Positions 1 through 64,000 of a stretch of 64,000 nt of DNA are shown piece after piece. Each line of letters starts with the position of its first letter. Position 1 is the stretch's first letter. The notes under the pieces were generated by a model, which saw only the letters and a list, made by a program, of their open reading frames with translations, had not been told where the DNA came from and did no database searches. The stretch comes from Eubacterium sulci ATCC 35585. Lineage in GTDB: Bacteria; Bacillota; Clostridia; Peptostreptococcales; Anaerovoracaceae. The position numbers and the translations under genes are program-made. Location of the stretch: positions 1,302,001 through 1,366,000 of the forward strand of contig CP012068.1 in the NCBI GenBank assembly GCA_001189495.1. Reading direction: 5' to 3'.

Positions 1-37
1 CGAACCTCATCACTGCATACGCTAAAATGCTAGGCAT
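1..37 (-). CDS. Start of a YlmG/YggT-like membrane protein (partial)
   Basis: Only the first 12 codons lie in the window (MPSILAYAVMRF), running off the left edge. A strong ribosome binding site, GGAGGTAA, overlaps the stop codon of sepF, and the ATG follows five bases later, so a gene certainly seems to start here and to be coupled to sepF. In Firmicutes the gene after sepF is usually ylmG, a small two-helix membrane protein of the division cluster, and the hydrophobic start fits. Twelve residues cannot prove the family; the name rests on position. Confidence 0.5.
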   Translation of the reverse strand, partial: MPSILAYAVMRF

Positions 38-40
38 GCC

Positions 41-565
41 TTACCTCCAAGGGTTCTTGTCGTCCACATCAGCAACATTGCTTATGCTAGGCTGCTGAGC
101 TGAAACTGCAACATTTTCTGGTGCAAAAATAAAGATATTGTTAGCGATCTTCTGTACGTTACCGCTTAGTGCATATGTAGCACCGCTTAGGAAGTCAAAA
201 ATCTTACGAGCAGATTCTGTCTCTAGTTTCTCAAGGTTGATGATAACTGGCTTACGTGCCTTTAGGCAGTCAACTAGCTTGGTGCAATCTTCATATCCCT
301 TTGGCTCAATCAAAATGAGCTTTAATGAACTTGTATTTGTCACTGAAAACCTCTTTTCTGTTCCTCTATATGAGCTGGAACTTGACATTCTTTCACTTGT
401 ATTAATAGATTCAGGTTTCTTAAAAGAAGGCATAATCTTCGTCTCTTTTTCTGTTTCACGGACGATCTTTCTCTTTGCCTCCTCTAGCTCCTGCTCTGTG
501 ACAATTTCATCGTCTTCAATTTCTTCCATGCCTATAACTTTCATCAATGAATCTTTGAATCCCAT
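41..565 (-). CDS. sepF: Cell division protein SepF
   Basis: SepF is a cytoplasmic FtsZ partner that tethers and bundles FtsZ at the division septum. The 174-residue product has the usual build: an N-terminal amphipathic membrane-binding stretch (MGFKDSLMKVIGMEE), a charged low-complexity linker to about residue 78, then the globular SepF domain (LILIEPKGYEDCTKLVDCL, followed by a KPVIINLEKLE strand and a DFLSGATYALSG helix). AAGGAG lies ahead of the ATG. It sits between yggS and a ylmG-like start, the standard Gram-positive division cluster order. Length and domain match the family. Confidence 0.95.
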   Translation of the reverse strand: MGFKDSLMKVIGMEEIEDDEIVTEQELEEAKRKIVRETEKETKIMPSFKKPESINTSERMSSSSSYRGTEKRFSVTNTSSLKLILIEPKGYEDCTKLVDCLKARKPVIINLEKLETESARKIFDFLSGATYALSGNVQKIANNIFIFAPENVAVSAQQPSISNVADVDDKNPWR

Positions 566-614
566 TTGTTTCTCCTTAATTAACTTATCAATTGACTTAG
601 ACTAATTTACTTAT

Positions 615-1319
615 TTATTTTTCCTCTTGGCGATAATTTCTTACGCCAAAGATTGCTGTCCCAACTCTGACCATGTTAGAGCCTTCTTCTATCGCAACCT
701 CAAAGTCACCGCTCATACCCATGGATAAAAATTCGAAATCAACTGCTTCTCTCTCATCACCCTTATATCTATCAAAGATTTCCTTAACCTCTGCGAAATA
801 AGGTCTGCAATCGTTTACATCCTCCTCAAAAGGAGCAATGCACATGAGTCCCTTAATCCTTACGGACTTACACTCGTTTACTATATCATCTATCAAAGAA
901 TCTACCTCTGTTGATTTGATACCGAACTTAGATTCCTCTTCAGCTGAATTAACCTGTATCAGAATATCCATCGTTCTTCCGATAGCTGAAGAGCGCTTAT
1001 CTATCTCCTTAGCTAGCTTGAGTGAATCAACGGAGTGAATCATAACGACCTTATCGACAATGTACTTTACCTTGTTAGTCTGAAGATGTCCTATTAAATG
1101 CCATCTCGCCTCACCGACAGCCTCGTACTTGTTGAGTATCTCCTGAACCTTGTTCTCAGCTATGTCAGTTATACCGGCATCGAGTGCCTCGTTTATTTCA
1201 GCAGGTGTATGAAGCTTAGTAACAGCGATGAGCTGAACCTCATCCTTGCTTCTGCCTACTCTTTTGCATGCATTCTCAATCTGTGCTTCTATTTCTAAAA
1301 TATTATCCTTAATTGACAT
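615..1319 (-). CDS. yggS: YggS/PROSC-family PLP homeostasis protein
   Basis: A pyridoxal-phosphate-binding, alanine-racemase-fold protein without known catalysis, involved in PLP and amino-acid homeostasis (YlmE in Bacillus). The 234-residue length is normal. Family motifs are visible: VQLIAVTKLHT near residue 30 with the PLP-binding lysine, WHLIGHLQTNK, the FLSMGMSGDFEVAIEEGS phosphate-binding loop and the end motif VRVGTAIFG. GGGAAGTGATTCG precedes the ATG. It lies 13 bases after the HlyD-like gene and 49 bases before sepF, in the same transcription direction, as in many Firmicutes division clusters. Confidence 0.95.
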   Translation of the reverse strand: MSIKDNILEIEAQIENACKRVGRSKDEVQLIAVTKLHTPAEINEALDAGITDIAENKVQEILNKYEAVGEARWHLIGHLQTNKVKYIVDKVVMIHSVDSLKLAKEIDKRSSAIGRTMDILIQVNSAEEESKFGIKSTEVDSLIDDIVNECKSVRIKGLMCIAPFEEDVNDCRPYFAEVKEIFDRYKGDEREAVDFEFLSMGMSGDFEVAIEEGSNMVRVGTAIFGVRNYRQEEK

Positions 1320-1332
1320 CGAATCACTTCCC

Positions 1333-2334
1333 TTATGGACGCTTGATTACATCGGAAAATGGGTCAAGAGTCCTCACCTTATTCTGGTCCTTGTCAGTAT
1401 AATATGAATCGGAAACTACAACCTTATCGCCATCTTCTCCAATTACATTAACTGGCACAAATTTTTGTTTACCTTTTTTGTCTTTTACATAAACACCGGT
1501 CTTCCCATCGAGCTTGGTAATGCTGCTCTTCTCGAGTATAAGACCTCTAGCATTAAATGTCGTCAATCGTATAGGTACACTTCTCATTGAACCTATACCA
1601 TCAAAGTATCTGTTCGACTCAAGGAGAAGCTTAGTTTTACCACCTGACTTACTTACCTCAACGACCTTCATCTGGATTAGATCTGAGTCTTTCTGTGCAA
1701 TATCCCTATCCTTCTCAGGATTAAACATCACATCTATAGTAGCACCCTTCTCGTACTTCTTAGCTGAGCCATTTCTCACAAATGCCACAATGTACCATTT
1801 GGTTCCATCTACTATCTTAAACAAAGGATATCCCTTATGCGCCGTGCTCTCTGGAAGCTTGATAGCCTCAATCTTATCTAGTGAGGAAAAAAATTTCTCA
1901 TCAGCTGACTTTGCATATTTCAAAGTGAGCTTGCTCTCCATACCGTCCACATAGTAAGAAACAAGCCCTCCTTCTGTCACCTTGTAATCAGCAACGCTTA
2001 TCATCTTGCCCTTGAGCTTATTCTTAACTTTGGTAAACTCATCTGATTCCTCAGGTTCCTTACCATCGCTCACCTCAACAGCAGCAGTACCCTTTCGGAT
2101 AAGCTCTCCCTCCTTAGAAAGACGGTTTAGCTTACCATTAGCTGTGGCCTCATAAACAGATTCATTACGAACCATGTATCCAGTGGTGTCATCGTATATT
2201 GATAGTTCACCGTACTCAGCTACATAGCTCACCTTCATCAGATTGCCTACACCTGGTACTACATAGATGATAATCATCAGCAGAATGCACAAAATAGCGA
2301 ATATGAAAATTCCCTTATTTTTCAATCTAACCAT
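1333..2334 (-). CDS. HlyD-like membrane-anchored adaptor protein
   Basis: The 333-residue protein begins with a short basic stretch and one hydrophobic segment (about residues 8-27, FIFAILCILLMIIIYVVPGV) and is otherwise beta-rich and predicted extracellular. The region VEVSKSGGKTKLLLESNRYF and the later TGVYVKDKKGKQKFVPV/GEDGDKVVV strands resemble the beta-barrel and membrane-proximal domains of HlyD/RND-type adaptors. No partner ABC or RND gene is adjacent. Clostridial division clusters often carry such a protein here, so a role at the envelope or septum is an inference. It sits 14 bases after trmD and 13 bases before yggS. Confidence 0.65.
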   Translation of the reverse strand: MVRLKNKGIFIFAILCILLMIIIYVVPGVGNLMKVSYVAEYGELSIYDDTTGYMVRNESVYEATANGKLNRLSKEGELIRKGTAAVEVSDGKEPEESDEFTKVKNKLKGKMISVADYKVTEGGLVSYYVDGMESKLTLKYAKSADEKFFSSLDKIEAIKLPESTAHKGYPLFKIVDGTKWYIVAFVRNGSAKKYEKGATIDVMFNPEKDRDIAQKDSDLIQMKVVEVSKSGGKTKLLLESNRYFDGIGSMRSVPIRLTTFNARGLILEKSSITKLDGKTGVYVKDKKGKQKFVPVNVIGEDGDKVVVSDSYYTDKDQNKVRTLDPFSDVIKRP

Positions 2335-2348
2335 ACGTATATATTACA

Positions 2349-3080
2349 TCATTTCAGAAATTTTTCCAATACTTTGAGCTCATCTTTTGACAATTCACCA
2401 CGATTGTTCACATATTGTTCAAAAATCTCTGGTCTACGTGCTTTTGTAAGGGCTAGAGACTGCTCAAACTTCCATAAAGCGATGAGTTTATGGTTACCCG
2501 AAACTAAAACCTCAGGCACATCCATTCCTCTATACGAACGAGGCTGGGTGTACTGCGGATATTCCAAAAGCCCTGAGTATATCGATTCATCAAAAGCAGA
2601 TGCCTCCTTAGGAAGTACATCTGGCACCATTCTTGAAACCGTGTCTATCAAAACCATAGCAGCAAGCTCTCCGCCAGTTAAAATATAGTCTCCTATCGAC
2701 ACCTCCTGCATATCCCAAGCATCGATTATTCGCTGGTCTATACCTTCATAGTGACCACAGAAAACAGTGATTTCCTTCTCGCTAGCAAATTCCTCAGAAA
2801 GCTTCATATCTAGAATTTTGCCACGAGGCGACATATAGATATTTCTAGTGTTTGCTGCACCTACGCTTTCAAGCGCACGAAAAGCTGGGTCAGCCATCAA
2901 AACCATGCCGTGCCCACCTCCAAAAGGATAGTCGTCAGCCTTGCTGTGCTTATCTTGACTGAAATCCCTTATATTCACAATATTAAACTCTAGGATGCCC
3001 TTATCAGCTGCACGTCCAAGCATACTGCTTGTGAGCGGAGCAAACATCTCTGGAAAAAGAGTCAAAATATTAATCTTCAT
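2349..3080 (-). CDS. trmD: tRNA (guanine-37-N1)-methyltransferase TrmD
   Basis: Transfers a methyl group from S-adenosylmethionine to G37 of tRNAs, preventing frameshifting. The 243-residue product has the SPOUT trefoil-knot signatures: ILTLFPEMF at the start, YPFGGGHGMVLMADP, CGHYEGIDQRI and SIGDYILTGGELAAMVLID, followed by SGLLEYPQYTQPRSYRGM, the tRNA-binding loop. The ATG shares a base with the rimM stop codon (TAATG), implying translational coupling. The next gene is not rplS (L19), which usually follows trmD, but a HlyD-like protein. Confidence 0.97.
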   Translation of the reverse strand: MKINILTLFPEMFAPLTSSMLGRAADKGILEFNIVNIRDFSQDKHSKADDYPFGGGHGMVLMADPAFRALESVGAANTRNIYMSPRGKILDMKLSEEFASEKEITVFCGHYEGIDQRIIDAWDMQEVSIGDYILTGGELAAMVLIDTVSRMVPDVLPKEASAFDESIYSGLLEYPQYTQPRSYRGMDVPEVLVSGNHKLIALWKFEQSLALTKARRPEIFEQYVNNRGELSKDELKVLEKFLK

Positions 3081-3583
3081 TATCTCATTCCCTCTATGAA
3101 ATTTATGTAAATTCTTCCTGCCACAACATCTATATCTTTAATGAATTCCTTAACAGCAGGAACAAGAATCTCAGAACCATCTTCAGTTTTTATCAAATAG
3201 ATATCTTGAGCTGTATTCTGAATTACATCATCAAGCACGCCGACAAGCGAGTTATCTTTTGCATCAAAAACTTCAAGACCAATCAAATCCTTGATATAGT
3301 ATTCACCCTCATCTAGATCTGCTAGCATGCTCTCGTCAATATAACAAAGCTTATCCTTTAGTAGTTCAGCATCATTGCGCGTATCAACACCATTTAGCTT
3401 AAGCGCTGCTGTGTTCCCCTTAGGCGACCTGACTTTTTCGACATCATACTTTGTCTTATTCTTTCCGATATAAATATACTCAAGTTCTGCAAGCTTCATT
3501 GGATCATCGGAAAAGCTATAAAACTTCACCTCACCTTTGATTCCGACGGCAGTAACTATCTTGCCGATTTCAATTTCTTTCAT
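3080..3583 (-). CDS. rimM: Ribosome maturation factor RimM
   Basis: RimM assists assembly of the 30S head around ribosomal protein S19. The 167-residue product shows the N-terminal RimM beta-barrel (GKIVTAVGIKGEVKFYSFSDDP, a classic start) and a C-terminal PRC-barrel domain beginning near residue 95 (EYYIKDLIGLEVFD) and ending with IDVVAGRIYINFIEGM. It lies between khpA and trmD and overlaps the trmD start by one base, the usual arrangement. Confidence 0.96.
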   Translation of the reverse strand: MKEIEIGKIVTAVGIKGEVKFYSFSDDPMKLAELEYIYIGKNKTKYDVEKVRSPKGNTAALKLNGVDTRNDAELLKDKLCYIDESMLADLDEGEYYIKDLIGLEVFDAKDNSLVGVLDDVIQNTAQDIYLIKTEDGSEILVPAVKEFIKDIDVVAGRIYINFIEGMR

Positions 3584-3664
3584 ATTTCTCCTAAAAATTT
3601 AAGCACATGAAAGCAGGCGTTTAGCGGACCTAGATCATATGCTCAAAATAAAGTTCTTATTAAG

Positions 3665-3949
3665 TTATAGGGTTTCGCCTTGTTCTTCCGTTACTGTCTC
3701 AGCAACTTCGCCCTGCGGCTCTGAAACGATATCAACCGTAACCTTAGTGTTGCTTTTAATAGCGGCAGCTTTGACCACCGTGCGAAGAGCTCTGGCAATT
3801 CTTCCCTGTTTACCAATCACCTTGCCCATGTCATCCTTTGACACCTGCAGGGTTATCAGCATGCCCGTATCACCTGTCGATTCGCTAACCTGCACGTCCT
3901 GAGGCTTGTCGACTAGTGCCTTGGCAATCATTTCTACCAGATTAGTCAT
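3665..3949 (-). CDS. khpA: KH-domain RNA-binding protein KhpA (YlqC)
   Basis: A small (94-residue) RNA-binding protein that in other Gram-positives pairs with KhpB/Jag and influences cell elongation and division. It has one KH domain whose GXXG loop is visible as GKVIGKQGRIARALRTVVKA (about residues 43-62). It sits 15 bases downstream of rpsP and ahead of rimM, its normal place. The C-terminal tail rich in Glu and Thr is somewhat longer than in short homologues. Confidence 0.93.
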   Translation of the reverse strand: MTNLVEMIAKALVDKPQDVQVSESTGDTGMLITLQVSKDDMGKVIGKQGRIARALRTVVKAAAIKSNTKVTVDIVSEPQGEVAETVTEEQGETL

Positions 3950-3964
3950 TTTAGCACCGCTTTC

Positions 3965-4207
3965 TTATTCGATGACACCGGACTTCTTAAGTAGCATTCT
4001 TACTGTATCTGTTGGCTGCGCACCATTTCCTAGCCACTTGTTTGCCTTCTCAGCATCAATCTTGATTACTGCTGGTTCCTTTAGTGGATCATAGTATCCG
4101 ATTTCCTCGATAAATCTTCCGTTTCTTGCATTACGTGAATCTGCAACTACTACTCTGTAGAAAGGCTTCTTGTGAGCACCTAATCTCTTCAATCTAATCT
4201 TTACCAT
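3965..4207 (-). CDS. rpsP: 30S ribosomal protein S16
   Basis: Structural protein of the small ribosomal subunit, 80 residues, the usual size. It begins [20 protein letters not shown], the highly conserved S16 start, and contains [12 protein letters not shown] and [25 protein letters not shown] precedes the ATG. About 116 bases separate it from ffh upstream; that spacer shows no clear terminator, so read-through from ffh is likely. Confidence 0.98.
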
Positions 4208-4323
4208 AACTATTTCCTCCTTATTTGAATCTCTTTATTTACCTTATATTTTTCCGGATTTCCGGCTATTGGTCTGTTTATCGTGGTCTATCAAAAGTAT
4301 CTAGCCCTGATATAGCAAGCCTT

Positions 4324-5667
4324 TTAGAAAAGACCCTTAAAGAGCTTGCCGCCCTTCTTCATAGCATTCGGATTCGCAAATTGCTTCATCAGCTTCTTGG
4401 ATTCCTCATACTTGCTAATCACCTTGTTTACACTGTTTACGGTTTGTCCAGATCCAGCTGCAATTCTCTTGCGTCTTGAAGCATTTAGCAATCCTGGATT
4501 CTTACGCTCAGCCACAGTCATGGAGCGGATTATAGCCTCCATGGTTCTGAATTCCTTCTCACCCTTGGCTATATCGGCCTCACTAATCTTCCCGCCACCC
4601 ATTCCTGGGAGCATATCCATAATCTTAGCAAGTCCCCCCATCTTGCGAACCTGTCCCATCTGCTCGAGGAAGTCCTCAAGTGTAAACTGGTTCTTACGAA
4701 TCTTACGCTCTAGCTTTTCGGCTTGTTCCTCATCGTAGGCCTGCTCAGCTCTCTCAATAAGTGAGAGCATATCTCCCATGCCTAGGATTCTGCTTGCTAG
4801 ACGGTCTGGATGGAAGGGCTCAAGCGCATCTGACTTTTCTCCAGTTCCAAGGAACTTGATAGGCTTACCAGTTACCTTCTTAGCTGAAAGCGCCGCACCA
4901 CCTCTTGAGTCACCGTCCATCTTGGTCATGATGATTCCATCGATTCCAAGCTTTTGGTTAAATCCATCAGCAGCGTTTACCGCATCCTGTCCTGTAAGAG
5001 CATCGACTACGAGAAGTATCTCATGAGGTCTTACCGCAGACTTCATGCTTGCAAGTTCCTCCATCAGATTCTCATCTATCTGAAGTCGTCCTGCTGTATC
5101 TATAATCAAAACATCAAAGCCCTTACGCTCTGCATCTTCCTTTGCTGCCAAAGCAATCTGCACAGGATCTTTGCTCTCTCTCATCGTGAAAACCGGTGTG
5201 TTAACCGACTTGCCGACAACCTCGAGCTGGTCAATAGCTGCAGGCCTGTAAATATCACAGGCTACTAGCATAGGCTTCTTACCGCTTTGCTTTAGGAATG
5301 AAGCTAGCTTACCGCAGGTAGTAGTCTTACCTGTACCCTGTAGACCTACCATCATCAAAACGGTAAATCCTGAAGGCGAATATGTCAGCTTACTTCCGGA
5401 TCCGCCCATCAAATCGATGAGCTCGCTATTTACTATCTTTATAATCTGCTGCGCAGGTGTGAGACTCTGGAGTACCTCTGCTCCCAAGCACTTCTCCTTG
5501 ACTATCGCAACAAATTCCTTAACTACCTTGAAGTTTACATCGGCTTCTAGTAAGGCCAGCTTGACCTCTCTCATTGCCGCATTGATATCAGACTCTGTGA
5601 TAACGCCCTTGCCCTTTAATTTGGAAAAGGCATTTTGTAGTTTATCTGAAAGGCTCTCAAATGCCAT
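4324..5667 (-). CDS. ffh: Signal recognition particle protein Ffh
   Basis: The SRP GTPase that binds signal sequences and 4.5S RNA and delivers nascent membrane proteins to FtsY. The 447-residue protein has the N domain, then the G domain with P-loop GLQGTGKTT (residues 108-116), DIYRPAAIDQL, DTAGR and TKMDGDSRGGAALS, and a Met-rich M domain with MDMLPGMGG and the RNA-binding RRKRIAAGSG helix. The start has GGAGG at good spacing. It lies 16 bases after ylxM, its usual partner. Confidence 0.98.
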   Translation of the reverse strand: MAFESLSDKLQNAFSKLKGKGVITESDINAAMREVKLALLEADVNFKVVKEFVAIVKEKCLGAEVLQSLTPAQQIIKIVNSELIDLMGGSGSKLTYSPSGFTVLMMVGLQGTGKTTTCGKLASFLKQSGKKPMLVACDIYRPAAIDQLEVVGKSVNTPVFTMRESKDPVQIALAAKEDAERKGFDVLIIDTAGRLQIDENLMEELASMKSAVRPHEILLVVDALTGQDAVNAADGFNQKLGIDGIIMTKMDGDSRGGAALSAKKVTGKPIKFLGTGEKSDALEPFHPDRLASRILGMGDMLSLIERAEQAYDEEQAEKLERKIRKNQFTLEDFLEQMGQVRKMGGLAKIMDMLPGMGGGKISEADIAKGEKEFRTMEAIIRSMTVAERKNPGLLNASRRKRIAAGSGQTVNSVNKVISKYEESKKLMKQFANPNAMKKGGKLFKGLF

Positions 5668-5683
5668 AATTATCCTCCATTAA

Positions 5684-6055
5684 CTAATCAAGTTCATCTA
5701 TCAGTTCTGCCGCTTTTGCTAAACATCTATCAAGCTCATCCTTGCTCTTACGCTCTACCATATCCTTCGCTAATAAATCTCTAGCTTCAGATATGTAAGT
5801 TCTGAGCTCATCTGCTAGTTTCTCCTTTCGAAGGAAATCAGCTAGTATTCCTAGCTTATCCTCATAGGAGCAAAGCAGCCTCTCAGCACTCCTCAGTGAG
5901 TCATGCACAGCAGCCCTTGAAACCTCAAGCTCCTCTGCAATCTCAGAAAGCGACATATCGTCCTCGTGATACATCTCCATCACGCGTTTCTTCTTGTCTG
6001 TAAGCAAGCCTCCATATATATCGAAGAGCATACTTGTCTTTGCAAAATCTTCCAT
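5684..6055 (-). CDS. ylxM: YlxM-family helix-turn-helix protein
   Basis: A 123-residue DNA-binding-type protein conserved directly upstream of ffh, where it is thought to modulate SRP function or expression. The sigma-70 region-4-like helix-turn-helix is visible (KKRVMEMYHEDDMSLSEIAE then VSRAAVHDSLRSAERLL, residues 23-60). The C-terminal half is a charged helical tail. GAGGAAG precedes the ATG. A terminator lies upstream (6111-6148), so ylxM probably begins the translation/secretion operon. Confidence 0.92.
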   Translation of the reverse strand: MEDFAKTSMLFDIYGGLLTDKKKRVMEMYHEDDMSLSEIAEELEVSRAAVHDSLRSAERLLCSYEDKLGILADFLRKEKLADELRTYISEARDLLAKDMVERKSKDELDRCLAKAAELIDELD

Positions 6056-6110
6056 TTATTCTTCCTCTGCCGTCAAGTATTTTAGCTTAACATAGATAAT
6101 ATATCACAAG

Positions 6111-6148
6111 AAAAAAATGGTGTCAAGCAAATTAACTTAACACCATTT
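6111..6148 (-). terminator. Rho-independent terminator after sppA
   Basis: On the minus strand a near-perfect 13-base stem (AAATGGTGTTAAG paired with CTTGACACCATTT, one wobble) with a seven-base loop is followed by a run of T. It lies just past the sppA stop codon and separates it from ylxM. Confidence 0.85.
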
Positions 6149-6173
6149 GAATTTCTTTCGACTTTATTTGATA

Positions 6174-7343
6174 TTACTGCTTTTGAACTGGAGCGATGTA
6201 CTGGATGCTAGCTTTGTTACTGCTCTCTAGTATATTGAGTAGCTTATCTAGGCTACCTTCCTTCTTCTCTGAGCTAAATCCAAAGAGGTCTCTAAAGCTT
6301 GTCTTCTGCTCATATACTATGTTCTCAAAGTCCACTGCATCTAGTCCGCAGTCATTTCTCATTGCTTCTATCGCATCATCAAGCGATCCAATCTTATCGA
6401 TAAGACCGTTCTCCAGAGCCTGATTAGCTGAATAGATTCTGCCATCACCAAGAGTTCTAACAGTCGCCTCATCCATCTTACGACCGTCCATAACAGCCTT
6501 TACAAACCTGTTATATGAATCGTCAACTAGGCTCTGCATGATGCTTCTCTGCTCGTCAGTCATATCCTTATAGTTTGCTCCGATATCCTTATTTGCACCA
6601 GACTTGAAACTGTATGGCTGGATGCCAAACTTCTCATATAGCCCTGAAAGGTTATACATAGGTCCTACGATAACACCAATTGAGCCCGTCCAGCATTCCT
6701 GATTAGCATAGATCTTATCACCAGCCATAGCTGCATAGTACCCACCTGATGTAGCCTGTGATCCGAAGTAAACATAGATTTTATTTCCAGTCACCTTCTT
6801 GTAGTCAAGCAAAGCATTGTAGAGCTCAGCAGTCGCATATGCACTTCCACCTGGTGTATTTACACTGAGAAGAATACCTTTGTTTTTGCTATCCTTCTTC
6901 ATTTGGTTGATTCTATCTAAGATCCAGTCCTGACTGTAGCCATCCCTACTATCTCCATCAGTTATAGTTCCGGAAAGAGATAAAACTCCAACATAGTCAT
7001 GACCAAATTCATACTGTATTTTTTTATCATCAATCCCAGAAAATATTCCTGATACAAAGGCATTACAGCCTACACCGGCTATAAATATAAACCCTATTAC
7101 TACAAGAGCAATGATTAAACCAACCTTAAGTCCGCTATTTCTTCTAACTGGCTGAGGAGCCATGTTGAAACCTTGTCCTGAACCATAGTACTCGTACCTT
7201 CTCTGCTGATACTGCTGATTCTGGCCGTTTTGCTGCTGCACAGACCAAGGAACAAATCCACCATTTGACTGCCTTTGCTGGTTACTATCATTATCGGAAT
7301 TTCTATTATTATATTTATCAAATTCTCTATCGTCTCTATCCAT
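6174..7343 (-). CDS. sppA: Signal peptide peptidase SppA (S49 family)
   Basis: Membrane-bound serine protease that degrades released signal peptides. The start at 7343 is chosen because AAAGGAGG lies just before it, giving 389 residues. The first 70 residues are rich in Gln, Asn, Asp and Arg; one transmembrane segment follows (KVGLIIALVVIGFIFIAGVG), then a single S49 domain. The catalytic serine is in SQATSGGYYAAMAG and the general-base lysine in SFKSGANKDIG. This is the short Gram-positive form with one peptidase domain. The low-complexity cytoplasmic head is longer than usual. Terminators lie on both sides, so it is probably monocistronic. Confidence 0.95.
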   Translation of the reverse strand: MDRDDREFDKYNNRNSDNDSNQQRQSNGGFVPWSVQQQNGQNQQYQQRRYEYYGSGQGFNMAPQPVRRNSGLKVGLIIALVVIGFIFIAGVGCNAFVSGIFSGIDDKKIQYEFGHDYVGVLSLSGTITDGDSRDGYSQDWILDRINQMKKDSKNKGILLSVNTPGGSAYATAELYNALLDYKKVTGNKIYVYFGSQATSGGYYAAMAGDKIYANQECWTGSIGVIVGPMYNLSGLYEKFGIQPYSFKSGANKDIGANYKDMTDEQRSIMQSLVDDSYNRFVKAVMDGRKMDEATVRTLGDGRIYSANQALENGLIDKIGSLDDAIEAMRNDCGLDAVDFENIVYEQKTSFRDLFGFSSEKKEGSLDKLLNILESSNKASIQYIAPVQKQ

Positions 7344-7477
7344 TTTGCCTCCTTTATCCATCTAGTATAAATATACCTATTCGTTTGCCATCAAAGCTAG
7401 CTATTAGACTACTGCGCTAGCGCACAAAGACTTGTCTTATTATAAAACATATTCTAGTACATTTCTATATCAAAAGG

Positions 7478-7512
7478 AAAAAGCCACTAGTCTCCCAAGA
7501 AACCAGTGGCCT
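7478..7512 (-). terminator. Terminator downstream of the Cna-B surface protein
   Basis: Minus strand: a GCCACT...AGTGGC stem with a loop of roughly a dozen bases is followed by TTTTT. It lies about 50 bases past the stop codon of the surface protein and before sppA. Confidence 0.75.
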
Positions 7513-7558
7513 TAAATTTGTATGATATTTTCCTAAAGCAGTAACCCGCGAGGGTCAA

Positions 7559-9058
7559 CTATTTTGTATCAGCTAATCCGCTTCTCTTTCTGTATTCGAT
7601 AAAAACGATAAGAAGCATGCTTGCAGCTAGTAAAACTATGTACCTCATAGCATTGCTATCATCAAAGGTGTTAGGTATCGAATTACTCTTCGTGTTTATA
7701 TGCTCCCTTGTCTGTATACTTGATTGTGCGCTTATAGAGGTTTGGCTTGCAGGTGCACTCTGAGATACTGCAATCTCTGGAATTCTATATACATTTGTAA
7801 ACGTAAGGGAATCTGCTTCTGTACCGTCCTCCCTTACAATTTTCCTAAATGCCACGAGCTGACCATTATTATCATGGACATCAAATATGACCGTATACCT
7901 TGTAGGATCGTATTTATAGTTGCTTTCTCCACCATTAATCTCTGTAACATAGTATTTGTAGATTCCTCTATCGTAAAGCCAAAACTCACCAAAGTCAGCT
8001 TCACCATTACCATTTATCTCTACTGTTGCTATTCTTTCTTCCGTTCCGTCTGGTCCGTATGGCATCGGAGTGTCATCATTCTCTGCTTCAAGACGGAAAC
8101 TAAAGTTCGAGTTTGACAATGGATTTCCATCAACGATTTTCTTGATTGATATATTTCCTTCAGCAGCATATGCAAAGTAGTGGCTGATTATCTTAAATTT
8201 ATAATCATCATCTTCTACATATTCAAAGTTATAATTGTTTAATGGATGTCTATTTACCCTATACTTAAGCAGCTTTCCATTTAAGTACTTTGGCAATCCA
8301 TCTATAACATGAATCCATGAATCTGAAGCTTTTATTGTAAAATAGCCCCTATGATATTCACGGTCAACGTCGGTACTAGAATATAGATGAAAGTCTACCT
8401 CTTCAGGTCGAATATGACTTTCTTCATTCTCATCAGCCCAGGTCTCCTCAATTCTAAGACTTATTGTCTCAGGGATGTGTTTGAACTTAACCTCAGTATT
8501 ATCTACAGTTATTGCATCATAGCCTTGAGCAGGCTCCGCTTTAACTGTATATATGTAGCCTACTCCATTGTCATCGTAGGCCTCCAAATTATTAAATACA
8601 TATTCCCAGCCGTTTGCATTTGAACCCTTAGATGTTTTGCCAGTGTCTACTCCATTGCGATATAAACGTACTGTCACTTCACTTGGTCTAATTCCATCTT
8701 GATTATTTGCATCGTCCCAATAAACACGGCCATTTACATATGTATCACTAATGCCGTAACTAGTAGCAACTGATGTACTTACTGCTCGCCTTGTTCTAGC
8801 TCTCGCTTGAGCTGATTCGTGACTTGCTAATACCGTTTTATCTAGTTCCTCTGAATGATTGCTTGCAATATCTAAGTAAACTTTGCTTCCTTGAGGTTTA
8901 GATTCCTCTTGTATATTATCAGCATTGTCTTTATTTACTTCCTGAGCAACTTGCTCACTTTGGTTCTCCGTGCTATCAGTAGCCCATGCCCAGGTCAAGT
9001 TAAAGCAGCTTAACATAATTATTACAAGCAAAATACTTCCTAGTCGTTTCTTAATCAT
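7559..9058 (-). CDS. Secreted Cna-B/pilin-like surface protein
   Basis: A 499-residue predicted cell-surface protein of unknown ligand. It has a signal peptide (residues 1-26), an acidic disordered stretch, a Cna-B-type domain at about 107-196 (VNGRVYWDDANNQDGIRPSE is typical), a second Cna-B-like domain at about 200-298 (ETWADENEESHIRPEEVDFH), and a pilin-type isopeptide domain at about 301-425 (GNISIKKIVDG ... SLTFTNVY). A Ser/Gln-rich spacer leads to a membrane anchor and a basic tail (EYRKRSG). The sorting-like motif before the anchor reads IPNTFDD, so the expected Gly of IPNTG is Phe. Adhesin or pilus subunit is the likely role; no sortase is in the window. Confidence 0.85.
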   Translation of the reverse strand: MIKKRLGSILLVIIMLSCFNLTWAWATDSTENQSEQVAQEVNKDNADNIQEESKPQGSKVYLDIASNHSEELDKTVLASHESAQARARTRRAVSTSVATSYGISDTYVNGRVYWDDANNQDGIRPSEVTVRLYRNGVDTGKTSKGSNANGWEYVFNNLEAYDDNGVGYIYTVKAEPAQGYDAITVDNTEVKFKHIPETISLRIEETWADENEESHIRPEEVDFHLYSSTDVDREYHRGYFTIKASDSWIHVIDGLPKYLNGKLLKYRVNRHPLNNYNFEYVEDDDYKFKIISHYFAYAAEGNISIKKIVDGNPLSNSNFSFRLEAENDDTPMPYGPDGTEERIATVEINGNGEADFGEFWLYDRGIYKYYVTEINGGESNYKYDPTRYTVIFDVHDNNGQLVAFRKIVREDGTEADSLTFTNVYRIPEIAVSQSAPASQTSISAQSSIQTREHINTKSNSIPNTFDDSNAMRYIVLLAASMLLIVFIEYRKRSGLADTK

Positions 9059-9231
9059 ATCATTCCCCTTCTAAATATTCCATCTATAAAGCAATAAAAA
9101 TGTGCATTGTCATGCATAAAAATTGTACTTAACTTAATATACCCATACTTGCTTATGATAAACACTTGTAATATCAATTTTCTTATGCATAACGTATACT
9201 CATAATTCTGCGATAATTTCTAGAAATCGGA

Positions 9232-9260
9232 TAAAAAAAAGAGGGCTGATTTTCCCTCTT
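9232..9260 (-). terminator. Terminator after the ankyrin-repeat gene
   Basis: Minus strand: AAGAGGG and CCCTCTT pair around an eight-base loop and are followed by an unbroken run of T, immediately after the stop codon of the ankyrin-repeat gene. Confidence 0.85.
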
Positions 9261-9274
9261 AAAATATCTTGAAT

Positions 9275-10342
9275 TTATCTCTTGTAGCTAGGCTCTGCTA
9301 GTGCTATAGGATTCGGATTTTTAACCACCCATGTAACTGCAAGCTCGCAAATTCGGTCTAATATAGAATTAGGAGTTCCTTGAGCTTTGATTTCTGATAT
9401 TAGTGTGTTAAGCTCTGCAAGTTCATCATCTGAAAGCGCTGTTCCTAGAGTAAAATATCCAGGAAGTGCATCAGCCATCTTTCTATATTCCCTATCCCAG
9501 TTGATTCCACCATTTCTGTAGAACTCATCACCTATACGCCCACCAATTCGTATAAGCTCTCCCTGCACGGTCTTTGCTGGTCCAGATGACGGAACAAGAT
9601 AGTCCCAAAGATAGTTAAACTTCTTTTTCCACGTTCCTTCGCAAGGAATTATTGGTGAAACTCCATCGTGTACTACCCTTCTTGCTACAGGCTCTACTGC
9701 AAAAAGCTTGTATATTTTTTGAAGAGCACTGTCAATTTCTTCGATATTTTCTTTTTTGAAACTATCTCTGTGAAATTCAAAGTCTTCACCCATCTTTCTT
9801 ACACTGTCCTGCATTTCCGGTGTGGTTGAAACTCCAGCATTAAGTAGAATCTCTGCAATATCAAGCATAGGAATGATATAGATTCCTCCACAATTCATCA
9901 AAGCATAACTAAGCGCGTCCCTTCCCATATCATCCTTAGCAAAAACATCCGCTCCATTATCAACTAGGAACTTTACCGTATCCACATGATGATAATCTGC
10001 TGCGTTGTGAAGTGCCGTCGTTCCGTATTTACTAGCTTTGTCTATATCCCCTCCAAGCTCATAGTAGACTTTCACCATGTCATCTCCATATGTCGCATGT
10101 GCACATAATGGGGTATTTTCATAATAGTCCAGAACATTCACATCAAGCCCTTGCTCAATCAGCCATCTTGCAAATTCCTCATTAATATCTCTGTGGTGAA
10201 GAGCCGTTCTAAGACCAAAGCGACCATCGTAATATGCATTAAGCTCACACTTTTCGTAGATGGCTTTGAATGCTTCAAAATCCTTCGTCTTAAGAACCTC
10301 TTCAAAATTATCCGGTAGGGAAACCCTCTTCTTCTTTGCCAT
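9275..10342 (-). CDS. Ankyrin-repeat protein
   Basis: The start at 10342 (MAKKKRVSLPDNFEE) is preferred because TTAGGAGA stands just upstream; the frame stays open further but has no such site. The 355-residue product has four or five ankyrin repeats between about residues 45 and 165, for example RTALHHRDINEEFARWLIEQGLDVN, NTPLCAHATYGDDMVKVYYELGGDID and TTALHNAADYHHVDTVKFLVDNGADV. The C-terminal half (about 190-355) has no motif I recognise. There is no signal peptide, so it should be cytoplasmic and act through protein contacts. It is transcribed alone, between two surface-protein genes; no functional link to them is evident. Confidence 0.85.
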   Translation of the reverse strand: MAKKKRVSLPDNFEEVLKTKDFEAFKAIYEKCELNAYYDGRFGLRTALHHRDINEEFARWLIEQGLDVNVLDYYENTPLCAHATYGDDMVKVYYELGGDIDKASKYGTTALHNAADYHHVDTVKFLVDNGADVFAKDDMGRDALSYALMNCGGIYIIPMLDIAEILLNAGVSTTPEMQDSVRKMGEDFEFHRDSFKKENIEEIDSALQKIYKLFAVEPVARRVVHDGVSPIIPCEGTWKKKFNYLWDYLVPSSGPAKTVQGELIRIGGRIGDEFYRNGGINWDREYRKMADALPGYFTLGTALSDDELAELNTLISEIKAQGTPNSILDRICELAVTWVVKNPNPIALAEPSYKR

Positions 10343-10481
10343 AGTATATCTCCTAAAATAATCTGACTTTATTTTGATTATATCAAAAATACTTGGTTTT
10401 TTAAAGTTTATCAATATAAAACGAGGAGATAGCCCTCGCCATCCCCTCGAATTAATTTATTGAATTAAAAGCTTATATCGC

Positions 10482-13025
10482 TTACTTAACTCTTTTTCTG
10501 ATCACTAGCACTGTCATCATTGTTGATGCGAATGCTAAAAGCATAATCATATGTACTAGTCCAGAAGCATCTCCTGTGTTTACAACTTTATTATTTGTAA
10601 TTGCACTTCCGTTAGCTGCGCCTTTGTTTGATGAAGCTGCTGCAGGTGGAACTACAGGCTGTACTGGATTAGCTACAAACTCCCAGCTTCCAACAAAGTG
10701 TAAATCTGCACCATTTACAGTTGCTGATTCAGGGTTCCAACCTCTGAATATCCACTTACCACCTGCAACCTCGATTTCTCTGTAACGGTTTCCTAAGAAA
10801 ACAACTCTCTGATCTGGAAGATCATAAATAGTGTGTGGAAGGAATCTTGTAACATCGTAAGGTAGTTCCATACCTGGTGTTATTGACTTATACTCATGAG
10901 TAGCCTTATATGTCACTGGAGCTGCATTTATTGTGAACGCAGTCTCAACTCTACCATCCCTTGTTTCAACCTCAAGAGTATGATTTCCTGGAGCTAGTGT
11001 GTTTAGGTAATTCCTCTTAAGATTTAGGATAATGCTTCCCTCTTCAGTCTCATAATTTGAGCTATCGATAACTGCTCCATCAACCTTAACATTAAGAAGT
11101 CTGCTTAGGATTGAGTTGCTGATGTAGTAAGTCGCCTTATCTGAAACATTCTTGGTATATGTTAGCTTACCATCTTCAATCTCAACATTATTATCCTTGT
11201 TGAGTTCTCTGTTTGGCTTGATTGTCATAGTTCCTAGAACATGAATCTTAAGCTTAACTGGCTTTGCTCCACCTGTTGTATCCCAAGGTGTTGCAGTAGC
11301 TGTAACAGTTCCCTTCTGAAGACCTGTTATCTTGTGAAGGAATGTTGGAAGCGCACCAGTAACTCCTGATGACTCTACTACTTCTTCATTATCAACAATT
11401 CCTGGCTGATCGAATGTCCAATCAAATCTCTGCTCTGAAGGTCTAACTGGGTCAAAAGTGAAGTTAAGACTCTTTGTTTCTCCAACCTTTAAAACAACTT
11501 CCTCTTCCTCTGGTGTTGCTGAAACCATAGGATTCTTATACTCAAGCTTAACATCTATTATCTTGAATACATTTGGGTTTGCCTTGCTTGTAACCTTGAA
11601 CTTAGCTGTGCCAGCCTTTACAGGAATGATACCGTTCTTAAATAGCTCCATATATGTAGCAATTTCTGGTGTTAGAGCTTCCCAAGTTACCTCAGTGTTT
11701 GATGCATTAGCTGGCTTAGGAAGGATCTTATAATTATCTGTTCCTTCACCTTCTATGATACCAACAAAGTAGCTTCCACTTGTCTTGCTTGACCAGCTTC
11801 CTGCCAGGTTGTTCCATGCATTAATCCTATATGTTGTTGGAAGTTTTACATCAAAGTCAGTCATTGCAATTGGCTTAATCTTTGCCTTGAAGTATACCTT
11901 TTCGTTAGGGAATTCCTCAAGTGTTGCTGTAAATGTAGCTTCATGATCTACAGTAATCCAAAATGCTCCGTTGAATACACGGCTTGTTGCACCGTTGCTG
12001 ACATTCCATTTAATCTTGTTCTTCTCAACGTCTACATACTGACCGTTCTTCTTAACCTGTACCTTGAGTGAATGAGGTCCCTGCCTGTCTGTTTCAAAGA
12101 CCTTTGTCATATCCCAAGTTGTTCCGTCAATTATAATTTTTGGCTCTGGTTTTTCCTCAGACTTAGCCTTTACAGTTACTGTCATAGTATCTGCAAGCTC
12201 ATTTGGTGTCTCTATTCTAATTGTTGTTGTTCCAGGTGACTTAGCCGTAAATTTTACGCTATCATCGCTATTATCAACACCAACAATTCTATCATTATCT
12301 ATGTTGAAGAAGAACATACCAAAGCTCTTTGCTGATTCCCAGTTTGCTGGCTGATATTTTAACTTATCTAGTGGAACGCTGTATTTGTCTCCAACCTTTA
12401 GCTCTAAGTTCTTGATTGAGCTATCAATAGTGAATGCCTGATTGTACTCGCTATCGAACTCGACACCATCAACTGAATACTTGATAGCTATGCTATCACC
12501 GTTATTTATTGCAACTTCACCAGATGCAAGTCCAGATTTGTTCATCATCTGACCTAGACCTACATTTGTGCTTGCTCCATTTAGGAAATTATACCATCCT
12601 GAGAAATCATCAGTTGAGTTTCTTCCGTTCTTTGTTACCCTGGACAAGATATTCAATTTTTCCTTTAGTCCCGCGATACTTTTGAAACCCTTGTTTCCAC
12701 TTAGCTCATATGCGATATTTGATGCGCCAAGCTCCCTCTTGATTGCATCTAGCACGCTTTCGCCGTAATTAACGGTAATCTGCTTATTTAGAATCTCATT
12801 CTTAGCTGTATTTGGTATGCTTTTGTTAGAACCAAAATCATCTTTGAGATCCTTTAGTGCTGTTTTGTTGGCAATTGTTAGGTTCACAGTAATTGGTGCA
12901 TTTGATCCGCTCTCCGCATATACCTTATCCATGCTAGATGGAACTACCATGGTAAACAGCATTGCGAAGGCTACCAAAAACACACTAATTTTCTTGAACC
13001 AGTGTTTTTCTGACATCTTTGTCAT
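10482..13025 (-). CDS. DUF4430/Ig-like/SHIRT surface protein under B12 control
   Basis: An 847-residue secreted protein. Signal peptide: residues 1-37 (cut near VYA). Residues 70-190 match DUF4430, a fold related to the C-terminal domain of transcobalamin: VNYGESVLDAIKRELG, GWYNFLNG and VAINNGDSIAIKYSVDG. A BIG2-like Ig domain follows (about 200-285), then several further beta-sandwich modules. A SHIRT-like stalk module lies near 705-790 (YKSITPGMELP ... GGKWIFRGW ... GSWEF). The end has NTGD (816-819), a hydrophobic helix and RKRVK, a cell-wall sorting signal lacking LP. AGGAAG precedes the start. A cobalamin riboswitch lies upstream, so a B12-capture role is the natural inference, though untested. 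Confidence 0.85.
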   Translation of the reverse strand: MTKMSEKHWFKKISVFLVAFAMLFTMVVPSSMDKVYAESGSNAPITVNLTIANKTALKDLKDDFGSNKSIPNTAKNEILNKQITVNYGESVLDAIKRELGASNIAYELSGNKGFKSIAGLKEKLNILSRVTKNGRNSTDDFSGWYNFLNGASTNVGLGQMMNKSGLASGEVAINNGDSIAIKYSVDGVEFDSEYNQAFTIDSSIKNLELKVGDKYSVPLDKLKYQPANWESAKSFGMFFFNIDNDRIVGVDNSDDSVKFTAKSPGTTTIRIETPNELADTMTVTVKAKSEEKPEPKIIIDGTTWDMTKVFETDRQGPHSLKVQVKKNGQYVDVEKNKIKWNVSNGATSRVFNGAFWITVDHEATFTATLEEFPNEKVYFKAKIKPIAMTDFDVKLPTTYRINAWNNLAGSWSSKTSGSYFVGIIEGEGTDNYKILPKPANASNTEVTWEALTPEIATYMELFKNGIIPVKAGTAKFKVTSKANPNVFKIIDVKLEYKNPMVSATPEEEEVVLKVGETKSLNFTFDPVRPSEQRFDWTFDQPGIVDNEEVVESSGVTGALPTFLHKITGLQKGTVTATATPWDTTGGAKPVKLKIHVLGTMTIKPNRELNKDNNVEIEDGKLTYTKNVSDKATYYISNSILSRLLNVKVDGAVIDSSNYETEEGSIILNLKRNYLNTLAPGNHTLEVETRDGRVETAFTINAAPVTYKATHEYKSITPGMELPYDVTRFLPHTIYDLPDQRVVFLGNRYREIEVAGGKWIFRGWNPESATVNGADLHFVGSWEFVANPVQPVVPPAAASSNKGAANGSAITNNKVVNTGDASGLVHMIMLLAFASTMMTVLVIRKRVK

Positions 13026-13164
13026 CTTCTGCTTCCTTTCTTTACTATAACGATTTGTAATAACTTGATGTATGTATGAATATGTAAATATTATTACCGT
13101 ATTTACTTTGCAGGCTCTGTTTTGCTTACTTTGGCTTCATTAGGATGTTTATTCGCCATAAAAT

Positions 13165-13197
13165 CAAAAAAGAACGAATCACATAAGCAACCCGTTT
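13165..13197 (-). terminator. Possible riboswitch expression-platform terminator
   Basis: Between the cobalamin aptamer and the surface-protein start, the minus strand can form an eight-pair stem (AACGGGTT with GATTCGTT, three of the pairs being G-T wobbles) closing an eight-base loop, followed by CTTTTTT. Its place, about 45 bases past the aptamer and 140 before the gene, suits a transcription-attenuation platform. The stem is weak and I could not identify the competing antiterminator. Confidence 0.5.
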
Positions 13198-13239
13198 TAC
13201 TATTTTATACTTTTATGAAATGCTTCCATACCACGTCAA

Positions 13240-13390
13240 AGCAATTCTCGCAAAGAGGTACCTGACTTAGCCTTTGGTCAATCATAAGTAGTTAGCATCT
13301 AGTAAATTACGGAAATGACTGAAACGCCTTGGCATCACAGTGGCGGGACCGTACCGAAATTTCACCGGTTTCCCCTCTTAATTGGCCTAC
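13240..13390 (-). promoter_or_regulatory. Cobalamin (B12) riboswitch
   Basis: Read on the minus strand, the core matches the cobalamin aptamer consensus in order: GGGGAAACCGGTGAAATTTC, then the ACGG segment, then CCCGCCACTGTGATG, and at the 3' side AAGTCAGGTACCT, the counterpart of the AAGCCAGGAGACCTGCC box. CAATT near 13385 can pair with AATTG near 13244 to close the outer helix. Its promoter is at 13425-13453 and the next gene is the DUF4430 surface protein about 215 bases downstream. Binding of adenosyl- or methylcobalamin would normally reduce expression. Confidence 0.92.
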
Positions 13391-13424
13391 AATTATAAAT
13401 TGCAAATATTAATTTGTCATATAT

Positions 13425-13453
13425 ATATTATATTTTTTGCCATAAAATGTCAA
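13425..13453 (-). promoter_or_regulatory. Sigma-A promoter for the riboswitch RNA
   Basis: TTGACA at 13448-13453 is followed by TATAAT (spacer 15) or, in the same stretch, TAATAT (spacer 17). Transcription would start near 13415, just ahead of the aptamer. Confidence 0.7.
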
Positions 13454-13463
13454 TCTTTAAAGA

Positions 13464-13496
13464 AAAATAGGCCCAAGATTTTTGGTCTTGGGCCCA
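13464..13496 (-). terminator. Terminator after mgtA
   Basis: Minus strand: a perfect nine-pair stem (GGCCCAAGA with TCTTGGGCC) and a seven-base loop, then ATTTTTC. It lies 15 bases past the mgtA stop codon and insulates the riboswitch promoter from upstream transcription. Confidence 0.9.
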
Positions 13497-13511
13497 TTTG
13501 TTTGTAAAACA

Positions 13512-16043
13512 TTATTCTTTAGAAAACGAATTGTGCTTATAGAAGCTCTTTTTTAATATCTCAGCAGTTAGTGCATATATTAGCGAAACTCCAAGTAGAG
13601 CAACCAGTAACATAATAGGCAAGCTAATCAATCCTAAATAGATATTTACTGGGCTATATATGATCAGTATCAAAGCTAATGCTACACCTGCTATTGCAAC
13701 CAATAATTTTCTGCTTGGCTTACTTGCAAATACTGGTCTTGCCGTTCTAACGATTAGCATTACAACCATTGCAGAAATGATAGATTCAAACATCCATCCA
13801 GTGTGGAAAGTTTCCTCGTTAGCTTTAAAAATAAAGAGTAATACCGCAAAGGTTATGTAATCGAATACAGATGAAATAATCCCAAATAGAATCATAAACT
13901 TCTTTATAAACTTCATATCCCACTTTACAGGATGTTTTAACCATTCTTCATCAACTGAATCTGAAGCAATTTGTAGTGATGGAAAATCTGTCATCAAATT
14001 TGTTAAAAGAATTTGCTTTGGTAATAGAGGTAAGAAATTTAAAAATAAACTTGCACCTGCCATAGAAAACATGTTACCGAAGTTTGCACTTGTAGCTATG
14101 AATATGTATTTTAGAGTATTGATAAATGTCCTTCTACCTTCGTTTATACCTGATATCAATACCTTTAGGCTATTCTGTAAAAGCACAATAGAGGCTGCAT
14201 CTTTGGCAGTATCTGCTGCGGTATTTACCGATACTCCGACATCTGCTTGTTTTATAGCAGGAGAATCATTTATGCCATCACCCATATAGCCTACTATTTC
14301 ACCAGCTTGCTTGTAGGCCATAATTATCTTTTCCTTTTGGTTAGGACTTATCTCAGCAAAAATGTCTATATCTAATACTTTTTTATTTAGCTGGCTTACT
14401 GAATATGAGTCTAATTCATCTCCTAATAAAATCTTTTCTGGATCAAGTCCTATCTGTGCACCAATGTTTTTGGCAATAAGATGGTTATCACCTGTTATCA
14501 TTTTTAGTGATACACCAAGTCTATTCATCTCATCTACAACATCTTTGATATCGTCCTTTAATGGGTCAATAAAGAGCAGTAAACCTGCAAATATCATCTC
14601 TTCTGCACTTTGATTTTTGATATCTGCACTATCATCAACAAATTTATAGCTAACTCCCAAAACTCTATAGCCTTGACTTGAATACTTATCGAACATATCT
14701 AGTATTTGGGATTTAACATCCTCAATATTTCCTGTGCTATTATCCGAGCTTTCGTAAGACTTACAAGCATCCAGAACATTAGTTAAAGCACCTTTTGTAA
14801 CCATTATATTCTTTGCTGAAGAATTTTGACCGGTTCTCACTATAACGCTGAGAAGTTTGGTTTCAAAAGAATATGGTATCTCAAATAGTTTTTCATAATT
14901 TGAAAAACTATCTGTGTTATTATCCAAAATAGCACTATCAATGGGGTTAGCATAGCCTTCTTGAAAGTATGAATTTATAGCAGCCAGTCTATATATATTA
15001 GCTGATTTATTTCCATTGCAATCGAGTGCTGCATCAAGCTTTACTTTTCCTTGAGTTATAGTTCCTGTTTTATCAGAGCACATAACAGTCATAGATCCAA
15101 AGTTTTCTATAGCATTTAATTTCTTTACTATAACACCTTGCTCCGACATTCTTTTAGCACCTTGTGAAAGATTTACACTTATAATAGCGGGAAGCATCTG
15201 AGGTGTTAATCCTACCGAAAGAGCTAGTGCAAACATAAAAGATTCTAGAAATGGTTTATTCAAAAATATATTGAACACAAAGATTAGACCTATCAAGAAT
15301 GTTGTAACATGGAGTATTAGGTTACCAAAGTTTTTTATTCCTTTTTCAAAGTCTGTAGCAGAGTCTTTTTCACCTAAGGATGCAGTTATTTTTCCAAACT
15401 CGGAGTCTTTAGCTAAATTTACTATGACGGCCCTTCCAGAACCACTTATAACGTGGGTTCCCATCCAAAGAGAGTTTTTTCTATTTGAGAGCACTGTGTC
15501 AGCTGACACTTTTTGATTATTTTTTTCAACAGGAAAGGTTTCTCCAGTCAAACTAGATTCGTCCATTGAAAGGGAATTAGCCTCGATAATCAAGCAATCT
15601 GCAGGTATCATATCTCCTGTTTTTACCCTTATGATATCGCCCACTGTCAGCATTGCATTATCTATTTCTTCAAACTTTCCATCTCTTAAAACTGATGATG
15701 TAACACTTACAGATGAAAGAAGTTTTTTTACTGCATTATTTGCTTTACTCTCATGACTATAGCTTAAAAGTGATGATATCATAATGATTATTAGTATGAT
15801 GATACCATCAGTGTAGTCTTTTAAGAAGATAGATAAAAAAGCCGCAAAAATTAATATGATAATTATAGGATTTTTAAATTGATTTATGAATATACCAAAT
15901 TTAGAAGAAGACTTTCTTTCCTCTAGAATATTTTCCCCATATTTATCTACTCTATCTTCTGCTTCCTGTTTTGATAGGCCATTTTCTTCGGTATTTAGGT
16001 CTTTTAATACATCTTTAAATTCATATGCCCAGAAGTTCTTCAT
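13512..16043 (-). CDS. mgtA: Magnesium-translocating P-type ATPase (MgtA family)
   Basis: Imports Mg2+ across the cytoplasmic membrane at the cost of ATP. The 843-residue protein has an N-terminal cation-ATPase domain, the actuator motif SLTGETFPVEK (near 165), the phosphorylation site SDKTGTITQG (Asp near 325), MITGDNHLIAKNIGAQIGLD and the hinge GYMGDGINDSPAIKQADVGVS, with about ten membrane helices. The sequence type is P-type class IIIB (MgtA/MgtB), not the calcium or sodium class. AAGGAGGAG precedes the start. The DUF4097 gene lies 45 bases upstream in the same direction, so the two may share a transcript. No magnesium-sensing leader is evident. Confidence 0.93.
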   Translation of the reverse strand: MKNFWAYEFKDVLKDLNTEENGLSKQEAEDRVDKYGENILEERKSSSKFGIFINQFKNPIIIILIFAAFLSIFLKDYTDGIIILIIIMISSLLSYSHESKANNAVKKLLSSVSVTSSVLRDGKFEEIDNAMLTVGDIIRVKTGDMIPADCLIIEANSLSMDESSLTGETFPVEKNNQKVSADTVLSNRKNSLWMGTHVISGSGRAVIVNLAKDSEFGKITASLGEKDSATDFEKGIKNFGNLILHVTTFLIGLIFVFNIFLNKPFLESFMFALALSVGLTPQMLPAIISVNLSQGAKRMSEQGVIVKKLNAIENFGSMTVMCSDKTGTITQGKVKLDAALDCNGNKSANIYRLAAINSYFQEGYANPIDSAILDNNTDSFSNYEKLFEIPYSFETKLLSVIVRTGQNSSAKNIMVTKGALTNVLDACKSYESSDNSTGNIEDVKSQILDMFDKYSSQGYRVLGVSYKFVDDSADIKNQSAEEMIFAGLLLFIDPLKDDIKDVVDEMNRLGVSLKMITGDNHLIAKNIGAQIGLDPEKILLGDELDSYSVSQLNKKVLDIDIFAEISPNQKEKIIMAYKQAGEIVGYMGDGINDSPAIKQADVGVSVNTAADTAKDAASIVLLQNSLKVLISGINEGRRTFINTLKYIFIATSANFGNMFSMAGASLFLNFLPLLPKQILLTNLMTDFPSLQIASDSVDEEWLKHPVKWDMKFIKKFMILFGIISSVFDYITFAVLLFIFKANEETFHTGWMFESIISAMVVMLIVRTARPVFASKPSRKLLVAIAGVALALILIIYSPVNIYLGLISLPIMLLVALLGVSLIYALTAEILKKSFYKHNSFSKE

Positions 16044-16088
16044 AGCTCCTCCTTATCACGAGATTACTCGCACCTATATAGGATTCAT

Positions 16089-16757
16089 TCATTTAGTGAA
16101 ACTAACTTTTGCATCCCCATTTTCAGATCTTACATTGTAGTATCTTTTGTCTTCCTTAAACTCCCTAGAATAATCCGACTCTTCACCTTTTAACTTGGCG
16201 TGTATATCACCGTTTTTGGAATTAGCTATTAGGCCGTGTAAATCCGCCTTAATCGAAGCATCTCCATTATCTAGATTTATTTCAGCAAAATATACTTTGA
16301 CATCTTCAATAGATACATCGCCATTTTCGCTATTCACTGTTATAGCTAAATCTTTATTATCTATTGATTTAATGGTACTATCACCATTATCGTTTAATAC
16401 ATTTAGCACTAATATGTTTTTGGGTACCTTTACGATGGTCTTCTTTGATGAGCTATTAAAGATAAAGCCAAAGATTGAGCTTTTGTGCTTGCTCTTATAA
16501 ACTACTTGACCTAGTTCATCTCTAGGTGCATCGCTCTTTCCATTTCCATAGTATGTTATGTGAACTTGGTCATCATTTGATGGCTCAACTATTACATCAC
16601 GATTTTCCTCAGTTATGTACACTTCTATGGTATAAGGTGATGAGACGAACTCCTGTTTTGATGATACTGATTTATGTATCAATAGGAAAGCCGCTCCTAA
16701 TAACACGAGTACTATTATTATGATTGAAATCACTGGTACAATCACTTTACTTTTCAT
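16089..16757 (-). CDS. DUF4097-type beta-repeat membrane protein
   Basis: A 222-residue protein with one N-terminal transmembrane segment (VIVPVISIIIIVLVLLGAAFL) and an outward-facing beta-helix of short repeats marked by NGD: NDNGDSTIKSI, NSENGDVSIEDV, LDNGDASIKADL, SKNGDIHAKL and RSENGDAKVSF. This pattern is typical of DUF4097, a family often annotated as putative adhesin but with no settled biochemical function. GGAGG stands ahead of the ATG. It precedes mgtA by 45 bases on the same strand; whether it serves the transporter or envelope stress is unknown. Confidence 0.8.
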   Translation of the reverse strand: MKSKVIVPVISIIIIVLVLLGAAFLLIHKSVSSKQEFVSSPYTIEVYITEENRDVIVEPSNDDQVHITYYGNGKSDAPRDELGQVVYKSKHKSSIFGFIFNSSSKKTIVKVPKNILVLNVLNDNGDSTIKSIDNKDLAITVNSENGDVSIEDVKVYFAEINLDNGDASIKADLHGLIANSKNGDIHAKLKGEESDYSREFKEDKRYYNVRSENGDAKVSFTK

Positions 16758-16836
16758 TGTAGGTATCCTCCATACTTATGAATGTGATAACAAGTTATAT
16801 GCTAGCTGAATATTCATCGGTCAAGCATTAATTATT

Positions 16837-17319
16837 TTATGAAAACAGTTCCTTACGCATTTCCTCTACTTGCGCTGCCATATCTTTGATATCATCTTCA
16901 CCTATCATCTCACCTAGGTCATATTCGAGTGGGTTTTGGGTAAAATCAAGCAAGGCCTTATCCATAGATCTAAGCTCCTCTGTTGTTGCAATTATGCGTA
17001 TATTACGCGATGGCGCGTCGTACTCGTCAAGGTCATGAAGATTTACAACTTTATTTATCTTGCACTCAAGCAAAATCGCAGCGATATCTACTATGACATC
17101 TATGGCAAAATGAAAGTCCGTTTCTACACCATTAGAGTGAAGAAAACCTAGGTATTCTGTAGTTTGACGGAAATTCCAGTCAAGCTTTTCTAGGCCAATT
17201 TTGGCGAAAATCTCAGTAAGGGTGATTTCTTCTTTGTTTTGATCCTCTAAGAAAGCAAGAAGGCTCAGGCTATCATCGGAGCCTCCTATATACTCTCCCC
17301 AGTATTTTTCTATATACAT
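16837..17319 (-). CDS. Hypothetical acidic protein, immunity-like
   Basis: A 160-residue acidic cytoplasmic protein that I cannot place in a family. It opens with MYIEKYWGEYIGGSDDSLSL, a start reminiscent of the small immunity proteins found in toxin/immunity loci, and is mainly helical with a hydrophobic middle (AIDVIVDIAAILLECKI). GGAGAAG precedes the ATG. It overlaps the end of the 85-residue gene upstream by ten bases, so the two are translated from one message. No toxin gene is adjacent. Confidence 0.6.
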   Translation of the reverse strand: MYIEKYWGEYIGGSDDSLSLLAFLEDQNKEEITLTEIFAKIGLEKLDWNFRQTTEYLGFLHSNGVETDFHFAIDVIVDIAAILLECKINKVVNLHDLDEYDAPSRNIRIIATTEELRSMDKALLDFTQNPLEYDLGEMIGEDDIKDMAAQVEEMRKELFS

Positions 17320-17567
17320 TTTTTCTTCTCCTTTTGCATTTTTTCGATTCCTTGCGAATACACAAGAAGTAAATCAGTAAGTGGATTATCTGATTCCCAT
17401 TGATCAACTATAAACCTAGGAAATGAAAGTTTATATGAGAGGTCCTTTTGCAGCTGCTTAAGTTCAAATAAAACTTGCTCAAGTTGCTTTAATCTATATT
17501 CATCTGAAAGTGTACGACTTCTTTCTATTTCTTTTTTTACAATTTCTTGTAACTCTTTATTGTTCAC
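17310..17567 (-). CDS. Hypothetical small helical protein
   Basis: An 85-residue protein starting at a GTG codon, with GGGAG seven bases before it. Residues 1-45 form an amphipathic, Glu/Lys/Leu-rich helix (KELQEIVKKEIERSRTLSDE). No family is recognised. It overlaps the following 160-residue gene by ten bases and follows the 173-residue gene by 26 bases, in one presumed operon. Confidence 0.55.
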   Translation of the reverse strand: MNNKELQEIVKKEIERSRTLSDEYRLKQLEQVLFELKQLQKDLSYKLSFPRFIVDQWESDNPLTDLLLVYSQGIEKMQKEKKKCI

Positions 17568-17593
17568 TAGTTATCTCCCTAAGTTATATTAAT

Positions 17594-18115
17594 TTAACTA
17601 AAAACTGCTCTATATAAACTTTTCATCTCTCTTGCATATTTTACCGCACTAGGAATATCGATTCTCTTGTAATAGTCAGCCAAAACCTTTTGATGGTTCA
17701 TCAAAATATCAAGTTCAATTATATACATAGCAACGCTTGTTAGAGAATATTTGCCTTCATCTATCAAAGTCGATTTGTCATCTTCTGCGATTTCTTCTCC
17801 CTCAGGAAATTCGCCATCCGGATATTCCTCAGACATATCATCGCAGTATTGCCAGAATTTCTTACTCCAGATTATTATATCTTTTCGATTTTCTTCTATC
17901 ATTTGCCTGAAGAACTCTACTGATTCTTTTTCTGAATGTAGCTTGCAATTAAATCCTTCTATCAAAAATTGTCTTTGTTTTAGTCTGTTTCTCAGCAAGT
18001 CTATCTCTACACTTTGTATTTCATTGTTGAAATTATTAAGATCTAACTCTTTTAGGGTATCTAAGTATATTTCGCTATTTAAAAATTCTTTTATAGTTTC
18101 CATTTTGATATCCAT
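17594..18115 (-). CDS. Hypothetical acidic helical protein
   Basis: A 173-residue acidic protein with no signal peptide or membrane segment. A very acidic loop lies near residues 100-120 (YPDGEFPEGEEIAEDDK). I recognise no domain. The annotated ATG has only AAGG very close before it; an in-frame ATG four codons later is an alternative start. It belongs to the run of four small minus-strand genes that diverge from a SUKH-domain gene. Confidence 0.55.
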   Translation of the reverse strand: MDIKMETIKEFLNSEIYLDTLKELDLNNFNNEIQSVEIDLLRNRLKQRQFLIEGFNCKLHSEKESVEFFRQMIEENRKDIIIWSKKFWQYCDDMSEEYPDGEFPEGEEIAEDDKSTLIDEGKYSLTSVAMYIIELDILMNHQKVLADYYKRIDIPSAVKYAREMKSLYRAVFS

Positions 18116-18143
18116 ACCTTATCATCATAGCTTTTGAAATGTG

Positions 18144-18458
18144 CTATCCTTGTCTTCGGTTTGTGTTTTGGCGGAATAACTCTGATAGTTCTTTTGTGAG
18201 CAAGCCTTCTTCCTCAAGTCGGTTTACAAAATTTTCTTCATATCTCTCAAAATCCTCTGCACAACCTACATTATCTGCAAGAAGTAGAAGTGCTTCGGGT
18301 AATATCTTTGATTTTTGATTTTTCGTAAGCTCATTCTTTATGCATTCACAAAGTCTATCTAAAATCTCATAGTTTTCCTTGTCCGCTTTTTCAAAATCAA
18401 TATCCCAGTCTATCGAATCAATTCTATTTTTAAAATAAATTAAATCTTTTTTATCCAT
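18144..18458 (-). CDS. Hypothetical small acidic protein
   Basis: A 104-residue, mostly helical acidic protein without recognisable family motifs (DWDIDFEKADKENYEILDRL near the start). GGTGAG stands close to the ATG. It appears to be the first gene of the four-gene minus-strand run and faces the SUKH gene across an 85-base divergent spacer, which presumably holds both promoters. Confidence 0.55.
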   Translation of the reverse strand: MDKKDLIYFKNRIDSIDWDIDFEKADKENYEILDRLCECIKNELTKNQKSKILPEALLLLADNVGCAEDFERYEENFVNRLEEEGLLTKELSELFRQNTNRRQG

Positions 18459-18543
18459 TTCTCACCAAATCATACTTGTTTCAGTTTTATAATATTATTA
18501 TATAACATACCATCCAAAAATGGTATTATAAGCTGGAGGCATA

Positions 18544-19101
18544 ATGTACAAAGCCGGAGACATAATGGAGGAATTAGGTATGTTTGATACTATCGACTTT
18601 AATAATTTTTGGAAAGAAAGCGACTACATAAATGAAGTTTGCACCGGTGAAGCTCTAACGGATGAAATGGTACGCGAAGCAGAGGAAAGACTTGGATACA
18701 AGCTTCCTGAATCATATATAGCACTAATGAAAACGCGAAATGGTGGCAAGCCACTAAAAACTGTTTGGTTTGATGAAAAAAATCGATATCGTGTTGATGT
18801 AGAAGAAATCTTCAGCATATCAGAAGAAAAAAATGATTCCCTATTTGGAACCTATGGCAATGAGTTTTGGTACGAAGAATGGGAATATCCTAGGGATATT
18901 GGTGTTATTATAGCTGACACAATATCAGGCGGTCACGAAATGATATACCTTGACTATAGAGATTGCGGCAAGAATGGAGAACCAAAAGTATCGCTCTGCT
19001 CAGCAGAGGACGACCATGAGATAATTGTACTCGCAGACAGCTTTGAGGAGTTTATATTAGGGCTTACTCCTTCAGAAGAACTCAAATATCAAAATATGTA
19101 A
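18544..19101 (+). CDS. SMI1/KNR4 (SUKH) family protein
   Basis: A 185-residue single-domain SUKH protein. The signature LTDEMVREAEERLGYKLPES followed by YIALMKTRNGGKP is visible at about residues 38-70, and the end GDPEEFILGL-type motif appears as ADSFEEFILGL. Many bacterial SUKH proteins are immunity factors against nuclease or other polymorphic toxins. GGAGG lies four bases before the chosen ATG; two further in-frame ATGs at 18565 and 18580 each have a GGAG-type sequence before them, so the start is uncertain by up to 12 codons. No toxin is next to it. Confidence 0.85.
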   Translation: MYKAGDIMEELGMFDTIDFNNFWKESDYINEVCTGEALTDEMVREAEERLGYKLPESYIALMKTRNGGKPLKTVWFDEKNRYRVDVEEIFSISEEKNDSLFGTYGNEFWYEEWEYPRDIGVIIADTISGGHEMIYLDYRDCGKNGEPKVSLCSAEDDHEIIVLADSFEEFILGLTPSEELKYQNM

Positions 19102-19111
19102 ATTAAAGCAA

Positions 19112-19146
19112 AAGACCATAGCAATTAGGCTACGGTCTTATTTTGT
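19112..19146 (+). terminator. Terminator after the SUKH gene
   Basis: AAGACCATAGC and GCTACGGTCTT form an 11-base stem with one mismatch and a six-base loop, followed by ATTTTG. It lies between the SUKH gene and the convergent msrAB gene and may serve both. Confidence 0.7.
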
Positions 19147-19166
19147 TCCAAAGCTTATGCCTTGCT

Positions 19167-20135
19167 TCACTCACAAAGCACTTTATACTCCCCATATCCC
19201 CTATCATCCATCTCCTCAAATGGGACAAATTCAAGACTAGCGCCGTTGATACAGTATCTGAGTCCACCTTTTTCTTTAGGTCCATCTGTAAATACATGTC
19301 CTAAATGAACATCCGAATTTTTACTTCTTACTTCAGTTCTGATCATGCCGTGACTTTTATCAATTCTTTCCTCTATCTTGTCGCTTAAAATAGGTTTTGA
19401 AAAGCTCGGCCATCCGCATCCGGAATTGAATTTATCCTTAGAAGCAAATAAGGGTTCTCCGCTAAATTTATCTACATAAATTCCCTTACGATATTCCTGG
19501 TTTAATGGACTCGTAAAAGGACGCTCCGTTGCTGAATTAAACATGACCGATCGAGAAAGCTCGTCCAAGTCATTGATTGTTTTCTTTTGGATGAGTTTTA
19601 AATCTTCCTCTATCAAAGGTTTTTTCGCCAAGCTTAAATTTATATGGCAGTATCCATTTGGATTTTTATCTAAATAATCCTGATGATATTCCTCAGCTAA
19701 CACGAAATTCTTCAATTTCTGATTTTCTACAGCTAGTTTTCCATATTTCTTGCTTTCAAAATCCATGACTTTTTTGATAATCTCTTCGTCTTCATCCTTT
19801 TCATAATAGATTCCAGTACGATATTGACGTCCTATATCATTTCCCTGTTTATTGACTGAAGTTGGATCAATAATACGGAAATAATGAAGCAAAATTTCTT
19901 CCAAAGAAATCTTGGAACGATCATATTCCACTTTTACTGTTTCCGCATGGTCCGTAGTCTTAATATGCTCATAATCCGTATCTTGCGTCTTCCCATTGGC
20001 ATATCCCGTTTCGGTGTTTACAACACCGTTAATCCTTTGGAAGTATCCTTCCACGCCCCAGAAACATCCTCCTGCTAGGTAAATCGTATTTTTATTCTCA
20101 GGTAGAACTTTTATTTCTTTTCGTGTGTTTCCCAT
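19167..20135 (-). CDS. msrAB: Bifunctional methionine sulfoxide reductase MsrAB
   Basis: Repairs both epimers of oxidised methionine. The 322-residue protein is an MsrA-MsrB fusion. MsrA covers about 15-170, with catalytic cysteine in LAGGCFWGVEGYF and a second cysteine in NGYCHINL. MsrB covers about 185-320, with GCGWPSFSKPI, HLGHVFTDGP and the catalytic cysteine in LRYCINGASLEFVP. The zinc-binding CXXC pairs of some MsrB proteins are absent. There is no signal peptide, so it is cytoplasmic. GGGGAGG precedes the ATG. Confidence 0.96.
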   Translation of the reverse strand: MGNTRKEIKVLPENKNTIYLAGGCFWGVEGYFQRINGVVNTETGYANGKTQDTDYEHIKTTDHAETVKVEYDRSKISLEEILLHYFRIIDPTSVNKQGNDIGRQYRTGIYYEKDEDEEIIKKVMDFESKKYGKLAVENQKLKNFVLAEEYHQDYLDKNPNGYCHINLSLAKKPLIEEDLKLIQKKTINDLDELSRSVMFNSATERPFTSPLNQEYRKGIYVDKFSGEPLFASKDKFNSGCGWPSFSKPILSDKIEERIDKSHGMIRTEVRSKNSDVHLGHVFTDGPKEKGGLRYCINGASLEFVPFEEMDDRGYGEYKVLCE

Positions 20136-20185
20136 AATTTCCTCCCCTTTCTTACCGCAAGTTATTGTTATAGATTAAATAGATA

Positions 20186-20467
20186 TTAAAATTTGTGCTC
20201 GTCTTCCTTTAAGTTAATAGGGTTTCCATAAACATCTGTAATCTCAGTCTTTTCATTATCCGTTAGATTGTCAATAAATATGCACCATTCATTAGGATGT
20301 CCACCGACAAATTCCATTTTTGGAATACTAATTTGACTTGGATTTTTTGCATATAAACATAATCTATTATCACCCCAAAATCGTGTAAGTGTTAAAATCT
20401 GTTTCTTATATAAAACATCCATACCTTTCATTTCCATCCCCACAATTATATATGTCTTTTCAACCAT
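20186..20467 (-). CDS. Hypothetical protein after the nucleotidyltransferase
   Basis: A 93-residue protein I do not recognise. It starts inside the end of the preceding nucleotidyltransferase-like gene (22-base overlap) if the first ATG is used; ATGs eleven and twelve codons further on are also possible, one after GTGGGG. The middle contains GDNRLCLYAKNPSQIS and PNEWCIFIDNLTDNEK. The tight coupling to its neighbour suggests the two products work together, possibly as a toxin-antitoxin or modification pair, but nothing in the sequence settles this. Confidence 0.5.
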   Translation of the reverse strand: MVEKTYIIVGMEMKGMDVLYKKQILTLTRFWGDNRLCLYAKNPSQISIPKMEFVGGHPNEWCIFIDNLTDNEKTEITDVYGNPINLKEDEHKF

Positions 20468-20937
20468 TCAATCTTCTTAAAATCTTTATTGTTATTATTA
20501 TTGTTTCTATATGAGTCTTTTGATGACGATTCATAAATACTCAAAAACTGTTTTAGACTCGGTACACGAAACTTTATTTCATTTAGTTGAATAAGTTTTA
20601 TATCCGATTCATATATACCCGCAAAATCGTATAAAGAGTCAATCGATCCATATTCTACGCTAATTCCATCCTTTCGGAATTCATGTTCATGAAGGTCTAC
20701 TAAATCATATCCCAATTTCTTCATAACCGTCATTATTTTGTCCCAATCACAAATTCTGAGTTCATCAGGAGCTTCCCAACCTCTTCGATCTCCCATAACG
20801 TGAATATCAATATCTGATGGATCCCAATCTTCTTTTGATATAAATTCTAATCCTAAAGAACCCATCAGCGTGGGCACTATTCCAATTTTATTTAGATATA
20901 AACAAATGTCCCTAAATTCTTTAAATAATATACCCAT
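20446..20937 (-). CDS. Nucleotidyltransferase-fold protein
   Basis: The start at 20937 (MGILFKEFRD) is chosen because AGGAGA stands just before it; 163 residues result. The motif LMGSLGLEFISKEDW followed by PSDIDIHV has the GS...DXD pattern of minimal nucleotidyltransferases related to aminoglycoside/lincosamide-type enzymes, with a possible third acidic residue in ISVEYGS. The substrate is unknown. An Asn run (NNNNNN) near the end precedes a short basic tail. It overlaps the small downstream gene, and both are bounded by hairpins. Confidence 0.6.
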   Translation of the reverse strand: MGILFKEFRDICLYLNKIGIVPTLMGSLGLEFISKEDWDPSDIDIHVMGDRRGWEAPDELRICDWDKIMTVMKKLGYDLVDLHEHEFRKDGISVEYGSIDSLYDFAGIYESDIKLIQLNEIKFRVPSLKQFLSIYESSSKDSYRNNNNNNKDFKKIEWLKRHI

Positions 20938-20979
20938 TTCTTCTCCTAGAAAGTATAATTTAGAGTTCAATATTTACAC

Positions 20980-21014
20980 AAAAGCCTCCCACCATTAATG
21001 ATAAAAGGCTTTCT
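20980..21014 (-). terminator. Hairpin terminator downstream of the hydrolase gene
   Basis: Minus strand: AAAGCCT ... AGGCTTT with a partly paired interior, followed by TTGTG. It resembles the hairpin at 21898-21932 on the other side of the hydrolase gene in both sequence and orientation. Confidence 0.6.
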
Positions 21015-21073
21015 TCTTTGTAGAAGATGGCTTCCATTAACTCTCGTTCTTCTTTTATTAGGTTTAGGTTTTA

Positions 21074-21859
21074 TTAATAAATATTGTTTTTCAAAAATGG
21101 ATTAACCAAAGCCATCCACTCTAAAGGTAGATAAGCTGATAGATATCCATGATTATAACCTTTAGCTTCATATAGAGTACAATTGGGATGCATTTCCTTA
21201 AATAGCTTAGCCGACTCCTTAACGCAACTCATTTCTTTTTCACCATAAATATATAAAACCTGTGCTTTACTTTCTGTAATAGCATTTTTAAGTGTATATC
21301 TTCCCATATATGTTTGGTACATAGTAACTAATGTTTTAATGGGAATCCTTGGCATATCCTCCATATAGTAATTTTCTATTTCTTCTGGATAAGCCATATT
21401 GGGATATATTTTTTTCATTAAACTCAACTGGATTTTGCATGCCACTTTGCTAAACATAAGTTTTCCAAATAACTTTACAATAACTATACTAATTCTTGCT
21501 AATTTAGGTTGAGGAATACAAATACTCCCATCTATTATTGCTTTATGAGCTATATCACTATCTAATGACAATAACTCAATTGCAATTTGACCCCCCAGAG
21601 AAACGCCACCCACAGCAAACAATTTCCCATCACAATTATTCTTTATATAATCCATAATTTGCAGTGCAGAATCTTCAGTTGAAATGTAATCTTTTTGATA
21701 TTCTTCTCCATGACCATTAAGTGTTGGTAAAATTACATGGTATTTATCGGATAACATTTGAGCCTGCCGAAGATAATTCCACCAGGAATTACCTCCACCG
21801 TGTATCAATAATATATGTGGAAAATTTTTATCACCAAATTCATGAAATATCATATTCAT
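21074..21859 (-). CDS. Alpha/beta hydrolase
   Basis: A 261-residue alpha/beta hydrolase-fold enzyme. The oxyanion loop is LLIHGGGNSWWNY, the nucleophile elbow GGVSLGGQIA (GXSXG), the acid is probably the Glu/Asp after VLYIYGEK, and the histidine is in GYNHGYLS. The substrate cannot be told; the size and cap region suit small-ester or lactone hydrolases. The start is taken at the ATG after GTAGGTG; an ATG two codons further in is equally possible. It is flanked by two similar hairpins and is likely transcribed alone. Confidence 0.8.
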   Translation of the reverse strand: MNMIFHEFGDKNFPHILLIHGGGNSWWNYLRQAQMLSDKYHVILPTLNGHGEEYQKDYISTEDSALQIMDYIKNNCDGKLFAVGGVSLGGQIAIELLSLDSDIAHKAIIDGSICIPQPKLARISIVIVKLFGKLMFSKVACKIQLSLMKKIYPNMAYPEEIENYYMEDMPRIPIKTLVTMYQTYMGRYTLKNAITESKAQVLYIYGEKEMSCVKESAKLFKEMHPNCTLYEAKGYNHGYLSAYLPLEWMALVNPFLKNNIY

Positions 21860-21897
21860 CACCTACACAACTTCAAATATCTCACCCATTATTTCTA

Positions 21898-21932
21898 CAA
21901 AAGCCTTCCACCAAAATGATGGAAGGCTTTTT
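21898..21932. terminator. Hairpin upstream of the hydrolase gene
   Basis: AAAAGCCTTCCA-C-C ... GATGGAAGGCTTTT forms a strong stem with T runs on both strands, so it can end transcription from either side. On the plus strand the flank CTACAAAAGCCT... resembles that of the hairpin at 20980. Confidence 0.6.
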
Positions 21933-22126
21933 AAGCAATTTATCTACATTATTGCCATTTAAATAAGTATCGCTCGTGAAACTCGCTTAATTCAACAACT
22001 CCCTTTCAGACCTGCTTTTTCTTACTTTTAGTATCAAAACAGTATCATTTAGAGAATTTTACTACATCAAAACCGCTCAACTCCTGTATTTTTAAGCCTT
22101 TTATAACAGTAACATATTTACTTCTG

Positions 22127-23671
22127 TTATTCGAGCTCAATTGTTCCTGGTGGTTTGCTCGTTAGGTCATAGAATACGCGGTTTACGTGTTCTACTTCAT
22201 TTACGATTCTATTCATTATCAGCTGCAGGGTTTCCCATGGGATTTCTGCTGCTTCTGCTGTCATAAAGTCTGATGTTGTTACTGCACGAAGTGCAATTGC
22301 ATAGTCGTAGGTTCTGAAGTCACCCATTACTCCGACTGAGCGCATGTTTGTGAGCGCTGCAAAGTACTGATTTACCTTCTTATCAAGGCCTGCCTTGGCA
22401 AATTCCTCTCTCATGATGGCATCTGCATCCTGAACAATTTTTACCTTCTCTGCGCTTACTTCTCCTATGATTCTCACACCTAGCCCTGGTCCTGGGAATG
22501 GCTGTCTGAATACTAGATGCTCTGGAAGACCTAGCTCAAGACCTACTGCTCTTACTTCGTCTTTGAAAAGCATTCGAAGTGGCTCTATGATTTCTTTAAA
22601 ATCAACGTAGTCAGGAAGACCTCCTACATTGTGGTGGCTTTTGATTACTGCTGATTTACCTAGTCCGCTCTCAATAACATCTGGATAGATTGTTCCCTGA
22701 ACAAGGTAATCAACTGCGCCTATCTTCTTAGCCTCTTCCTCAAATACTCTGATGAACTCTTCACCTATAATCTTACGCTTTGCTTCTGGTTCTGATACAC
22801 CTGCAAGCTTTTCGTAGAATCTTTCGCTCGCTTTTACGTGAACGAAGTTAAGGTCATAGTCACCTTCTTCACCAAAGATTCTTTCAACCTCCTCAGCCTC
22901 GTTTTTGCGGAGGAGTCCGTGGTCAACGAATACGCAGGTTAGGTTTTTACCTACTGCCTTTGATAGAAGAACAGCTGCAACGGAAGAATCCACACCTCCT
23001 GAAAGTGCGCATAGAACCTTACCGTCACCTACTCTTTCCTTTATCTCTTCTATTGTGTTTCTCGTGAAGTCAGCCATCTTCCAATCGCCCTTACAGCCGC
23101 AAACTTCGTAAACGAAATTTGATAGCATCTGCTGTCCCTTAACGCTGTGAGTAACCTCTGGGTGATACTGAACTGCATAGAGCTTCTTCTCTGCATTTTC
23201 CATGGCAGCAACTGGGCACTTGTCAGTATGAGCTGTTATAGCAAAGCCTTCCCCAACCTCTGTAATCATATCTGTGTGGCTCATCCAAACTACAGTCTCG
23301 TTTTCGACACCACCAAACAGAAGACTCTTATCGCATGTCACATTTACGTCCGTCTTACCGTATTCACTCGTTGTTGCAGTCTCTACCTTGCCTCCTGTCG
23401 AGTAAGCCATAAGCTGCGCTCCGTAGCAGATTCCAAGAATAGGAATACCTGCCTCAAACAAAGCCTTCTCATAATGAGGCGATGCCTCATCATAAACACT
23501 GTTAGGACCACCTGTTAGGATTATACCCTTTGGCTCCTTTGCGATGAGCTCATCTATCGGAGTTTGATAGGATAGAACCTCGCAGTAAACTCCGCACTCT
23601 CTGACTCTACGCGCTATAAGCTGATTGTACTGACCTCCAAAATCAAGGACAACTATCATTTCTTGTTTCAT
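22127..23671 (-). CDS. guaA: GMP synthase (glutamine-hydrolysing)
   Basis: Converts XMP to GMP using glutamine and ATP, the last step of guanine nucleotide synthesis. The 514-residue protein has a class-I glutamine amidotransferase domain (nucleophile in [11 protein letters not shown], His/Glu in YHPEVTHS), an ATP-pyrophosphatase domain with P-loop [14 protein letters not shown] near 225, and the C-terminal dimerisation domain ending in [19 protein letters not shown] precedes the ATG. It lies downstream of guaB but a terminator-like hairpin stands between them. Confidence 0.98.
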
Positions 23672-23689
23672 CTATTTCTCCATTAAATT

Positions 23690-23728
23690 ATAAAATAAAA
23701 GTCGGCAGTGCATATTTGCCCGCCGACC
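23690..23728 (-). terminator. Terminator between guaB and guaA
   Basis: Minus strand: GTCGGCGG and CTGCCGAC pair (one mismatch) around a ten-base loop and are followed by TTTTATTTTA. It follows the guaB stop by a few bases; some read-through into guaA is possible. Confidence 0.75.
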
Positions 23729-23735
23729 TTGCAAT

Positions 23736-25253
23736 CTATCTCAAGACGTTCTGACTTGAATCTCTCAAAATTACGTCGTGTGCACCACCCTCGACGATGG
23801 ATGTCGCAGAAACGAGTGTAATCTTTGCCTTTGACTGCAGCTCATGTATGCTGAGCGAACCGCAGTTGCACATTGTAGATTTCACCTTATTTAGCGAAAG
23901 CATTACATTGTCGTGAAGTGATCCAGCATATGGAACGTATGAATCAACGCCTTCCTCAAACTTCATCTTATTGTCGGTGTTTTCACTACCTAGGTCATAT
24001 CTCTGCCAGTTTCTTGCACGGTTTGAGCCCTCACCCCAGTACTCCTTAACGTAGTTTCCGTTGATATTGAGTACGCTTGTTGGCGATTCATCAAATCTTG
24101 CAAAGTATCTACCAAGCATGATGAAATCAGCTCCCATTGCAAGTGCAAGTGTCATGTGGTAATCGTAAACGATACCGCCATCTGAACAAATTGGGATGTA
24201 TATTCCTGTCTCCTTCATATACTCGTCACGAGCTCTAGCAACCTCAATTACCGCTGAAGCCTGACCTCTGCCGATACCCTTCTGCTCTCTAGTGATACAG
24301 ATTGATCCACCACCGATACCAATCTTAACAAAGTCAGCACCAGCATCTGCTAGATATCTGAAACCTTCTGCATCGACAACATTTCCGGCACCTACCTTAA
24401 CTGTATCCCCGTAGTTCTCACGAATCCAGCCGATAGTATCCTTCTGATATTCTGAATATCCCTCAGATGAGTCGATACAAAGAATATCTACACCAGCTTC
24501 GATAAGCTTAGGAACACGCTCTGCATAGTCACGGCTGTTGATACCAGCACCTACTATGTAACGCTTATGGTCATCCAAAAGCTCGTTAGGATTTGACTTA
24601 TGGCTGTCGTAGTCCTTTCTGAATACGAAGTGTGTAAGTCTCTGGTTTTCGTCTATAATAGGAAGAGCGTTTAGCTTGTTCTCCCATAAAATATCATTAG
24701 CCTCTGATAGAGTCACTCCGTCCTTAGCGAAAATTAGCTTCTCAAATGGAGTCATGAATTCGCTAATCTTAGTGCTCTTGTCAAGTCTGCTAACTCTGTA
24801 GTCACGGCTTGTAACAAGACCAACAATCTTACCTGAAGGAGTTCCATCCTCTGTGATAGCGATTGTTGAATGACCTCTCTCCTGCTTAAGAGCAAGAACA
24901 TCTGCAAGAGTCTGGTCTGGACGAAGATTGCTGTCGCTTCTTACAAATCCAGCCTTGTACGACTTAACCTTGCGAATCATCTCGGCCTGATTATCGATTG
25001 ACTGTGAGCCGAATATGAAAGAGATTCCACCTTCCTTAGCGAGCGCAACTGCCATAGTGTCATTTGATACGGCCTGCATTACCGCTGAAACTAGAGGAAT
25101 ATTTGCACGTATCGATGGCTTTTCCCCTACCTTATACTTAACTACTGGTGTTGATAAATCAACATTTTCTGGAGTACAATCCTTGCTTGTAAAGCCAGGA
25201 ATCAAAAGGTACTCATTAAACGTTCTTGATGGTTCATCGATAAACTGCGCCAT
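23736..25253 (-). CDS. guaB: IMP dehydrogenase
   Basis: Oxidises IMP to XMP with NAD+, the committed step toward GMP. The 505-residue protein has the TIM-barrel core with a two-CBS insert at about residues 100-220, the NAD-binding region SSEGYSEYQ, and the catalytic loop [18 protein letters not shown], with the active cysteine in SIC. The loop has Ile after the Cys where most bacterial enzymes have Thr, and the flap differs from the common bacterial type. Ends [20 protein letters not shown] precedes the start. No purine-sensing leader was seen in the 260-base spacer upstream. Confidence 0.96.
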
Positions 25254-25514
25254 GCTTGAATCTCCTCTCTATCTATATATAAAACACTCTCACCTAATAC
25301 TAACATAATTTTACTTTTGCAGACTATTTTATACCTTTTTGCTTGCTCTTACAATGACTTTTTACCCAAATCTAGGCGTTTTTTTCATTATTTTTAAACG
25401 CTTATATTTATGTGTTTACAACCAACAAAGTACACCAAATAATTTAGTAGTATTAAACAAATCCTTTTCCGAAAATCATATTACTATCAGTTTTTGTGCA
25501 TCAAAATTCAAATA

Positions 25515-26639
25515 CTATTTGATAGATGAAATAAATCCCTCTAGACCAGCCTGACCCAAGACTCTTATTCTAGGAAGCTCAGTCTTATCGTCTCCCTTTT
25601 CGACCTTGCCGTACTGTGTCGTAAAGGCACAGTCAATTCCACAGTTTTCTATAGCCTTCTTGCCGTCTTCAGTAACATCACCGTAAGGATATGCAAATGC
25701 ATCCTTGTTTCCTACCATGGCAATTGCCATATTTAGATCTTCCTCTATTTCTTCAAGAGTCATAGCGCTGATTCTTCCACCGTGTCCTATATTTCCACCA
25801 GCTCTGTGCATATCGTAGGAATGCGACTGGTAGCACACATATTTACTGCGGTCAGCTTTGACTATATCAGGACCATATCTAGTTCCGATGAGGAAGCCTG
25901 TCGCCGGAACCTTGTACTTGTTAAGTAGAGGAATGCCGTAGTTTAAAAAGCCAACCTGTCCATCATCAAAGGTCAAAATAACACTTTTCTTTGGTAGTGA
26001 ATGCTTGCCGTCGATATATGCTGAAAGCTCTGCAAAGCTTGGGTAATAGTAGTCATTATCTTTTAGCCACTTAAGCTGCTTTTCTAGATCCGAATTAAGG
26101 ATAAAATTAGAATCCAGCTTGCTTGGTGCGTCATCCTCAGAAAAAACATAGTGGTACATCAAAACAGGAATACCGCTACTATTTGCATCAAATTTATCCG
26201 CCTTGACAACCTTGACCGTACGTGTAGCTTTACTTGCCGCTTTGTCGTACTTAGCAATGTACTCTAGCTTGTATTCGCCTGGCTTTGAGGTATCGACCTT
26301 TCCCTTGATTTTAATATTAGTTACAGCACCCACTCTATCATCTAAAGCATAGGCACCTGGCTCGATGTATTCCTCTCCCTCTTTGACAAGGGTTACTTCG
26401 CTTCCCTTTAGGCCTATCAAAAGATGAGCAGACTCAGGATACTTCTTTAAAAGTTCCTTTTCACTTAACTTGAAATCGCTGCTTTCAATAGTATTTGATG
26501 TTGAAGCGCTCTGCTTTATTTCTTCTGTCTTTTGCTTACTCGTATCCTTTTGTGCCTTAGATAAAGCAAATATACAAACGAGCAAAACAACCACCAAAGT
26601 CACTAGGAGTATCAAGCGCTTTACATACTTTGATTTCAT
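25515..26639 (-). CDS. Membrane-anchored polysaccharide deacetylase
   Basis: A 374-residue envelope enzyme of carbohydrate esterase family 4. Residues 8-28 form a signal anchor; about 65-140 is a DUF5011/Ig-like module (VKEGEEYIEPGAYALDDRVG ... KPGEYKLEYIAKYD); the NodB domain follows with VILTFDDGQVGF (catalytic Asp pair), the zinc-binding YQSHSYDMH and AFAYPYGDV. Such enzymes remove acetyl groups from peptidoglycan or other glycans and can raise lysozyme resistance; the substrate here is not known. It follows the dlt operon on the same strand beyond a terminator. Confidence 0.9.
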   Translation of the reverse strand: MKSKYVKRLILLVTLVVVLLVCIFALSKAQKDTSKQKTEEIKQSASTSNTIESSDFKLSEKELLKKYPESAHLLIGLKGSEVTLVKEGEEYIEPGAYALDDRVGAVTNIKIKGKVDTSKPGEYKLEYIAKYDKAASKATRTVKVVKADKFDANSSGIPVLMYHYVFSEDDAPSKLDSNFILNSDLEKQLKWLKDNDYYYPSFAELSAYIDGKHSLPKKSVILTFDDGQVGFLNYGIPLLNKYKVPATGFLIGTRYGPDIVKADRSKYVCYQSHSYDMHRAGGNIGHGGRISAMTLEEIEEDLNMAIAMVGNKDAFAYPYGDVTEDGKKAIENCGIDCAFTTQYGKVEKGDDKTELPRIRVLGQAGLEGFISSIK

Positions 26640-26666
26640 TTTCCTTCTCCCTTAACATCGTATTTT

Positions 26667-26697
26667 GAAAAAACCGGCATCAAGCGATGTCGGTTTA
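26667..26697 (-). terminator. Terminator of the dlt operon
   Basis: Minus strand: AAACCGACATC and GATGCCGGTTT form an 11-base stem with one mismatch and a four-base loop, running into TTTTTT. It lies 13 bases past the stop codon of the dltX-like gene, so the operon ends with that gene. Confidence 0.9.
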
Positions 26698-26709
26698 AAA
26701 GCAATTTTA

Positions 26710-26883
26710 TTAGAACTCAGCGTATGTAAAATTAGGGGCCTTAGCCATGCCTGCAAATATCATGTACAGGTAAAGCCCTACCATGATTCCGAAGAATATT
26801 CCTGCATACATCAGACAGTTCTTCGATACCCTATTTTTGATTGCTACTGCTTTTCTCTGTAAAAAATTTGTAAGCCCTTTCAT
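26710..26883 (-). CDS. dltX: DltX-like D-alanylation micro-protein
   Basis: A 57-residue protein that overlaps the end of dltD by 53 bases in another frame. It has a basic amphipathic start (MKGLTNFLQRKAVAIKNR), one transmembrane helix at about 24-46, and the end APNFTYAEF. DltX proteins are about 50 residues, have a single helix and end in a conserved FIYNEF-like motif; its tyrosine takes part in moving D-alanine to lipoteichoic acid. The match of length, topology, C-terminus and operon is strong. DltX genes usually lie before dltA; here it comes last, right ahead of the terminator. No strong ribosome binding site is seen, so coupling to dltD translation is likely. Confidence 0.8.
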   Translation of the reverse strand: MKGLTNFLQRKAVAIKNRVSKNCLMYAGIFFGIMVGLYLYMIFAGMAKAPNFTYAEF

Positions 26884-28021
26884 TTATCTCAGTCCATCCT
26901 TTTCCAGCAGGGTGGAACACGTCCTGTAAAAATCCTGCCGTATAATCCTCGTTATAAAAACTATACCATTTTACATTATATTTGTCAGCAACTTCTTTGA
27001 TCTGACCTGGAAGTACGCTTCTAGCATCTTTGCTAAAGCCCATGTGGTCATACCATTTACCGTTGATTGGAAGCAGAACAAGCATTACATCTATGTCCGA
27101 CTCCTTGCAGACCTCGAGGAAAAGCTCAAGATCCTTGTATTCGGGCGAGTCCTTGCGGAACCGCCTTTCCTTCATTTTGTTCTTGCCACTTTTGTCGACA
27201 TGAGCAAACTTCTTATTATAAGTACTGTTGATTATTCCGTAAGGGTTGTTTGTTGCGTTCTTAAAGTACTGCGCATCAGCCTGCTTCTTGTATTCTTCCC
27301 AGTTTGGAGCCTTACCATCAACATTCTTCATAAACTGCTCGTATTCCTTTTGGCCTTTGAGCCTCCATGTGCTGTTGATATTTATGCGCTCTCTCTCGTT
27401 AAGAAAATCCTCTCTCATTTTGATATACGCTCTATTTACTGGACCTAGCTTGCCATTAATATAGTAGTTTGCGTACATCTCAACATTTGCACGAGTGCCC
27501 TTATCGTTTTCTAGGAGCTCTATCGTTCTATTAGCAATCTTCCTCTTAAGATCCTTGGATAGCTTAGGATTCTGCATCAAAGCGATAAACTGCGTCTCTG
27601 AAAATCTAACGGAGAATGCATCCTTCTTAACACCCTGATTATCAAACCATGCTGGTGACAGAAGCAGAACAACCTTGTGACCCTTCATCTTTTCCGATAC
27701 GGAGCCAAGCGTAATAGCATGAGATAGACTCTGGTTGTAGGCAGCGCCTATACACATTACATCTACACCCATCTTTCTAAAAAGTTTAGTTGGATGGTAT
27801 TTGCTATTTCTTCCGTGTTGGAATTCAGAGGATCCCATCATCATAACGGTGTCCTTACCTATGTTGTCTGAAATTGCACTGTATGATAAATCCTTGTACA
27901 AGTTTACCCAAGTACCGAAACCCTTATTGTTACTTAAACTTCTTGCGAGAGTGAAGTGCAGTATCAGTACTACTACGGCAAAGCTTGCCAGTGCAATGAA
28001 AAATGCTTTAATTTTTTTCAT
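26831..28021 (-). CDS. dltD: D-alanyl-lipoteichoic acid biosynthesis protein DltD
   Basis: Extracytoplasmic SGNH-type protein needed for D-alanylation of teichoic acids. The 396-residue protein has an N-terminal membrane anchor (FFIALASFAVVVLILHFTL), the catalytic serine in MMGSSEFQHGR and the Asp/His pair in LQDVFHPAGKGW. Length and order fit the family. Its ATG overlaps the dltC stop codon (TAATG), so it is translationally coupled, and its end overlaps the dltX-like gene. Confidence 0.96.
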   Translation of the reverse strand: MKKIKAFFIALASFAVVVLILHFTLARSLSNNKGFGTWVNLYKDLSYSAISDNIGKDTVMMMGSSEFQHGRNSKYHPTKLFRKMGVDVMCIGAAYNQSLSHAITLGSVSEKMKGHKVVLLLSPAWFDNQGVKKDAFSVRFSETQFIALMQNPKLSKDLKRKIANRTIELLENDKGTRANVEMYANYYINGKLGPVNRAYIKMREDFLNERERININSTWRLKGQKEYEQFMKNVDGKAPNWEEYKKQADAQYFKNATNNPYGIINSTYNKKFAHVDKSGKNKMKERRFRKDSPEYKDLELFLEVCKESDIDVMLVLLPINGKWYDHMGFSKDARSVLPGQIKEVADKYNVKWYSFYNEDYTAGFLQDVFHPAGKGWTEINERAYKFFTEKSSSNQK

Positions 28022-28254
28022 TATTTAAGTCTCGCTCTAACCTGCTCAATAATCTTTGCTGGTGTATCCATCTGCTCTCTTGTGAACTCAGATGGTGACA
28101 TTACAATGCCAAATGCTTCCTCAATGTTAACTAAAAGCTCTGTGTAATCGAGTGAGTCGATAAGCTCCTCATCAAGTAGATTGATATCTGGATTTTCTCT
28201 TACGATTTCATCTCCACAAAGATCAACTAGTAAATCTAAAACTTTCTCTTCCAT
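28021..28254 (-). CDS. dltC: D-alanine carrier protein DltC
   Basis: A 77-residue acyl-carrier-like protein that carries D-alanine on a phosphopantetheine arm. The modified serine is in LIDSLDYTELLVNIEE (about residue 35). GAGAGG precedes the ATG. It stands between dltB and dltD, the standard order. Confidence 0.97.
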   Translation of the reverse strand: MEEKVLDLLVDLCGDEIVRENPDINLLDEELIDSLDYTELLVNIEEAFGIVMSPSEFTREQMDTPAKIIEQVRARLK

Positions 28255-28285
28255 TTTTTTACCTCTCTATATATCAAATTTATAA

Positions 28286-29455
28286 CTATTGCGGATTCGT
28301 AAATAGCTGATTAAGTCTTCCTGAGAAGATCAGGAATCCGAACATTACTAGGTTCAGTGTTATAAACCAGCTTACGAACTTGTATAACTTGTTTTTCTTA
28401 TGCTTCTTATGGAACTTGGATTTCTTCTGGTATACCTCAGTAATCGATAAAAGTATGCCGTGGTATAGACCGTATATTATGTACTGTGAATCTAGTCCGT
28501 GCCAGACACCCATTATTCCCATGTTTATTATAAAGCCAACCGATGCACCTGTGAGCCTGCTCTTAAACCATTTGCCCTTGATAGCCTTCATCATGAATCT
28601 GGAGAAGATGAAATCTCTAAACCAGTATGAAAGGCTTATGTGCCATCTATCCCAGAAGTCCTTCATATCTGTTGCTATAAACGGCTTGCGGAAGTTGTCT
28701 GGTAGCTTTACTCCGAAGATATATCCTATGCCGACAGCCATCAAGCTGTATCCCGCAAAGTCGAAGAACAGATATCCACCGTATGAGTACATGTAAACGA
28801 TTAGATTAGGTATTCTATCTCCTCTGCCTAGCCATATGAGTGCCTGATATAGTCCAGCTGCTAGCACAAACTTATATACCATTCCTAGACAGACCTTCAT
28901 AAGTCCATCTCCCACCATCTCAATGTATGATTCCCTTCCTGGAACCTCAGTGAGATCTCTGTGGAAGTCCCTGCTTCTTTCTATCGGACCCGATAGCAAG
29001 CTTGGGAAGAATATCAAAAAGTATATGAACTCGAAGGTGCTTACTTCTTTGATAAGTCCATCGTGAATCTCGATTATCATCTGTATGGACTTGAAGCTCA
29101 TATACGATAGACCGATAAAGGCAAATATGCCCTTGCCTAAACCCGTAAACGATGTAATCTTCCATATTACTAGCGGCATCAAAGAAAGCGCTATAAATAG
29201 ATAATATAACTTATTGCTCTTGATTCCGCGTGTACATATTATTTGGTATCCCTTTACTATCAGTAGCTCTAATACGCAGTAAGCAGCCATGTATGCTATT
29301 GCAACCGGTGAATCCTTCATGGTCAGGTAAACCATCAGGAGGCTGACTAGGAATCCGTAGTATTTCTGATTCTTTCCTAGACATCCGAGTACGATCGTCG
29401 GTATTGCAAGCATTAAAGTTATGTAGAAGAAGTACGATCCTCCAAATAATGTCAT
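28286..29455 (-). CDS. dltB: D-alanyl transfer membrane protein DltB (MBOAT)
   Basis: A multi-pass O-acyltransferase that passes D-alanine from DltC across the membrane. The 389-residue protein has about ten hydrophobic segments and MBOAT hallmarks: DFWDRWHISLSYWFRDFIFSR and the catalytic histidine in MGVWHGLDSQYIIYGLYHG. Its ATG overlaps the stop of dltA (TAATG). Confidence 0.97.
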   Translation of the reverse strand: MTLFGGSYFFYITLMLAIPTIVLGCLGKNQKYYGFLVSLLMVYLTMKDSPVAIAYMAAYCVLELLIVKGYQIICTRGIKSNKLYYLFIALSLMPLVIWKITSFTGLGKGIFAFIGLSYMSFKSIQMIIEIHDGLIKEVSTFEFIYFLIFFPSLLSGPIERSRDFHRDLTEVPGRESYIEMVGDGLMKVCLGMVYKFVLAAGLYQALIWLGRGDRIPNLIVYMYSYGGYLFFDFAGYSLMAVGIGYIFGVKLPDNFRKPFIATDMKDFWDRWHISLSYWFRDFIFSRFMMKAIKGKWFKSRLTGASVGFIINMGIMGVWHGLDSQYIIYGLYHGILLSITEVYQKKSKFHKKHKKNKLYKFVSWFITLNLVMFGFLIFSGRLNQLFTNPQ

Positions 29456-30951
29456 TAGCTTCTTCCCTCCATAAGATCAGTTAGTTTCTTGCGGTCAGCC
29501 TTTCCATTTGCAGTAAGAGGCATATTGTCAATAAATATGATTCTCTTAGGTACCATGTATTCTGGCAAGAACTGCTTTAGAAAAGCCTTTATGTTCTTAA
29601 CCTGTGCGTTTGACTTGTCATCAAAGTGGCTCACAACGTAGCCCTGCAGATATTTCACCTTACCGTCCTGCATCTTTGGAACAACTACAGCAGATTCTAT
29701 TTCTTCCATTTTGACCAGATTGCTCTCTATATCTCCAAGCTCAATTCTGTAGCCATGGAGCTTAACCTGAAGGTCTATTCGTCCTCCGTAATAGAGCATA
29801 TCCCCTTCAAAATGTCCCGCATCTCCAGTCCTGTAGCAGCGCTCCCCATCCTCTGCAACAAAGAAGGCCTTCGCCGTCTTTTCAGCATCTCTAAAGTAGC
29901 CCTTGCTTACTGTATTGCCTTTGATTATTATTTCTCCGTTATTCTCATCTATAAGAATCTCAGTGCCAGGCTTGCATCTGCCTATAGGTAAATCTTTCTC
30001 AGAAGCTGCCATTTCTTTACTGATTTCTACATCAGTTACAGCTACCGTTGACTCCGTAGGTCCATAAGTATTTATTACCTTTGCTTTTGGAAATCTCTCC
30101 ATCAGCTTTTCGGCAGTTCTATTTGTGAGCTTTTCGCCACAGAACAGGAAGTTTTCTAGCTCAGGAATTAGATTTTCATCAAAGCTTCTATCTGCGAGAC
30201 ACATGTCGGCAAATGACGGTGTTGATATCCAGTATTTAACCTTACTCTTGCCTAGCTCGGCTAGCATATCAGCCATTGATAGCTGTAATTTCTTATCTAA
30301 GCAGAAAATACATCCGCCCGTAGCAAGTGCTGTATATACATCCATAACCGAAAGGTCAAATGAGAAAGGTGCCTGATTTAGGAATCTAGCTCCCTGCTTA
30401 TCCGCTTCACTTCCGCCTAGGCCTGCTGACCAGTCTGTGAACCTGCTAAGTGCTCCACATGAAATCTCAACACCCTTAGGTTTTCCGGTACTTCCTGATG
30501 TGAATATTATGTAGTATGTATCTTCATCTGAGACTTCTAGCTCTTCTGCAATCTCTAAGTTCGCATCGCATGCTAGCTGATTAATCTCATCTCTTTCTAT
30601 TATCTTGGCCTTACCTTCTAGGCAGTGTCCCTGCTCTACTGCAAGCACTAGTGGCTTATCGATAGCCTCAGCTATATCTGAAACCCTCTGCACTGGAGTT
30701 GAAACATCGACTGGACAGTATGCTCTTCCTGATCTCACGCATGCAATGAATGAAATTAGCATCAAAGGATCCTTGTGCCCAAAGACCATAATTGGTGCCT
30801 TGTCACTTCCTTGTATCTTCTCTATCTCTGCCGCAAGCCTACCTGATTTTTCCCAAAGCTCAGCATAGGTCATGCTCTGCTCTGCAGAAATCATTACAAT
30901 TGCATCTGGCGTGTTATTAACATGTCTGCGTATTTTATCTAAAATCAGCAT
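29455..30951 (-). CDS. dltA: D-alanine--DltC ligase DltA
   Basis: Activates D-alanine with ATP and loads it on DltC. The 498-residue adenylation enzyme shows FTSGSTGKPKGVEIS, FLNQAPFSFDLSVMDVY, the NTYGPTESTVAVTDVEI core motif, CYRTGDAGHFEGD and the end lysine loop TANGKADRKKL. GGAGAC precedes the ATG. It is the first gene of the dlt operon, behind a possible extended -10 promoter. D-alanylation reduces envelope charge and raises tolerance to cationic peptides. Confidence 0.97.
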   Translation of the reverse strand: MLILDKIRRHVNNTPDAIVMISAEQSMTYAELWEKSGRLAAEIEKIQGSDKAPIMVFGHKDPLMLISFIACVRSGRAYCPVDVSTPVQRVSDIAEAIDKPLVLAVEQGHCLEGKAKIIERDEINQLACDANLEIAEELEVSDEDTYYIIFTSGSTGKPKGVEISCGALSRFTDWSAGLGGSEADKQGARFLNQAPFSFDLSVMDVYTALATGGCIFCLDKKLQLSMADMLAELGKSKVKYWISTPSFADMCLADRSFDENLIPELENFLFCGEKLTNRTAEKLMERFPKAKVINTYGPTESTVAVTDVEISKEMAASEKDLPIGRCKPGTEILIDENNGEIIIKGNTVSKGYFRDAEKTAKAFFVAEDGERCYRTGDAGHFEGDMLYYGGRIDLQVKLHGYRIELGDIESNLVKMEEIESAVVVPKMQDGKVKYLQGYVVSHFDDKSNAQVKNIKAFLKQFLPEYMVPKRIIFIDNMPLTANGKADRKKLTDLMEGRS

Positions 30952-30997
30952 ATCGTCTCCAATATCTCAAAACTATTTTCCATATTAGCTTGTACCT

Positions 30998-31006
30998 AGT
31001 ATATCA
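30998..31006 (-). promoter_or_regulatory. Likely promoter of the dlt operon
   Basis: Minus strand: an extended -10 element, TGATATACT, about 45 bases before the dltA start. No good -35 hexamer is visible. Confidence 0.4.
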
Positions 31007-31008
31007 CA

Positions 31009-31030
31009 AAAAACCCCCTTAAAATGGGTC
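31009..31030 (-). terminator. Weak terminator after yhbY
   Basis: Minus strand: ACCC, a short loop, then GGGGGTTTTTT. The stem is short, but the T run and its location just ahead of the dlt promoter suggest it ends yhbY transcription. Confidence 0.4.
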
Positions 31031-31088
31031 TAGGGTGATGTTTAAAATTATGTTAAAACTATGTTAAAAATATCGTAAGATTTTTAAC

Positions 31089-31382
31089 CTAAAGTACAAT
31101 TTTTCTTTTATCTTTAGCCCTTGCTCTTCTATATAGGACGAATTTTCTTCCTATGGCCTGAACGAATTCTGCGTTAAGTTTCTCAGCCAAATCATTACAT
31201 ACCACTTTAGGGTCTATCTCAACCCCCTCCTGAATAGAAACCTTTATTATCTCGTTTGCAGCTAGGTAGTCGTCTATTGCCTTGATTACATTATCAGTAA
31301 CTCCGCTCTTACCTATGCTAGCTGTTGCATTAAGTCCGTTTGCTATGGACTTTAGCTTGCTTCTCTGCTTTCCTGTTATCAT
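31089..31382 (-). CDS. yhbY: YhbY-type RNA-binding protein
   Basis: A CRM-domain protein associated with 50S subunit assembly. The start at 31382 (MITGKQRSKLKSIANGLNA) has AGGAGG four bases before it, giving 97 residues, the normal size. The GXXG-like loop is in SIGKSGVTDNVIKAIDDYL, and the end VQAIGRKFVLYRRA is typical. It is transcribed from a promoter at 31462-31489. Confidence 0.95.
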   Translation of the reverse strand: MITGKQRSKLKSIANGLNATASIGKSGVTDNVIKAIDDYLAANEIIKVSIQEGVEIDPKVVCNDLAEKLNAEFVQAIGRKFVLYRRARAKDKRKIVL

Positions 31383-31461
31383 TTTTCCTCCTATGTGACT
31401 TTGATGATTAGTATTACTCATCAAAAATATAATAATCTTGCGTTTTACTAATGCTTATAAT

Positions 31462-31489
31462 ATTGTATACTATTTATAGAATGTTTCAA
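31462..31489 (-). promoter_or_regulatory. Promoter of yhbY
   Basis: Minus strand: TTGAAA, a 16-base spacer and TACAAT, about 80 bases before the yhbY start. Confidence 0.5.
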
Positions 31490-31539
31490 GTCTAAGTGAC
31501 AAGTACACTCCTTAATAAATAATATAAGTCATACAAAGT

Positions 31540-31560
31540 GCCACATACCTGTTATGTGGC
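31540..31560. terminator. Perfect hairpin downstream of cca
   Basis: GCCACATA and TATGTGGC form a perfect eight-base stem with a five-base loop, some 60 bases past the cca stop. The trailing T stretch on the minus strand is short (ACTTTG), so it may be a weak terminator or a processing hairpin. Confidence 0.4.
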
Positions 31561-31621
31561 ATCTTACGTTTTTGGTATTTCTTAGGTATTAAGGCTTTTA
31601 TTGCAAAGTCTTGTAAGGCTT

Positions 31622-32995
31622 CTATTCTATCGCACCTGTGTCTTTTAAGCAAGCGATAAGTTCCTGTCTATCATTTTTTATCTCACCCGAAATCACCTTA
31701 TCTAAAAGCATCTCAAGCACCTCGCCAATCTCTGGCCCCTGCGCCATACCTAGTTTAATCAAATCACTTCCCTTGACAGCCATGTCTTTTAGTGAAAAAC
31801 ATACATTTTCCTCAAGTATCCTCCTTGCACTTCTTTCAAGCTCCTGCAAGATGTCCTGCCTGTATCTAAACTCCTCTGACTGTCCGTAATTATCCGCCCT
31901 CTTCAAATCTAGGAGATTAAAGAAATCTTCCTCCCCCAGTCTTCTAAGCATCCTTTTGATTATCTTATCGCTGTTTTCTATCTGATTGTCATGGTATTTT
32001 ACTAGCTGACAAACATCTGTAATTGTTACATTATCGTATTTTAGTCGCCTCAATATATTCTCTGCCATCTCAGCACTCTTGCTCGCATGTCCGTAAAAAT
32101 GGCCTTCACCATCGCTTCCGATTTCAAAGCATATAGGTTTTGATATATCGTGAAACAAAGCAGCCAGTCTGAGGCTGAGCTTTGGTGGCGTATTATCCAC
32201 TACCCTAAGCGTATGTTCAAACACATCGTAGACATGATGGTGGTTTTTCTGATCAAAACCTATACAAGCCTCAAATTCGGGTATGAAAATACAAATAATA
32301 TCCTTGTATTCCCTAAGGTATATGCTAGGATTTTCCGAAAGCATAATCTTATTAAATTCTGACACTATGCGCTCCTCGCTCACCTTTTCTATCATATAGC
32401 CCATCTGGTGTATGGCATCTTTTGTGTTAGTTTCAACTTCAAAACCCAGCACAGCAGCAAATCTTATTGCTCTGAGAATTCTAAGCCCATCCTCAGAAAA
32501 TCTCTCCTTAGCATCGCCAACCGTTCTAATCAGTTTATTTGCTATATCGTTCTGCCCACCAAATAAATCGACGATATCTCCGTTTATCCTGCAAGCCATT
32601 GCATTCATTGTAAAATCCCTGCGCCCTAGATCATCTTCTACACTTTTGGCAAAGCTCACTCTGTCAGGATGCCTGCCATCTGAGTATCCTGATTCACTAC
32701 GAAAAGTTGTTATTTCTACTGGTTCATCTTCTATCAAAACGGTTACTGTCCCATGCTTAAGCCCAGTAGGTATCACCTTAAAGCCCGAGAAAACTTTCAT
32801 GACTTCATCTGGCCTAGCCGAACTTGTCACATCAAAATCATGGACTTCCCTGCCCATTAGAATGTCCCTTAGGCTGCCGCCAACTATATAGGCCTCGTAA
32901 CCAGCTTCCTCAAGCCTTTCCATAGCCGTAATGGCATTCTTTGATAGCCTTGCTCTAATATCTATGAAATTATCTATTTTTTGTTTATCTTGCAT
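31622..32995 (-). CDS. cca: CCA tRNA nucleotidyltransferase
   Basis: Adds or repairs the 3' CCA end of tRNA. The start at 32995 (MQDKQKIDNFID) is preferred since AAAGGAAA precedes it; 457 residues. The head domain has YIVGGSLRDILMGREVHDFD (GG...DXD catalytic motif) and RRDFTMNAMA; helical neck/body regions follow, and an HD phosphohydrolase-like domain is visible as LRLAALFHDISKPI and FYGHASKSAEMAENIL. Single enzyme with HD domain, as common in Clostridia; poly(A) polymerase is less likely. Confidence 0.93.
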   Translation of the reverse strand: MQDKQKIDNFIDIRARLSKNAITAMERLEEAGYEAYIVGGSLRDILMGREVHDFDVTSSARPDEVMKVFSGFKVIPTGLKHGTVTVLIEDEPVEITTFRSESGYSDGRHPDRVSFAKSVEDDLGRRDFTMNAMACRINGDIVDLFGGQNDIANKLIRTVGDAKERFSEDGLRILRAIRFAAVLGFEVETNTKDAIHQMGYMIEKVSEERIVSEFNKIMLSENPSIYLREYKDIICIFIPEFEACIGFDQKNHHHVYDVFEHTLRVVDNTPPKLSLRLAALFHDISKPICFEIGSDGEGHFYGHASKSAEMAENILRRLKYDNVTITDVCQLVKYHDNQIENSDKIIKRMLRRLGEEDFFNLLDLKRADNYGQSEEFRYRQDILQELERSARRILEENVCFSLKDMAVKGSDLIKLGMAQGPEIGEVLEMLLDKVISGEIKNDRQELIACLKDTGAIE

Positions 32996-33057
32996 CTTGG
33001 ATTTCCTTTGCCGCATCTGCGAGCTTTTGACGTCTTTACATTAGGCTTTCTTGCTCT

Positions 33058-33086
33058 TTGATAAAGCTTCAATATGATGTTATAAT
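33058..33086 (+). promoter_or_regulatory. Promoter of the GPH-family transporter
   Basis: TTGATA at 33058, a 17-base spacer and a perfect TATAAT at 33081, about 30 bases before the start codon. Confidence 0.7.
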
Positions 33087-33115
33087 TTTATCATAAGGCT
33101 TTAGGAGGTGTTAGA

Positions 33116-34564
33116 ATGAAACTTGGATTCCATACCAAATTTTCCTATGGAATCGGCGGTGCCGCAGACCATGCTATATATACTTTGATAGGCACCTATC
33201 TATTATTTTTCTTGACATCAGTAGCAGGTATAGAGCCAGCTTTTGCTGGTACCATCGCAGCTGCTGGTCCAATTTGGGAGGCCTTTTGCGGTCCTATTAC
33301 AGGATTTGTTTCCGATAACATAGAGACTAAGTACGGAAAACGCAAACCTTTTCTTATTATAGCAGCAATTCCGCTTGCTGTTACAGTTTCCCTATTATTT
33401 ACTGCATTTGATTTTAATACACATGCGAGGTTCATCTATTACATGATAATGACACTGCTCTGCTGGCAGGCTTTTTCGATGTTCTTCGTTCCATATATTG
33501 CTTGGGGTTCTGAGCTTACCGACGATTACGACGAGAGAACCGAACTTCGTTCCTACGCATATGTCGGAAATCAGTTTGGTATGGTCATCGGTATGATAAT
33601 GCCGGTATTTCTAGTTTCAGCTTTCATGGATTTGGGACTTAGTAAAACTCATGCTTGGTCAGCCGTGGGCACTTTGATAGGCGTACTCTGCTGCATAGCC
33701 CTGCTCTACTGCGCATTTAGTATCAAAATAAGCGATAATCCTAATTTCAAGAAGAATTCTCATCGCGAGAAAATTTTTACTGCAAAGAAAATCACGGCTA
33801 TGTTCAAGGAATACCTTGAGATAATCAAGCTAAAGCCTGCTAAATTCATAGTTTCAGCAAGCATGCTATATCTTATTGCTGATATTTTCTTCTGCTCTGT
33901 AATTGTCTATAACTTTAACTACAGGCTTGGTTTAAGTGCTACTAAATCATCACTTGCGCTAGTTGTGATTGCAATTTCTGGTGCACTTATTGCACCTTTT
34001 ATATCAAAGCTATCTGCCAAAAGTGATAAAACTAGAGTTTTCAGGATAGGGATATTCACCTCCGGCACGCTTCTTATCATCATGGGAATCCTAGATATAA
34101 GGAGCTTTGCTGCATGCTGCATCATGTGCGTTTTCTACACTATTGCAAACATCTGCTACTGGCAGCTCATGCCTTCCATGCTCTACGATGTTTGTGAGGC
34201 AGAAGCACTTGCTTCAGGAAGTCATCATTCTGGTCAGGTTATCTCAACTCAGGCTCTCTCAGAGTCACTTGCAAGCGCTATAGGAACCCAATTCCTTGGC
34301 CTTATACTTCAGTTTGCAAATTTCAAGGATGAGCTTACAGTACAAAGCGAGCTAACCGTTCGCTGGATTGGCTACTGCTCAACCATTATTCCAGGTCTCA
34401 TATTCATAGCAGTAAGCCTAGTATTCTTAAGACATCCGATAAACAAGAGCTCATATAACAGAATTTGCAATGCTCTTGAGAAGAGAAGCTTAGGAGAAAA
34501 GGTTGATATGAACGAGTTCAAGGATATCTACGGAGAAAAGCTCGGCGGAGTCAAAGAGCTTTAA
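33116..34564 (+). CDS. GPH-family sugar:cation symporter-like transporter
   Basis: A 482-residue membrane protein with about 12 helices. The start (FSYGIGGAADHAIYTLIGTYLLFFLT) and the loop SDNIETKYGKRKPFLI after the second helix are hallmarks of the glycoside-pentoside-hexuronide family (MelB, XynB and relatives). The substrate is unknown; no glycosidase or sugar gene is adjacent. AGGAGGTG precedes the ATG. It is one of few plus-strand genes and is bounded by its own promoter and terminator. Confidence 0.85.
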   Translation: MKLGFHTKFSYGIGGAADHAIYTLIGTYLLFFLTSVAGIEPAFAGTIAAAGPIWEAFCGPITGFVSDNIETKYGKRKPFLIIAAIPLAVTVSLLFTAFDFNTHARFIYYMIMTLLCWQAFSMFFVPYIAWGSELTDDYDERTELRSYAYVGNQFGMVIGMIMPVFLVSAFMDLGLSKTHAWSAVGTLIGVLCCIALLYCAFSIKISDNPNFKKNSHREKIFTAKKITAMFKEYLEIIKLKPAKFIVSASMLYLIADIFFCSVIVYNFNYRLGLSATKSSLALVVIAISGALIAPFISKLSAKSDKTRVFRIGIFTSGTLLIIMGILDIRSFAACCIMCVFYTIANICYWQLMPSMLYDVCEAEALASGSHHSGQVISTQALSESLASAIGTQFLGLILQFANFKDELTVQSELTVRWIGYCSTIIPGLIFIAVSLVFLRHPINKSSYNRICNALEKRSLGEKVDMNEFKDIYGEKLGGVKEL

Positions 34565-34581
34565 ACATCAAAAATTATAAA

Positions 34582-34612
34582 AGAGCTATATTCACACATA
34601 TAGCTCTGTTTT
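34582..34612. terminator. Bidirectional terminator
   Basis: AGAGCTATA and TATAGCTCT form a perfect nine-base stem with an eight-base loop; T-rich tracts follow on both strands. It separates the convergent transporter and TlpA genes. Confidence 0.88.
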
Positions 34613-34613
34613 C

Positions 34614-35174
34614 TTATTTTGCGTACTGCTCTATAAACGCCTTAAAACCTTCTGCGTTCATTCCTCCAAGCTTCATGCCTAGTATCTTGCCTTCGCTATC
34701 AACTACGTAGCTTGTTGGAAATCCTCTCAGTGTTGAGATCAATTTTTTCTCAAGATTAGAATCAGGAATAATCATCTTGTATTTTAGGCTATCAAGTTCA
34801 ATAAGTTCCTTTGCTGTATCCTTAGCATCATTACCGTCAGCAACTATACCAACAACTCCTATACCTTGATCCTTAAGTTCAGAATAAACCTTCTGAATCT
34901 CTGGAAGCTCGTTTACACAAGGTCCACACCATGTTGCCCAAACATTTACAAGAGTTACTTTATTCTCCTTAAAAATGCTGTTATCAACTTTATTTCCCTC
35001 TATATCTTCAGCTGAGAAATCAGGAATGCTCTGTAGCTCACCCTGTGATACCTGACTTCTGCCATCCTTGCTATTATCTCCTGTAGTGTAACCACCATCA
35101 CTGTTTCCACAGGCTGCCAAAGCTGTCGAGATTACTAGTGTAGCTAAAAGAACTAAAATCTTTTTCTTATTCAT
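34614..35174 (-). CDS. TlpA/ResA-like thioredoxin-fold lipoprotein
   Basis: An extracytoplasmic disulfide oxidoreductase. The 186-residue protein has a lipoprotein signal with lipobox STALAACG, a Ser/Gly-rich linker and a thioredoxin domain with active site WATWCGPCVNELPEI and a cis-Pro region FPTSYVVDSEGKI. The ATG at 35174 is preferred over the adjacent upstream TTG; AGG lies seven bases before. It is the last gene of a four-gene unit with ybaK, a CD1871A-type micro-protein and a membrane ferredoxin, suggesting electron delivery across the membrane to TlpA (inferred). Confidence 0.9.
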   Translation of the reverse strand: MNKKKILVLLATLVISTALAACGNSDGGYTTGDNSKDGRSQVSQGELQSIPDFSAEDIEGNKVDNSIFKENKVTLVNVWATWCGPCVNELPEIQKVYSELKDQGIGVVGIVADGNDAKDTAKELIELDSLKYKMIIPDSNLEKKLISTLRGFPTSYVVDSEGKILGMKLGGMNAEGFKAFIEQYAK

Positions 35175-35234
35175 CAATATACCTTAGCGCAGCGTCTGCT
35201 GCTCCCTTTCCTCTTTTTATTACCTTTACCCATA

Positions 35235-36161
35235 TTATGAGCTTTTCTCACTTTTATTTACAAAACTTCCCTTTGTCTTTAGCCCTATAAGTGAATCAAG
35301 CGCTCCATGATTGCATGCCTTGATGCAGGCGCCGCACCTTATACACTCTGCCGAATTAAGCTTATTTCTCACATCTATATCCATCTTACAGCTCTTTTCG
35401 CAGAGACCGCAGTCTACACATTTTGATTTCTCAAATTCAAGTCTGAATATGCCTAGCTTGTTGAACAAGCCGTAAATCGCACCAAGCGGACAAAGATACT
35501 TGCAAAACGGACGATAAACAAATATTGATGATAGAACTACAACTATCAAAATAGATAGCTTTATGAAGAAAATATGCCCTATGGTTTCTCTCAAAAACGG
35601 ATTCTTTGCAAGGAGCGGAAAAGCTGCCTCTATTGTTCCAGCAGGACATAGATACTTGCAGAAATATGGTGGTGCTATTCCAATCCTATTTGTCAAAAAC
35701 ATCGGAAGTGCGATTACCATTACAATCAAAACCACATATTTAAGGTATCTAAGTTTGGAATCAACTGCCTTACTCAGCTTAAACTTTGGTGTTGGAATCT
35801 TAAAAAGTAGATCCTGCACAAGTCCAAAGACACATAGAAAACCGCATACCAGTCTGCCCAAAAGCGTGCCAAATAACATCAAAAGTCCCATAACATAAAG
35901 TGAGACCATATACTTTGGCGAGCCTATGATGGCCTGAAGAGAGCCTATAGGACAGGCACCCGCAGCACCAGGGCATGAGTAACAGTTTAGCCCCGGAACG
36001 CAAACAGCCTTACTGCTTCCATTATATATTCTTCCATCTAAAAATCCCTTAAAATGTGGATTTGCCATAGCGGCAAAAACAAATTGAAGCAGAGTTCTTT
36101 TGGTTTCAGACCTTCCTACTCTGCCTTTTGAAAAGTAATTTACCCTATTAAAAAGTCTCAT
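35235..36161 (-). CDS. Membrane-bound 4Fe-4S protein (NapH/NosR-like)
   Basis: The start at 36161 (MRLFNRVNYFSKGR) overlaps the stop codon of the CD1871A-type gene (TAATG), giving 308 residues. It has about five transmembrane helices, two CX3CP-type membrane motifs (FCKYLCPAGTIEA and FCKYLCPLGAIYG) and two C-terminal ferredoxin clusters (CVDCGLCEKSCKMDID and CIRCGACIKACNHGAL). An N-terminal region carries CYSCPGAAGACPIGSLQ. It probably passes electrons from cytoplasmic carriers to an extracytoplasmic acceptor, here most simply the TlpA-like lipoprotein. Confidence 0.88.
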   Translation of the reverse strand: MRLFNRVNYFSKGRVGRSETKRTLLQFVFAAMANPHFKGFLDGRIYNGSSKAVCVPGLNCYSCPGAAGACPIGSLQAIIGSPKYMVSLYVMGLLMLFGTLLGRLVCGFLCVFGLVQDLLFKIPTPKFKLSKAVDSKLRYLKYVVLIVMVIALPMFLTNRIGIAPPYFCKYLCPAGTIEAAFPLLAKNPFLRETIGHIFFIKLSILIVVVLSSIFVYRPFCKYLCPLGAIYGLFNKLGIFRLEFEKSKCVDCGLCEKSCKMDIDVRNKLNSAECIRCGACIKACNHGALDSLIGLKTKGSFVNKSEKSS

Positions 36162-36307
36162 TATCCAATACCTATGCATTCAAGACATATCTGTCCCGCC
36201 TTTTGTAAAACTGAAAGATGCTCATCGCGCATCACACCTGCATATATCATAGCAAGTGAACAACACACAAGAAGCGAACTTATAATCAAATTCTTATGTT
36301 TCTTCAT
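36161..36307 (-). CDS. CD1871A-family CXXC micro-protein
   Basis: A 48-residue protein that is easily missed. It has a basic start (MKKHKN), one hydrophobic helix (LIISSLLVCCSLAMIYAGV) and the end VLQKAGQICLECIGIG, the signature of the CD1871A family of Clostridia, named after a C. difficile gene. These lie next to membrane ferredoxins and TlpA-like proteins. The ATG is one base past the ybaK stop codon, and its own stop overlaps the ATG of the membrane ferredoxin. The CXXC on the outer side may exchange electrons or disulfides. Confidence 0.85.
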   Translation of the reverse strand: MKKHKNLIISSLLVCCSLAMIYAGVMRDEHLSVLQKAGQICLECIGIG

Positions 36308-36308
36308 C

Positions 36309-36788
36309 CTAATTTTCCTTTAAATCTGCCGTGCTGAAAGCAATCACCTTGGAAAGCTCATCTAGGCTCATCTCTACTTGATACCCAATTTTGCCAGCAC
36401 TGAAAACTATCTTCTCACATCCAAGTGCACTTTCATCTATGACAGTTTTGAAAAATTTCTTCATTCCTATAGGCGAGCAGCCCCCGTGAATATATCCTGT
36501 TAGCGGAAGTAATTCCTTTGATTTAATCATAGAAACGCTCTTTTCACTGACTGCATGGGCCGCCTTCTTAAGGTCTAGCTCTGAAGCAACAGGTATAACA
36601 AATACATAATGCTCCTTGCTTTTTCCTTCAGTTACAAGAGTCTTGAAAACAAAATCAGGGTTCTGCCCTAATGCCTCAGCGACTTCAACTCCGCTTACAG
36701 CTCCAGTTCCCTCATAGCTGTGACTGATATAATCTATCTTCTTTTGGTCGAGAATTCTCATCACATTAGTCTTTTCGTGTTTCTTCAT
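36309..36788 (-). CDS. ybaK: Cys-tRNA(Pro)/Cys-tRNA(Cys) deacylase YbaK
   Basis: Hydrolyses cysteine mischarged on tRNA(Pro), an editing enzyme of the YbaK/EbsC family. The 159-residue length is usual. Typical segments: VMRILDQKKIDYISHSYEG, VFKTLVTEGKSKEHYVFVIPV, the lysine-bearing ELDLKKAAHA and LTGYIHGGCSPIGMKK. GGGAGG precedes the ATG. It leads a compact unit with the CD1871A-type gene, the membrane ferredoxin and TlpA. Confidence 0.94.
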   Translation of the reverse strand: MKKHEKTNVMRILDQKKIDYISHSYEGTGAVSGVEVAEALGQNPDFVFKTLVTEGKSKEHYVFVIPVASELDLKKAAHAVSEKSVSMIKSKELLPLTGYIHGGCSPIGMKKFFKTVIDESALGCEKIVFSAGKIGYQVEMSLDELSKVIAFSTADLKEN

Positions 36789-36834
36789 GATATCCTCCCT
36801 TGAATCTAATTACCCAACAAATATAAAAGTTAAC

Positions 36835-37164
36835 TTAAATAAACACATAGTTTACAAGTATCACGTAAGTCCCTGTTCCAAACACTATCGCTAGCAAGCT
36901 ATTCTTCTTCCAAAGCTGCATCGCCACGGTTACGATTATGGCTATTAGCTCAGGAATTCCATGGAAGGGTCCCATGATTTTCGTCTCCTTAAGACAGTAG
37001 ACCACCATCATACCCATTATTGCATATGGCAGATACTTGCCAAGATACTCTACGAGCATAGGAGTTTCCTTGCCCCTGAAAACCAGAAACGGAAATACCC
37101 TAAGAAATAAAAGTGCAAAGGCCATAACGGATACAAGTGCCAGTGAATAAAGATCAATGTTCAT
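36835..37164 (-). CDS. azlD: AzlD-type branched-chain amino acid exporter subunit
   Basis: A 109-residue protein with four transmembrane helices (for example LVSVMAFALLFLRVFPFLVF and YAIMGMMVVYCL), the typical size and pattern of AzlD. It overlaps azlC by 11 bases and is translated from GGTGG within it. With AzlC it forms a two-component exporter of branched-chain or other neutral amino acids. Confidence 0.9.
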   Translation of the reverse strand: MNIDLYSLALVSVMAFALLFLRVFPFLVFRGKETPMLVEYLGKYLPYAIMGMMVVYCLKETKIMGPFHGIPELIAIIVTVAMQLWKKNSLLAIVFGTGTYVILVNYVFI

Positions 37165-37837
37165 CTATCCACCGCCTTCCCGCTAGCAAAGCTGCAACTG
37201 AAATAAGTAGTGCCGGAAGAAGGAAGTTCTCCCTACCGAATACACATAGACAGACAATTGTAATCGTAACACCTAAAATCGCAGGAAAATGCTTTTTGCA
37301 GCTTCTCCACTGATCAACAAAAATAGATATAATCAAAGCTGTTAGCGCAAAGTCAACGCCCTTAAGCTCAAGCTTAAAGCCAGTGTTTATCATAGTGCCT
37401 ACAGCACATCCAAATATCCAATAAATGTGATTTAAAAGTGATACTGAAAAATAATAGTTGTGAGGCTTCATCCCATGTGGAACCGTGCTCGAACACAGAA
37501 TTGCAAAGGTCTCATCCGTAATAGAAAATATTAGATATGGCTTCTTCCATCCACTCCCGCGGTATTTGTCAATCAAAGAAAGCCCGTAAAACAAATATCT
37601 TGCATTGATAGCAAGAGACATGATGAGAGTAGTCAAAATAGAAGCACCGCTAGCCATAAGACCAACACCCACATACTGCATGGTTCCAGAAAATACAACA
37701 AGACACATCAAAATAGCCCATCCAACGCCGTAACCAGCTTGATTGAGCATAATTCCAAAGCCTATTCCCAATACCACATAGCCTGTCATTATTGGCAATG
37801 TGCGTAGTAAAATTGTCTTAAAAGCTTCCCTACTCAT
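37154..37837 (-). CDS. azlC: AzlC-type branched-chain amino acid exporter
   Basis: The large subunit of the AzlCD pair, 227 residues, with about six helices. Family features: GYVVLGIGFGIMLNQAGYG, VVFSGTMQYVGVGLMASGA and SLAINARYLFYGLSLIDKY, then FSITDETFAIL. No ribosome binding site is obvious before its ATG, unusual for this window. Substrate specificity cannot be told. Confidence 0.92.
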   Translation of the reverse strand: MSREAFKTILLRTLPIMTGYVVLGIGFGIMLNQAGYGVGWAILMCLVVFSGTMQYVGVGLMASGASILTTLIMSLAINARYLFYGLSLIDKYRGSGWKKPYLIFSITDETFAILCSSTVPHGMKPHNYYFSVSLLNHIYWIFGCAVGTMINTGFKLELKGVDFALTALIISIFVDQWRSCKKHFPAILGVTITIVCLCVFGRENFLLPALLISVAALLAGRRWIDEH

Positions 37838-37917
37838 GGTTATATCGTATCATCAAAAAACTATAAAAACAAGGATTCTAAAACAAAAATACACTTCGTA
37901 AAATTAGAAAAAAAGTT

Positions 37918-37962
37918 AAAAAAATAAACAGAGCCAAACTCCAATAGATTCGGAATTTGGCC
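37918..37962 (-). terminator. Terminator of groESL
   Basis: Minus strand: GCCAAATTCC and GGAGTTTGGC form a ten-base stem (one wobble), then CTGTTTATTTTTTT. It lies about 40 bases past the groEL stop codon. Confidence 0.85.
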
Positions 37963-38002
37963 CCTATAATTCACTTTGTTATCTAGGTTAAATAGCCTGG
38001 CA

Positions 38003-39634
<1,632 letters not shown>

Positions 39635-39653
39635 CTACTCCTATACTTATCAA

Positions 39654-39932
39654 TTATTTTACGATTGCTAAAATGTCTGACTGGTTCATAAGAGTGTACT
39701 CTTGCCCATCAAACTTAACATCTGTACCTGCGTACTTCGCAAAGATAACTTTATCCCCAGCCTTGAGTTCCATTGGCTCATCCTTAGTTCCAGGACCTAC
39801 CTCTAAAACCTCAGCCATCTGTGGCTGCTCCTTAGCTGCGCTTGTCAAAATGATTCCACCTGAAGTCTTCTCCTCTGCCTCGAGCTTCTTAATCAAAACT
39901 CTTGTGCCTAGTGGCTTAATTCCTACACTCAT
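39654..39932 (-). CDS. groES: Co-chaperonin GroES
   Basis: The 10-kDa lid of GroEL. The ATG at 39932 is chosen (AGGAGG six bases before; the GTG just upstream is rejected), giving 92 residues. Family features: IKPLGTRVLIKKLEAEEKT, the mobile loop TSGGIILTSAAKEQPQ and KAGDKVIFAKYAGT. It is the first gene of the operon, behind a CIRCE element. Confidence 0.98.
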   Translation of the reverse strand: MSVGIKPLGTRVLIKKLEAEEKTSGGIILTSAAKEQPQMAEVLEVGPGTKDEPMELKAGDKVIFAKYAGTDVKFDGQEYTLMNQSDILAIVK

Positions 39933-39977
39933 CACTTACCTCCTGTATTTATGTAAAATCTAAGGTTTATTCAATCT

Positions 39978-40004
39978 TTAGCACTTGAACCGTCAGAGTG
40001 CTAA
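39978..40004 (-). promoter_or_regulatory. CIRCE operator (HrcA site)
   Basis: TTAGCACTT, a nine-base spacer and GAGTGCTAA, one base off the perfect CIRCE inverted repeat. It lies between the groES promoter and start codon and implies repression by HrcA; hrcA itself is not in the window. Confidence 0.95.
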
Positions 40005-40013
40005 CTGTAGTTT

Positions 40014-40042
40014 ATTGTATGACTTTCCCCATATAATGTCAA
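40014..40042 (-). promoter_or_regulatory. Sigma-A promoter of groESL
   Basis: Minus strand: TTGACA, a 17-base spacer and TACAAT, ending ten bases before the CIRCE element. Confidence 0.85.
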
Positions 40043-40114
40043 TGATTTTTTACTATTTTAGGCTTAAATACACAATTGCACTACATTTAAAATTATCCCC
40101 GAATTTGATAGTCT

Positions 40115-41005
40115 CTACTGCTCCTTCGCGTCGAGATTTCTGATGTAATAAAACAGGTATTGCTGTGCAAAACCAGATAGCTTTCCAAACTTTTCTCCTG
40201 CGAAGCTTTCCATACCTTTGATATTGTTTTCCTCAAATCCATAAAGCCTTGCCATAACTCTCTTAACCCATACATCTATAGGGAAGCTGTCAGTTTCATT
40301 CATTCCAAAAAGCCTTATACAGTTTGCAACCTTAGGTCCAACACCACATAGCTCGCTAAGCTGCTCAAAGTTATTAGGTAGTCCTTTTTCGCATACGGTC
40401 TTTGCACTCTCAATTAAATATCTTGATCTATACCCTAGCTTTATACTAGCAAGATCATCCTGAGTCAATGAAGCAAGTATTTCAGGACTTGGAATCGCGT
40501 AGTTTTCTAACTTTGCTACTCTTTCAGTATCATCATTTAACCAAGATGTATCATCAGCCTCAATTCTCTCACCGAACTCTCTTGAAAGATTTTCTATGCA
40601 TCCTTTGATTCTTGGAATATTGTTATTCTGCGAAATTATAAAAGAAACTATAGTCTCCCAAAGCTCTTGTTTTAAAATTCTAATTCCAGCTCCATAGCTT
40701 ATTGCATCGCGAATGACCTCATCATTCTTTGATAGAGTAGATTTTATTTCTCCGTAGTCCCTCTCTAAATCAAGATAAGGAATCCAGATTTTTTCTAGGT
40801 CGTCATCTGCATGCTCGCCTAGGTTTGTTATCTTCAGCTTTCCATCAAATTTTGATGCACCTTCCTTAAAGCTCATATTAACTATGCGCCCATGCGCTGT
40901 GCCTGTATACGAGCCATCTGCCTGTTTTCTCCATCTGAAACACTGCCCGCAGTCAAATATGTGGTCCAGATCAAAATCCCGTACCTCTATATCAAAACTT
41001 TTCAT
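40115..41005 (-). CDS. 8-oxoguanine DNA glycosylase (OGG1 type)
   Basis: Removes 8-oxoguanine from DNA and nicks the abasic site. The 296-residue protein has the N-terminal OGG domain (FDCGQCFRWRKQADGSYTG) and the helix-hairpin-helix-GPD domain. The hairpin and catalytic lysine are in LCGVGPKVANCIRLFG and the catalytic aspartate in FPIDVWVKRVM. Length suits Clostridial OGG1-like enzymes. GGAG precedes the ATG. The P-loop/Asp23 gene ends nine bases before, so they are likely cotranscribed. Confidence 0.93.
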   Translation of the reverse strand: MKSFDIEVRDFDLDHIFDCGQCFRWRKQADGSYTGTAHGRIVNMSFKEGASKFDGKLKITNLGEHADDDLEKIWIPYLDLERDYGEIKSTLSKNDEVIRDAISYGAGIRILKQELWETIVSFIISQNNNIPRIKGCIENLSREFGERIEADDTSWLNDDTERVAKLENYAIPSPEILASLTQDDLASIKLGYRSRYLIESAKTVCEKGLPNNFEQLSELCGVGPKVANCIRLFGMNETDSFPIDVWVKRVMARLYGFEENNIKGMESFAGEKFGKLSGFAQQYLFYYIRNLDAKEQ

Positions 41006-41014
41006 ATATGTCTC

Positions 41015-41854
41015 CTAAACTACCTCATTAACTTCTACATCTGCTCTAACTACGTTGAAAGCAGTCATTGCTTCCACCTCTTTGACGAGATTCTTTTGGT
41101 ATCTTCTCGCTATATCAAAGACAGACATTCCGCTCTGCACCTTGATTGAAGCAGTCAAACTCAAATTATCCGGCTCGGTATTTTCAAATACCCAGTCAAC
41201 CGAAGCCACTCCGTCTGTGGCTAGACCAACACACTCTGCAATATCTGTTAGAACTTTATCTGAGATAAAAAAATCACCTAGATAGCTAAATGTGGGTCTT
41301 ACTACTGACTTATTTACGAGCTTACCCTCGCCCATACGGCTTCCCGGGGCGAACTTTTCGGTCGCGCCTTTTGCACTTCTCCAAAGTTTCATAGGATCTA
41401 GGAAGTAGCCTGCAAAGTCTCTTTTAAGCTGAAGGGTAGGTACAGGAATTACATGCTTTCCTTCAACAAGCCTCTGCTTCTGTGCAGTCTTTCTCTCATC
41501 CGCTGTCGTGATATCCTCTATATATATTCTCTCGCTGACTTCTGGAAGCTCAAGCCTTGTAGCAATCTTATCTACCATATTGTCTGAAGTTCCTAGTATC
41601 AAAATATTCTTAGGCGAGATTTTTCTTATCTTTTTCTTTGTTTCTTCAGCTATTTCATCGTTCTTAAAAAGAGCAGTCTTAATGGCACCAACCCTTGTAC
41701 TCTGGCGCTTTGCTGACACACCACAAACGACGCTATCATTGTAAATGAACAGCCCGTCATCTATTATTGCCGAGATTCCCTTTTCCATACACAGAGCCTG
41801 TGCCTGATAGGATTTTCCCGTTCCACTTTTTCCTGTCAAAGAATAAACTTTCAT
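41015..41854 (-). CDS. P-loop NTPase with Asp23-like C-terminal domain
   Basis: A 279-residue cytoplasmic protein. A Walker A motif stands at the very start (LTGKSGTGKSYQAQAL), followed by an NTPase-like region with ILILGTSDNMVDKIATRL. The last 80 residues (LTASIKVQSGMSVFDIARRYQKNLVKEVEAM ending in ADVEVNEVV) resemble the Asp23/Gls24 alkaline-shock fold. I know of no assigned function for this combination. It precedes the OGG1 gene by nine bases and diverges from the ferredoxin gene. Confidence 0.6.
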   Translation of the reverse strand: MKVYSLTGKSGTGKSYQAQALCMEKGISAIIDDGLFIYNDSVVCGVSAKRQSTRVGAIKTALFKNDEIAEETKKKIRKISPKNILILGTSDNMVDKIATRLELPEVSERIYIEDITTADERKTAQKQRLVEGKHVIPVPTLQLKRDFAGYFLDPMKLWRSAKGATEKFAPGSRMGEGKLVNKSVVRPTFSYLGDFFISDKVLTDIAECVGLATDGVASVDWVFENTEPDNLSLTASIKVQSGMSVFDIARRYQKNLVKEVEAMTAFNVVRADVEVNEVV

Positions 41855-41855
41855 C

Positions 41856-41884
41856 TTTACTTATTTATGTCCTTCTGTTATAAT
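41856..41884 (+). promoter_or_regulatory. Promoter of the ferredoxin gene
   Basis: An extended -10, TGTTATAAT, with a weak TTTACT hexamer 17 bases upstream, about 39 bases before the ferredoxin start codon. Confidence 0.55.
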
Positions 41885-41922
41885 ACTTATGAATTGTAGA
41901 GATATTTAAGGAGGATTTAATA

Positions 41923-42093
41923 ATGGCTTACAAAATTTCAGATGCTTGCATCAGCTGTGGTGCTTGTGCAGCAGATTGCCCAGTAGAAGCTATCACAGAA
42001 GGCAGCAGCCAGTACGAAATCGATGGAGATAAGTGCATCGATTGCGGAACATGCGCTGAGGTTTGCCCTGTAGACGCTCCAGCTGCTGAGTAG
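41923..42093 (+). CDS. 2[4Fe-4S] ferredoxin
   Basis: A 56-residue clostridial-type ferredoxin. Two CX2CX2CX3CP cluster motifs are visible: CISCGACAADCP (residues 9-20) and CIDCGTCAEVCP (38-49). AAGGAGG stands eight bases before the ATG. It has its own promoter and terminator. Such carriers serve pyruvate:ferredoxin oxidoreductase, hydrogenases and related enzymes; the partner is not in the window. Confidence 0.97.
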   Translation: MAYKISDACISCGACAADCPVEAITEGSSQYEIDGDKCIDCGTCAEVCPVDAPAAE

Positions 42094-42111
42094 TTACACG
42101 CAATCCAAAAT

Positions 42112-42139
42112 GAGGTTGTCTTACGACAACCTCTATTTT
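42112..42139. terminator. Terminator between ferredoxin and rex
   Basis: GAGGTTGTC and GACAACCTC form a perfect nine-base stem with a four-base loop, followed by TATTTTTTT on the plus strand and ATTTTGG on the minus strand. It can end both convergent genes. Confidence 0.92.
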
Positions 42140-42140
42140 T

Positions 42141-42806
42141 TTACTTATTATTCTTGCTAGCTTCCTTTGCTTCCTTCTTCTTAATATCGTTCATATGATA
42201 TGCTAGAGAATGAAGGCTGTCTGAAAGCTGCACGTTCTCTACTGCAACGTGTCTTGGCACCTCAATATCGATGCGCGCAAAATTCCAAATTCCGCTAACA
42301 CCAGCAAAAGTAAGCTTATCTGCAACCTCCTGAGCGTTCTCACGGTTTACGCAGATAATTCCTATATCTATACTTTCCTTTTCGACAAATTCAACTATGT
42401 TTTCGAAGTCGTAGATTTCTGTTCCATCTAGATCGCTTCCTATCAAATCTTTGCGTATCTCAAAAACACCGCAAAGCTTGAAGCCACGCTTAAACGTATG
42501 AGTATATTTAGTGATGGCATTACCGAGGTTACCAGCACCTATGATAACCATGCGGTACTCCTTATCAAGTCCCAAAATGGCATCTATTTCGCTTCTTAGC
42601 ACCTCTATGCTATATCCGTAGCCTTGCTGACCAAAACCGCCAAAATTGTTCAAATCCTGCCTTATCTGTGAGGCAGTATAGCCGATGAGATTACTGAATT
42701 CCTTAGATGAGATTTTCTCTACACCCTTCTTCTCCAGTTCGATAAGATATCTTCTATATCGCGGTAATCTGTTGATAACTGCATTTGAAATCTTTGCGTT
42801 CTTCAT
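42141..42806 (-). CDS. rex: Redox-sensing repressor Rex
   Basis: Senses the NADH/NAD+ ratio and represses fermentation and energy genes when NAD+ dominates. The start is the ATG at 42806 with AGGATTGTCC before it (the TTG two codons upstream is rejected), giving 221 residues. The N-terminal winged helix is visible as LPRYRRYLIELEKKG and GYTASQIRQDLNNFGGFGQQGYGY; the Rossmann motif is VIIGAGNLGNAI. Length and motifs match the family. Confidence 0.96.
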   Translation of the reverse strand: MKNAKISNAVINRLPRYRRYLIELEKKGVEKISSKEFSNLIGYTASQIRQDLNNFGGFGQQGYGYSIEVLRSEIDAILGLDKEYRMVIIGAGNLGNAITKYTHTFKRGFKLCGVFEIRKDLIGSDLDGTEIYDFENIVEFVEKESIDIGIICVNRENAQEVADKLTFAGVSGIWNFARIDIEVPRHVAVENVQLSDSLHSLAYHMNDIKKKEAKEASKNNK

Positions 42807-42850
42807 GGACAATCCTTTCTACATAACTTAAAAGCCTAGCCTTGTTTAGC

Positions 42851-42878
42851 TAAAAAAACCCGCCTTAAGTGGCGGGTA
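42851..42878 (-). terminator. Terminator of acpP
   Basis: Minus strand: ACCCGCC, a six-base loop, GGCGGGT and then TTTTTTA; a perfect short GC-rich stem straight after the acpP stop codon. Confidence 0.92.
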
Positions 42879-42882
42879 AAAA

Positions 42883-43113
42883 TTACTCTGTCTGTTCTTC
42901 TACGTATCTTACTAGATCACCGACTACCTGGAACTTCTCCGCCTCTTCGTCAGGAATTTCGATTCCGTATTCTTCCTCGATAGCCATTATAATTTCTACT
43001 GCATCAAGAGAATCAGCCTCAAGGTCCTTCATCAAATTTGTATCCATTGCTACCATTGATTCATCTACACTTAGCTGATCTACGATTATGTCTCTTACCT
43101 TGTCAAAAACCAT
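42883..43113 (-). CDS. acpP: Acyl carrier protein
   Basis: Carries growing fatty acyl chains. The start at 43113 (MVFDKVRDIIVDQL) has GGAGGG just before it, giving 76 residues, the standard size. The phosphopantetheine serine is in LEADSLDAVEIIMAIEEEYG. It stands alone between terminators rather than in a fab operon, with its own promoter at 43176-43204. Confidence 0.97.
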   Translation of the reverse strand: MVFDKVRDIIVDQLSVDESMVAMDTNLMKDLEADSLDAVEIIMAIEEEYGIEIPDEEAEKFQVVGDLVRYVEEQTE

Positions 43114-43175
43114 TGTTACCCTCCGATTGATATAATTATAATATAAAATTTCCACTTTGCCAAATCACAAAAATT

Positions 43176-43204
43176 ATTATAGCTTGCACTCTATCCCAAT
43201 GCAA
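43176..43204 (-). promoter_or_regulatory. Promoter of acpP
   Basis: Minus strand: TTGCAT, a 17-base spacer and a perfect TATAAT, about 60 bases before the acpP start codon. Confidence 0.7.
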
Positions 43205-43272
43205 CACATTTTTATTTTTTTATATTTCTATTATATGTAGCTTTTTTACCTATGCCTTAAATACTCGAGATT

Positions 43273-45201
43273 TTATAGTTCAGCCCACTTGTCATATGTA
43301 TCGTCAAGCTCTGTCTTCATGTCGCTAAGCTTCTTGCTCACTTCGGCTAGCTTTACATGGTCACTTAGGTATTCAGGCTCGCACATTTTCGCTTCCATAT
43401 CCGAAATACGGGCTTCTAGAGTCTCTATCAGATTCTCTAATCTTTCCTTTTCCCTAGCTCTACGCCTATCTTCGGCTTCCTTCTTCTTCTTTAGCTCGCG
43501 CTCCTGCGCAGAGCTCAAAGTACCTGCCTTTGCAACTCTTTCTTCATCGCCGTTAAGTATGTTTCTGAGATACGCCTTTGATGACTCAATCTCAGCCTTT
43601 TTCTCCATATAGTAGTCGTACTTGCCAAGATAGTTTTTGATGCCATTTGGCTCTAGTTCAAAGATTCTATCAGGAATTCTATTCAGAAAATATCTGTCGT
43701 GAGTTACTGTAATAACCGTTCCAGGATAGTCCATCAAAGCCTCCTCAAAGGCCTCTTTAGACTCTATATCAAGATGGTTTGTCGGTTCGTCAAGGAGCAA
43801 AAGATTTGATCCTGAAAGCATGAGTTTTAGCAGCGCTAGTCTTGCCTTCTCACCACCAGAAAGCGAGCCTACATTTCTGAAAACCATGTCATCGGTAAAT
43901 AGGAATCTTCCGAGAAGGCCTCTGACCTCACCATCCGTATATCCCCTGAATGTATTGTGAATTTCATCCATCACAGTGAGACTATCATCAAGAAGCTGCT
44001 GGCCCTGGTCGTAGTAGCCTATTTCAACGTTATGACCTATCTTAAGGAATCCGTCTTTTGGTGTAAGCTCCTCCATTATTATTTTTAGAAGTGTTGATTT
44101 TCCAACACCATTAGCTCCAACCACACAGATTTTTTCGCCACGCTTAACATCAAAGCTAGCATGTTCAAAAAGCCTTCTATTGTCATATCCTGCGGCTAAA
44201 TTTTCTGCAAAGAGAACATCGTTACCACTTTTCAGATTTTGATTGAAATCGACCTTAATTGGCTTTTTTTCGCTCTCAGGTCTATCGATTAAATCAAGAT
44301 GAGCGAGTCTTTTTTCTCTTGAAGCAGCTCTCTTTGCTAATTTCTCAGTACCGCGCTCCTTAAATCTTCTAATTAAATCCTCTTCTCGTTTTATCTTTGT
44401 CTGCTGGTTCTCATAAGCCTTGAGCTGAGCATCTCTTGTCGCATGTTTTTTTACCATGTACTCAGAGTAATTACCGCTATAGCAATCTATATGATGATTG
44501 TGAATCTCAAATATATGATTTACTGTCTGATCTAGGAAGTATCTGTCATGGGATATGACAACTATAGTTCCCTTATACGCCTTTAAATACTGCTCTAGCC
44601 ACTTTAGTGTTCCAATGTCTAAGTGGTTTGTTGGCTCATCGAGAAAAAGTATATCAGGCTTTCTAAGCAAAAGACATGCGAGCGCAAGCCTTGTTCTCTC
44701 ACCGCCAGAAAGCGAGCCAGTACTTTGATTATAATATTCTTCACCAAAAGCCATGCTCGTAAGTACACCTGAGATTTCGCTCTTATATGTGTAGCCACCT
44801 TTGATTTCAAACTCGTGCTGAAGTGCGTTAAGTCTGTTCCAAAGAGGCTTTGCTGCATCGGGATTTGTTTCCTTAGCAATCTCTTCGTTCAAGTGTAGAA
44901 TTTCTTCTTCCATAGCAACCATATCGGTGAAGATATTATTTACTTCCTCTATAACTGTGAGGTCATCATCAAAGTTATCTCTCTGCCTGAGATAACCGAT
45001 TGTAGTATCCTTTCCGACAAAGCAGTTTCCTGAATCAGCCTTCATCTGGCCTGAAATTATGTTAAGCAGAGTCGACTTTCCGGCGCCATTTGCACCAACA
45101 ATTCCGACCCTGTCTCCTGCGTTTATATGAAATGAAATGTTCTCTAATATTACTTCTGTTCCGTAGCTCTTACAAATATCAGAAGCCGATAATATTATCA
45201 T
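43273..45201 (-). CDS. ABC-F family ATPase
   Basis: A soluble tandem ATPase that acts on the ribosome rather than as a transporter. The start at 45201 (MIILSASDICKSYG) follows GGAGGAAAG; 642 residues. Two ABC domains are seen: Walker A GANGAGKSTLL and GANGVGKSTLLK, each with an LSGGE signature (GSLSGGERTRLALA, GSLSGGEKARLALL) and DEPTNHLD. The linker between them and a C-terminal Arg/Lys/Glu coiled coil suit the YdiF/Uup-like group. No antibiotic-resistance specificity can be read. It follows tsaD on the same strand. Confidence 0.93.
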   Translation of the reverse strand: MIILSASDICKSYGTEVILENISFHINAGDRVGIVGANGAGKSTLLNIISGQMKADSGNCFVGKDTTIGYLRQRDNFDDDLTVIEEVNNIFTDMVAMEEEILHLNEEIAKETNPDAAKPLWNRLNALQHEFEIKGGYTYKSEISGVLTSMAFGEEYYNQSTGSLSGGERTRLALACLLLRKPDILFLDEPTNHLDIGTLKWLEQYLKAYKGTIVVISHDRYFLDQTVNHIFEIHNHHIDCYSGNYSEYMVKKHATRDAQLKAYENQQTKIKREEDLIRRFKERGTEKLAKRAASREKRLAHLDLIDRPESEKKPIKVDFNQNLKSGNDVLFAENLAAGYDNRRLFEHASFDVKRGEKICVVGANGVGKSTLLKIIMEELTPKDGFLKIGHNVEIGYYDQGQQLLDDSLTVMDEIHNTFRGYTDGEVRGLLGRFLFTDDMVFRNVGSLSGGEKARLALLKLMLSGSNLLLLDEPTNHLDIESKEAFEEALMDYPGTVITVTHDRYFLNRIPDRIFELEPNGIKNYLGKYDYYMEKKAEIESSKAYLRNILNGDEERVAKAGTLSSAQERELKKKKEAEDRRRAREKERLENLIETLEARISDMEAKMCEPEYLSDHVKLAEVSKKLSDMKTELDDTYDKWAEL

Positions 45202-45215
45202 CTTTCCTCCAAATT

Positions 45216-46250
45216 TTAGAAAGGCAGGTTTGCTGTAGCATCTAGGCGAAGTGAATCTGCTCCGCACTTTAGGTACTTATAGTAGCCTGCGCATGCTATC
45301 ATAGCTGCATTATCTGTGCAAAGCTTCTTTTCTGGAAGGAAAAGTTCAATTCCTTCTTCCTCGCAGCGCTTTGCAACCGCCTCCCTTATTCTACTGTTTG
45401 CTGCAACACCACCTGCAAGCACAAGCCTCCCATCACCGTACTGCCTAACCGCCTGCATGCTTTTATCAACAAGTACATCTACGATAGCTTCCTGAAAACC
45501 TGCTGCGATATTGCTTATATCTAGTTCTCTATTTGCTTGTCTTTCTGTATTTACGTAGTTTAGCACAGCAGTTTTGATACCGCTGAAGCTAAAATCAAGA
45601 CTATCTTTATCTAGGTATACCCTCTTAAAGTGAATTGCCTCAGGATCACCTTCCTTAGCCAAATTGTCGATTTTAGGGCCTCCAGGATAACCAAGTCCAA
45701 TTACTCTTGCAACCTTATCATAGGCTTCTCCAACAGCATCATCTCTCGTGCTACCTATGACCTCAAAGCTTGTGTAATCCTTTACATTTATCAAGTTAGT
45801 ATGTCCACCTGAGATAACAAGACTAACAAAAGGAGGCTCAAGCTCTGGATAACTTATATAGTTGCTGCTGATATGCCCATGCATGTGATTAACTCCTACG
45901 AGGGGGATATCGTTAGCAAGTGCAAGCACCTTAGCTGCTGCAACACCTATAACCAGCGCTCCTATAAGGCCAGGGCCATAGGTTACAGCTATCAAATCTA
46001 TATCAGAAATCCTAACGCCTGCATCATCAAGTGCCTTTGCAATAACACTATTTATGTTCATCAAATGCTGTCGTGAGGCAATCTCTGGAACAACACCACC
46101 GTAGAGCTTATGAGTCTCTATCTGAGTGCTGATTACATTTGATAGAAGTTCTCTACCATTTGCAAGCACTGCCGCAGCCGTCTCATCGCAACTTGATTCT
46201 ATGGATAATGTCAAAAATTTATCGCCCTTACAGCTAATATTCCTAGGCAT
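45216..46250 (-). CDS. tsaD: tRNA threonylcarbamoyladenosine transferase TsaD
   Basis: Catalytic subunit for the t6A37 modification of ANN-decoding tRNAs. The 344-residue ASKHA-fold protein shows LSIESSCDETAAAVL, the metal-binding histidines in NHMHGHISSNY, SLVISGGHTNLI and GGVAANSRIREAV. GGAGG precedes the ATG, which lies within the end of rimI. Together with tsaB and tsaE upstream it gives nearly the whole t6A set; tsaC is not in the window. Confidence 0.97.
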   Translation of the reverse strand: MPRNISCKGDKFLTLSIESSCDETAAAVLANGRELLSNVISTQIETHKLYGGVVPEIASRQHLMNINSVIAKALDDAGVRISDIDLIAVTYGPGLIGALVIGVAAAKVLALANDIPLVGVNHMHGHISSNYISYPELEPPFVSLVISGGHTNLINVKDYTSFEVIGSTRDDAVGEAYDKVARVIGLGYPGGPKIDNLAKEGDPEAIHFKRVYLDKDSLDFSFSGIKTAVLNYVNTERQANRELDISNIAAGFQEAIVDVLVDKSMQAVRQYGDGRLVLAGGVAANSRIREAVAKRCEEEGIELFLPEKKLCTDNAAMIACAGYYKYLKCGADSLRLDATANLPF

Positions 46251-46692
46251 CTACTTCCTCCAAATTCATAAGCACCGCATCCTCTATAGGTTCAACATAG
46301 TATCCCTTTCTGATTCCTACGCAAGAAAACCCTGCACTCTTATACAGTGCTTTTGCTGCTATATTGCTCTCCCTGACCTCTAAATACCAGCTTTTGATAC
46401 CCTGCTCTCTCGTAAGCTCAAGAACATGGTTTAAAATAGTCTTTCCAATACCAAGTTTTCTTTTCTCTGGCAAAACAGCAACCTTATTTATCTGGCACTC
46501 ATCAAGCAGAGTCCAGATTCCTATATATCCGACTATGTTATCTTCTCCATCACAAGCGATAAAAAAATTCGCCAGCTTATTTTCGCAAATCTCTTGCTCT
46601 ATGGCATCAAAACTCCAAGGCACGCTAAAGCATGCATTCTCAATTCTTACGATGTCATCTATATCCCTTTGATCTGCTGTTCTGATAATCAA
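46243..46692 (-). CDS. rimI: Ribosomal protein S18-alanine N-acetyltransferase RimI
   Basis: A 149-residue GNAT acetyltransferase. The acetyl-CoA-binding segment is INKVAVLPEKRKLGIGKTIL, followed by WYLEVRESNIAAKALYKSAGF, a strong RimI signature. Translation starts at TTG, overlapping the tsaB stop codon (TTGA); no ATG is better placed. It sits between tsaB and tsaD as in many Firmicutes and may acetylate other N-termini as well. Confidence 0.93.
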   Translation of the reverse strand: MIIRTADQRDIDDIVRIENACFSVPWSFDAIEQEICENKLANFFIACDGEDNIVGYIGIWTLLDECQINKVAVLPEKRKLGIGKTILNHVLELTREQGIKSWYLEVRESNIAAKALYKSAGFSCVGIRKGYYVEPIEDAVLMNLEEVDA

Positions 46693-47399
46693 CTCTTATA
46701 TCGCTCCATCTTTCTCGCCATCTCTTCTGCGAGTCTTCCATCCTTTAGCTTTTGTTCAGCCTCAGGAAGCCTCATGTACTCTGGCTCAAGCTGATCAAAA
46801 TCCAAAAGTTCTCCATCCTCAAGCTTTATACATGCGTATCTGCAGACCATATCAGCGCTTTGATTCATCTCATCTACCTCTGCGATATTCATACCGCTAA
46901 GTCTATCCGCATAAGCTATGACTCCATCTCCATACCATTTGATATCATCATATTCCTCTGCTACTTCTAGCACCTCGTCTAGCATATATGGTCCTGGAGC
47001 GAGAATTTCACTTCCGTCATTCCCATAAATAGCACCGTAGACTTGACCTCGTCTAGCATTGTATATTACTGCAACCTTGTTATCGCTATCTGCCTTCTCC
47101 TTGAAAATCTCCAGTGAGTTAACAGATATACACTTTTTGCCTAGAGTCTGTGCTAGAGTTTTCGCAGTGGCAAGCCCTATTCTGATTCCCGTAAAGGAAC
47201 CAGGTCCAACTGATACTGCAATTGCATCAAGTTCATTTAGAGAAATTCCAAGCTCATCTACCAGTTCCTTAATCATAGGCACAAGTTCGCGCAAATGACT
47301 CATACTATCTGTAGTCACTCTGTTAACAGTCTTTCCGTTCTCATCAACGATAGCGACTGAACCGACTTTTCCCGTTGTCTCTATGCCTAAAATGAACAT
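46689..47399 (-). CDS. tsaB: t6A biosynthesis protein TsaB
   Basis: Non-catalytic partner of TsaD in t6A formation. The 236-residue protein opens with MFILGIETTGKVGSVAIVDE and has ELDAIAVSVGPGSFTGIRIGLATAKTLA, which are characteristic. Its start overlaps the end of tsaE by 13 bases. Confidence 0.96.
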   Translation of the reverse strand: MFILGIETTGKVGSVAIVDENGKTVNRVTTDSMSHLRELVPMIKELVDELGISLNELDAIAVSVGPGSFTGIRIGLATAKTLAQTLGKKCISVNSLEIFKEKADSDNKVAVIYNARRGQVYGAIYGNDGSEILAPGPYMLDEVLEVAEEYDDIKWYGDGVIAYADRLSGMNIAEVDEMNQSADMVCRYACIKLEDGELLDFDQLEPEYMRLPEAEQKLKDGRLAEEMARKMERYKS

Positions 47400-47806
47400 T
47401 TGTAAACCCTTTCTCCTTCGGCTTTACCATACTCTAGAAATATGTACTTTGTGTTCTCTGGTAAGAGCCCCTCTATGATGTCAGCCCATTCTATAACGCA
47501 GATGCCACCTCTATCAAAGTACTCCTCAAGCCCAGCCTCAAAGGCCTCATCCTCTCCACTGAGCCTATACACATCAAAATGAAATAGAGGAAGTCTTCCA
47601 CTAAAATACTCGCTCACAATAGTAAAAGTAGGGCTTGTAATCATCTCCTCGATGCCAAGCCCCTTTGCTATTGATTTCGTTAAAGTTGTCTTTCCGGTGC
47701 CAAGGTCACCGATAAGAGCAAGAACATCGCCGGCCTCTAGTTTCTCGGCCAAAGCAGATCCAAACTCCTCAGTTTCCCTTTCCCCACGAATTACATATTC
47801 TATCAA
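47387..47806 (-). CDS. tsaE: tRNA t6A biosynthesis ATPase TsaE
   Basis: ATPase that turns over the TsaBD complex. The 139-residue protein has Walker A GDLGTGKTTLTKSIAKGLG, then SPTFTIVSEYFSG and the FHFDVYRLSG / VIEWADIIEGLLP segments. It starts at TTG overlapping the pepV stop codon (TTGA), with AAGGA upstream. Confidence 0.96.
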   Translation of the reverse strand: MIEYVIRGERETEEFGSALAEKLEAGDVLALIGDLGTGKTTLTKSIAKGLGIEEMITSPTFTIVSEYFSGRLPLFHFDVYRLSGEDEAFEAGLEEYFDRGGICVIEWADIIEGLLPENTKYIFLEYGKAEGERVYKCSF

Positions 47807-49257
47807 ATCGAAAAATCCTTCTGTGAAAGCTTATATATAGCTTTTGCATAAATCTTAGTCATTGTCTCAAATCTATCAAGAGCAAGTCTCTCATCTCTCT
47901 GATGCATTACATCTGGATCTCCTGGGAACAAAGCTCCAAAGGCTACATGATTCTTCATCGAACGCGCATACGTACCCCCACCTATGGTCATAGGAGGAGT
48001 GTCCATATCCCCAGTAAACTCCTGATATACCTCCATAAAGGTCTTGATCATCGGATTATCCACATCAAAGAAGATAGGATCCTGTGCACTCTTCTTCACA
48101 AGACCGATATCATACTTTTCTATAGTCTCTGTAATACCCTTGTAAACAGCATCCTCTGTGCACCTAACTGGATATCTTACGTTTATTGTGAGGCTCAAAA
48201 CCTTTCTATCAAAGCTTAAAACTCCGACATTGAACGTGAGAGATCCCGATACATCATCGCTCATCTCACATCCCATTCTCTCTCCACCTAGGTCAAAACC
48301 TATGTGGTCGTTATAGAATCCGATGATATCATTAACCTGTTCATCAGCGAAATTAAGTCCTCCGAGGAAATCCATCAAAATGGAAATAGCATTTAGTCCC
48401 TTAGATGGTGAAGCGCCGTGGGCAGACTTACCCTCTACACTTATCTCAAGGCTTTTACCTACGCCCTTGCAGTTAATCTTAACTGGGATTCCATTTATCT
48501 CCTTGTGAGCATCTCTATATTCTGCTACCTTGTCCTTGATTGTATCATAAACAGCTGTATCCTGTGAATTGACTACTGCACGAGCTTTTTCTGCAACCAT
48601 ATTGGATGCTGCTCCGCCCTCAAGGTTTCTTAGCTGAAGTCCCTTAGCATGGCGCTCAGCAAACTTCTTTACAAGGTCGAATGACAATATTCCTTTCTCG
48701 CCATGAACGACTGGAAAGTCTCCATCAGGAGTAAATCCGTAGTCAGCTGGTCCAATCTTCTCTAGATATTTATCCATACCTATCCAATTGGTCTCCTCAT
48801 CTAGACCTAGAATAAGTCTAATTCTGGCACCAGGCTCGTACCCAGCCTTCTTAAGTGCTCTCATTGCAAACAGTGCTGCAACAACAGGTCCCTTGTCATC
48901 GGTAGTTCCTCTGCCGTATATATATCCATCCGCAACATCACCGCTGTAAGGAGCAAAGCTCCATCCATCGCCTGCTGGTACAACGTCAAGATGCCCTAGG
49001 ATACCCATTATCTTGCCCTCATCTCCAAACTCAGCATGAGCTCCGTAATTGTCAGCATTATGAGTTCTAAAGCCCATATCCTCGCATGTCTTAAGCACAA
49101 GCTCAAGAGCATCCTGAACTCCCTGTCCAAAAGGATATACACTTCCATCAGCTGCAGTTACTGCATCGCTGCCTTCGCTATTTATTCTGATCAAATCCTG
49201 TAAAAACTGGATCTGTTCAGGCATATCATCTTCGATTATCTTGATATAATCCTGCAT
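47803..49257 (-). CDS. pepV: M20-family dipeptidase PepV
   Basis: A zinc dipeptidase, probably cytoplasmic. The start at 49257 (MQDYIKIIEDDM) has AGGAGAAG before it; 484 residues. Metal-site motifs: ILGHLDVVPAGDGW, GRGTTDDKGPVVAALFA and LGLDEETNWIG, with the end HQRDERLALD. A dimerisation lid lies between. It leads the tsaE-tsaB-rimI-tsaD chain with overlapping ends, although it is unrelated in function. Confidence 0.93.
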   Translation of the reverse strand: MQDYIKIIEDDMPEQIQFLQDLIRINSEGSDAVTAADGSVYPFGQGVQDALELVLKTCEDMGFRTHNADNYGAHAEFGDEGKIMGILGHLDVVPAGDGWSFAPYSGDVADGYIYGRGTTDDKGPVVAALFAMRALKKAGYEPGARIRLILGLDEETNWIGMDKYLEKIGPADYGFTPDGDFPVVHGEKGILSFDLVKKFAERHAKGLQLRNLEGGAASNMVAEKARAVVNSQDTAVYDTIKDKVAEYRDAHKEINGIPVKINCKGVGKSLEISVEGKSAHGASPSKGLNAISILMDFLGGLNFADEQVNDIIGFYNDHIGFDLGGERMGCEMSDDVSGSLTFNVGVLSFDRKVLSLTINVRYPVRCTEDAVYKGITETIEKYDIGLVKKSAQDPIFFDVDNPMIKTFMEVYQEFTGDMDTPPMTIGGGTYARSMKNHVAFGALFPGDPDVMHQRDERLALDRFETMTKIYAKAIYKLSQKDFSI

Positions 49258-49315
49258 TTGTCTTCTCCTAATCAAATTGGTGTGGCATGCACGTCCCTGC
49301 TAATGTATCTGCACA

Positions 49316-49540
49316 TTAGTCAATAGCCACTACTCCCTTAACCTCAGGTATGCTGCTCATCAAAACCTGCTGCACTATATTTGAAAGTGTCATTCTTGCA
49401 CCAGGGCATCCTGCACAGTGCCCCTTAAGTCTAACCTGTACTACATTGTCCTCTGTAATTCCTGCAAGCTCGATGTCTCCGCCATCTCTCTGTAAAATCG
49501 GTCTAATCTGATCAAGTACTGCTTCTACCTTCTTTTCCAT
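49316..49540 (-). CDS. NifU C-terminal-like Fe-S scaffold protein
   Basis: A 74-residue NifU/Nfu domain. The conserved CXXC is in LKGHCAGCPGARMTLSN and the start VEAVLDQIRPILQRDGGDIEL is typical. GAGG precedes the ATG. It may carry or transfer Fe-S clusters for the many ferredoxin-like proteins of this organism. Confidence 0.94.
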   Translation of the reverse strand: MEKKVEAVLDQIRPILQRDGGDIELAGITEDNVVQVRLKGHCAGCPGARMTLSNIVQQVLMSSIPEVKGVVAID

Positions 49541-49617
49541 GCTGTACCTCTTTCTATATTAAATGTGCAATATGTTAAATTTACTTATAAAAAGTCAACT
49601 AATATTATACTATACTT

Positions 49618-49653
49618 AAAAAAAACTCGCAAGAAATGGAGATACTTGCAAGT
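49618..49653 (-). terminator. Terminator of the permease-DUF917 operon
   Basis: Minus strand: ACTTGCAAG and CTTGCGAGT form a nine-base stem (one wobble) with an 11-base loop, followed by TTTTTTT. The upstream arm of the stem belongs to the left copy of the 86-base repeat. Confidence 0.85.
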
Positions 49654-49727
49654 TCTGCTATTTTGAAACAACTAAGATAGACTTGTCATATAGACGAATA
49701 TCCTATCTGGCAAGCCTATCTAATATA
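49642..49727. repeat. 86-bp direct repeat, left copy
   Basis: Matches 53605-53690 in the same orientation with a single base difference (C/T, near position 56 of the repeat). It begins ATACTTGCAAGTTCTGC and ends CAAGCCTATCTAATATA. Inside, AGATAGACTTG and CAAGCCTATCT form an imperfect inverted repeat, and AGATAGG occurs twice in tandem on the minus strand. It lies just past the stop codon of the DUF917 gene. Confidence 0.97.
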
Positions 49728-49733
49728 TTTTGA

Positions 49734-50840
49734 TTATAGCTGCTTAAACGATACATACTCCATATCAAAACCCAATGGCTTCGGTCCAAATACATCCAGT
49801 CCTTTTACAGTAGTCCAAATTTCTGGTGATGGCAGTCCAACAATATACATCTTTTTTCCAATCCCAAAATTAGGTGTTGTTATAACTCCGCTGTCTTCTC
49901 CAATCATACATATAAGATCAGGAATCATGATATTCACTTTATCATTTTTGTATCCTACCATATTTTCATTTTTTATTAGAATACGATATGTTTCAGACTC
50001 ATATTCTCCAATTCCTTTAAGGTTAATTTCCCCAATATTGAAACCACCTTCTGTTTTCCATGGCATATCAGTGACTTCTCCATGAAAAAGAACCTTTCCA
50101 TCATATTTTTCTGCAATATTTTGTGCTGCAATGCCTCCATTTCCATCTGATAATCTTAATGTTTGTCCTACTTTAAGTGCATAGCTTAGCATTCCAGGTA
50201 TTGTTGATTTTTTATATTGTTTACCTGTCATTGGATGATCAGTAACACCAACCTCATTATCACTCACTACTGCAATTGCCCTTATCATTTCTTCTGCCCT
50301 AAAATCATTGCATACTTTTTCAAATATAATTGATTCGCCAAATTTTGTTGCTACTGAAACAGGATATATCGGCATATTCTCTATAAAGTATGTTGAATGT
50401 TGAAGTTCCGGTACTGCCCTACCTGCCGGGTCAGCGTCGACTATAGGGAGATTAAGTATCGCTGCGATGTGTAATGCCTCCGCTGTATTTTCACCACCAA
50501 GCTCTGTAGAAGATACGGCACAGAATTTTTTTCCCATATATTTTTCAAGCTGCTTAAATGCTAATGCAGCAGATGAGTCTTCTAGCTTTGGTAAATATTT
50601 AAAATTAGAATCAACATCAACCTCTTCTTTGTTTTCTTTAGGTGCTCCGCAGCCATAAGGTGTTGCTATAAACTCCTCATCCGAGAGTTCAGCTAGGGAA
50701 ATCATTCTAAACAATTTACCATTTTCTATATCCTTATTTACAAGTTCTAATCCCTTTTCTAGGCTTCCACCACCGCCTGTACCTAATATAGCACATCCAT
50801 GTAATAAATCACTAATCTGTTGTTTTGTAAGCTCATTCAT
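49734..50840 (-). CDS. DUF917 family protein
   Basis: The start at 50840 (MNELTKQQISDLLHG) has AGGAGG seven bases before it; 368 residues. The family start LHGCAILGTGGGGSLEKGLEL is clear, with ADPAGRAVPELQHSTYF in the middle and MEYVSFKQL at the end. DUF917 proteins are found with hydantoinase/oxoprolinase-type genes, cytosine or hydantoin permeases and PucR regulators; their reaction is unsettled. It overlaps the permease end by eight bases, so the two form one operon. Confidence 0.9.
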   Translation of the reverse strand: MNELTKQQISDLLHGCAILGTGGGGSLEKGLELVNKDIENGKLFRMISLAELSDEEFIATPYGCGAPKENKEEVDVDSNFKYLPKLEDSSAALAFKQLEKYMGKKFCAVSSTELGGENTAEALHIAAILNLPIVDADPAGRAVPELQHSTYFIENMPIYPVSVATKFGESIIFEKVCNDFRAEEMIRAIAVVSDNEVGVTDHPMTGKQYKKSTIPGMLSYALKVGQTLRLSDGNGGIAAQNIAEKYDGKVLFHGEVTDMPWKTEGGFNIGEINLKGIGEYESETYRILIKNENMVGYKNDKVNIMIPDLICMIGEDSGVITTPNFGIGKKMYIVGLPSPEIWTTVKGLDVFGPKPLGFDMEYVSFKQL

Positions 50841-52110
50841 TTTTTGCCTCCTTAAATTTATTTTCTCTAGATAGAGAAGGTACAAAATGCTCAATTAATG
50901 CATAAATAATAGCTGATGCTACAATTCCTAAGTAATCTATTTGTAATACGAAAGAAATTATAACGGATATTATCCATGCAATTACACCTACGAAATTCCA
51001 TCCATCTACAGAATGCCAATTTTGCGGCTTTCCTTTTCCAATAATGAAATAATCTACGAACATGATTCCGCCAACAGGGCATACTAAATATGCTAGCATA
51101 CTCAATACATCCTCAACCCTTGTCAAAATACCACATAGTCCTAATATTATTCCTATTGTTCCGGCTATTATTGTAACTTCTCTTCGCCTATTATCTGGGG
51201 TATTAAAGGCCATGACAAAATTAAGTCCTGCGCTGTAGGCATTTGATACATTTGTTGTCCATGCAGATAATATCAGTGATATTACTCCTAATAATGGTAA
51301 TCCTATTGTTATCAAGACCGAGCTAATATCAAAGTCATCTGTCATTTTTGTGAGCATAGCACCCAATATCAATGTTATAACTCCCATTGGAAAAACACCT
51401 AAAACAGTTGATTTCACAGTGTCTTTACGTGACTTTTGAAATCTTGTTACATCTGCGGCGGTTATTGTGCCTACAGCATAAAAATCAAATGATAAAGCTA
51501 CGCCTCCCATAAAACTCATGCTGCGTGTAACTTCCTTGTCAAGAGATCCTATTCCGTACTGTTTAATAGCCATTACGGTACCTGCAAACATAACAGCAAG
51601 TAATAAAGGGATTGAAATTACATTAAGTTTTTCTATTGCAGCCATACCAAATACCGCGGTAATTAGCATTATAAATCCCCATCCAACAGCTGATACTACT
51701 ACAGGTATATTTATATCAAAAGAAGACTTTATGAAATTCGAAAATGATTGTGCACATTCTTGATTATTGATACCAAACCATCCTACTAAATTAATTGCAT
51801 ATATTACGCTTATAATATATCTAGCACCTTTTTTCCCAAAAGTAGATTCCGCAAGTGAACATGATGCTAGACCTAAATCACTTCCCATAAATCCTAAAAT
51901 TGACATTATAACGACGACTATAACATATCCGATTGTTCCTGAAGCGATTGCCTCCCAGAATGGCATTTTGCCTGCGAGAATTGCGCCTTCAAGGAAAGAA
52001 GGGATACATACACAAATACCTGCTTGTACAAAAGCTAGAGATAACCAACTTTGACGTTGATCCTTTGTCTTTGCAGTCAGTGCATTCGATTCTACTTGAT
52101 TCCTGCTCAT
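50833..52110 (-). CDS. NCS1-type cytosine/purine permease
   Basis: A 425-residue membrane protein with about 12 helices, of the CodB/nucleobase-cation-symport-1 type. Family-like stretches: SWLSLAFVQAGICVCIPSFL, ISVIYAINLVGWFGINNQECAQ and SFDFYAVGTITAADVTRF. Substrate likely a nucleobase, hydantoin or similar nitrogen compound. GGAGG precedes the ATG. It lies with DUF917 opposite a PucR regulator. Confidence 0.88.
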   Translation of the reverse strand: MSRNQVESNALTAKTKDQRQSWLSLAFVQAGICVCIPSFLEGAILAGKMPFWEAIASGTIGYVIVVVIMSILGFMGSDLGLASCSLAESTFGKKGARYIISVIYAINLVGWFGINNQECAQSFSNFIKSSFDINIPVVVSAVGWGFIMLITAVFGMAAIEKLNVISIPLLLAVMFAGTVMAIKQYGIGSLDKEVTRSMSFMGGVALSFDFYAVGTITAADVTRFQKSRKDTVKSTVLGVFPMGVITLILGAMLTKMTDDFDISSVLITIGLPLLGVISLILSAWTTNVSNAYSAGLNFVMAFNTPDNRRREVTIIAGTIGIILGLCGILTRVEDVLSMLAYLVCPVGGIMFVDYFIIGKGKPQNWHSVDGWNFVGVIAWIISVIISFVLQIDYLGIVASAIIYALIEHFVPSLSRENKFKEAKNE

Positions 52111-52245
52111 AAAATACCTCCATGTCAGTTAATTCCTAATACGAATGTTTTAATATACCCAATGATATATATGACCCGGTACCTATAATATTATCAGAGT
52201 ATTATTACAAAAGCTTTGGGCGTCTCTCTAAAAAAAAGCATTGTA

Positions 52246-52265
52246 AATTGTGCACCTGCACAATT
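52246..52265. promoter_or_regulatory. 20-bp palindromic operator candidate
   Basis: AATTGTGCA, CC, TGCACAATT: a perfect nine-base inverted repeat with a two-base centre in the pucR/permease divergent spacer. Its right arm touches the -35 element of pucR. It is the best candidate site for PucR binding. Confidence 0.65.
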
Positions 52266-52292
52266 GTCTTGCCATTACATTATGCATATAGT
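52264..52292 (+). promoter_or_regulatory. Promoter of pucR-like gene
   Basis: TTGTCT, a 17-base spacer and TATAGT, about 60 bases before the start codon; the -35 box overlaps the palindrome by two bases. Confidence 0.6.
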
Positions 52293-52353
52293 AGAATTAA
52301 TATCATAAGTTTAAAATACCATATTAAGATAGGGAAACGAGGTGGATTTCAAC

Positions 52354-53577
52354 ATGAGTATAACCGTAAGAGATTGTCTTTCTCTTCCCTCTCTAAGTTC
52401 AGGAAAGGTCGTTGCAGGTGAAAGAGGGCTTGACAGTATAGTAACAAGTGTTTCTGTTCTTGAATTTGATGATTACGAAGACAACTTCTACATACCTAAT
52501 GAAATAATTATTACATCATTTTACTGTGCTAAAAATAATGTAGATGAACAATGTAAGATAATACGTCATTGCAAAAATAATGGCGATGTAGCTTTAATCT
52601 TATTTTATTCAGATGTAATTTTGAAGGGGATTGATAACAAACTCATACAAACAGCCGATGAAAACAACTTTCCTATAATCGTTCTCAAAGGTAACGATAT
52701 GGGCCTTGTTTATAGTGATGTAATTGCAGATATAATGGAAGCAATTATAACTGATAGACAACTAGGAAAAGATTTAGAGATCAAATTTAAAGATGGGTAC
52801 TCTTGGGAAAAAAATATAATTACCTATGTTCTTGATAATGGATTCGATGAAAAAGATAAATTTGCAAAGAAAATAGCACTATCTGCAAGTGAATTTAATT
52901 CTATGCTGATTATATCCACTAAACACAACTCTTCTGTTTTTACATTAGAGCAATGTGCAATAGTAAAAAAATATTTAAACAAAGTTGGAATTTCTCATAT
53001 TGCAGATGTCAAAGACGGAAATATAGTTGTAATGTTACGGCACACAAAATTCAGCCGTGAAAAAAATAATACTGTTAATGATTCTATTGATAAATCATGG
53101 CTGAATGAACACATAAAAATTATATATAAGATTTTTGAAGCGGTTGTTGATACTGTAATTTTTTTATTTGACAATATTAACGATATTAAAGACTTTGGTC
53201 ATAACTACAGACTTGTATCAGAGTCTAAAAAAGCACTTTTCACTATTTTCCCCCAAAAAAATTTGATATTTCCATCACACTTAAGATTTTCTTTACAGTG
53301 CAAAGACTTGTTATATAACTACATACCCGTAACAACCATTTTGGATCCAATGATTTCAAATGACCACTATGAAGTCATTGAAACTCTTGCAACATTTATG
53401 TTAGATGCTGATTTTGAGGTAAAGCGTGCAGCTGAGATAATGTATGTTCATAGGAATACAATTCTTTACCGAATAAAAAAGGCAAATATCTTACTTGGTC
53501 AAGATATATCTAGCTGGCCATTCTGTCACGAACTCTACTCTGCTATAGCAGTTTGGAGGTTGAAAAATAATATTTGA
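52354..53577 (+). CDS. PucR-family transcriptional regulator
   Basis: The ATG at 52354 (MSITVRDCLSLPSL) is chosen because AGGTGG lies eight bases before; 407 residues. The N-terminal PucR domain (to about 125) is visible as DCLSLPSLSSGKVVAGERGL and SVLEFDDYEDNFYIPNEIIITSF. The C-terminal helix-turn-helix (HTH_30) has LATFMLDADFEVKRAAEIMY and VHRNTILYRIKKANILLG. PucR proteins control purine or amino-acid catabolism. It diverges from the permease-DUF917 pair, which it probably regulates. Confidence 0.93.
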   Translation: MSITVRDCLSLPSLSSGKVVAGERGLDSIVTSVSVLEFDDYEDNFYIPNEIIITSFYCAKNNVDEQCKIIRHCKNNGDVALILFYSDVILKGIDNKLIQTADENNFPIIVLKGNDMGLVYSDVIADIMEAIITDRQLGKDLEIKFKDGYSWEKNIITYVLDNGFDEKDKFAKKIALSASEFNSMLIISTKHNSSVFTLEQCAIVKKYLNKVGISHIADVKDGNIVVMLRHTKFSREKNNTVNDSIDKSWLNEHIKIIYKIFEAVVDTVIFLFDNINDIKDFGHNYRLVSESKKALFTIFPQKNLIFPSHLRFSLQCKDLLYNYIPVTTILDPMISNDHYEVIETLATFMLDADFEVKRAAEIMYVHRNTILYRIKKANILLGQDISSWPFCHELYSAIAVWRLKNNI

Positions 53578-53604
53578 TATGGTATTTATGAAAGTAAATT
53601 ACCT

Positions 53605-53690
53605 ATACTTGCAAGTTCTGCTATTTTGAAACAACTAAGATAGACTTGTCATATAGATGAATATCCTATCTGGCAAGCCTATCTAATATA
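53605..53690. repeat. 86-bp direct repeat, right copy
   Basis: The right-hand twin of 49642-49727, in the same orientation, 27 bases past the pucR stop codon. It begins ATACTTGCAAGTTCTGC. Unlike the left copy it has no adjoining complementary arm and T run, so it forms no terminator. The two copies bound exactly the DUF917, permease and pucR genes. Confidence 0.97.
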
Positions 53691-53734
53691 AATGTTTCTG
53701 TTTTATTTACAGTTGCATAAATGAAATATATTTT

Positions 53735-55471
53735 TTATCCAATCTTCCATCCTATTGCCTCTCTTCTTGAGTCAACGAATCTCTGGTAGATTCCGTCCTG
53801 CATAATAAGTTCATCATGGGTTCCATGTTGTTCAATTTTTCCTTTGTTTATAACAAATATTTGTTCTGCTTTCCTCACTGTTTTCAAACGATGCGCAATC
53901 ATTAAAACGGTCTTTTCTTTTGTCAGTTCTTGAATGGCTTCCATAAGATCCCTTTCATTTTCTGGATCTACATTAGCAGTCGCTTCGTCGAGTATGATAA
54001 TAGGTGCATCCTTCATAATTGCTCTGGCAATTGAGATACGCTGCTTTTCTCCCCCTGAGAGCGAAGCACCATTTTCTCCAATAACCGTATTATATCCATC
54101 TGGCAGAGCCATGATAAAATCGTGGCAACAAGCTTTCTTTGCGGCCATAATTACATCATCCATCGGTGTATTTGGCTGTCCAAAGCGAATGTTATTTGCG
54201 ATTGTATCATGGAATAGATATACATTTTGGAATACAAAACTAAAATTTTGCATCAAAGCGTCCATCGAATATTCTTTAACGTTCTTTTCGTCGAGAGATA
54301 TCATGCCTTTATCAACATCCCTAAATCGAGCAATCAAATGGCAAAGTGTAGTCTTACCTCCACCAGATGGTCCCACGAAAGCTACTGTAGTTTTTTCGGG
54401 TATTATCAAAGAAACATTATCAATAATTTTCTTCTTGTCATAAGCAAAATCAACACTGGATATTTCGATGTTGTCTGTTTTTGTGATATATTCTTCGCCA
54501 GATATATCCATTGGCTCAATACTCAAGGTTTCCTTTGCTCGTTCTACACACATATCTACCACTCGTAGAAGAGCAGAATATGCTCCCATCGTTTCAAGAC
54601 CTGAAAATACTATAAACGACATAATCATCATTATAATCGCTGTAAGTAGTTCCATGGACCCATTAAGATAAAAGCCAATTGAGGAAATCAAAATAACAAC
54701 TCCTGTGAGTTTCATCACAATGTTTTGAAACGGAATATACCTGTTACAAATCATCTCAAACTTAGTAGTCGTATCACCGGCCGTACGGATTGTATCGTCT
54801 AGTTTGTTTCTCCATGATGAAACCATATTGTAAGCTTTTACTTCTGGCATACCCTGAATATATTCTAGTACCCCTGATATCACTTCTGTGTCAACTGATA
54901 TCTTTTTTATAGCAGTGTCTACATTTGCTTTTCGCATTGCACGGTTTATTAAAGAAAATATTAAAACCCCTACAAGACAAATTATTCCTATTCTCCAATC
55001 AAATGCGAGGATCATCAAAACGATAATTGCTGTATTAAGAATTCCTTGAGTTGTAAGCATTACTACACGTGTAGCAACATCGCCTAGTTGTTCCATTACA
55101 TTAGTGGTAATTGTAGTTATTTGACCTAGACTATTTTCATTAAAGTACCCCATCGGTAAATATCTCAAATGCTCAGCTATTTCAATCCTTTTGTCGGCAC
55201 ACTCCCTATACCCCGCCTTACACTGCAGCATGGTGGATATGCCCCTCAGAAATGATTCAAAAATTACAGAAATGAGCAATATGCTAAATCCTCCAAGAAT
55301 CCTATCTCCAGATATACTATTTGAAAGAAGTCCATCCATAACAAGATAAATTGCTGGAAATTTACTTGCTTCGCAAATAGCAATTAAAACTCCAATTACA
55401 AGCGTATAATAAAACAGGCGTCGATTCTCTTTTGCACAGAAATTAAAGAACTTTTTGAGTGTGGTAATCAT
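53735..55471 (-). CDS. ABC half-transporter (YbtQ/IrtB-like)
   Basis: A 578-residue exporter-fold half-transporter: six helices (about 20-310) and an ATPase domain with Walker A VGPSGGGKTTLCHLIARF, Q-loop FVFQNVYLFHDTIANNIRFG and signature ASLSGGEKQRISIARAI. This type pairs with its neighbour to make a heterodimer; YbtPQ and IrtAB, which import metal-siderophore complexes in spite of an exporter fold, are the best-known relatives. The start overlaps the stop codon of the other subunit (ATGA). Confidence 0.88.
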   Translation of the reverse strand: MITTLKKFFNFCAKENRRLFYYTLVIGVLIAICEASKFPAIYLVMDGLLSNSISGDRILGGFSILLISVIFESFLRGISTMLQCKAGYRECADKRIEIAEHLRYLPMGYFNENSLGQITTITTNVMEQLGDVATRVVMLTTQGILNTAIIVLMILAFDWRIGIICLVGVLIFSLINRAMRKANVDTAIKKISVDTEVISGVLEYIQGMPEVKAYNMVSSWRNKLDDTIRTAGDTTTKFEMICNRYIPFQNIVMKLTGVVILISSIGFYLNGSMELLTAIIMMIMSFIVFSGLETMGAYSALLRVVDMCVERAKETLSIEPMDISGEEYITKTDNIEISSVDFAYDKKKIIDNVSLIIPEKTTVAFVGPSGGGKTTLCHLIARFRDVDKGMISLDEKNVKEYSMDALMQNFSFVFQNVYLFHDTIANNIRFGQPNTPMDDVIMAAKKACCHDFIMALPDGYNTVIGENGASLSGGEKQRISIARAIMKDAPIIILDEATANVDPENERDLMEAIQELTKEKTVLMIAHRLKTVRKAEQIFVINKGKIEQHGTHDELIMQDGIYQRFVDSRREAIGWKIG

Positions 55472-57231
55472 GCAAGCGCACCCCCTTCCGATTCATATAT
55501 GTCTTTCGCATAAATATGAGCCTCCCACATATTTTTGTAAAGATTACTGGAATTAAGAAGCTCAGTGTGGGTTCCTTTTGCCTCAATATTACCATCCTTT
55601 ATCACAACAATCTGGTCGGCATTAGTTATCGTAGAAAGTCTATGCGCTATCACAATAAGTGTCTTTTCTTTAGATAGTTCCGAAACAGACCTCTGAATAA
55701 CAGCTTCATTCTCAGGGTCAGTGTAAGCTGTCGCTTCATCAAGAATTAAAATTGGTGCATTCTTTAGCATTGCTCTAGCAATAGAAATACGTTGTCGTTC
55801 TCCCCCACTAAGATGAGCCCCACTGCCTCCGACAATTGTATCAAAACCATTCTCTAAGTCCATGATGAAATCATAACAGCCACTTTTTCGTGCAATATTT
55901 TCAACATCTTCGTTTGACGCAGACGGTTTACCCATGCGAATATTTTCTCTTATAGAAGTATTAAACAGAAAACTATCTTGTGACACATATGCTATTTGCT
56001 CATTGTAGTCAGATAGTGATATATCACGAATGTCAACTCCACCGATTTTGATATTTCCGTCATGTACATCCCACAATGATGCTACGAGGCGCGCTACAGT
56101 TGACTTTCCACTGCCAGAAGGCCCTACAAGCGCTGTCACACTTCCGTTTGGTATATTTAGATTGAAATTATGAAGTACTTCTTTTTCACCATATCCAAAG
56201 CAAATATTATTAAGTGTAATATCATGAGTCATAGGCAAATTTTTACTCGTTTCTGGGCGTTTCAATTCCGTAAGGTTCAATATATCATCAATCTCTTTGA
56301 AAATTGTAGATGCTTTTGTAATATCATCGCTATAGCTCATCACAGTAATGAGTGGTGTAATAAGCCCGCATGACAGTATAACAATCATAATGTAGTCTGT
56401 AAGATCAAGAGAGCCATTCATCGTAAAAATTGCACCAATAGGTAAAACTGAAAGCAATGTTGCTGGAGCAATCACTATACCGATTGAGAAAGGAATAATG
56501 CAAGACCTCATCCATTCAATGAAACTGCTTGCATTTTCCTTTGCAGCATCTACAAATCTCTCGTATGAGCTTTCCGCTTTTCCAAATGCCTTGATAACCT
56601 CAATACCACCTATATATTCTACTGCAGTATCATTTAAAATCTTTGTTTTGGTTTGCGTATTTTGAAACTGTTCATTGCTGTCTTTGAACATCCAAACAAT
56701 TGCAATTGCTGCAATTGGGAGCGTAGCAAGTGACAAAAGTGCCATACGCCAGTCAATCGCCATGATATATATAAATAACATAATTGGTGCACATAGATTG
56801 GCTGTAAATTCCGGTATTACATGCGATAAAATTGGTTCCATAGAATCAGTTCTCTCACAGATAATGTTTTTTAATTCTCCGCTTGGCATCCCCTGTACTG
56901 TGCCAAGTGGAAGACGCGATAGCTTATCTATAAGCAAAATTCGCACATTGCTGATTAGCTTAAAGGTTGTACGATGGGAAGTATTTGTTGAAAGGGTATG
57001 AAATATCACTCTAAATATCCAAAGCACGGCCATCAAAATTCCTTCCATCAGATATATATTAAAGTTCCTTTCTCCTGAAAGAAGTTTCTTTACAATATCG
57101 CCCATTAAAATATATGGGATGAGAGAAAAAAATACACCAATTACAGCAAAGATAACGCTTTTTATATATGCGCTCTTGTACGTTCCTGCGAATTGAAAGA
57201 TGTAATCCATAATTCCTTTTTTCTTTTCCAT
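55468..57231 (-). CDS. ABC half-transporter (YbtP/IrtA-like)
   Basis: A 587-residue partner of the next gene. It has six membrane helices and an ATPase domain with Walker A VGPSGSGKSTVARLVASL, Q-loop YVSQDSFLFNTSIRENIRMG, signature AHLSGGERQRISIARAM and DEATAYTDPENE. GGAG precedes the ATG. It lies 19 bases after an AraC gene that follows an ECF module; this order of genes recurs in Firmicutes and suggests uptake of a metallophore or similar ligand (inferred). Confidence 0.88.
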   Translation of the reverse strand: MEKKKGIMDYIFQFAGTYKSAYIKSVIFAVIGVFFSLIPYILMGDIVKKLLSGERNFNIYLMEGILMAVLWIFRVIFHTLSTNTSHRTTFKLISNVRILLIDKLSRLPLGTVQGMPSGELKNIICERTDSMEPILSHVIPEFTANLCAPIMLFIYIMAIDWRMALLSLATLPIAAIAIVWMFKDSNEQFQNTQTKTKILNDTAVEYIGGIEVIKAFGKAESSYERFVDAAKENASSFIEWMRSCIIPFSIGIVIAPATLLSVLPIGAIFTMNGSLDLTDYIMIVILSCGLITPLITVMSYSDDITKASTIFKEIDDILNLTELKRPETSKNLPMTHDITLNNICFGYGEKEVLHNFNLNIPNGSVTALVGPSGSGKSTVARLVASLWDVHDGNIKIGGVDIRDISLSDYNEQIAYVSQDSFLFNTSIRENIRMGKPSASNEDVENIARKSGCYDFIMDLENGFDTIVGGSGAHLSGGERQRISIARAMLKNAPILILDEATAYTDPENEAVIQRSVSELSKEKTLIVIAHRLSTITNADQIVVIKDGNIEAKGTHTELLNSSNLYKNMWEAHIYAKDIYESEGGALA

Positions 57232-57250
57232 ATATACATCACTCCTTTAC

Positions 57251-58273
57251 TTAATGTCTCTGATTTCGATATTCATTTGGAGTCATTCCACATATTTTTT
57301 TGAAGACAGCTCCAAATTTTGCTTGGCTCTTATAACCTACCGCCATTGCAATATCTAATATACTCATATCTTCTTTTTCAGTTAAATATTCTTTGGCTTT
57401 TTCGATACGATATTCCTTAAGCCACGTGTAGATTGGTTTTTCATATAGACTCTTGAAACAATCTTTAAGGGCTGTTTGAGAAATATCAAACCTCTCTGCT
57501 AGCCACTTAATTGTATATTCCTGATCTATGTTTTCGGAAATCAATTTCTGTACTGCTCGCGTTTTTTCTACCTTGTCTTTGTAGAAGTACGGACCTTCTT
57601 TTGTTATGTTATTTGCCTCAATTACAGACAAGCAAACTAATAATTCCAATACCTTGGTACGGAAATATGGAATTTTCGCACTATCTGGCACCATATACAA
57701 ATCCGTAAAAAGACGTTTAAGGGTTTCTTCCTCATGTATGATGAAATAACCATCTTCTCCACAGAATTTCCTTCGTATATCTGTAAGGTCAATAGGAATA
57801 CCTGCTGCATTCTCAGAAAGTGTTTTTTCTGCAATAGAATTTACAAATCCTATTGTAATCCCATGATAGTGATTAGTTGGAAAATAGTTCATTCCTTTAT
57901 GATGAACACGGGAATCAATACAGATATTGCCAGGCTTTTTTATATAATACATACAGTTATCCGATTCCATCGTAAGACTGCCCTCGCGACAATAATCCAC
58001 TGCAAACATCGTATCTGTAGCCTGATACATGGAATGATACTGCGACATATGAAAATCGTTATATATTAAAAATACACCGTCAAAGACCCGGTAGATAATC
58101 ATATCTCCCTCGCCTGTCTCATTTTCCAAGCGAATTACAATGCAATCGTCTGTCTGAGCTAAAACTCTATATTCTCCAATAGTTCCAAAGCCATAAAAAG
58201 CATCTTGAAGTCCATCAGATATAGTATTATCATTTTCCGTCTGTTCATCAAAGGCATGAATACCCCAAGCCAT
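57251..58273 (-). CDS. AraC-family transcriptional regulator
   Basis: The ATG at 58273 (MAWGIHAFDEQTEND) has GGAGGAGG, inside the end of the ECF ATPase gene, just before it; 340 residues. The N-terminal part (to about 225) is an unclassified sensor region. Two helix-turn-helix units follow: YTIKWLAERFDISQTALKDCF and MSILDIAMAVGYKSQAKFGAVF, with FKKICGMTPNEYRNQRH at the end. It sits inside the transporter operon it probably controls, like YbtA with YbtPQ. Confidence 0.92.
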   Translation of the reverse strand: MAWGIHAFDEQTENDNTISDGLQDAFYGFGTIGEYRVLAQTDDCIVIRLENETGEGDMIIYRVFDGVFLIYNDFHMSQYHSMYQATDTMFAVDYCREGSLTMESDNCMYYIKKPGNICIDSRVHHKGMNYFPTNHYHGITIGFVNSIAEKTLSENAAGIPIDLTDIRRKFCGEDGYFIIHEEETLKRLFTDLYMVPDSAKIPYFRTKVLELLVCLSVIEANNITKEGPYFYKDKVEKTRAVQKLISENIDQEYTIKWLAERFDISQTALKDCFKSLYEKPIYTWLKEYRIEKAKEYLTEKEDMSILDIAMAVGYKSQAKFGAVFKKICGMTPNEYRNQRH

Positions 58274-58274
58274 G

Positions 58275-59666
58275 CTATACCTCCTCCATATTAATAACAT
58301 TATCACAGCAGCATTCTATGAATTCGCTGTCGTGTGTTACTGTAATTATTGTTCGTCCTTCTTCTTTTAATTGATTCAAAATATGTCCAACAGCATTCAT
58401 CTGCAAATAGTCTAAACCACTCGTTGGTTCATCTAAGAGAAGAACTGGCAGTTTCGACGCGATGGCACACGCTAGAGCGAGTCTCTGCTTTTGCCCTCCA
58501 GAAAGTGACATTGGGTGTCTGTCACAAAAGACTTCAAGTCCGACATCAGAGAGAATTTGTTTTGCTTCATCCTCATTTTCCTCTGGTTGACTAATCAATA
58601 CTTCATCAAGAACTGACTCTGTAAAAAGCTGATGATTCACATCTTGCATGACCATAAATATTTCACCAACACGTTTTTTACAGGTATAAGATTTTCCATC
58701 CAAATACATAATGCCACTATTTTTTCGTATACCACATATAGATTCCAAGAATGTGGTTTTTCCTGTACCATTCGTGCCAACAATAGCAGTCACTTTACCT
58801 TTTGGGATTTTCATTTCTTTGATAGAGAAAATCTGATGTTTTTTGTCATATGAGTAGTTGAAATCTTTAAGCAGGATAAAATCCCCTGAATTTGTATTAG
58901 CTTTGGCAAGACTTATTGGCGCTACCCTTTTGAGGGATCGCATGCCAAACCGTTTTGCATCATCCTCCGTGAAACTGATAAGTTCACTCTTTGGTATTTC
59001 CTTTTTTAAGGTGCCATTTTCCAGAATGATAACCCTATCTGCCAAATCCCAAACGTAGTTAATTCGATGCTCAGCAATTAGAATTGTTTTCCCTTCCTTT
59101 TTCCAACATTTGATCAATTCACGAAGATTTTCGGCTGCCTCGTAATCTAAATTTGCCGAGGGCTCATCTAGAAGGATAATTTCTGGTGCAAGAACATCAA
59201 TTGAAGCACAGGCGATTTTTTGCTTTTCTCCACCGGAGAGTTCAAAAATATTTCGATCCATCAGCGGTTCTATTTGAAAATCTCTTACAGTTCTACTAAT
59301 GCGATCTAATATTTCCTTCTCTGGAAATGCTAAATTCTCCAAACCGAATGCAAGTTCGCTCGTAGTATCAACATTGAAAAATTGTGAACGTGGATTTTGA
59401 AAAACTGTACCAATTATTCCAGCCCTATCTTCAATTCTGACTTCTTGCATATTCTTACTATCTATATATATTTCACCTTCGACTTTTCCGCTATAAAACT
59501 CTGGTATTAATCCATTCAATAACCTCAAAAGAGTAGATTTTCCACATCCAGAAGTTCCTGTTATAAGAACGCATTCTCCTTTTTTTACAGTCAAAGAAAG
59601 ATTACTAATACTCTTTATCTTTGGCGTTGCATCATAGTAAAAGCTGACATTATTAAATTCAATCAT
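58275..59666 (-). CDS. ECF transporter double ATPase
   Basis: The ATG at 59666 (MIEFNNVSFYYDATP) overlaps the end of the T-component gene (ATGA); 463 residues. Two ABC domains are fused: GTSGCGKSTLLRLLNG with LSGGEKQKIACAS, and GTNGTGKTTFLESICG with LSGGQKQRLALACA, each followed by a DEP[ST] Walker B. This is the CbiO/EcfA-A' type that powers vitamin or metal uptake together with a T and an S component. The AraC gene follows after one base. Confidence 0.92.
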   Translation of the reverse strand: MIEFNNVSFYYDATPKIKSISNLSLTVKKGECVLITGTSGCGKSTLLRLLNGLIPEFYSGKVEGEIYIDSKNMQEVRIEDRAGIIGTVFQNPRSQFFNVDTTSELAFGLENLAFPEKEILDRISRTVRDFQIEPLMDRNIFELSGGEKQKIACASIDVLAPEIILLDEPSANLDYEAAENLRELIKCWKKEGKTILIAEHRINYVWDLADRVIILENGTLKKEIPKSELISFTEDDAKRFGMRSLKRVAPISLAKANTNSGDFILLKDFNYSYDKKHQIFSIKEMKIPKGKVTAIVGTNGTGKTTFLESICGIRKNSGIMYLDGKSYTCKKRVGEIFMVMQDVNHQLFTESVLDEVLISQPEENEDEAKQILSDVGLEVFCDRHPMSLSGGQKQRLALACAIASKLPVLLLDEPTSGLDYLQMNAVGHILNQLKEEGRTIITVTHDSEFIECCCDNVINMEEV

Positions 59667-60388
59667 GCCAAGACCCCCAAAAGCCAATAGATCAATGTTA
59701 AAACAACAAATAGAAAAATTACATAATCCGCCCATCCTAAACCGATTTGACAAATATTTGTGCGTTTCTTTTGCTTTCCGAGGCCTCTTGTAATGGCTGA
59801 AGCTGACAATTCTTCTCCTATCTTCGCCACGCATGTAATAATTGGAACAATTCGGTATTCCAGCACTTTCCCAACCTTACCTCCTCCAAACCTGATTCCT
59901 CGCATTTTCATGGCTGCACGGATTGAATCCCTTTCCTCACGAATGGTTGGAAAAAGGCGAAACATGACACACATAGGAATTGTTATTGCATCTGGCATAT
60001 GTAGTTTCTCCATTGCTGCCTTAAACTCGCTAACTGTTGTTGTATTGATTACATATAAACCCATCATATAAGTAGGAAGAAATCGATTAACAAGCATAAT
60101 GATAATTAACATCATATTTGCCATGACACCCTTTACATGTGGAAATGCAGTGCACTCTAAAAAGTAAATCACACTCAGAACAATTAGGCCTAAAATGCAA
60201 ATCCTATATCTCTTCGCTGTAAGTAATAGCAAGAATGGAAGGAAGGCAAAGGCAATTCGAAACCAAAACAATCTACTTCCCCCAGCTGTCGATAAAACAA
60301 GAACTGATTCTACAAGAATAAGAAGTAGTTTCGTCCTAGGATCAAGTAAACTCTTTTTTCTATGGGATGTCCATGTAGCTTCAATCAT
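59663..60388 (-). CDS. ECF transporter T component
   Basis: A 241-residue CbiQ/EcfT-type membrane protein. The coupling helices carry the two expected motifs, AAMKMRGIRFG and ASAITRGLG, and the start SLLDPRTKLLLILVESV is typical. It overlaps the S-component gene by four bases (ATGA) and the ATPase gene likewise, so the three are translated together. Confidence 0.92.
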   Translation of the reverse strand: MIEATWTSHRKKSLLDPRTKLLLILVESVLVLSTAGGSRLFWFRIAFAFLPFLLLLTAKRYRICILGLIVLSVIYFLECTAFPHVKGVMANMMLIIIMLVNRFLPTYMMGLYVINTTTVSEFKAAMEKLHMPDAITIPMCVMFRLFPTIREERDSIRAAMKMRGIRFGGGKVGKVLEYRIVPIITCVAKIGEELSASAITRGLGKQKKRTNICQIGLGWADYVIFLFVVLTLIYWLLGVLA

Positions 60389-60978
60389 GCAATTCCTGCC
60401 CTCTCAAAATGCTTTTTCAACAAAGCTTTGCCTATAAAACCTCCGATAATACCACAGATAAAAGTCGCAATTAGAAGAACAAAATACATCCAGCTTGGAG
60501 TAAGCTTTACGACAGTATCAATATATTCCTGTCCATAATTAGATCTTCCAGCAAAATAATCAGCCTTTTGTAAAAATAATGGTAGGTAGTTTCCGCATGA
60601 CCAAAGAGGAAATATTCCAGTTGTAAGAATAGCAGAACGCATACTCTTATACCTACCATTCCAATAAACGAGTTCTGCAAGAGCTCCCGTAACTATTGAA
60701 AATGGAATAGGCACCCATGTCATACCCGTTAAAAACATTAAAATACCCATAATAAGGCTCATTATTAGAATCATGCCAGGTTTCTTTACTTTCGTAAGGA
60801 AAAGCATAAAAGGAATTCCACCAATGATTCCGACCATAGATGAAAGCAGTATGAGAAAAATTGGAATAAGTCCTGTCATAGCAAGTGCCATAACAATTAC
60901 AAAGTAGATCGCCGCATAGATTCCGATATTGATAAAGTCTCTACCATTCAATTTATTTCCTGTTTCTTGTTTACTCAT
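60385..60978 (-). CDS. MptD-like ECF transporter S component
   Basis: A 197-residue membrane protein with about five or six helices, of the Trep_Strep/MptD type (NGRDFINIGIYAAIYFVIVM start; GITWVPIPF-like segment TGMTWVPIPFSIVTGALAEL; NYLPLFLQKADYFAG). S components bind the substrate; for this group it is not established. It is the first gene of the ECF-AraC-ABC unit, behind a spacer with two inverted repeats. Confidence 0.82.
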   Translation of the reverse strand: MSKQETGNKLNGRDFINIGIYAAIYFVIVMALAMTGLIPIFLILLSSMVGIIGGIPFMLFLTKVKKPGMILIMSLIMGILMFLTGMTWVPIPFSIVTGALAELVYWNGRYKSMRSAILTTGIFPLWSCGNYLPLFLQKADYFAGRSNYGQEYIDTVVKLTPSWMYFVLLIATFICGIIGGFIGKALLKKHFERAGIA

Positions 60979-61003
60979 AAAAGTTTAATCCTTTCTATTT
61001 TAA

Positions 61004-61024
61004 TTTAGTTAGATATAGCTAACA
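61004..61024. promoter_or_regulatory. Inverted repeat upstream of the ECF operon (site 1)
   Basis: TTTAGTTAGATATAGCTAACA: GTTAG and CTAAC face each other about six bases apart. It lies 26 bases before the S-component start codon, where a repressor or the AraC protein could bind. A related site is at 61083. Confidence 0.4.
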
Positions 61025-61082
61025 CATATATGATAGCATGGTGTTCTATTTTTTTATATTCCATTTAGACATTTTTATTCTA

Positions 61083-61109
61083 TTTAGTTATAAGTTTTAT
61101 AAGCTAACA
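61083..61109. promoter_or_regulatory. Related operator-like sequence (site 2)
   Basis: TTTAGTTATAAG ... ATAAGCTAACA: the same outer sequences (TTTAGTTA and GCTAACA) as site 1 with a longer centre, about 80 bases further upstream. Otherwise the 376-base spacer 60979-61354 shows only two hairpins. Confidence 0.35.
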
Positions 61110-61134
61110 GATGTAACAAGAAATCTTAGACTAA

Positions 61135-61165
61135 TAAAAAAATCCAAGCAAAGATTACTTGGATA
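61135..61165 (-). terminator. Terminator downstream of the EIIC-type gene
   Basis: Minus strand: ATCCAAG, a nine-base loop, CTTGGAT and then TTTTTTA. Confidence 0.8.
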
Positions 61166-61226
61166 CGTCACACACACTTTTTGTCCTATAGCCCCATATC
61201 TAACTAGAAAATTTATCGTAACTTTA

Positions 61227-61252
61227 AAGGAGCTACCTTTAGGCAGCTCCTT
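61227..61252 (-). terminator. Strong hairpin downstream of the EIIC-type gene
   Basis: An 11-pair stem (AAGGAGCTGCC with GGTAGCTCCTT, one wobble) closing a four-base TAAA loop. The following T stretch is short (TTTAAAGTT), so it may be an RNA-stabilising hairpin or a partial terminator ahead of the one at 61135. Confidence 0.5.
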
Positions 61253-61354
61253 GCTTGTAGATTTTATGATTATTCACATATAGCTTGAATTCAGAATTTA
61301 TAATTTTACAATATAAATAGAATAATATACATATATGTTTTGTTACTAAATATA

Positions 61355-62425
61355 TTATATATTCAGCTTGTAGTCCCCATCCTTTATCTTTCCCATCTTG
61401 CGAAGCACTCTATCAAAGATCAAAGCGAGCACTGCTGGGAGCACGAAGTGCAAAATTGCAACTCCTGCTATTGTATGAGCATTTCCTCCCATTGTCGTAA
61501 ATGTTCCGATCTGTCCAACTAGGCCAGAGGTTCCCATTCCTGCTCCAAGCGGGCTATTTGTCATCTTAAACACCACTGTGCTAAGTGGCCCTGTTATCGC
61601 TCCCGCGAGGGTCGGTGGCACGAGTATATACGGATTCTTAATTATATTTGATATCTGTAGCATGGAAGTTCCAATTCCCTGTGCCACCAGGCCGCCAATT
61701 CCGTTATCACGGAAGCTGATGATGGCGAAGCCAACCATCTGCGCGCAGCAGCCTGCGGTTGCTGCGCCGGCGGCCAGTCCTGACAGCCCCAGCATCATAC
61801 AAAGCGCAGCACTCGAAATAGGGGCTGTGAGAGCAAGCCCTACTATAACCGAAATAACAATACCGAATGCAAATGGCTGCCACTCTGTGGCTGTCATAAT
61901 TACGCTTCCGAGGCCGTTCATCAGCTTTCCAATAGCTGGACCAACAAGGATGGCTACAACACCGCCACTTAGTAAAGTTAGCGCAGGTGTTACGATGATA
62001 TCAACCTTTGTCTCCTTAGAAATCATCTTACCGAGTTCTGCACCTACTGCAGCAGCTATGAATGCGCCTGCAGGACCGCCTGCGGCAGCTCCCATCATAC
62101 CAGTTACACAGCAGCTTATCATAACCAGCGCTGGAGCCTTAAGTCCAAAGGCAACTGCAACACCTATCGCAGCTCCCATGAGCTCCATCGCCTTACCACC
62201 TATCTCAATAAGTGTGTTTGCAATTGTTGTCTCCCCAAAGAAATTAATGGACTGCTGTCCAATTGTCTTCAGGATTAGACCTACAAGAAGCGAACAAAAT
62301 AATCCCATTGCCATCGCAGATAGAGCATCCTGAAGATATCTCTTACTGCTAAACTCTATATCCTTTCTCTTTAGAAAGGCTCTAAACCCCTTTGAATTTC
62401 CTACAGTATTGCTTATTTCTGTCAT
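61355..62425 (-). CDS. PTS_EIIC_2-type membrane protein
   Basis: The ATG at 62425 (MTEISNTVGNSKGFR) has GGAG before it; 356 residues. It is very hydrophobic, about nine or ten helices, with Gly/Ala-rich repeats (GMMGAAAGGPAGAFIAAAVG; APISSAALCMMLGLSGLAAG). It matches the PfoR-like EIIC_2 group, which resembles PTS EIIC but commonly lacks EIIA/EIIB partners, and none is nearby. It diverges from a NiaR-like repressor gene and has a possible NiaR site on its promoter, so it may carry a niacin-type NAD precursor rather than a sugar (inferred). Confidence 0.75.
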   Translation of the reverse strand: MTEISNTVGNSKGFRAFLKRKDIEFSSKRYLQDALSAMAMGLFCSLLVGLILKTIGQQSINFFGETTIANTLIEIGGKAMELMGAAIGVAVAFGLKAPALVMISCCVTGMMGAAAGGPAGAFIAAAVGAELGKMISKETKVDIIVTPALTLLSGGVVAILVGPAIGKLMNGLGSVIMTATEWQPFAFGIVISVIVGLALTAPISSAALCMMLGLSGLAAGAATAGCCAQMVGFAIISFRDNGIGGLVAQGIGTSMLQISNIIKNPYILVPPTLAGAITGPLSTVVFKMTNSPLGAGMGTSGLVGQIGTFTTMGGNAHTIAGVAILHFVLPAVLALIFDRVLRKMGKIKDGDYKLNI

Positions 62426-62466
62426 GTTCTTCTCCATAGTTAACATAAAAATATTTGACAAAGACT

Positions 62467-62495
62467 ATTGTATACACTGTACAGTCTATTGTCAA
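62467..62495 (-). promoter_or_regulatory. Promoter of the EIIC-type gene with possible NiaR operator
   Basis: Minus strand: TTGACA, a 17-base spacer and TACAAT, about 40 bases before the start codon. The spacer holds the palindrome ACTGTACAGT, and the sequence AGGTGTCTTGACA at and before the -35 box resembles what I recall of the NiaR binding site. Confidence 0.7.
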
Positions 62496-62517
62496 GACAC
62501 CTATCAACCCATTATAT

Positions 62518-62546
62518 TTGTAATAATTGCACCATCGTGATATAAT
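62518..62546 (+). promoter_or_regulatory. Promoter of the NiaR-like gene
   Basis: TTGTAA, a 17-base spacer ending in TGA, and TATAAT, an extended -10 promoter, about 60 bases before the start codon. Confidence 0.7.
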
Positions 62547-62607
62547 ACACTAGAATTCAAGAAATAATTATTAAACACTCTATAATCCACTTATATAGGA
62601 GTATTTT

Positions 62608-63120
62608 ATGAATGTAGCAGAAAGACGTGGTGAGATAAAAAAAATACTTTTAGCTAACGAAACTGCAATTTCAGCTGCTAAGCTTGCTGAGAAGCTAAAT
62701 GTAAGCAGACAGATTATAGTTGGAGATATTGCACTTATGAGAGCAGAGGGCATGGAGATAAAATCAACTCCAAGGGGATATATTCTCACTCATAAGACAG
62801 ATGTCTATCCATATATCGGAACCATTGCTTGTAAACATTACTCAGATAATATGCTTGATGAACTTTACACCATAGTTGACTTTGGTGGAACCTGTATAGA
62901 TGTCAAGATAGATCATATCATCTATGGCGAAATCACAGGTCAGCTTGATATTTCATCTAGATATGACGCAGATGTCTTTATGAGTAAGATAAATGAGGCA
63001 GATCAGCCACTTAGCAGGCTATCTGATGGGATCCACGAGCATCGTATAGGGTGCAGAGACAAAGAAATCTTTGATATGATCCGAAAGGAACTGCTTGCCA
63101 AAAAAATAATAATTGAGTAA
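62608..63120 (+). CDS. niaR: NiaR-type transcriptional repressor of NAD biosynthesis
   Basis: A 170-residue regulator with an N-terminal HTH_11 domain (RRGEIKKILLANETAISAAK, then LAEKLNVSRQIIVGDIALMR) and a C-terminal 3H domain, named for conserved histidines (here VKIDHIIYGE and DGIHEHRIGC). NiaR (YrxA) binds nicotinic acid and represses NAD synthesis and niacin uptake genes. AGGAG precedes the ATG. It is divergent from the EIIC_2-type gene. Confidence 0.9.
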   Translation: MNVAERRGEIKKILLANETAISAAKLAEKLNVSRQIIVGDIALMRAEGMEIKSTPRGYILTHKTDVYPYIGTIACKHYSDNMLDELYTIVDFGGTCIDVKIDHIIYGEITGQLDISSRYDADVFMSKINEADQPLSRLSDGIHEHRIGCRDKEIFDMIRKELLAKKIIIE

Positions 63121-63133
63121 GAAGACGATAAAA

Positions 63134-63165
63134 CCGCTGAATGCATAGCACTCAGCGGCTTTTGT
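63134..63165. terminator. Bidirectional terminator
   Basis: CCGCTGA-A-TGC and GCA-C-TCAGCGG form a long GC-rich stem with one mismatch and a three-base loop; T stretches follow on both strands. It separates the convergent niaR and flavodiiron genes. Confidence 0.85.
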
Positions 63166-63192
63166 TTGCTTATACTACTTTGATAAACTGAA

Positions 63193-64000
63193 TTACTCAG
63201 CAATCTCTTCTACGAACTTACGTCCGTACTCTCTAAGCTGCTCGATAGTCTCCTGATCTGGCGCCCAGTTTACACGGATACCATCGTTTACGATTGCAAA
63301 CTTTGATTCCTCTAGGAATTCCCTGATTAGCTTAGCAGCCTCTCCGCTCCATCCGTAGCTTCCGAATGACGCAGCCTTCTTGTTCTTGAACTTAAGACCC
63401 TTGATCATTTCTAGAATACCAGCGATAGCGTATGAGAAACCGTTGTTGATTGTAGGTGATCCAACAAGGATAGCCTTTGACTTAAATACTTCTACAAGGA
63501 TATCATTCTTGTCGTTCTTTACAGCGTTAAGTATCTTAATCGTTGTATTTGGACTTGCCTGCTGAATACCCTCAGCGATAGCTTCTGCCATCTTTCTTGT
63601 TGACTGCCACATTGTATCATAGATAAGTGTGATCTGGTCTTCCTGATAGTTGTTAGCCCACTTAGCGTATAGATCCATGATTAGACCAATGTTCTCACGC
63701 CAGATGATTCCGTGGCTAGGTGCAACTAGATCAATCTTTAGGTTCATTCCCTGAACCTCAGCTAGCTTCTTTGTTACGAATGTGCTAAATGGTGTGATGA
63801 TGTTTGTGTAGTACTTCTCAGCCTCATGAAGTAGCTTTGAAATGTCATCCATATCATCATAAAGCATTTCTGATGCATAGTGCTGACCGAATACGTCGTT
63901 ACTGAATAGAATGTTGTCTCCTGTCATGTATGTCATCATTGTATCTGGCCAGTGAAGCATTGAGGCCTCAACGAATACAAGCTTGCTATCACCGATTTCT
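63193..64000 (-). CDS. FprA-type flavodiiron protein (C-terminal part)
   Basis: An oxygen- or nitric-oxide-reducing A-type flavoprotein, cut by the right edge: 268 residues are present and the reading frame continues beyond position 64000 (EIGDSKLVFVEASMLHWPD). The end of the metallo-beta-lactamase-like diiron domain is seen (MLHWPDTMMTY, FSNDVFGQHYASEML, LVAPSHGIIWR), followed by a flavodoxin domain with the FMN loop LIYDTMWQSTRKMAEAIAEG and VGSPTINNGF. The missing N-terminus holds the HXEXD iron ligands. It protects anaerobes from oxygen. Confidence 0.93.
   Translation of the reverse strand, partial: EIGDSKLVFVEASMLHWPDTMMTYMTGDNILFSNDVFGQHYASEMLYDDMDDISKLLHEAEKYYTNIITPFSTFVTKKLAEVQGMNLKIDLVAPSHGIIWRENIGLIMDLYAKWANNYQEDQITLIYDTMWQSTRKMAEAIAEGIQQASPNTTIKILNAVKNDKNDILVEVFKSKAILVGSPTINNGFSYAIAGILEMIKGLKFKNKKAASFGSYGWSGEAAKLIREFLEESKFAIVNDGIRVNWAPDQETIEQLREYGRKFVEEIAE

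Follow-up and report, generated by a model that had tools for sequence, protein, structure and literature searches.

An 86-bp direct repeat around a DUF917/permease/PucR cassette of Eubacterium sulci, and its probable origin from a truncated second DUF917 gene

In Eubacterium sulci ATCC 35585, two copies of an 86-bp sequence bracket three genes, which raises the question of whether the copies are the ends of a unit that comes and goes or have another origin. The locus was examined in a window of 64,000 nucleotides (contig CP012068.1, positions 1,302,001 to 1,366,000), to which all positions refer. We conclude, with a probability of roughly 0.6, that copy 2 is what remains of a truncated second DUF917 gene, its 3' end with the hairpin, stranded beside a foreign operon, and that copy 1 is native.

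The repeat pair and its hairpin

A sequence-only reading had described a direct repeat of 86 bp with copies that differ at one base and share an orientation, and this was borne out, positions included, with 85 of 86 bases identical. The single mismatch, C/T, lies in the hairpin loop, and PucR and the ABC genes converge on copy 2, which lies between them. The features are as follows.

49613-49656, minus strand: terminator-like stem (CTTGCAAG...CTTGCGAG) with a T run, from RNA folding
49642-49727, minus strand: repeat copy 1, taken as native; a 3' untranslated hairpin that immediately follows the DUF917 stop, with a homologue in [Eubacterium] infirmum
49734-50852, minus strand: DUF917/S-Me-THD-like protein, intact copy (Pfam PF06032, PF20906)
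50833-52110, minus strand: cytosine/purine-type permease (Transp_cyt_pur; Pfam PF02133)
52354-53577, plus strand: PucR-type regulator, divergent (Pfam PF07905, PF13556)
53605-53690, minus strand: repeat copy 2, one base different and without the second terminator arm

Of the internal motifs that had been claimed, the inverted one was found (AGATAG.CTTG...CAAG.CTATCT), while the supposed tandem one proved to be CCTATCT twice, six bases apart, hence direct and not strictly tandem. As had also been stated, no integrase or transposase was found inside. The three large genes there are those for DUF917, the permease and PucR, no recombinase was found between the copies, and there is no sign of a further gene; the only other open reading frames of at least 80 amino acids are two antisense ones of 81 and 95. 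The genes between the copies were further said to be more AT-rich than their flanks, and their G+C content is indeed 0.339 versus 0.417 on the left (40701-49540), but G+C is also low in the ABC block to the right, at 0.362.

Searched genome-wide and in relatives, the 86 bp proved not to be widespread. The 1.74-Mb genome holds only two full-length copies; apart from them it gave two short matches, one of 27 nt with 81% identity (E 0.845) and one of 14 nt (E 1.58). With a 48-nt core pattern allowing up to three mismatches, only the two copies were matched in the window, and none of 100 shuffles gave a match. A degenerate pattern of the repeat, again with up to three mismatches, matched 2 of 349 family genomes, both at this locus, and none of the other 347. 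At the corresponding locus, E. infirmum carries a single diverged homologue, identical to copy 1 at 58 of 86 aligned sites with 14 gap columns (39 of 52 in the core); a further match there (C2:1089170, 20 nt, E 0.02) lies within a coding frame and was taken as chance. The repeat was absent from phages and plasmids by blastn and from viral contigs by an exact 35-nt pattern, and on reading the flanks neither terminal inverted repeats nor a target duplication was seen. The counts led us to reject a dispersed intergenic repeat (REP, MITE), and they do not support the earlier suggestion of a recurring intergenic element.

The 86 bp are best read as a 3' untranslated region with a hairpin, belonging to the DUF917 gene. 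As DNA, the repeat forms an imperfect hairpin that is better than shuffles (z -2.39), and as minus-strand RNA, copy 1 (49620-49740) and copy 2 fold with z scores of -5.84 and -2.93, respectively. Of the terminator-like stem, copy 1 contains the 5' arm but not the 3' arm, and the boundary of the repeat thus lies within the loop. This stem is formed at copy 1 and absent at copy 2, indicating that copy 1 is the native copy. A simple terminator scan, which permits loops of 3 to 8, returned no sites; the loop here is 11. At the E. infirmum site, folding did not stand out from that of shuffles (z -0.69, with 51 of 200 equally good), so conservation of the hairpin there is unsupported. The best Rfam match of copy 1 was the trpB motif, below threshold (34.6 bits against a cut-off of 59, E 0.0018), which seems to reflect the general shape of a hairpin with terminator; the copy 2 locus and the E. 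infirmum site gave no match to this motif at E up to 5. A literature search for the trpB noncoding RNA motif found no paper, and the only Rfam match in the window at or above the gathering score was a cobalamin riboswitch elsewhere, with none at the repeat. Probably, the hairpin ends or protects the minus-strand DUF917 transcript.

The cassette and the neighbouring operon in relatives

The cassette and the operon to its right were then compared with their counterparts in relatives; the additional features are these.

49316-49540, minus strand: NifU-like gene, flanking the ancestral site on the left by empty-site comparison
53731-61109, minus strand: ECF S (MptD/Trep_Strep), ECF T, double ECF ATPase, AraC and two ABC half-transporters, a horizontally acquired operon
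61156-61203, plus strand: solo end of a Mutator-type insertion sequence, right of the operon (87.5% over 48 bp)
61355-62461, minus strand: PTS_EIIC_2-type membrane protein, identified by its domain and flanking the ancestral site on the right by empty-site comparison

E. infirmum has the cassette at the same place with the same neighbours and its one homologue of copy 1, without copy 2. Its cassette is equally AT-rich (G+C 0.332 versus 0.42 on the left), and identity at four-fold sites between the two species was 57-63% for the cassette genes and 45-79% for nine flanking genes. One relative (G002) showed an empty site, in which M20-NifU and the PTS_EIIC gene are separated by 41 nt; the cassette is absent, and the repeat pattern was unmatched at up to three mismatches, leaving an empty site without a repeat copy. 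In another genus of the family (G020), the same three genes occur, the tested neighbours were absent from the 20 kb read, and no such repeat was seen on reading the sequence downstream of DUF917. Absence from the G002 site and recurrence in G020 without the tested neighbours thus support the view that the three-gene cassette is an accessory unit.

Because E. infirmum has the cassette without copy 2, and with four-fold identity like that of the core, the cassette appears to be older than the repeat pair, and the pair is not present wherever the cassette sits, with one homologue in E. infirmum and none seen downstream of DUF917 in G020. The cassette therefore probably did not enter through the repeat, contrary to the earlier proposal that the unit came in by recombination between the copies. 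Its loss by recombination between the 99%-identical direct repeats is possible, judging from their sequence.

Most clearly, the newcomer at the locus is the ABC/ECF operon, which by comparison was acquired from other bacteria. Its DNA is 83.5% identical to that of Peptoniphilus rachelemmaiella over 7386 bp and 71% to that of E. infirmum, with four-fold identities of 53-67% and 31-38%, respectively, and Peptoniphilus is the closest to the operon among the matches listed. In E. infirmum the operon lies elsewhere, flanked by a proC-like and an acyltransferase gene, and at the corresponding site of the E. sulci genome it is absent. The solo insertion sequence end matches the end of a 1345-bp insertion sequence of E. 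infirmum with a PF00872 transposase. One sister species and one empty-site relative indicate that it is the neighbouring operon that came in, the genes between the copies being resident.

The DUF917 tail beside copy 2 and the history of the pair

The similarity between the copies extends beyond the 86 bp: past a 10-nt indel, a further stretch of about 30 nt to the right, with 22 of 30 positions identical, reaches into the 3' end of the DUF917 gene.

53707-53730, minus strand: probable remnant, last seven codons (YISFMQL) and stop of a second DUF917 gene

The remnant is in frame to its stop and abuts ABC1 of the foreign operon, and a weak resemblance (DKK) can be followed up to 53739, where it runs over the ABC1 stop. 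The peptide LDKKYISFMQL with its stop scored 35 against the DUF917 end, FDMEYVSFKQL with its stop, and none of 60,000 background windows scored as high. On alignment of the tail DNA with the flanks of E. sulci itself and of E. infirmum, 0 of 1000 shuffles were as good. Among 3456 73-mers of the window, 7 scored at least as high as the copy 1 flank, 3 of them the copies themselves and 4, from three unrelated places, chance. As DNA alone the similarity is only moderately rare, and the case rests on the peptide, its stop and its register beside the repeat. The remnant and the DUF917 protein of E. sulci have S where E. infirmum and G020 have P, as read from the sequences, which assigns the remnant to this lineage. 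On the other side, the left flanks of copies 1 and 2 aligned weakly (score 17, without a control). No second close DUF917 copy was present in 13 genomes of the genus, E. infirmum having a single cassette. Right of the operon (61195-61345), no remnant of a second permease or PucR gene rose above shuffles; duplication of the whole cassette is thus unsupported, the rest of a second cassette being missing there.

The tail differs at 6 of 24 sites and the repeat at 1 of 86 (Fisher p=0.0004, the 24 tail sites having been picked after the alignment was seen). Given this, though the repeat differs from its E. infirmum homologue at 28 of 86 aligned sites, the data suggest that the 86 bp were homogenised by recombination; constraint on the hairpin within the lineage could also keep the copies alike. 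We infer the following history. By comparison, the three-gene cassette would have entered between the NifU and PTS_EIIC genes before E. infirmum branched off. A duplication in this lineage, of the whole cassette or at the least of the DUF917 end, would have placed a second DUF917 end beyond PucR, and the rest of the second copy would then have been replaced by the ABC/ECF operon. Recombination between the direct copies may since have kept the 86 bp near-identical while the useless coding tail decayed. So read, the locus is ordinary genome history.

Other histories must be weighed against this one. The ABC operon could first have replaced most of the cassette, leaving the DUF917 tail and the repeat, after which a conspecific fragment, circularised or anchored by the repeat, recombined to give repeat-cassette-repeat-tail-ABC. 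This yields the observed order with only one illegitimate joint, between the PucR end and the left end of the repeat, it comes close to the idea of the sequence-only reading, and the four-fold identities would fit a conspecific donor as well as descent. Ligation of linear DNA to a circle, followed by integration through a single crossing-over, is a fate described in E. coli (PMC3240628). This route requires loss and regain of the cassette, however, whereas E. infirmum shows simple retention, and by itself it leaves the greater divergence of the tail than of the repeat unexplained; we regard it as unlikely. Somewhat more doubtful is that about 130 nt of the DUF917 end were copied as filler into the operon joint, a second full gene never having existed. 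The copied piece does sit at the joint, and the DUF917 end is the sole remnant found, but the differences in the tail resemble those of an old duplicate, so that the event would not be recent, and the identity of the repeat would still require conversion or constraint.

We think it improbable that the pair is a live recombination switch, through whose 86-bp hairpin the cassette leaves and re-enters, the traffic keeping the copies identical and the foreign operon having landed alongside. A small mobile hairpin (a MITE, a REP-like element or a recombination site), inserted twice or serving as the site of cassette exchange, would fit two near-identical copies and a fold better than shuffles as DNA and RNA. 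It is hardly credible in view of the two copies in the genome and the two matching family genomes at this one locus, of the phage, plasmid and viral-contig searches without a match, of flanks in which neither terminal inverted repeats nor a target duplication was seen, and of a similarity that reaches into coding sequence.

Comparison with known systems

A pair of direct repeats may wrongly be taken for the boundaries of a mobile unit, and here a stranded gene tail would account for copy 2; the locus moreover provides a natural pair for comparing homogenisation of the 86 bp with the decay of the tail next to it. Integrative elements are bounded by direct repeats, and integron cassettes carry attC hairpins. 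The locus resembles them in its direct repeats with imperfect hairpins around genes, and it differs in that no recombinase was found inside, the cassette appears older than the pair and there are no dispersed sites. A truncated tandem duplicate with a homogenised direct repeat is an ordinary outcome of segmental duplication and gene conversion; it likewise has two direct copies, one by an intact gene and one by a stub, more alike than their flanks. Here, however, the stub lies against a foreign operon, and nothing was found of the rest of the second unit. In the type VI secretion effector/immunity arrays of Vibrio cholerae and in Rhs loci, orphan 3' ends are left by displacement, for which the authors propose perhaps homology-facilitated illegitimate recombination (PMC5361080). 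As in those loci, an incoming block would have displaced most of a resident gene and stranded its 3' region. Unlike them, the E. sulci locus has no toxin or immunity genes and no array; the displaced gene would be a metabolic one, DUF917, of which an intact copy is still present next to the remnant.

The repeat pair and its distribution

The 86-bp direct repeat was confirmed where the sequence-only reading had placed it, with both copies in direct orientation and 85 of 86 bases identical. The locus is composed as follows.

49642-49727: repeat copy 1, directly downstream of the DUF917 stop codon (minus strand)
Between the copies: the cassette, three large genes, DUF917/S-Me-THD and a Transp_cyt_pur permease (both minus strand) and a divergent PucR gene (plus strand)
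53605-53690: repeat copy 2
53731-61109, minus strand: ABC/ECF operon, comprising an ECF MptD/Trep_Strep S component, T, a double ATPase, AraC and two ABC half-transporters; its gene adjoining copy 2 is termed ABC1

Within the window the repeat was found at these two sites only (0 in 100 shuffles), and the same reading's proposed search of the genome (1,739,380 bases, one contig; window at 1302001-1366000) and of relatives yielded two full copies in the own genome and one homologue at the locus in the sister species [Eubacterium] infirmum NCTC12940. The 86-bp query at E ≤ 0.1 matched 2 of 13 genus genomes, the own genome and E. infirmum; the E. infirmum match was a 20-nt hit that lies inside a coding frame and was read as chance. 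A degenerate 39-nt pattern spanning the own and sister versions, with up to 3 mismatches, was positive in 2 of 349 family genomes, twice in the own genome and once in E. infirmum at the corresponding locus. Neither blastn of the repeat against 50,697 phage and 72,556 plasmid records nor an exact 35-nt pattern against viral contigs gave a match. Because the genus, family, phage, plasmid and viral searches placed it nowhere else, the repeat is a property of the cassette locus, and the suggestion that it is a recurring intergenic element is not supported.

Elsewhere in the window, a cobalamin riboswitch (13236-13418, minus strand) exceeds the Rfam gathering score, and 14001-22000 is AT-rich (G+C 0.32-0.35 in 2-kb steps).

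Residence of the cassette and of the operon

Window positions 40701-53589 matched E. infirmum in a single alignment (84.5%) that takes in the cassette, and alignment started again at 61350; therefore, the cassette belongs to the resident genes, and the stretch absent from the E. infirmum locus is 53590-61349. In the genus genome G002, the site is without the cassette and reads M20, NifU, 41 nt and the PTS_EIIC gene. None of the three cassette proteins was encoded in 10 site-flanking stretches from nine of the 11 other genus genomes (all but G007 and G011). The distance from NifU to the 3H-domain gene was 0.2-0.95 kb in G003, G006, G009 and G012; G004, G005, G008 and G010 were uninformative on the site, having neither right-hand neighbour beside NifU, or a contig edge. 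In G020, from another genus of the family, the three cassette genes occur together, at identities of 78, 86 and 61%, and the 20 kb read there contained no tested neighbour. Short tandem repeats (unit like CTTGACACCGTCTTTCGACAATCCCAGA) directly follow DUF917 there (L127, about 10400-10550). Among the 212 family genomes with a completeness of at least 85, DUF917 matched 22 (E ≤ 1e-60). In the genus it matched 4 of 13 genomes (E ≤ 0.001), of which only the own genome and, at 90%, E. infirmum have close copies; the other matches are at 27-32%. The cassette is thus an accessory unit, and its gain is most simply placed before this lineage parted from E. infirmum. Four-fold-site identity between the two species was 57% for DUF917, 63% for the permease and 62% for PucR, and 45-79% for nine flanking genes. 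The low G+C pointed out by the sequence-only reading is real, but it is common to the E. infirmum cassette (0.332) and thus no sign of recent arrival. Of that reading's mobile-cassette claim, the gain is supported and the repeat as entry scar is not; the E. infirmum alignment and the empty G002 site indicate that the new neighbour is the operon.

The six operon genes showed four-fold-site identities of 31-38% to E. infirmum and 53-67% to Peptoniphilus rachelemmaiella, the best operon relative among 80 kept of 144 loci found (DNA identity 83.5% across 7386 bp). The E. infirmum operon is flanked by a proC-like gene and by a gene for an acyltransferase, and the own-genome counterpart of that site is without it. 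About 670 bp at that place (L033 reverse complement, 6887-7554) are unmatched to the E. infirmum stretch. ABC1 protein relatives are found in Lachnospiraceae, Treponema and Peptoniphilus; this span and the differing sites in the two sister species argue for horizontal transfer, and the Peptoniphilus-like divergence together with the different site argues for separate landings. Thus, the operon seems to have arrived separately in both species. The operon is followed on the right by a solo Mutator-type IS end (8 matches in the own genome in all, counting the query itself). In E. infirmum this IS is 1345 bp with 25-bp inverted ends (L138:373-1717; two fetched copies identical), and its ends are paired about 1.3 kb apart at at least 11 places.

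The right flank of copy 2

A three-way alignment of both copies and the E. infirmum site revealed similarity running rightward beyond the 86 bp, past a 10-nt indel at which copy 2 resembles E. infirmum. On the minus strand, this flank encodes LDKKYISFMQL plus a stop, compared with FDMEYVSFKQL plus a stop at the end of intact DUF917. The remnant peptide's BLOSUM score of 35 was matched by 0 of 60,000 background 50-nt windows, drawn on either strand from roughly the initial 30 kb of the window. The flank DNA alignments beat 1000 of 1000 shuffles against both the own and the E. infirmum flank. In real DNA, the score of 28 against the own flank is commoner than that: 7 of 3456 window 73-mers reach it, three of which are the copies themselves and four (three places) chance. 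The peptide, the stop and the register beside the repeat carry the case for a putative DUF917 remnant. The remnant shares a serine with the own-genome DUF917, where E. infirmum and G020 have proline, and no DUF917-like tail follows the ABC1 stop in six operon relatives, including Peptoniphilus, inspected by eye. On these grounds, the best reading of copy 2 is that a second DUF917 gene once stood here and its 3′ end was left stranded.

Copy 1 is read as the native one: its minus strand contains the 5′ arm of a stem resembling a terminator, whose 3′ arm and T run follow just beyond the repeat (fold z −5.84), and it is also the copy with a homologue in E. infirmum. The left boundary of the repeat falls within the terminator loop. 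Copy 2 is without a partner arm (z −2.93), and the E. infirmum site folds no better than shuffles (z −0.69).

A possible history of the locus

Between the copies, 6 of 24 sites differ in the tail (Y codon to stop) and 1 of 86 in the repeat (Fisher p 0.0004), a small sample with tail sites picked after the alignment was seen. Against E. infirmum, 28 of 86 aligned sites of the repeat differ, with 14 gap columns in addition (core, 13 of 52). Either recombination between the copies or a hairpin constraint within the own lineage could keep them alike; we favour the former, which would have homogenised the repeat as far as the point on the right where the copies first become heterologous and could not have extended left, where the flanks are unrelated.

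Most likely, then, the DUF917 end, perhaps with the whole cassette, would have been duplicated, the operon joined into the second copy, the remainder of which was lost, and the repeat homogenised. The order may also have been the reverse, the cassette coming back in through the repeat. The locus represents ordinary genome history. As for the joining, we infer that homology-facilitated illegitimate recombination, proposed for orphan 3′ ends (PMC5361080), may have acted here; PMC3240628 describes this process for three competent species and, at low frequency, for E. coli.
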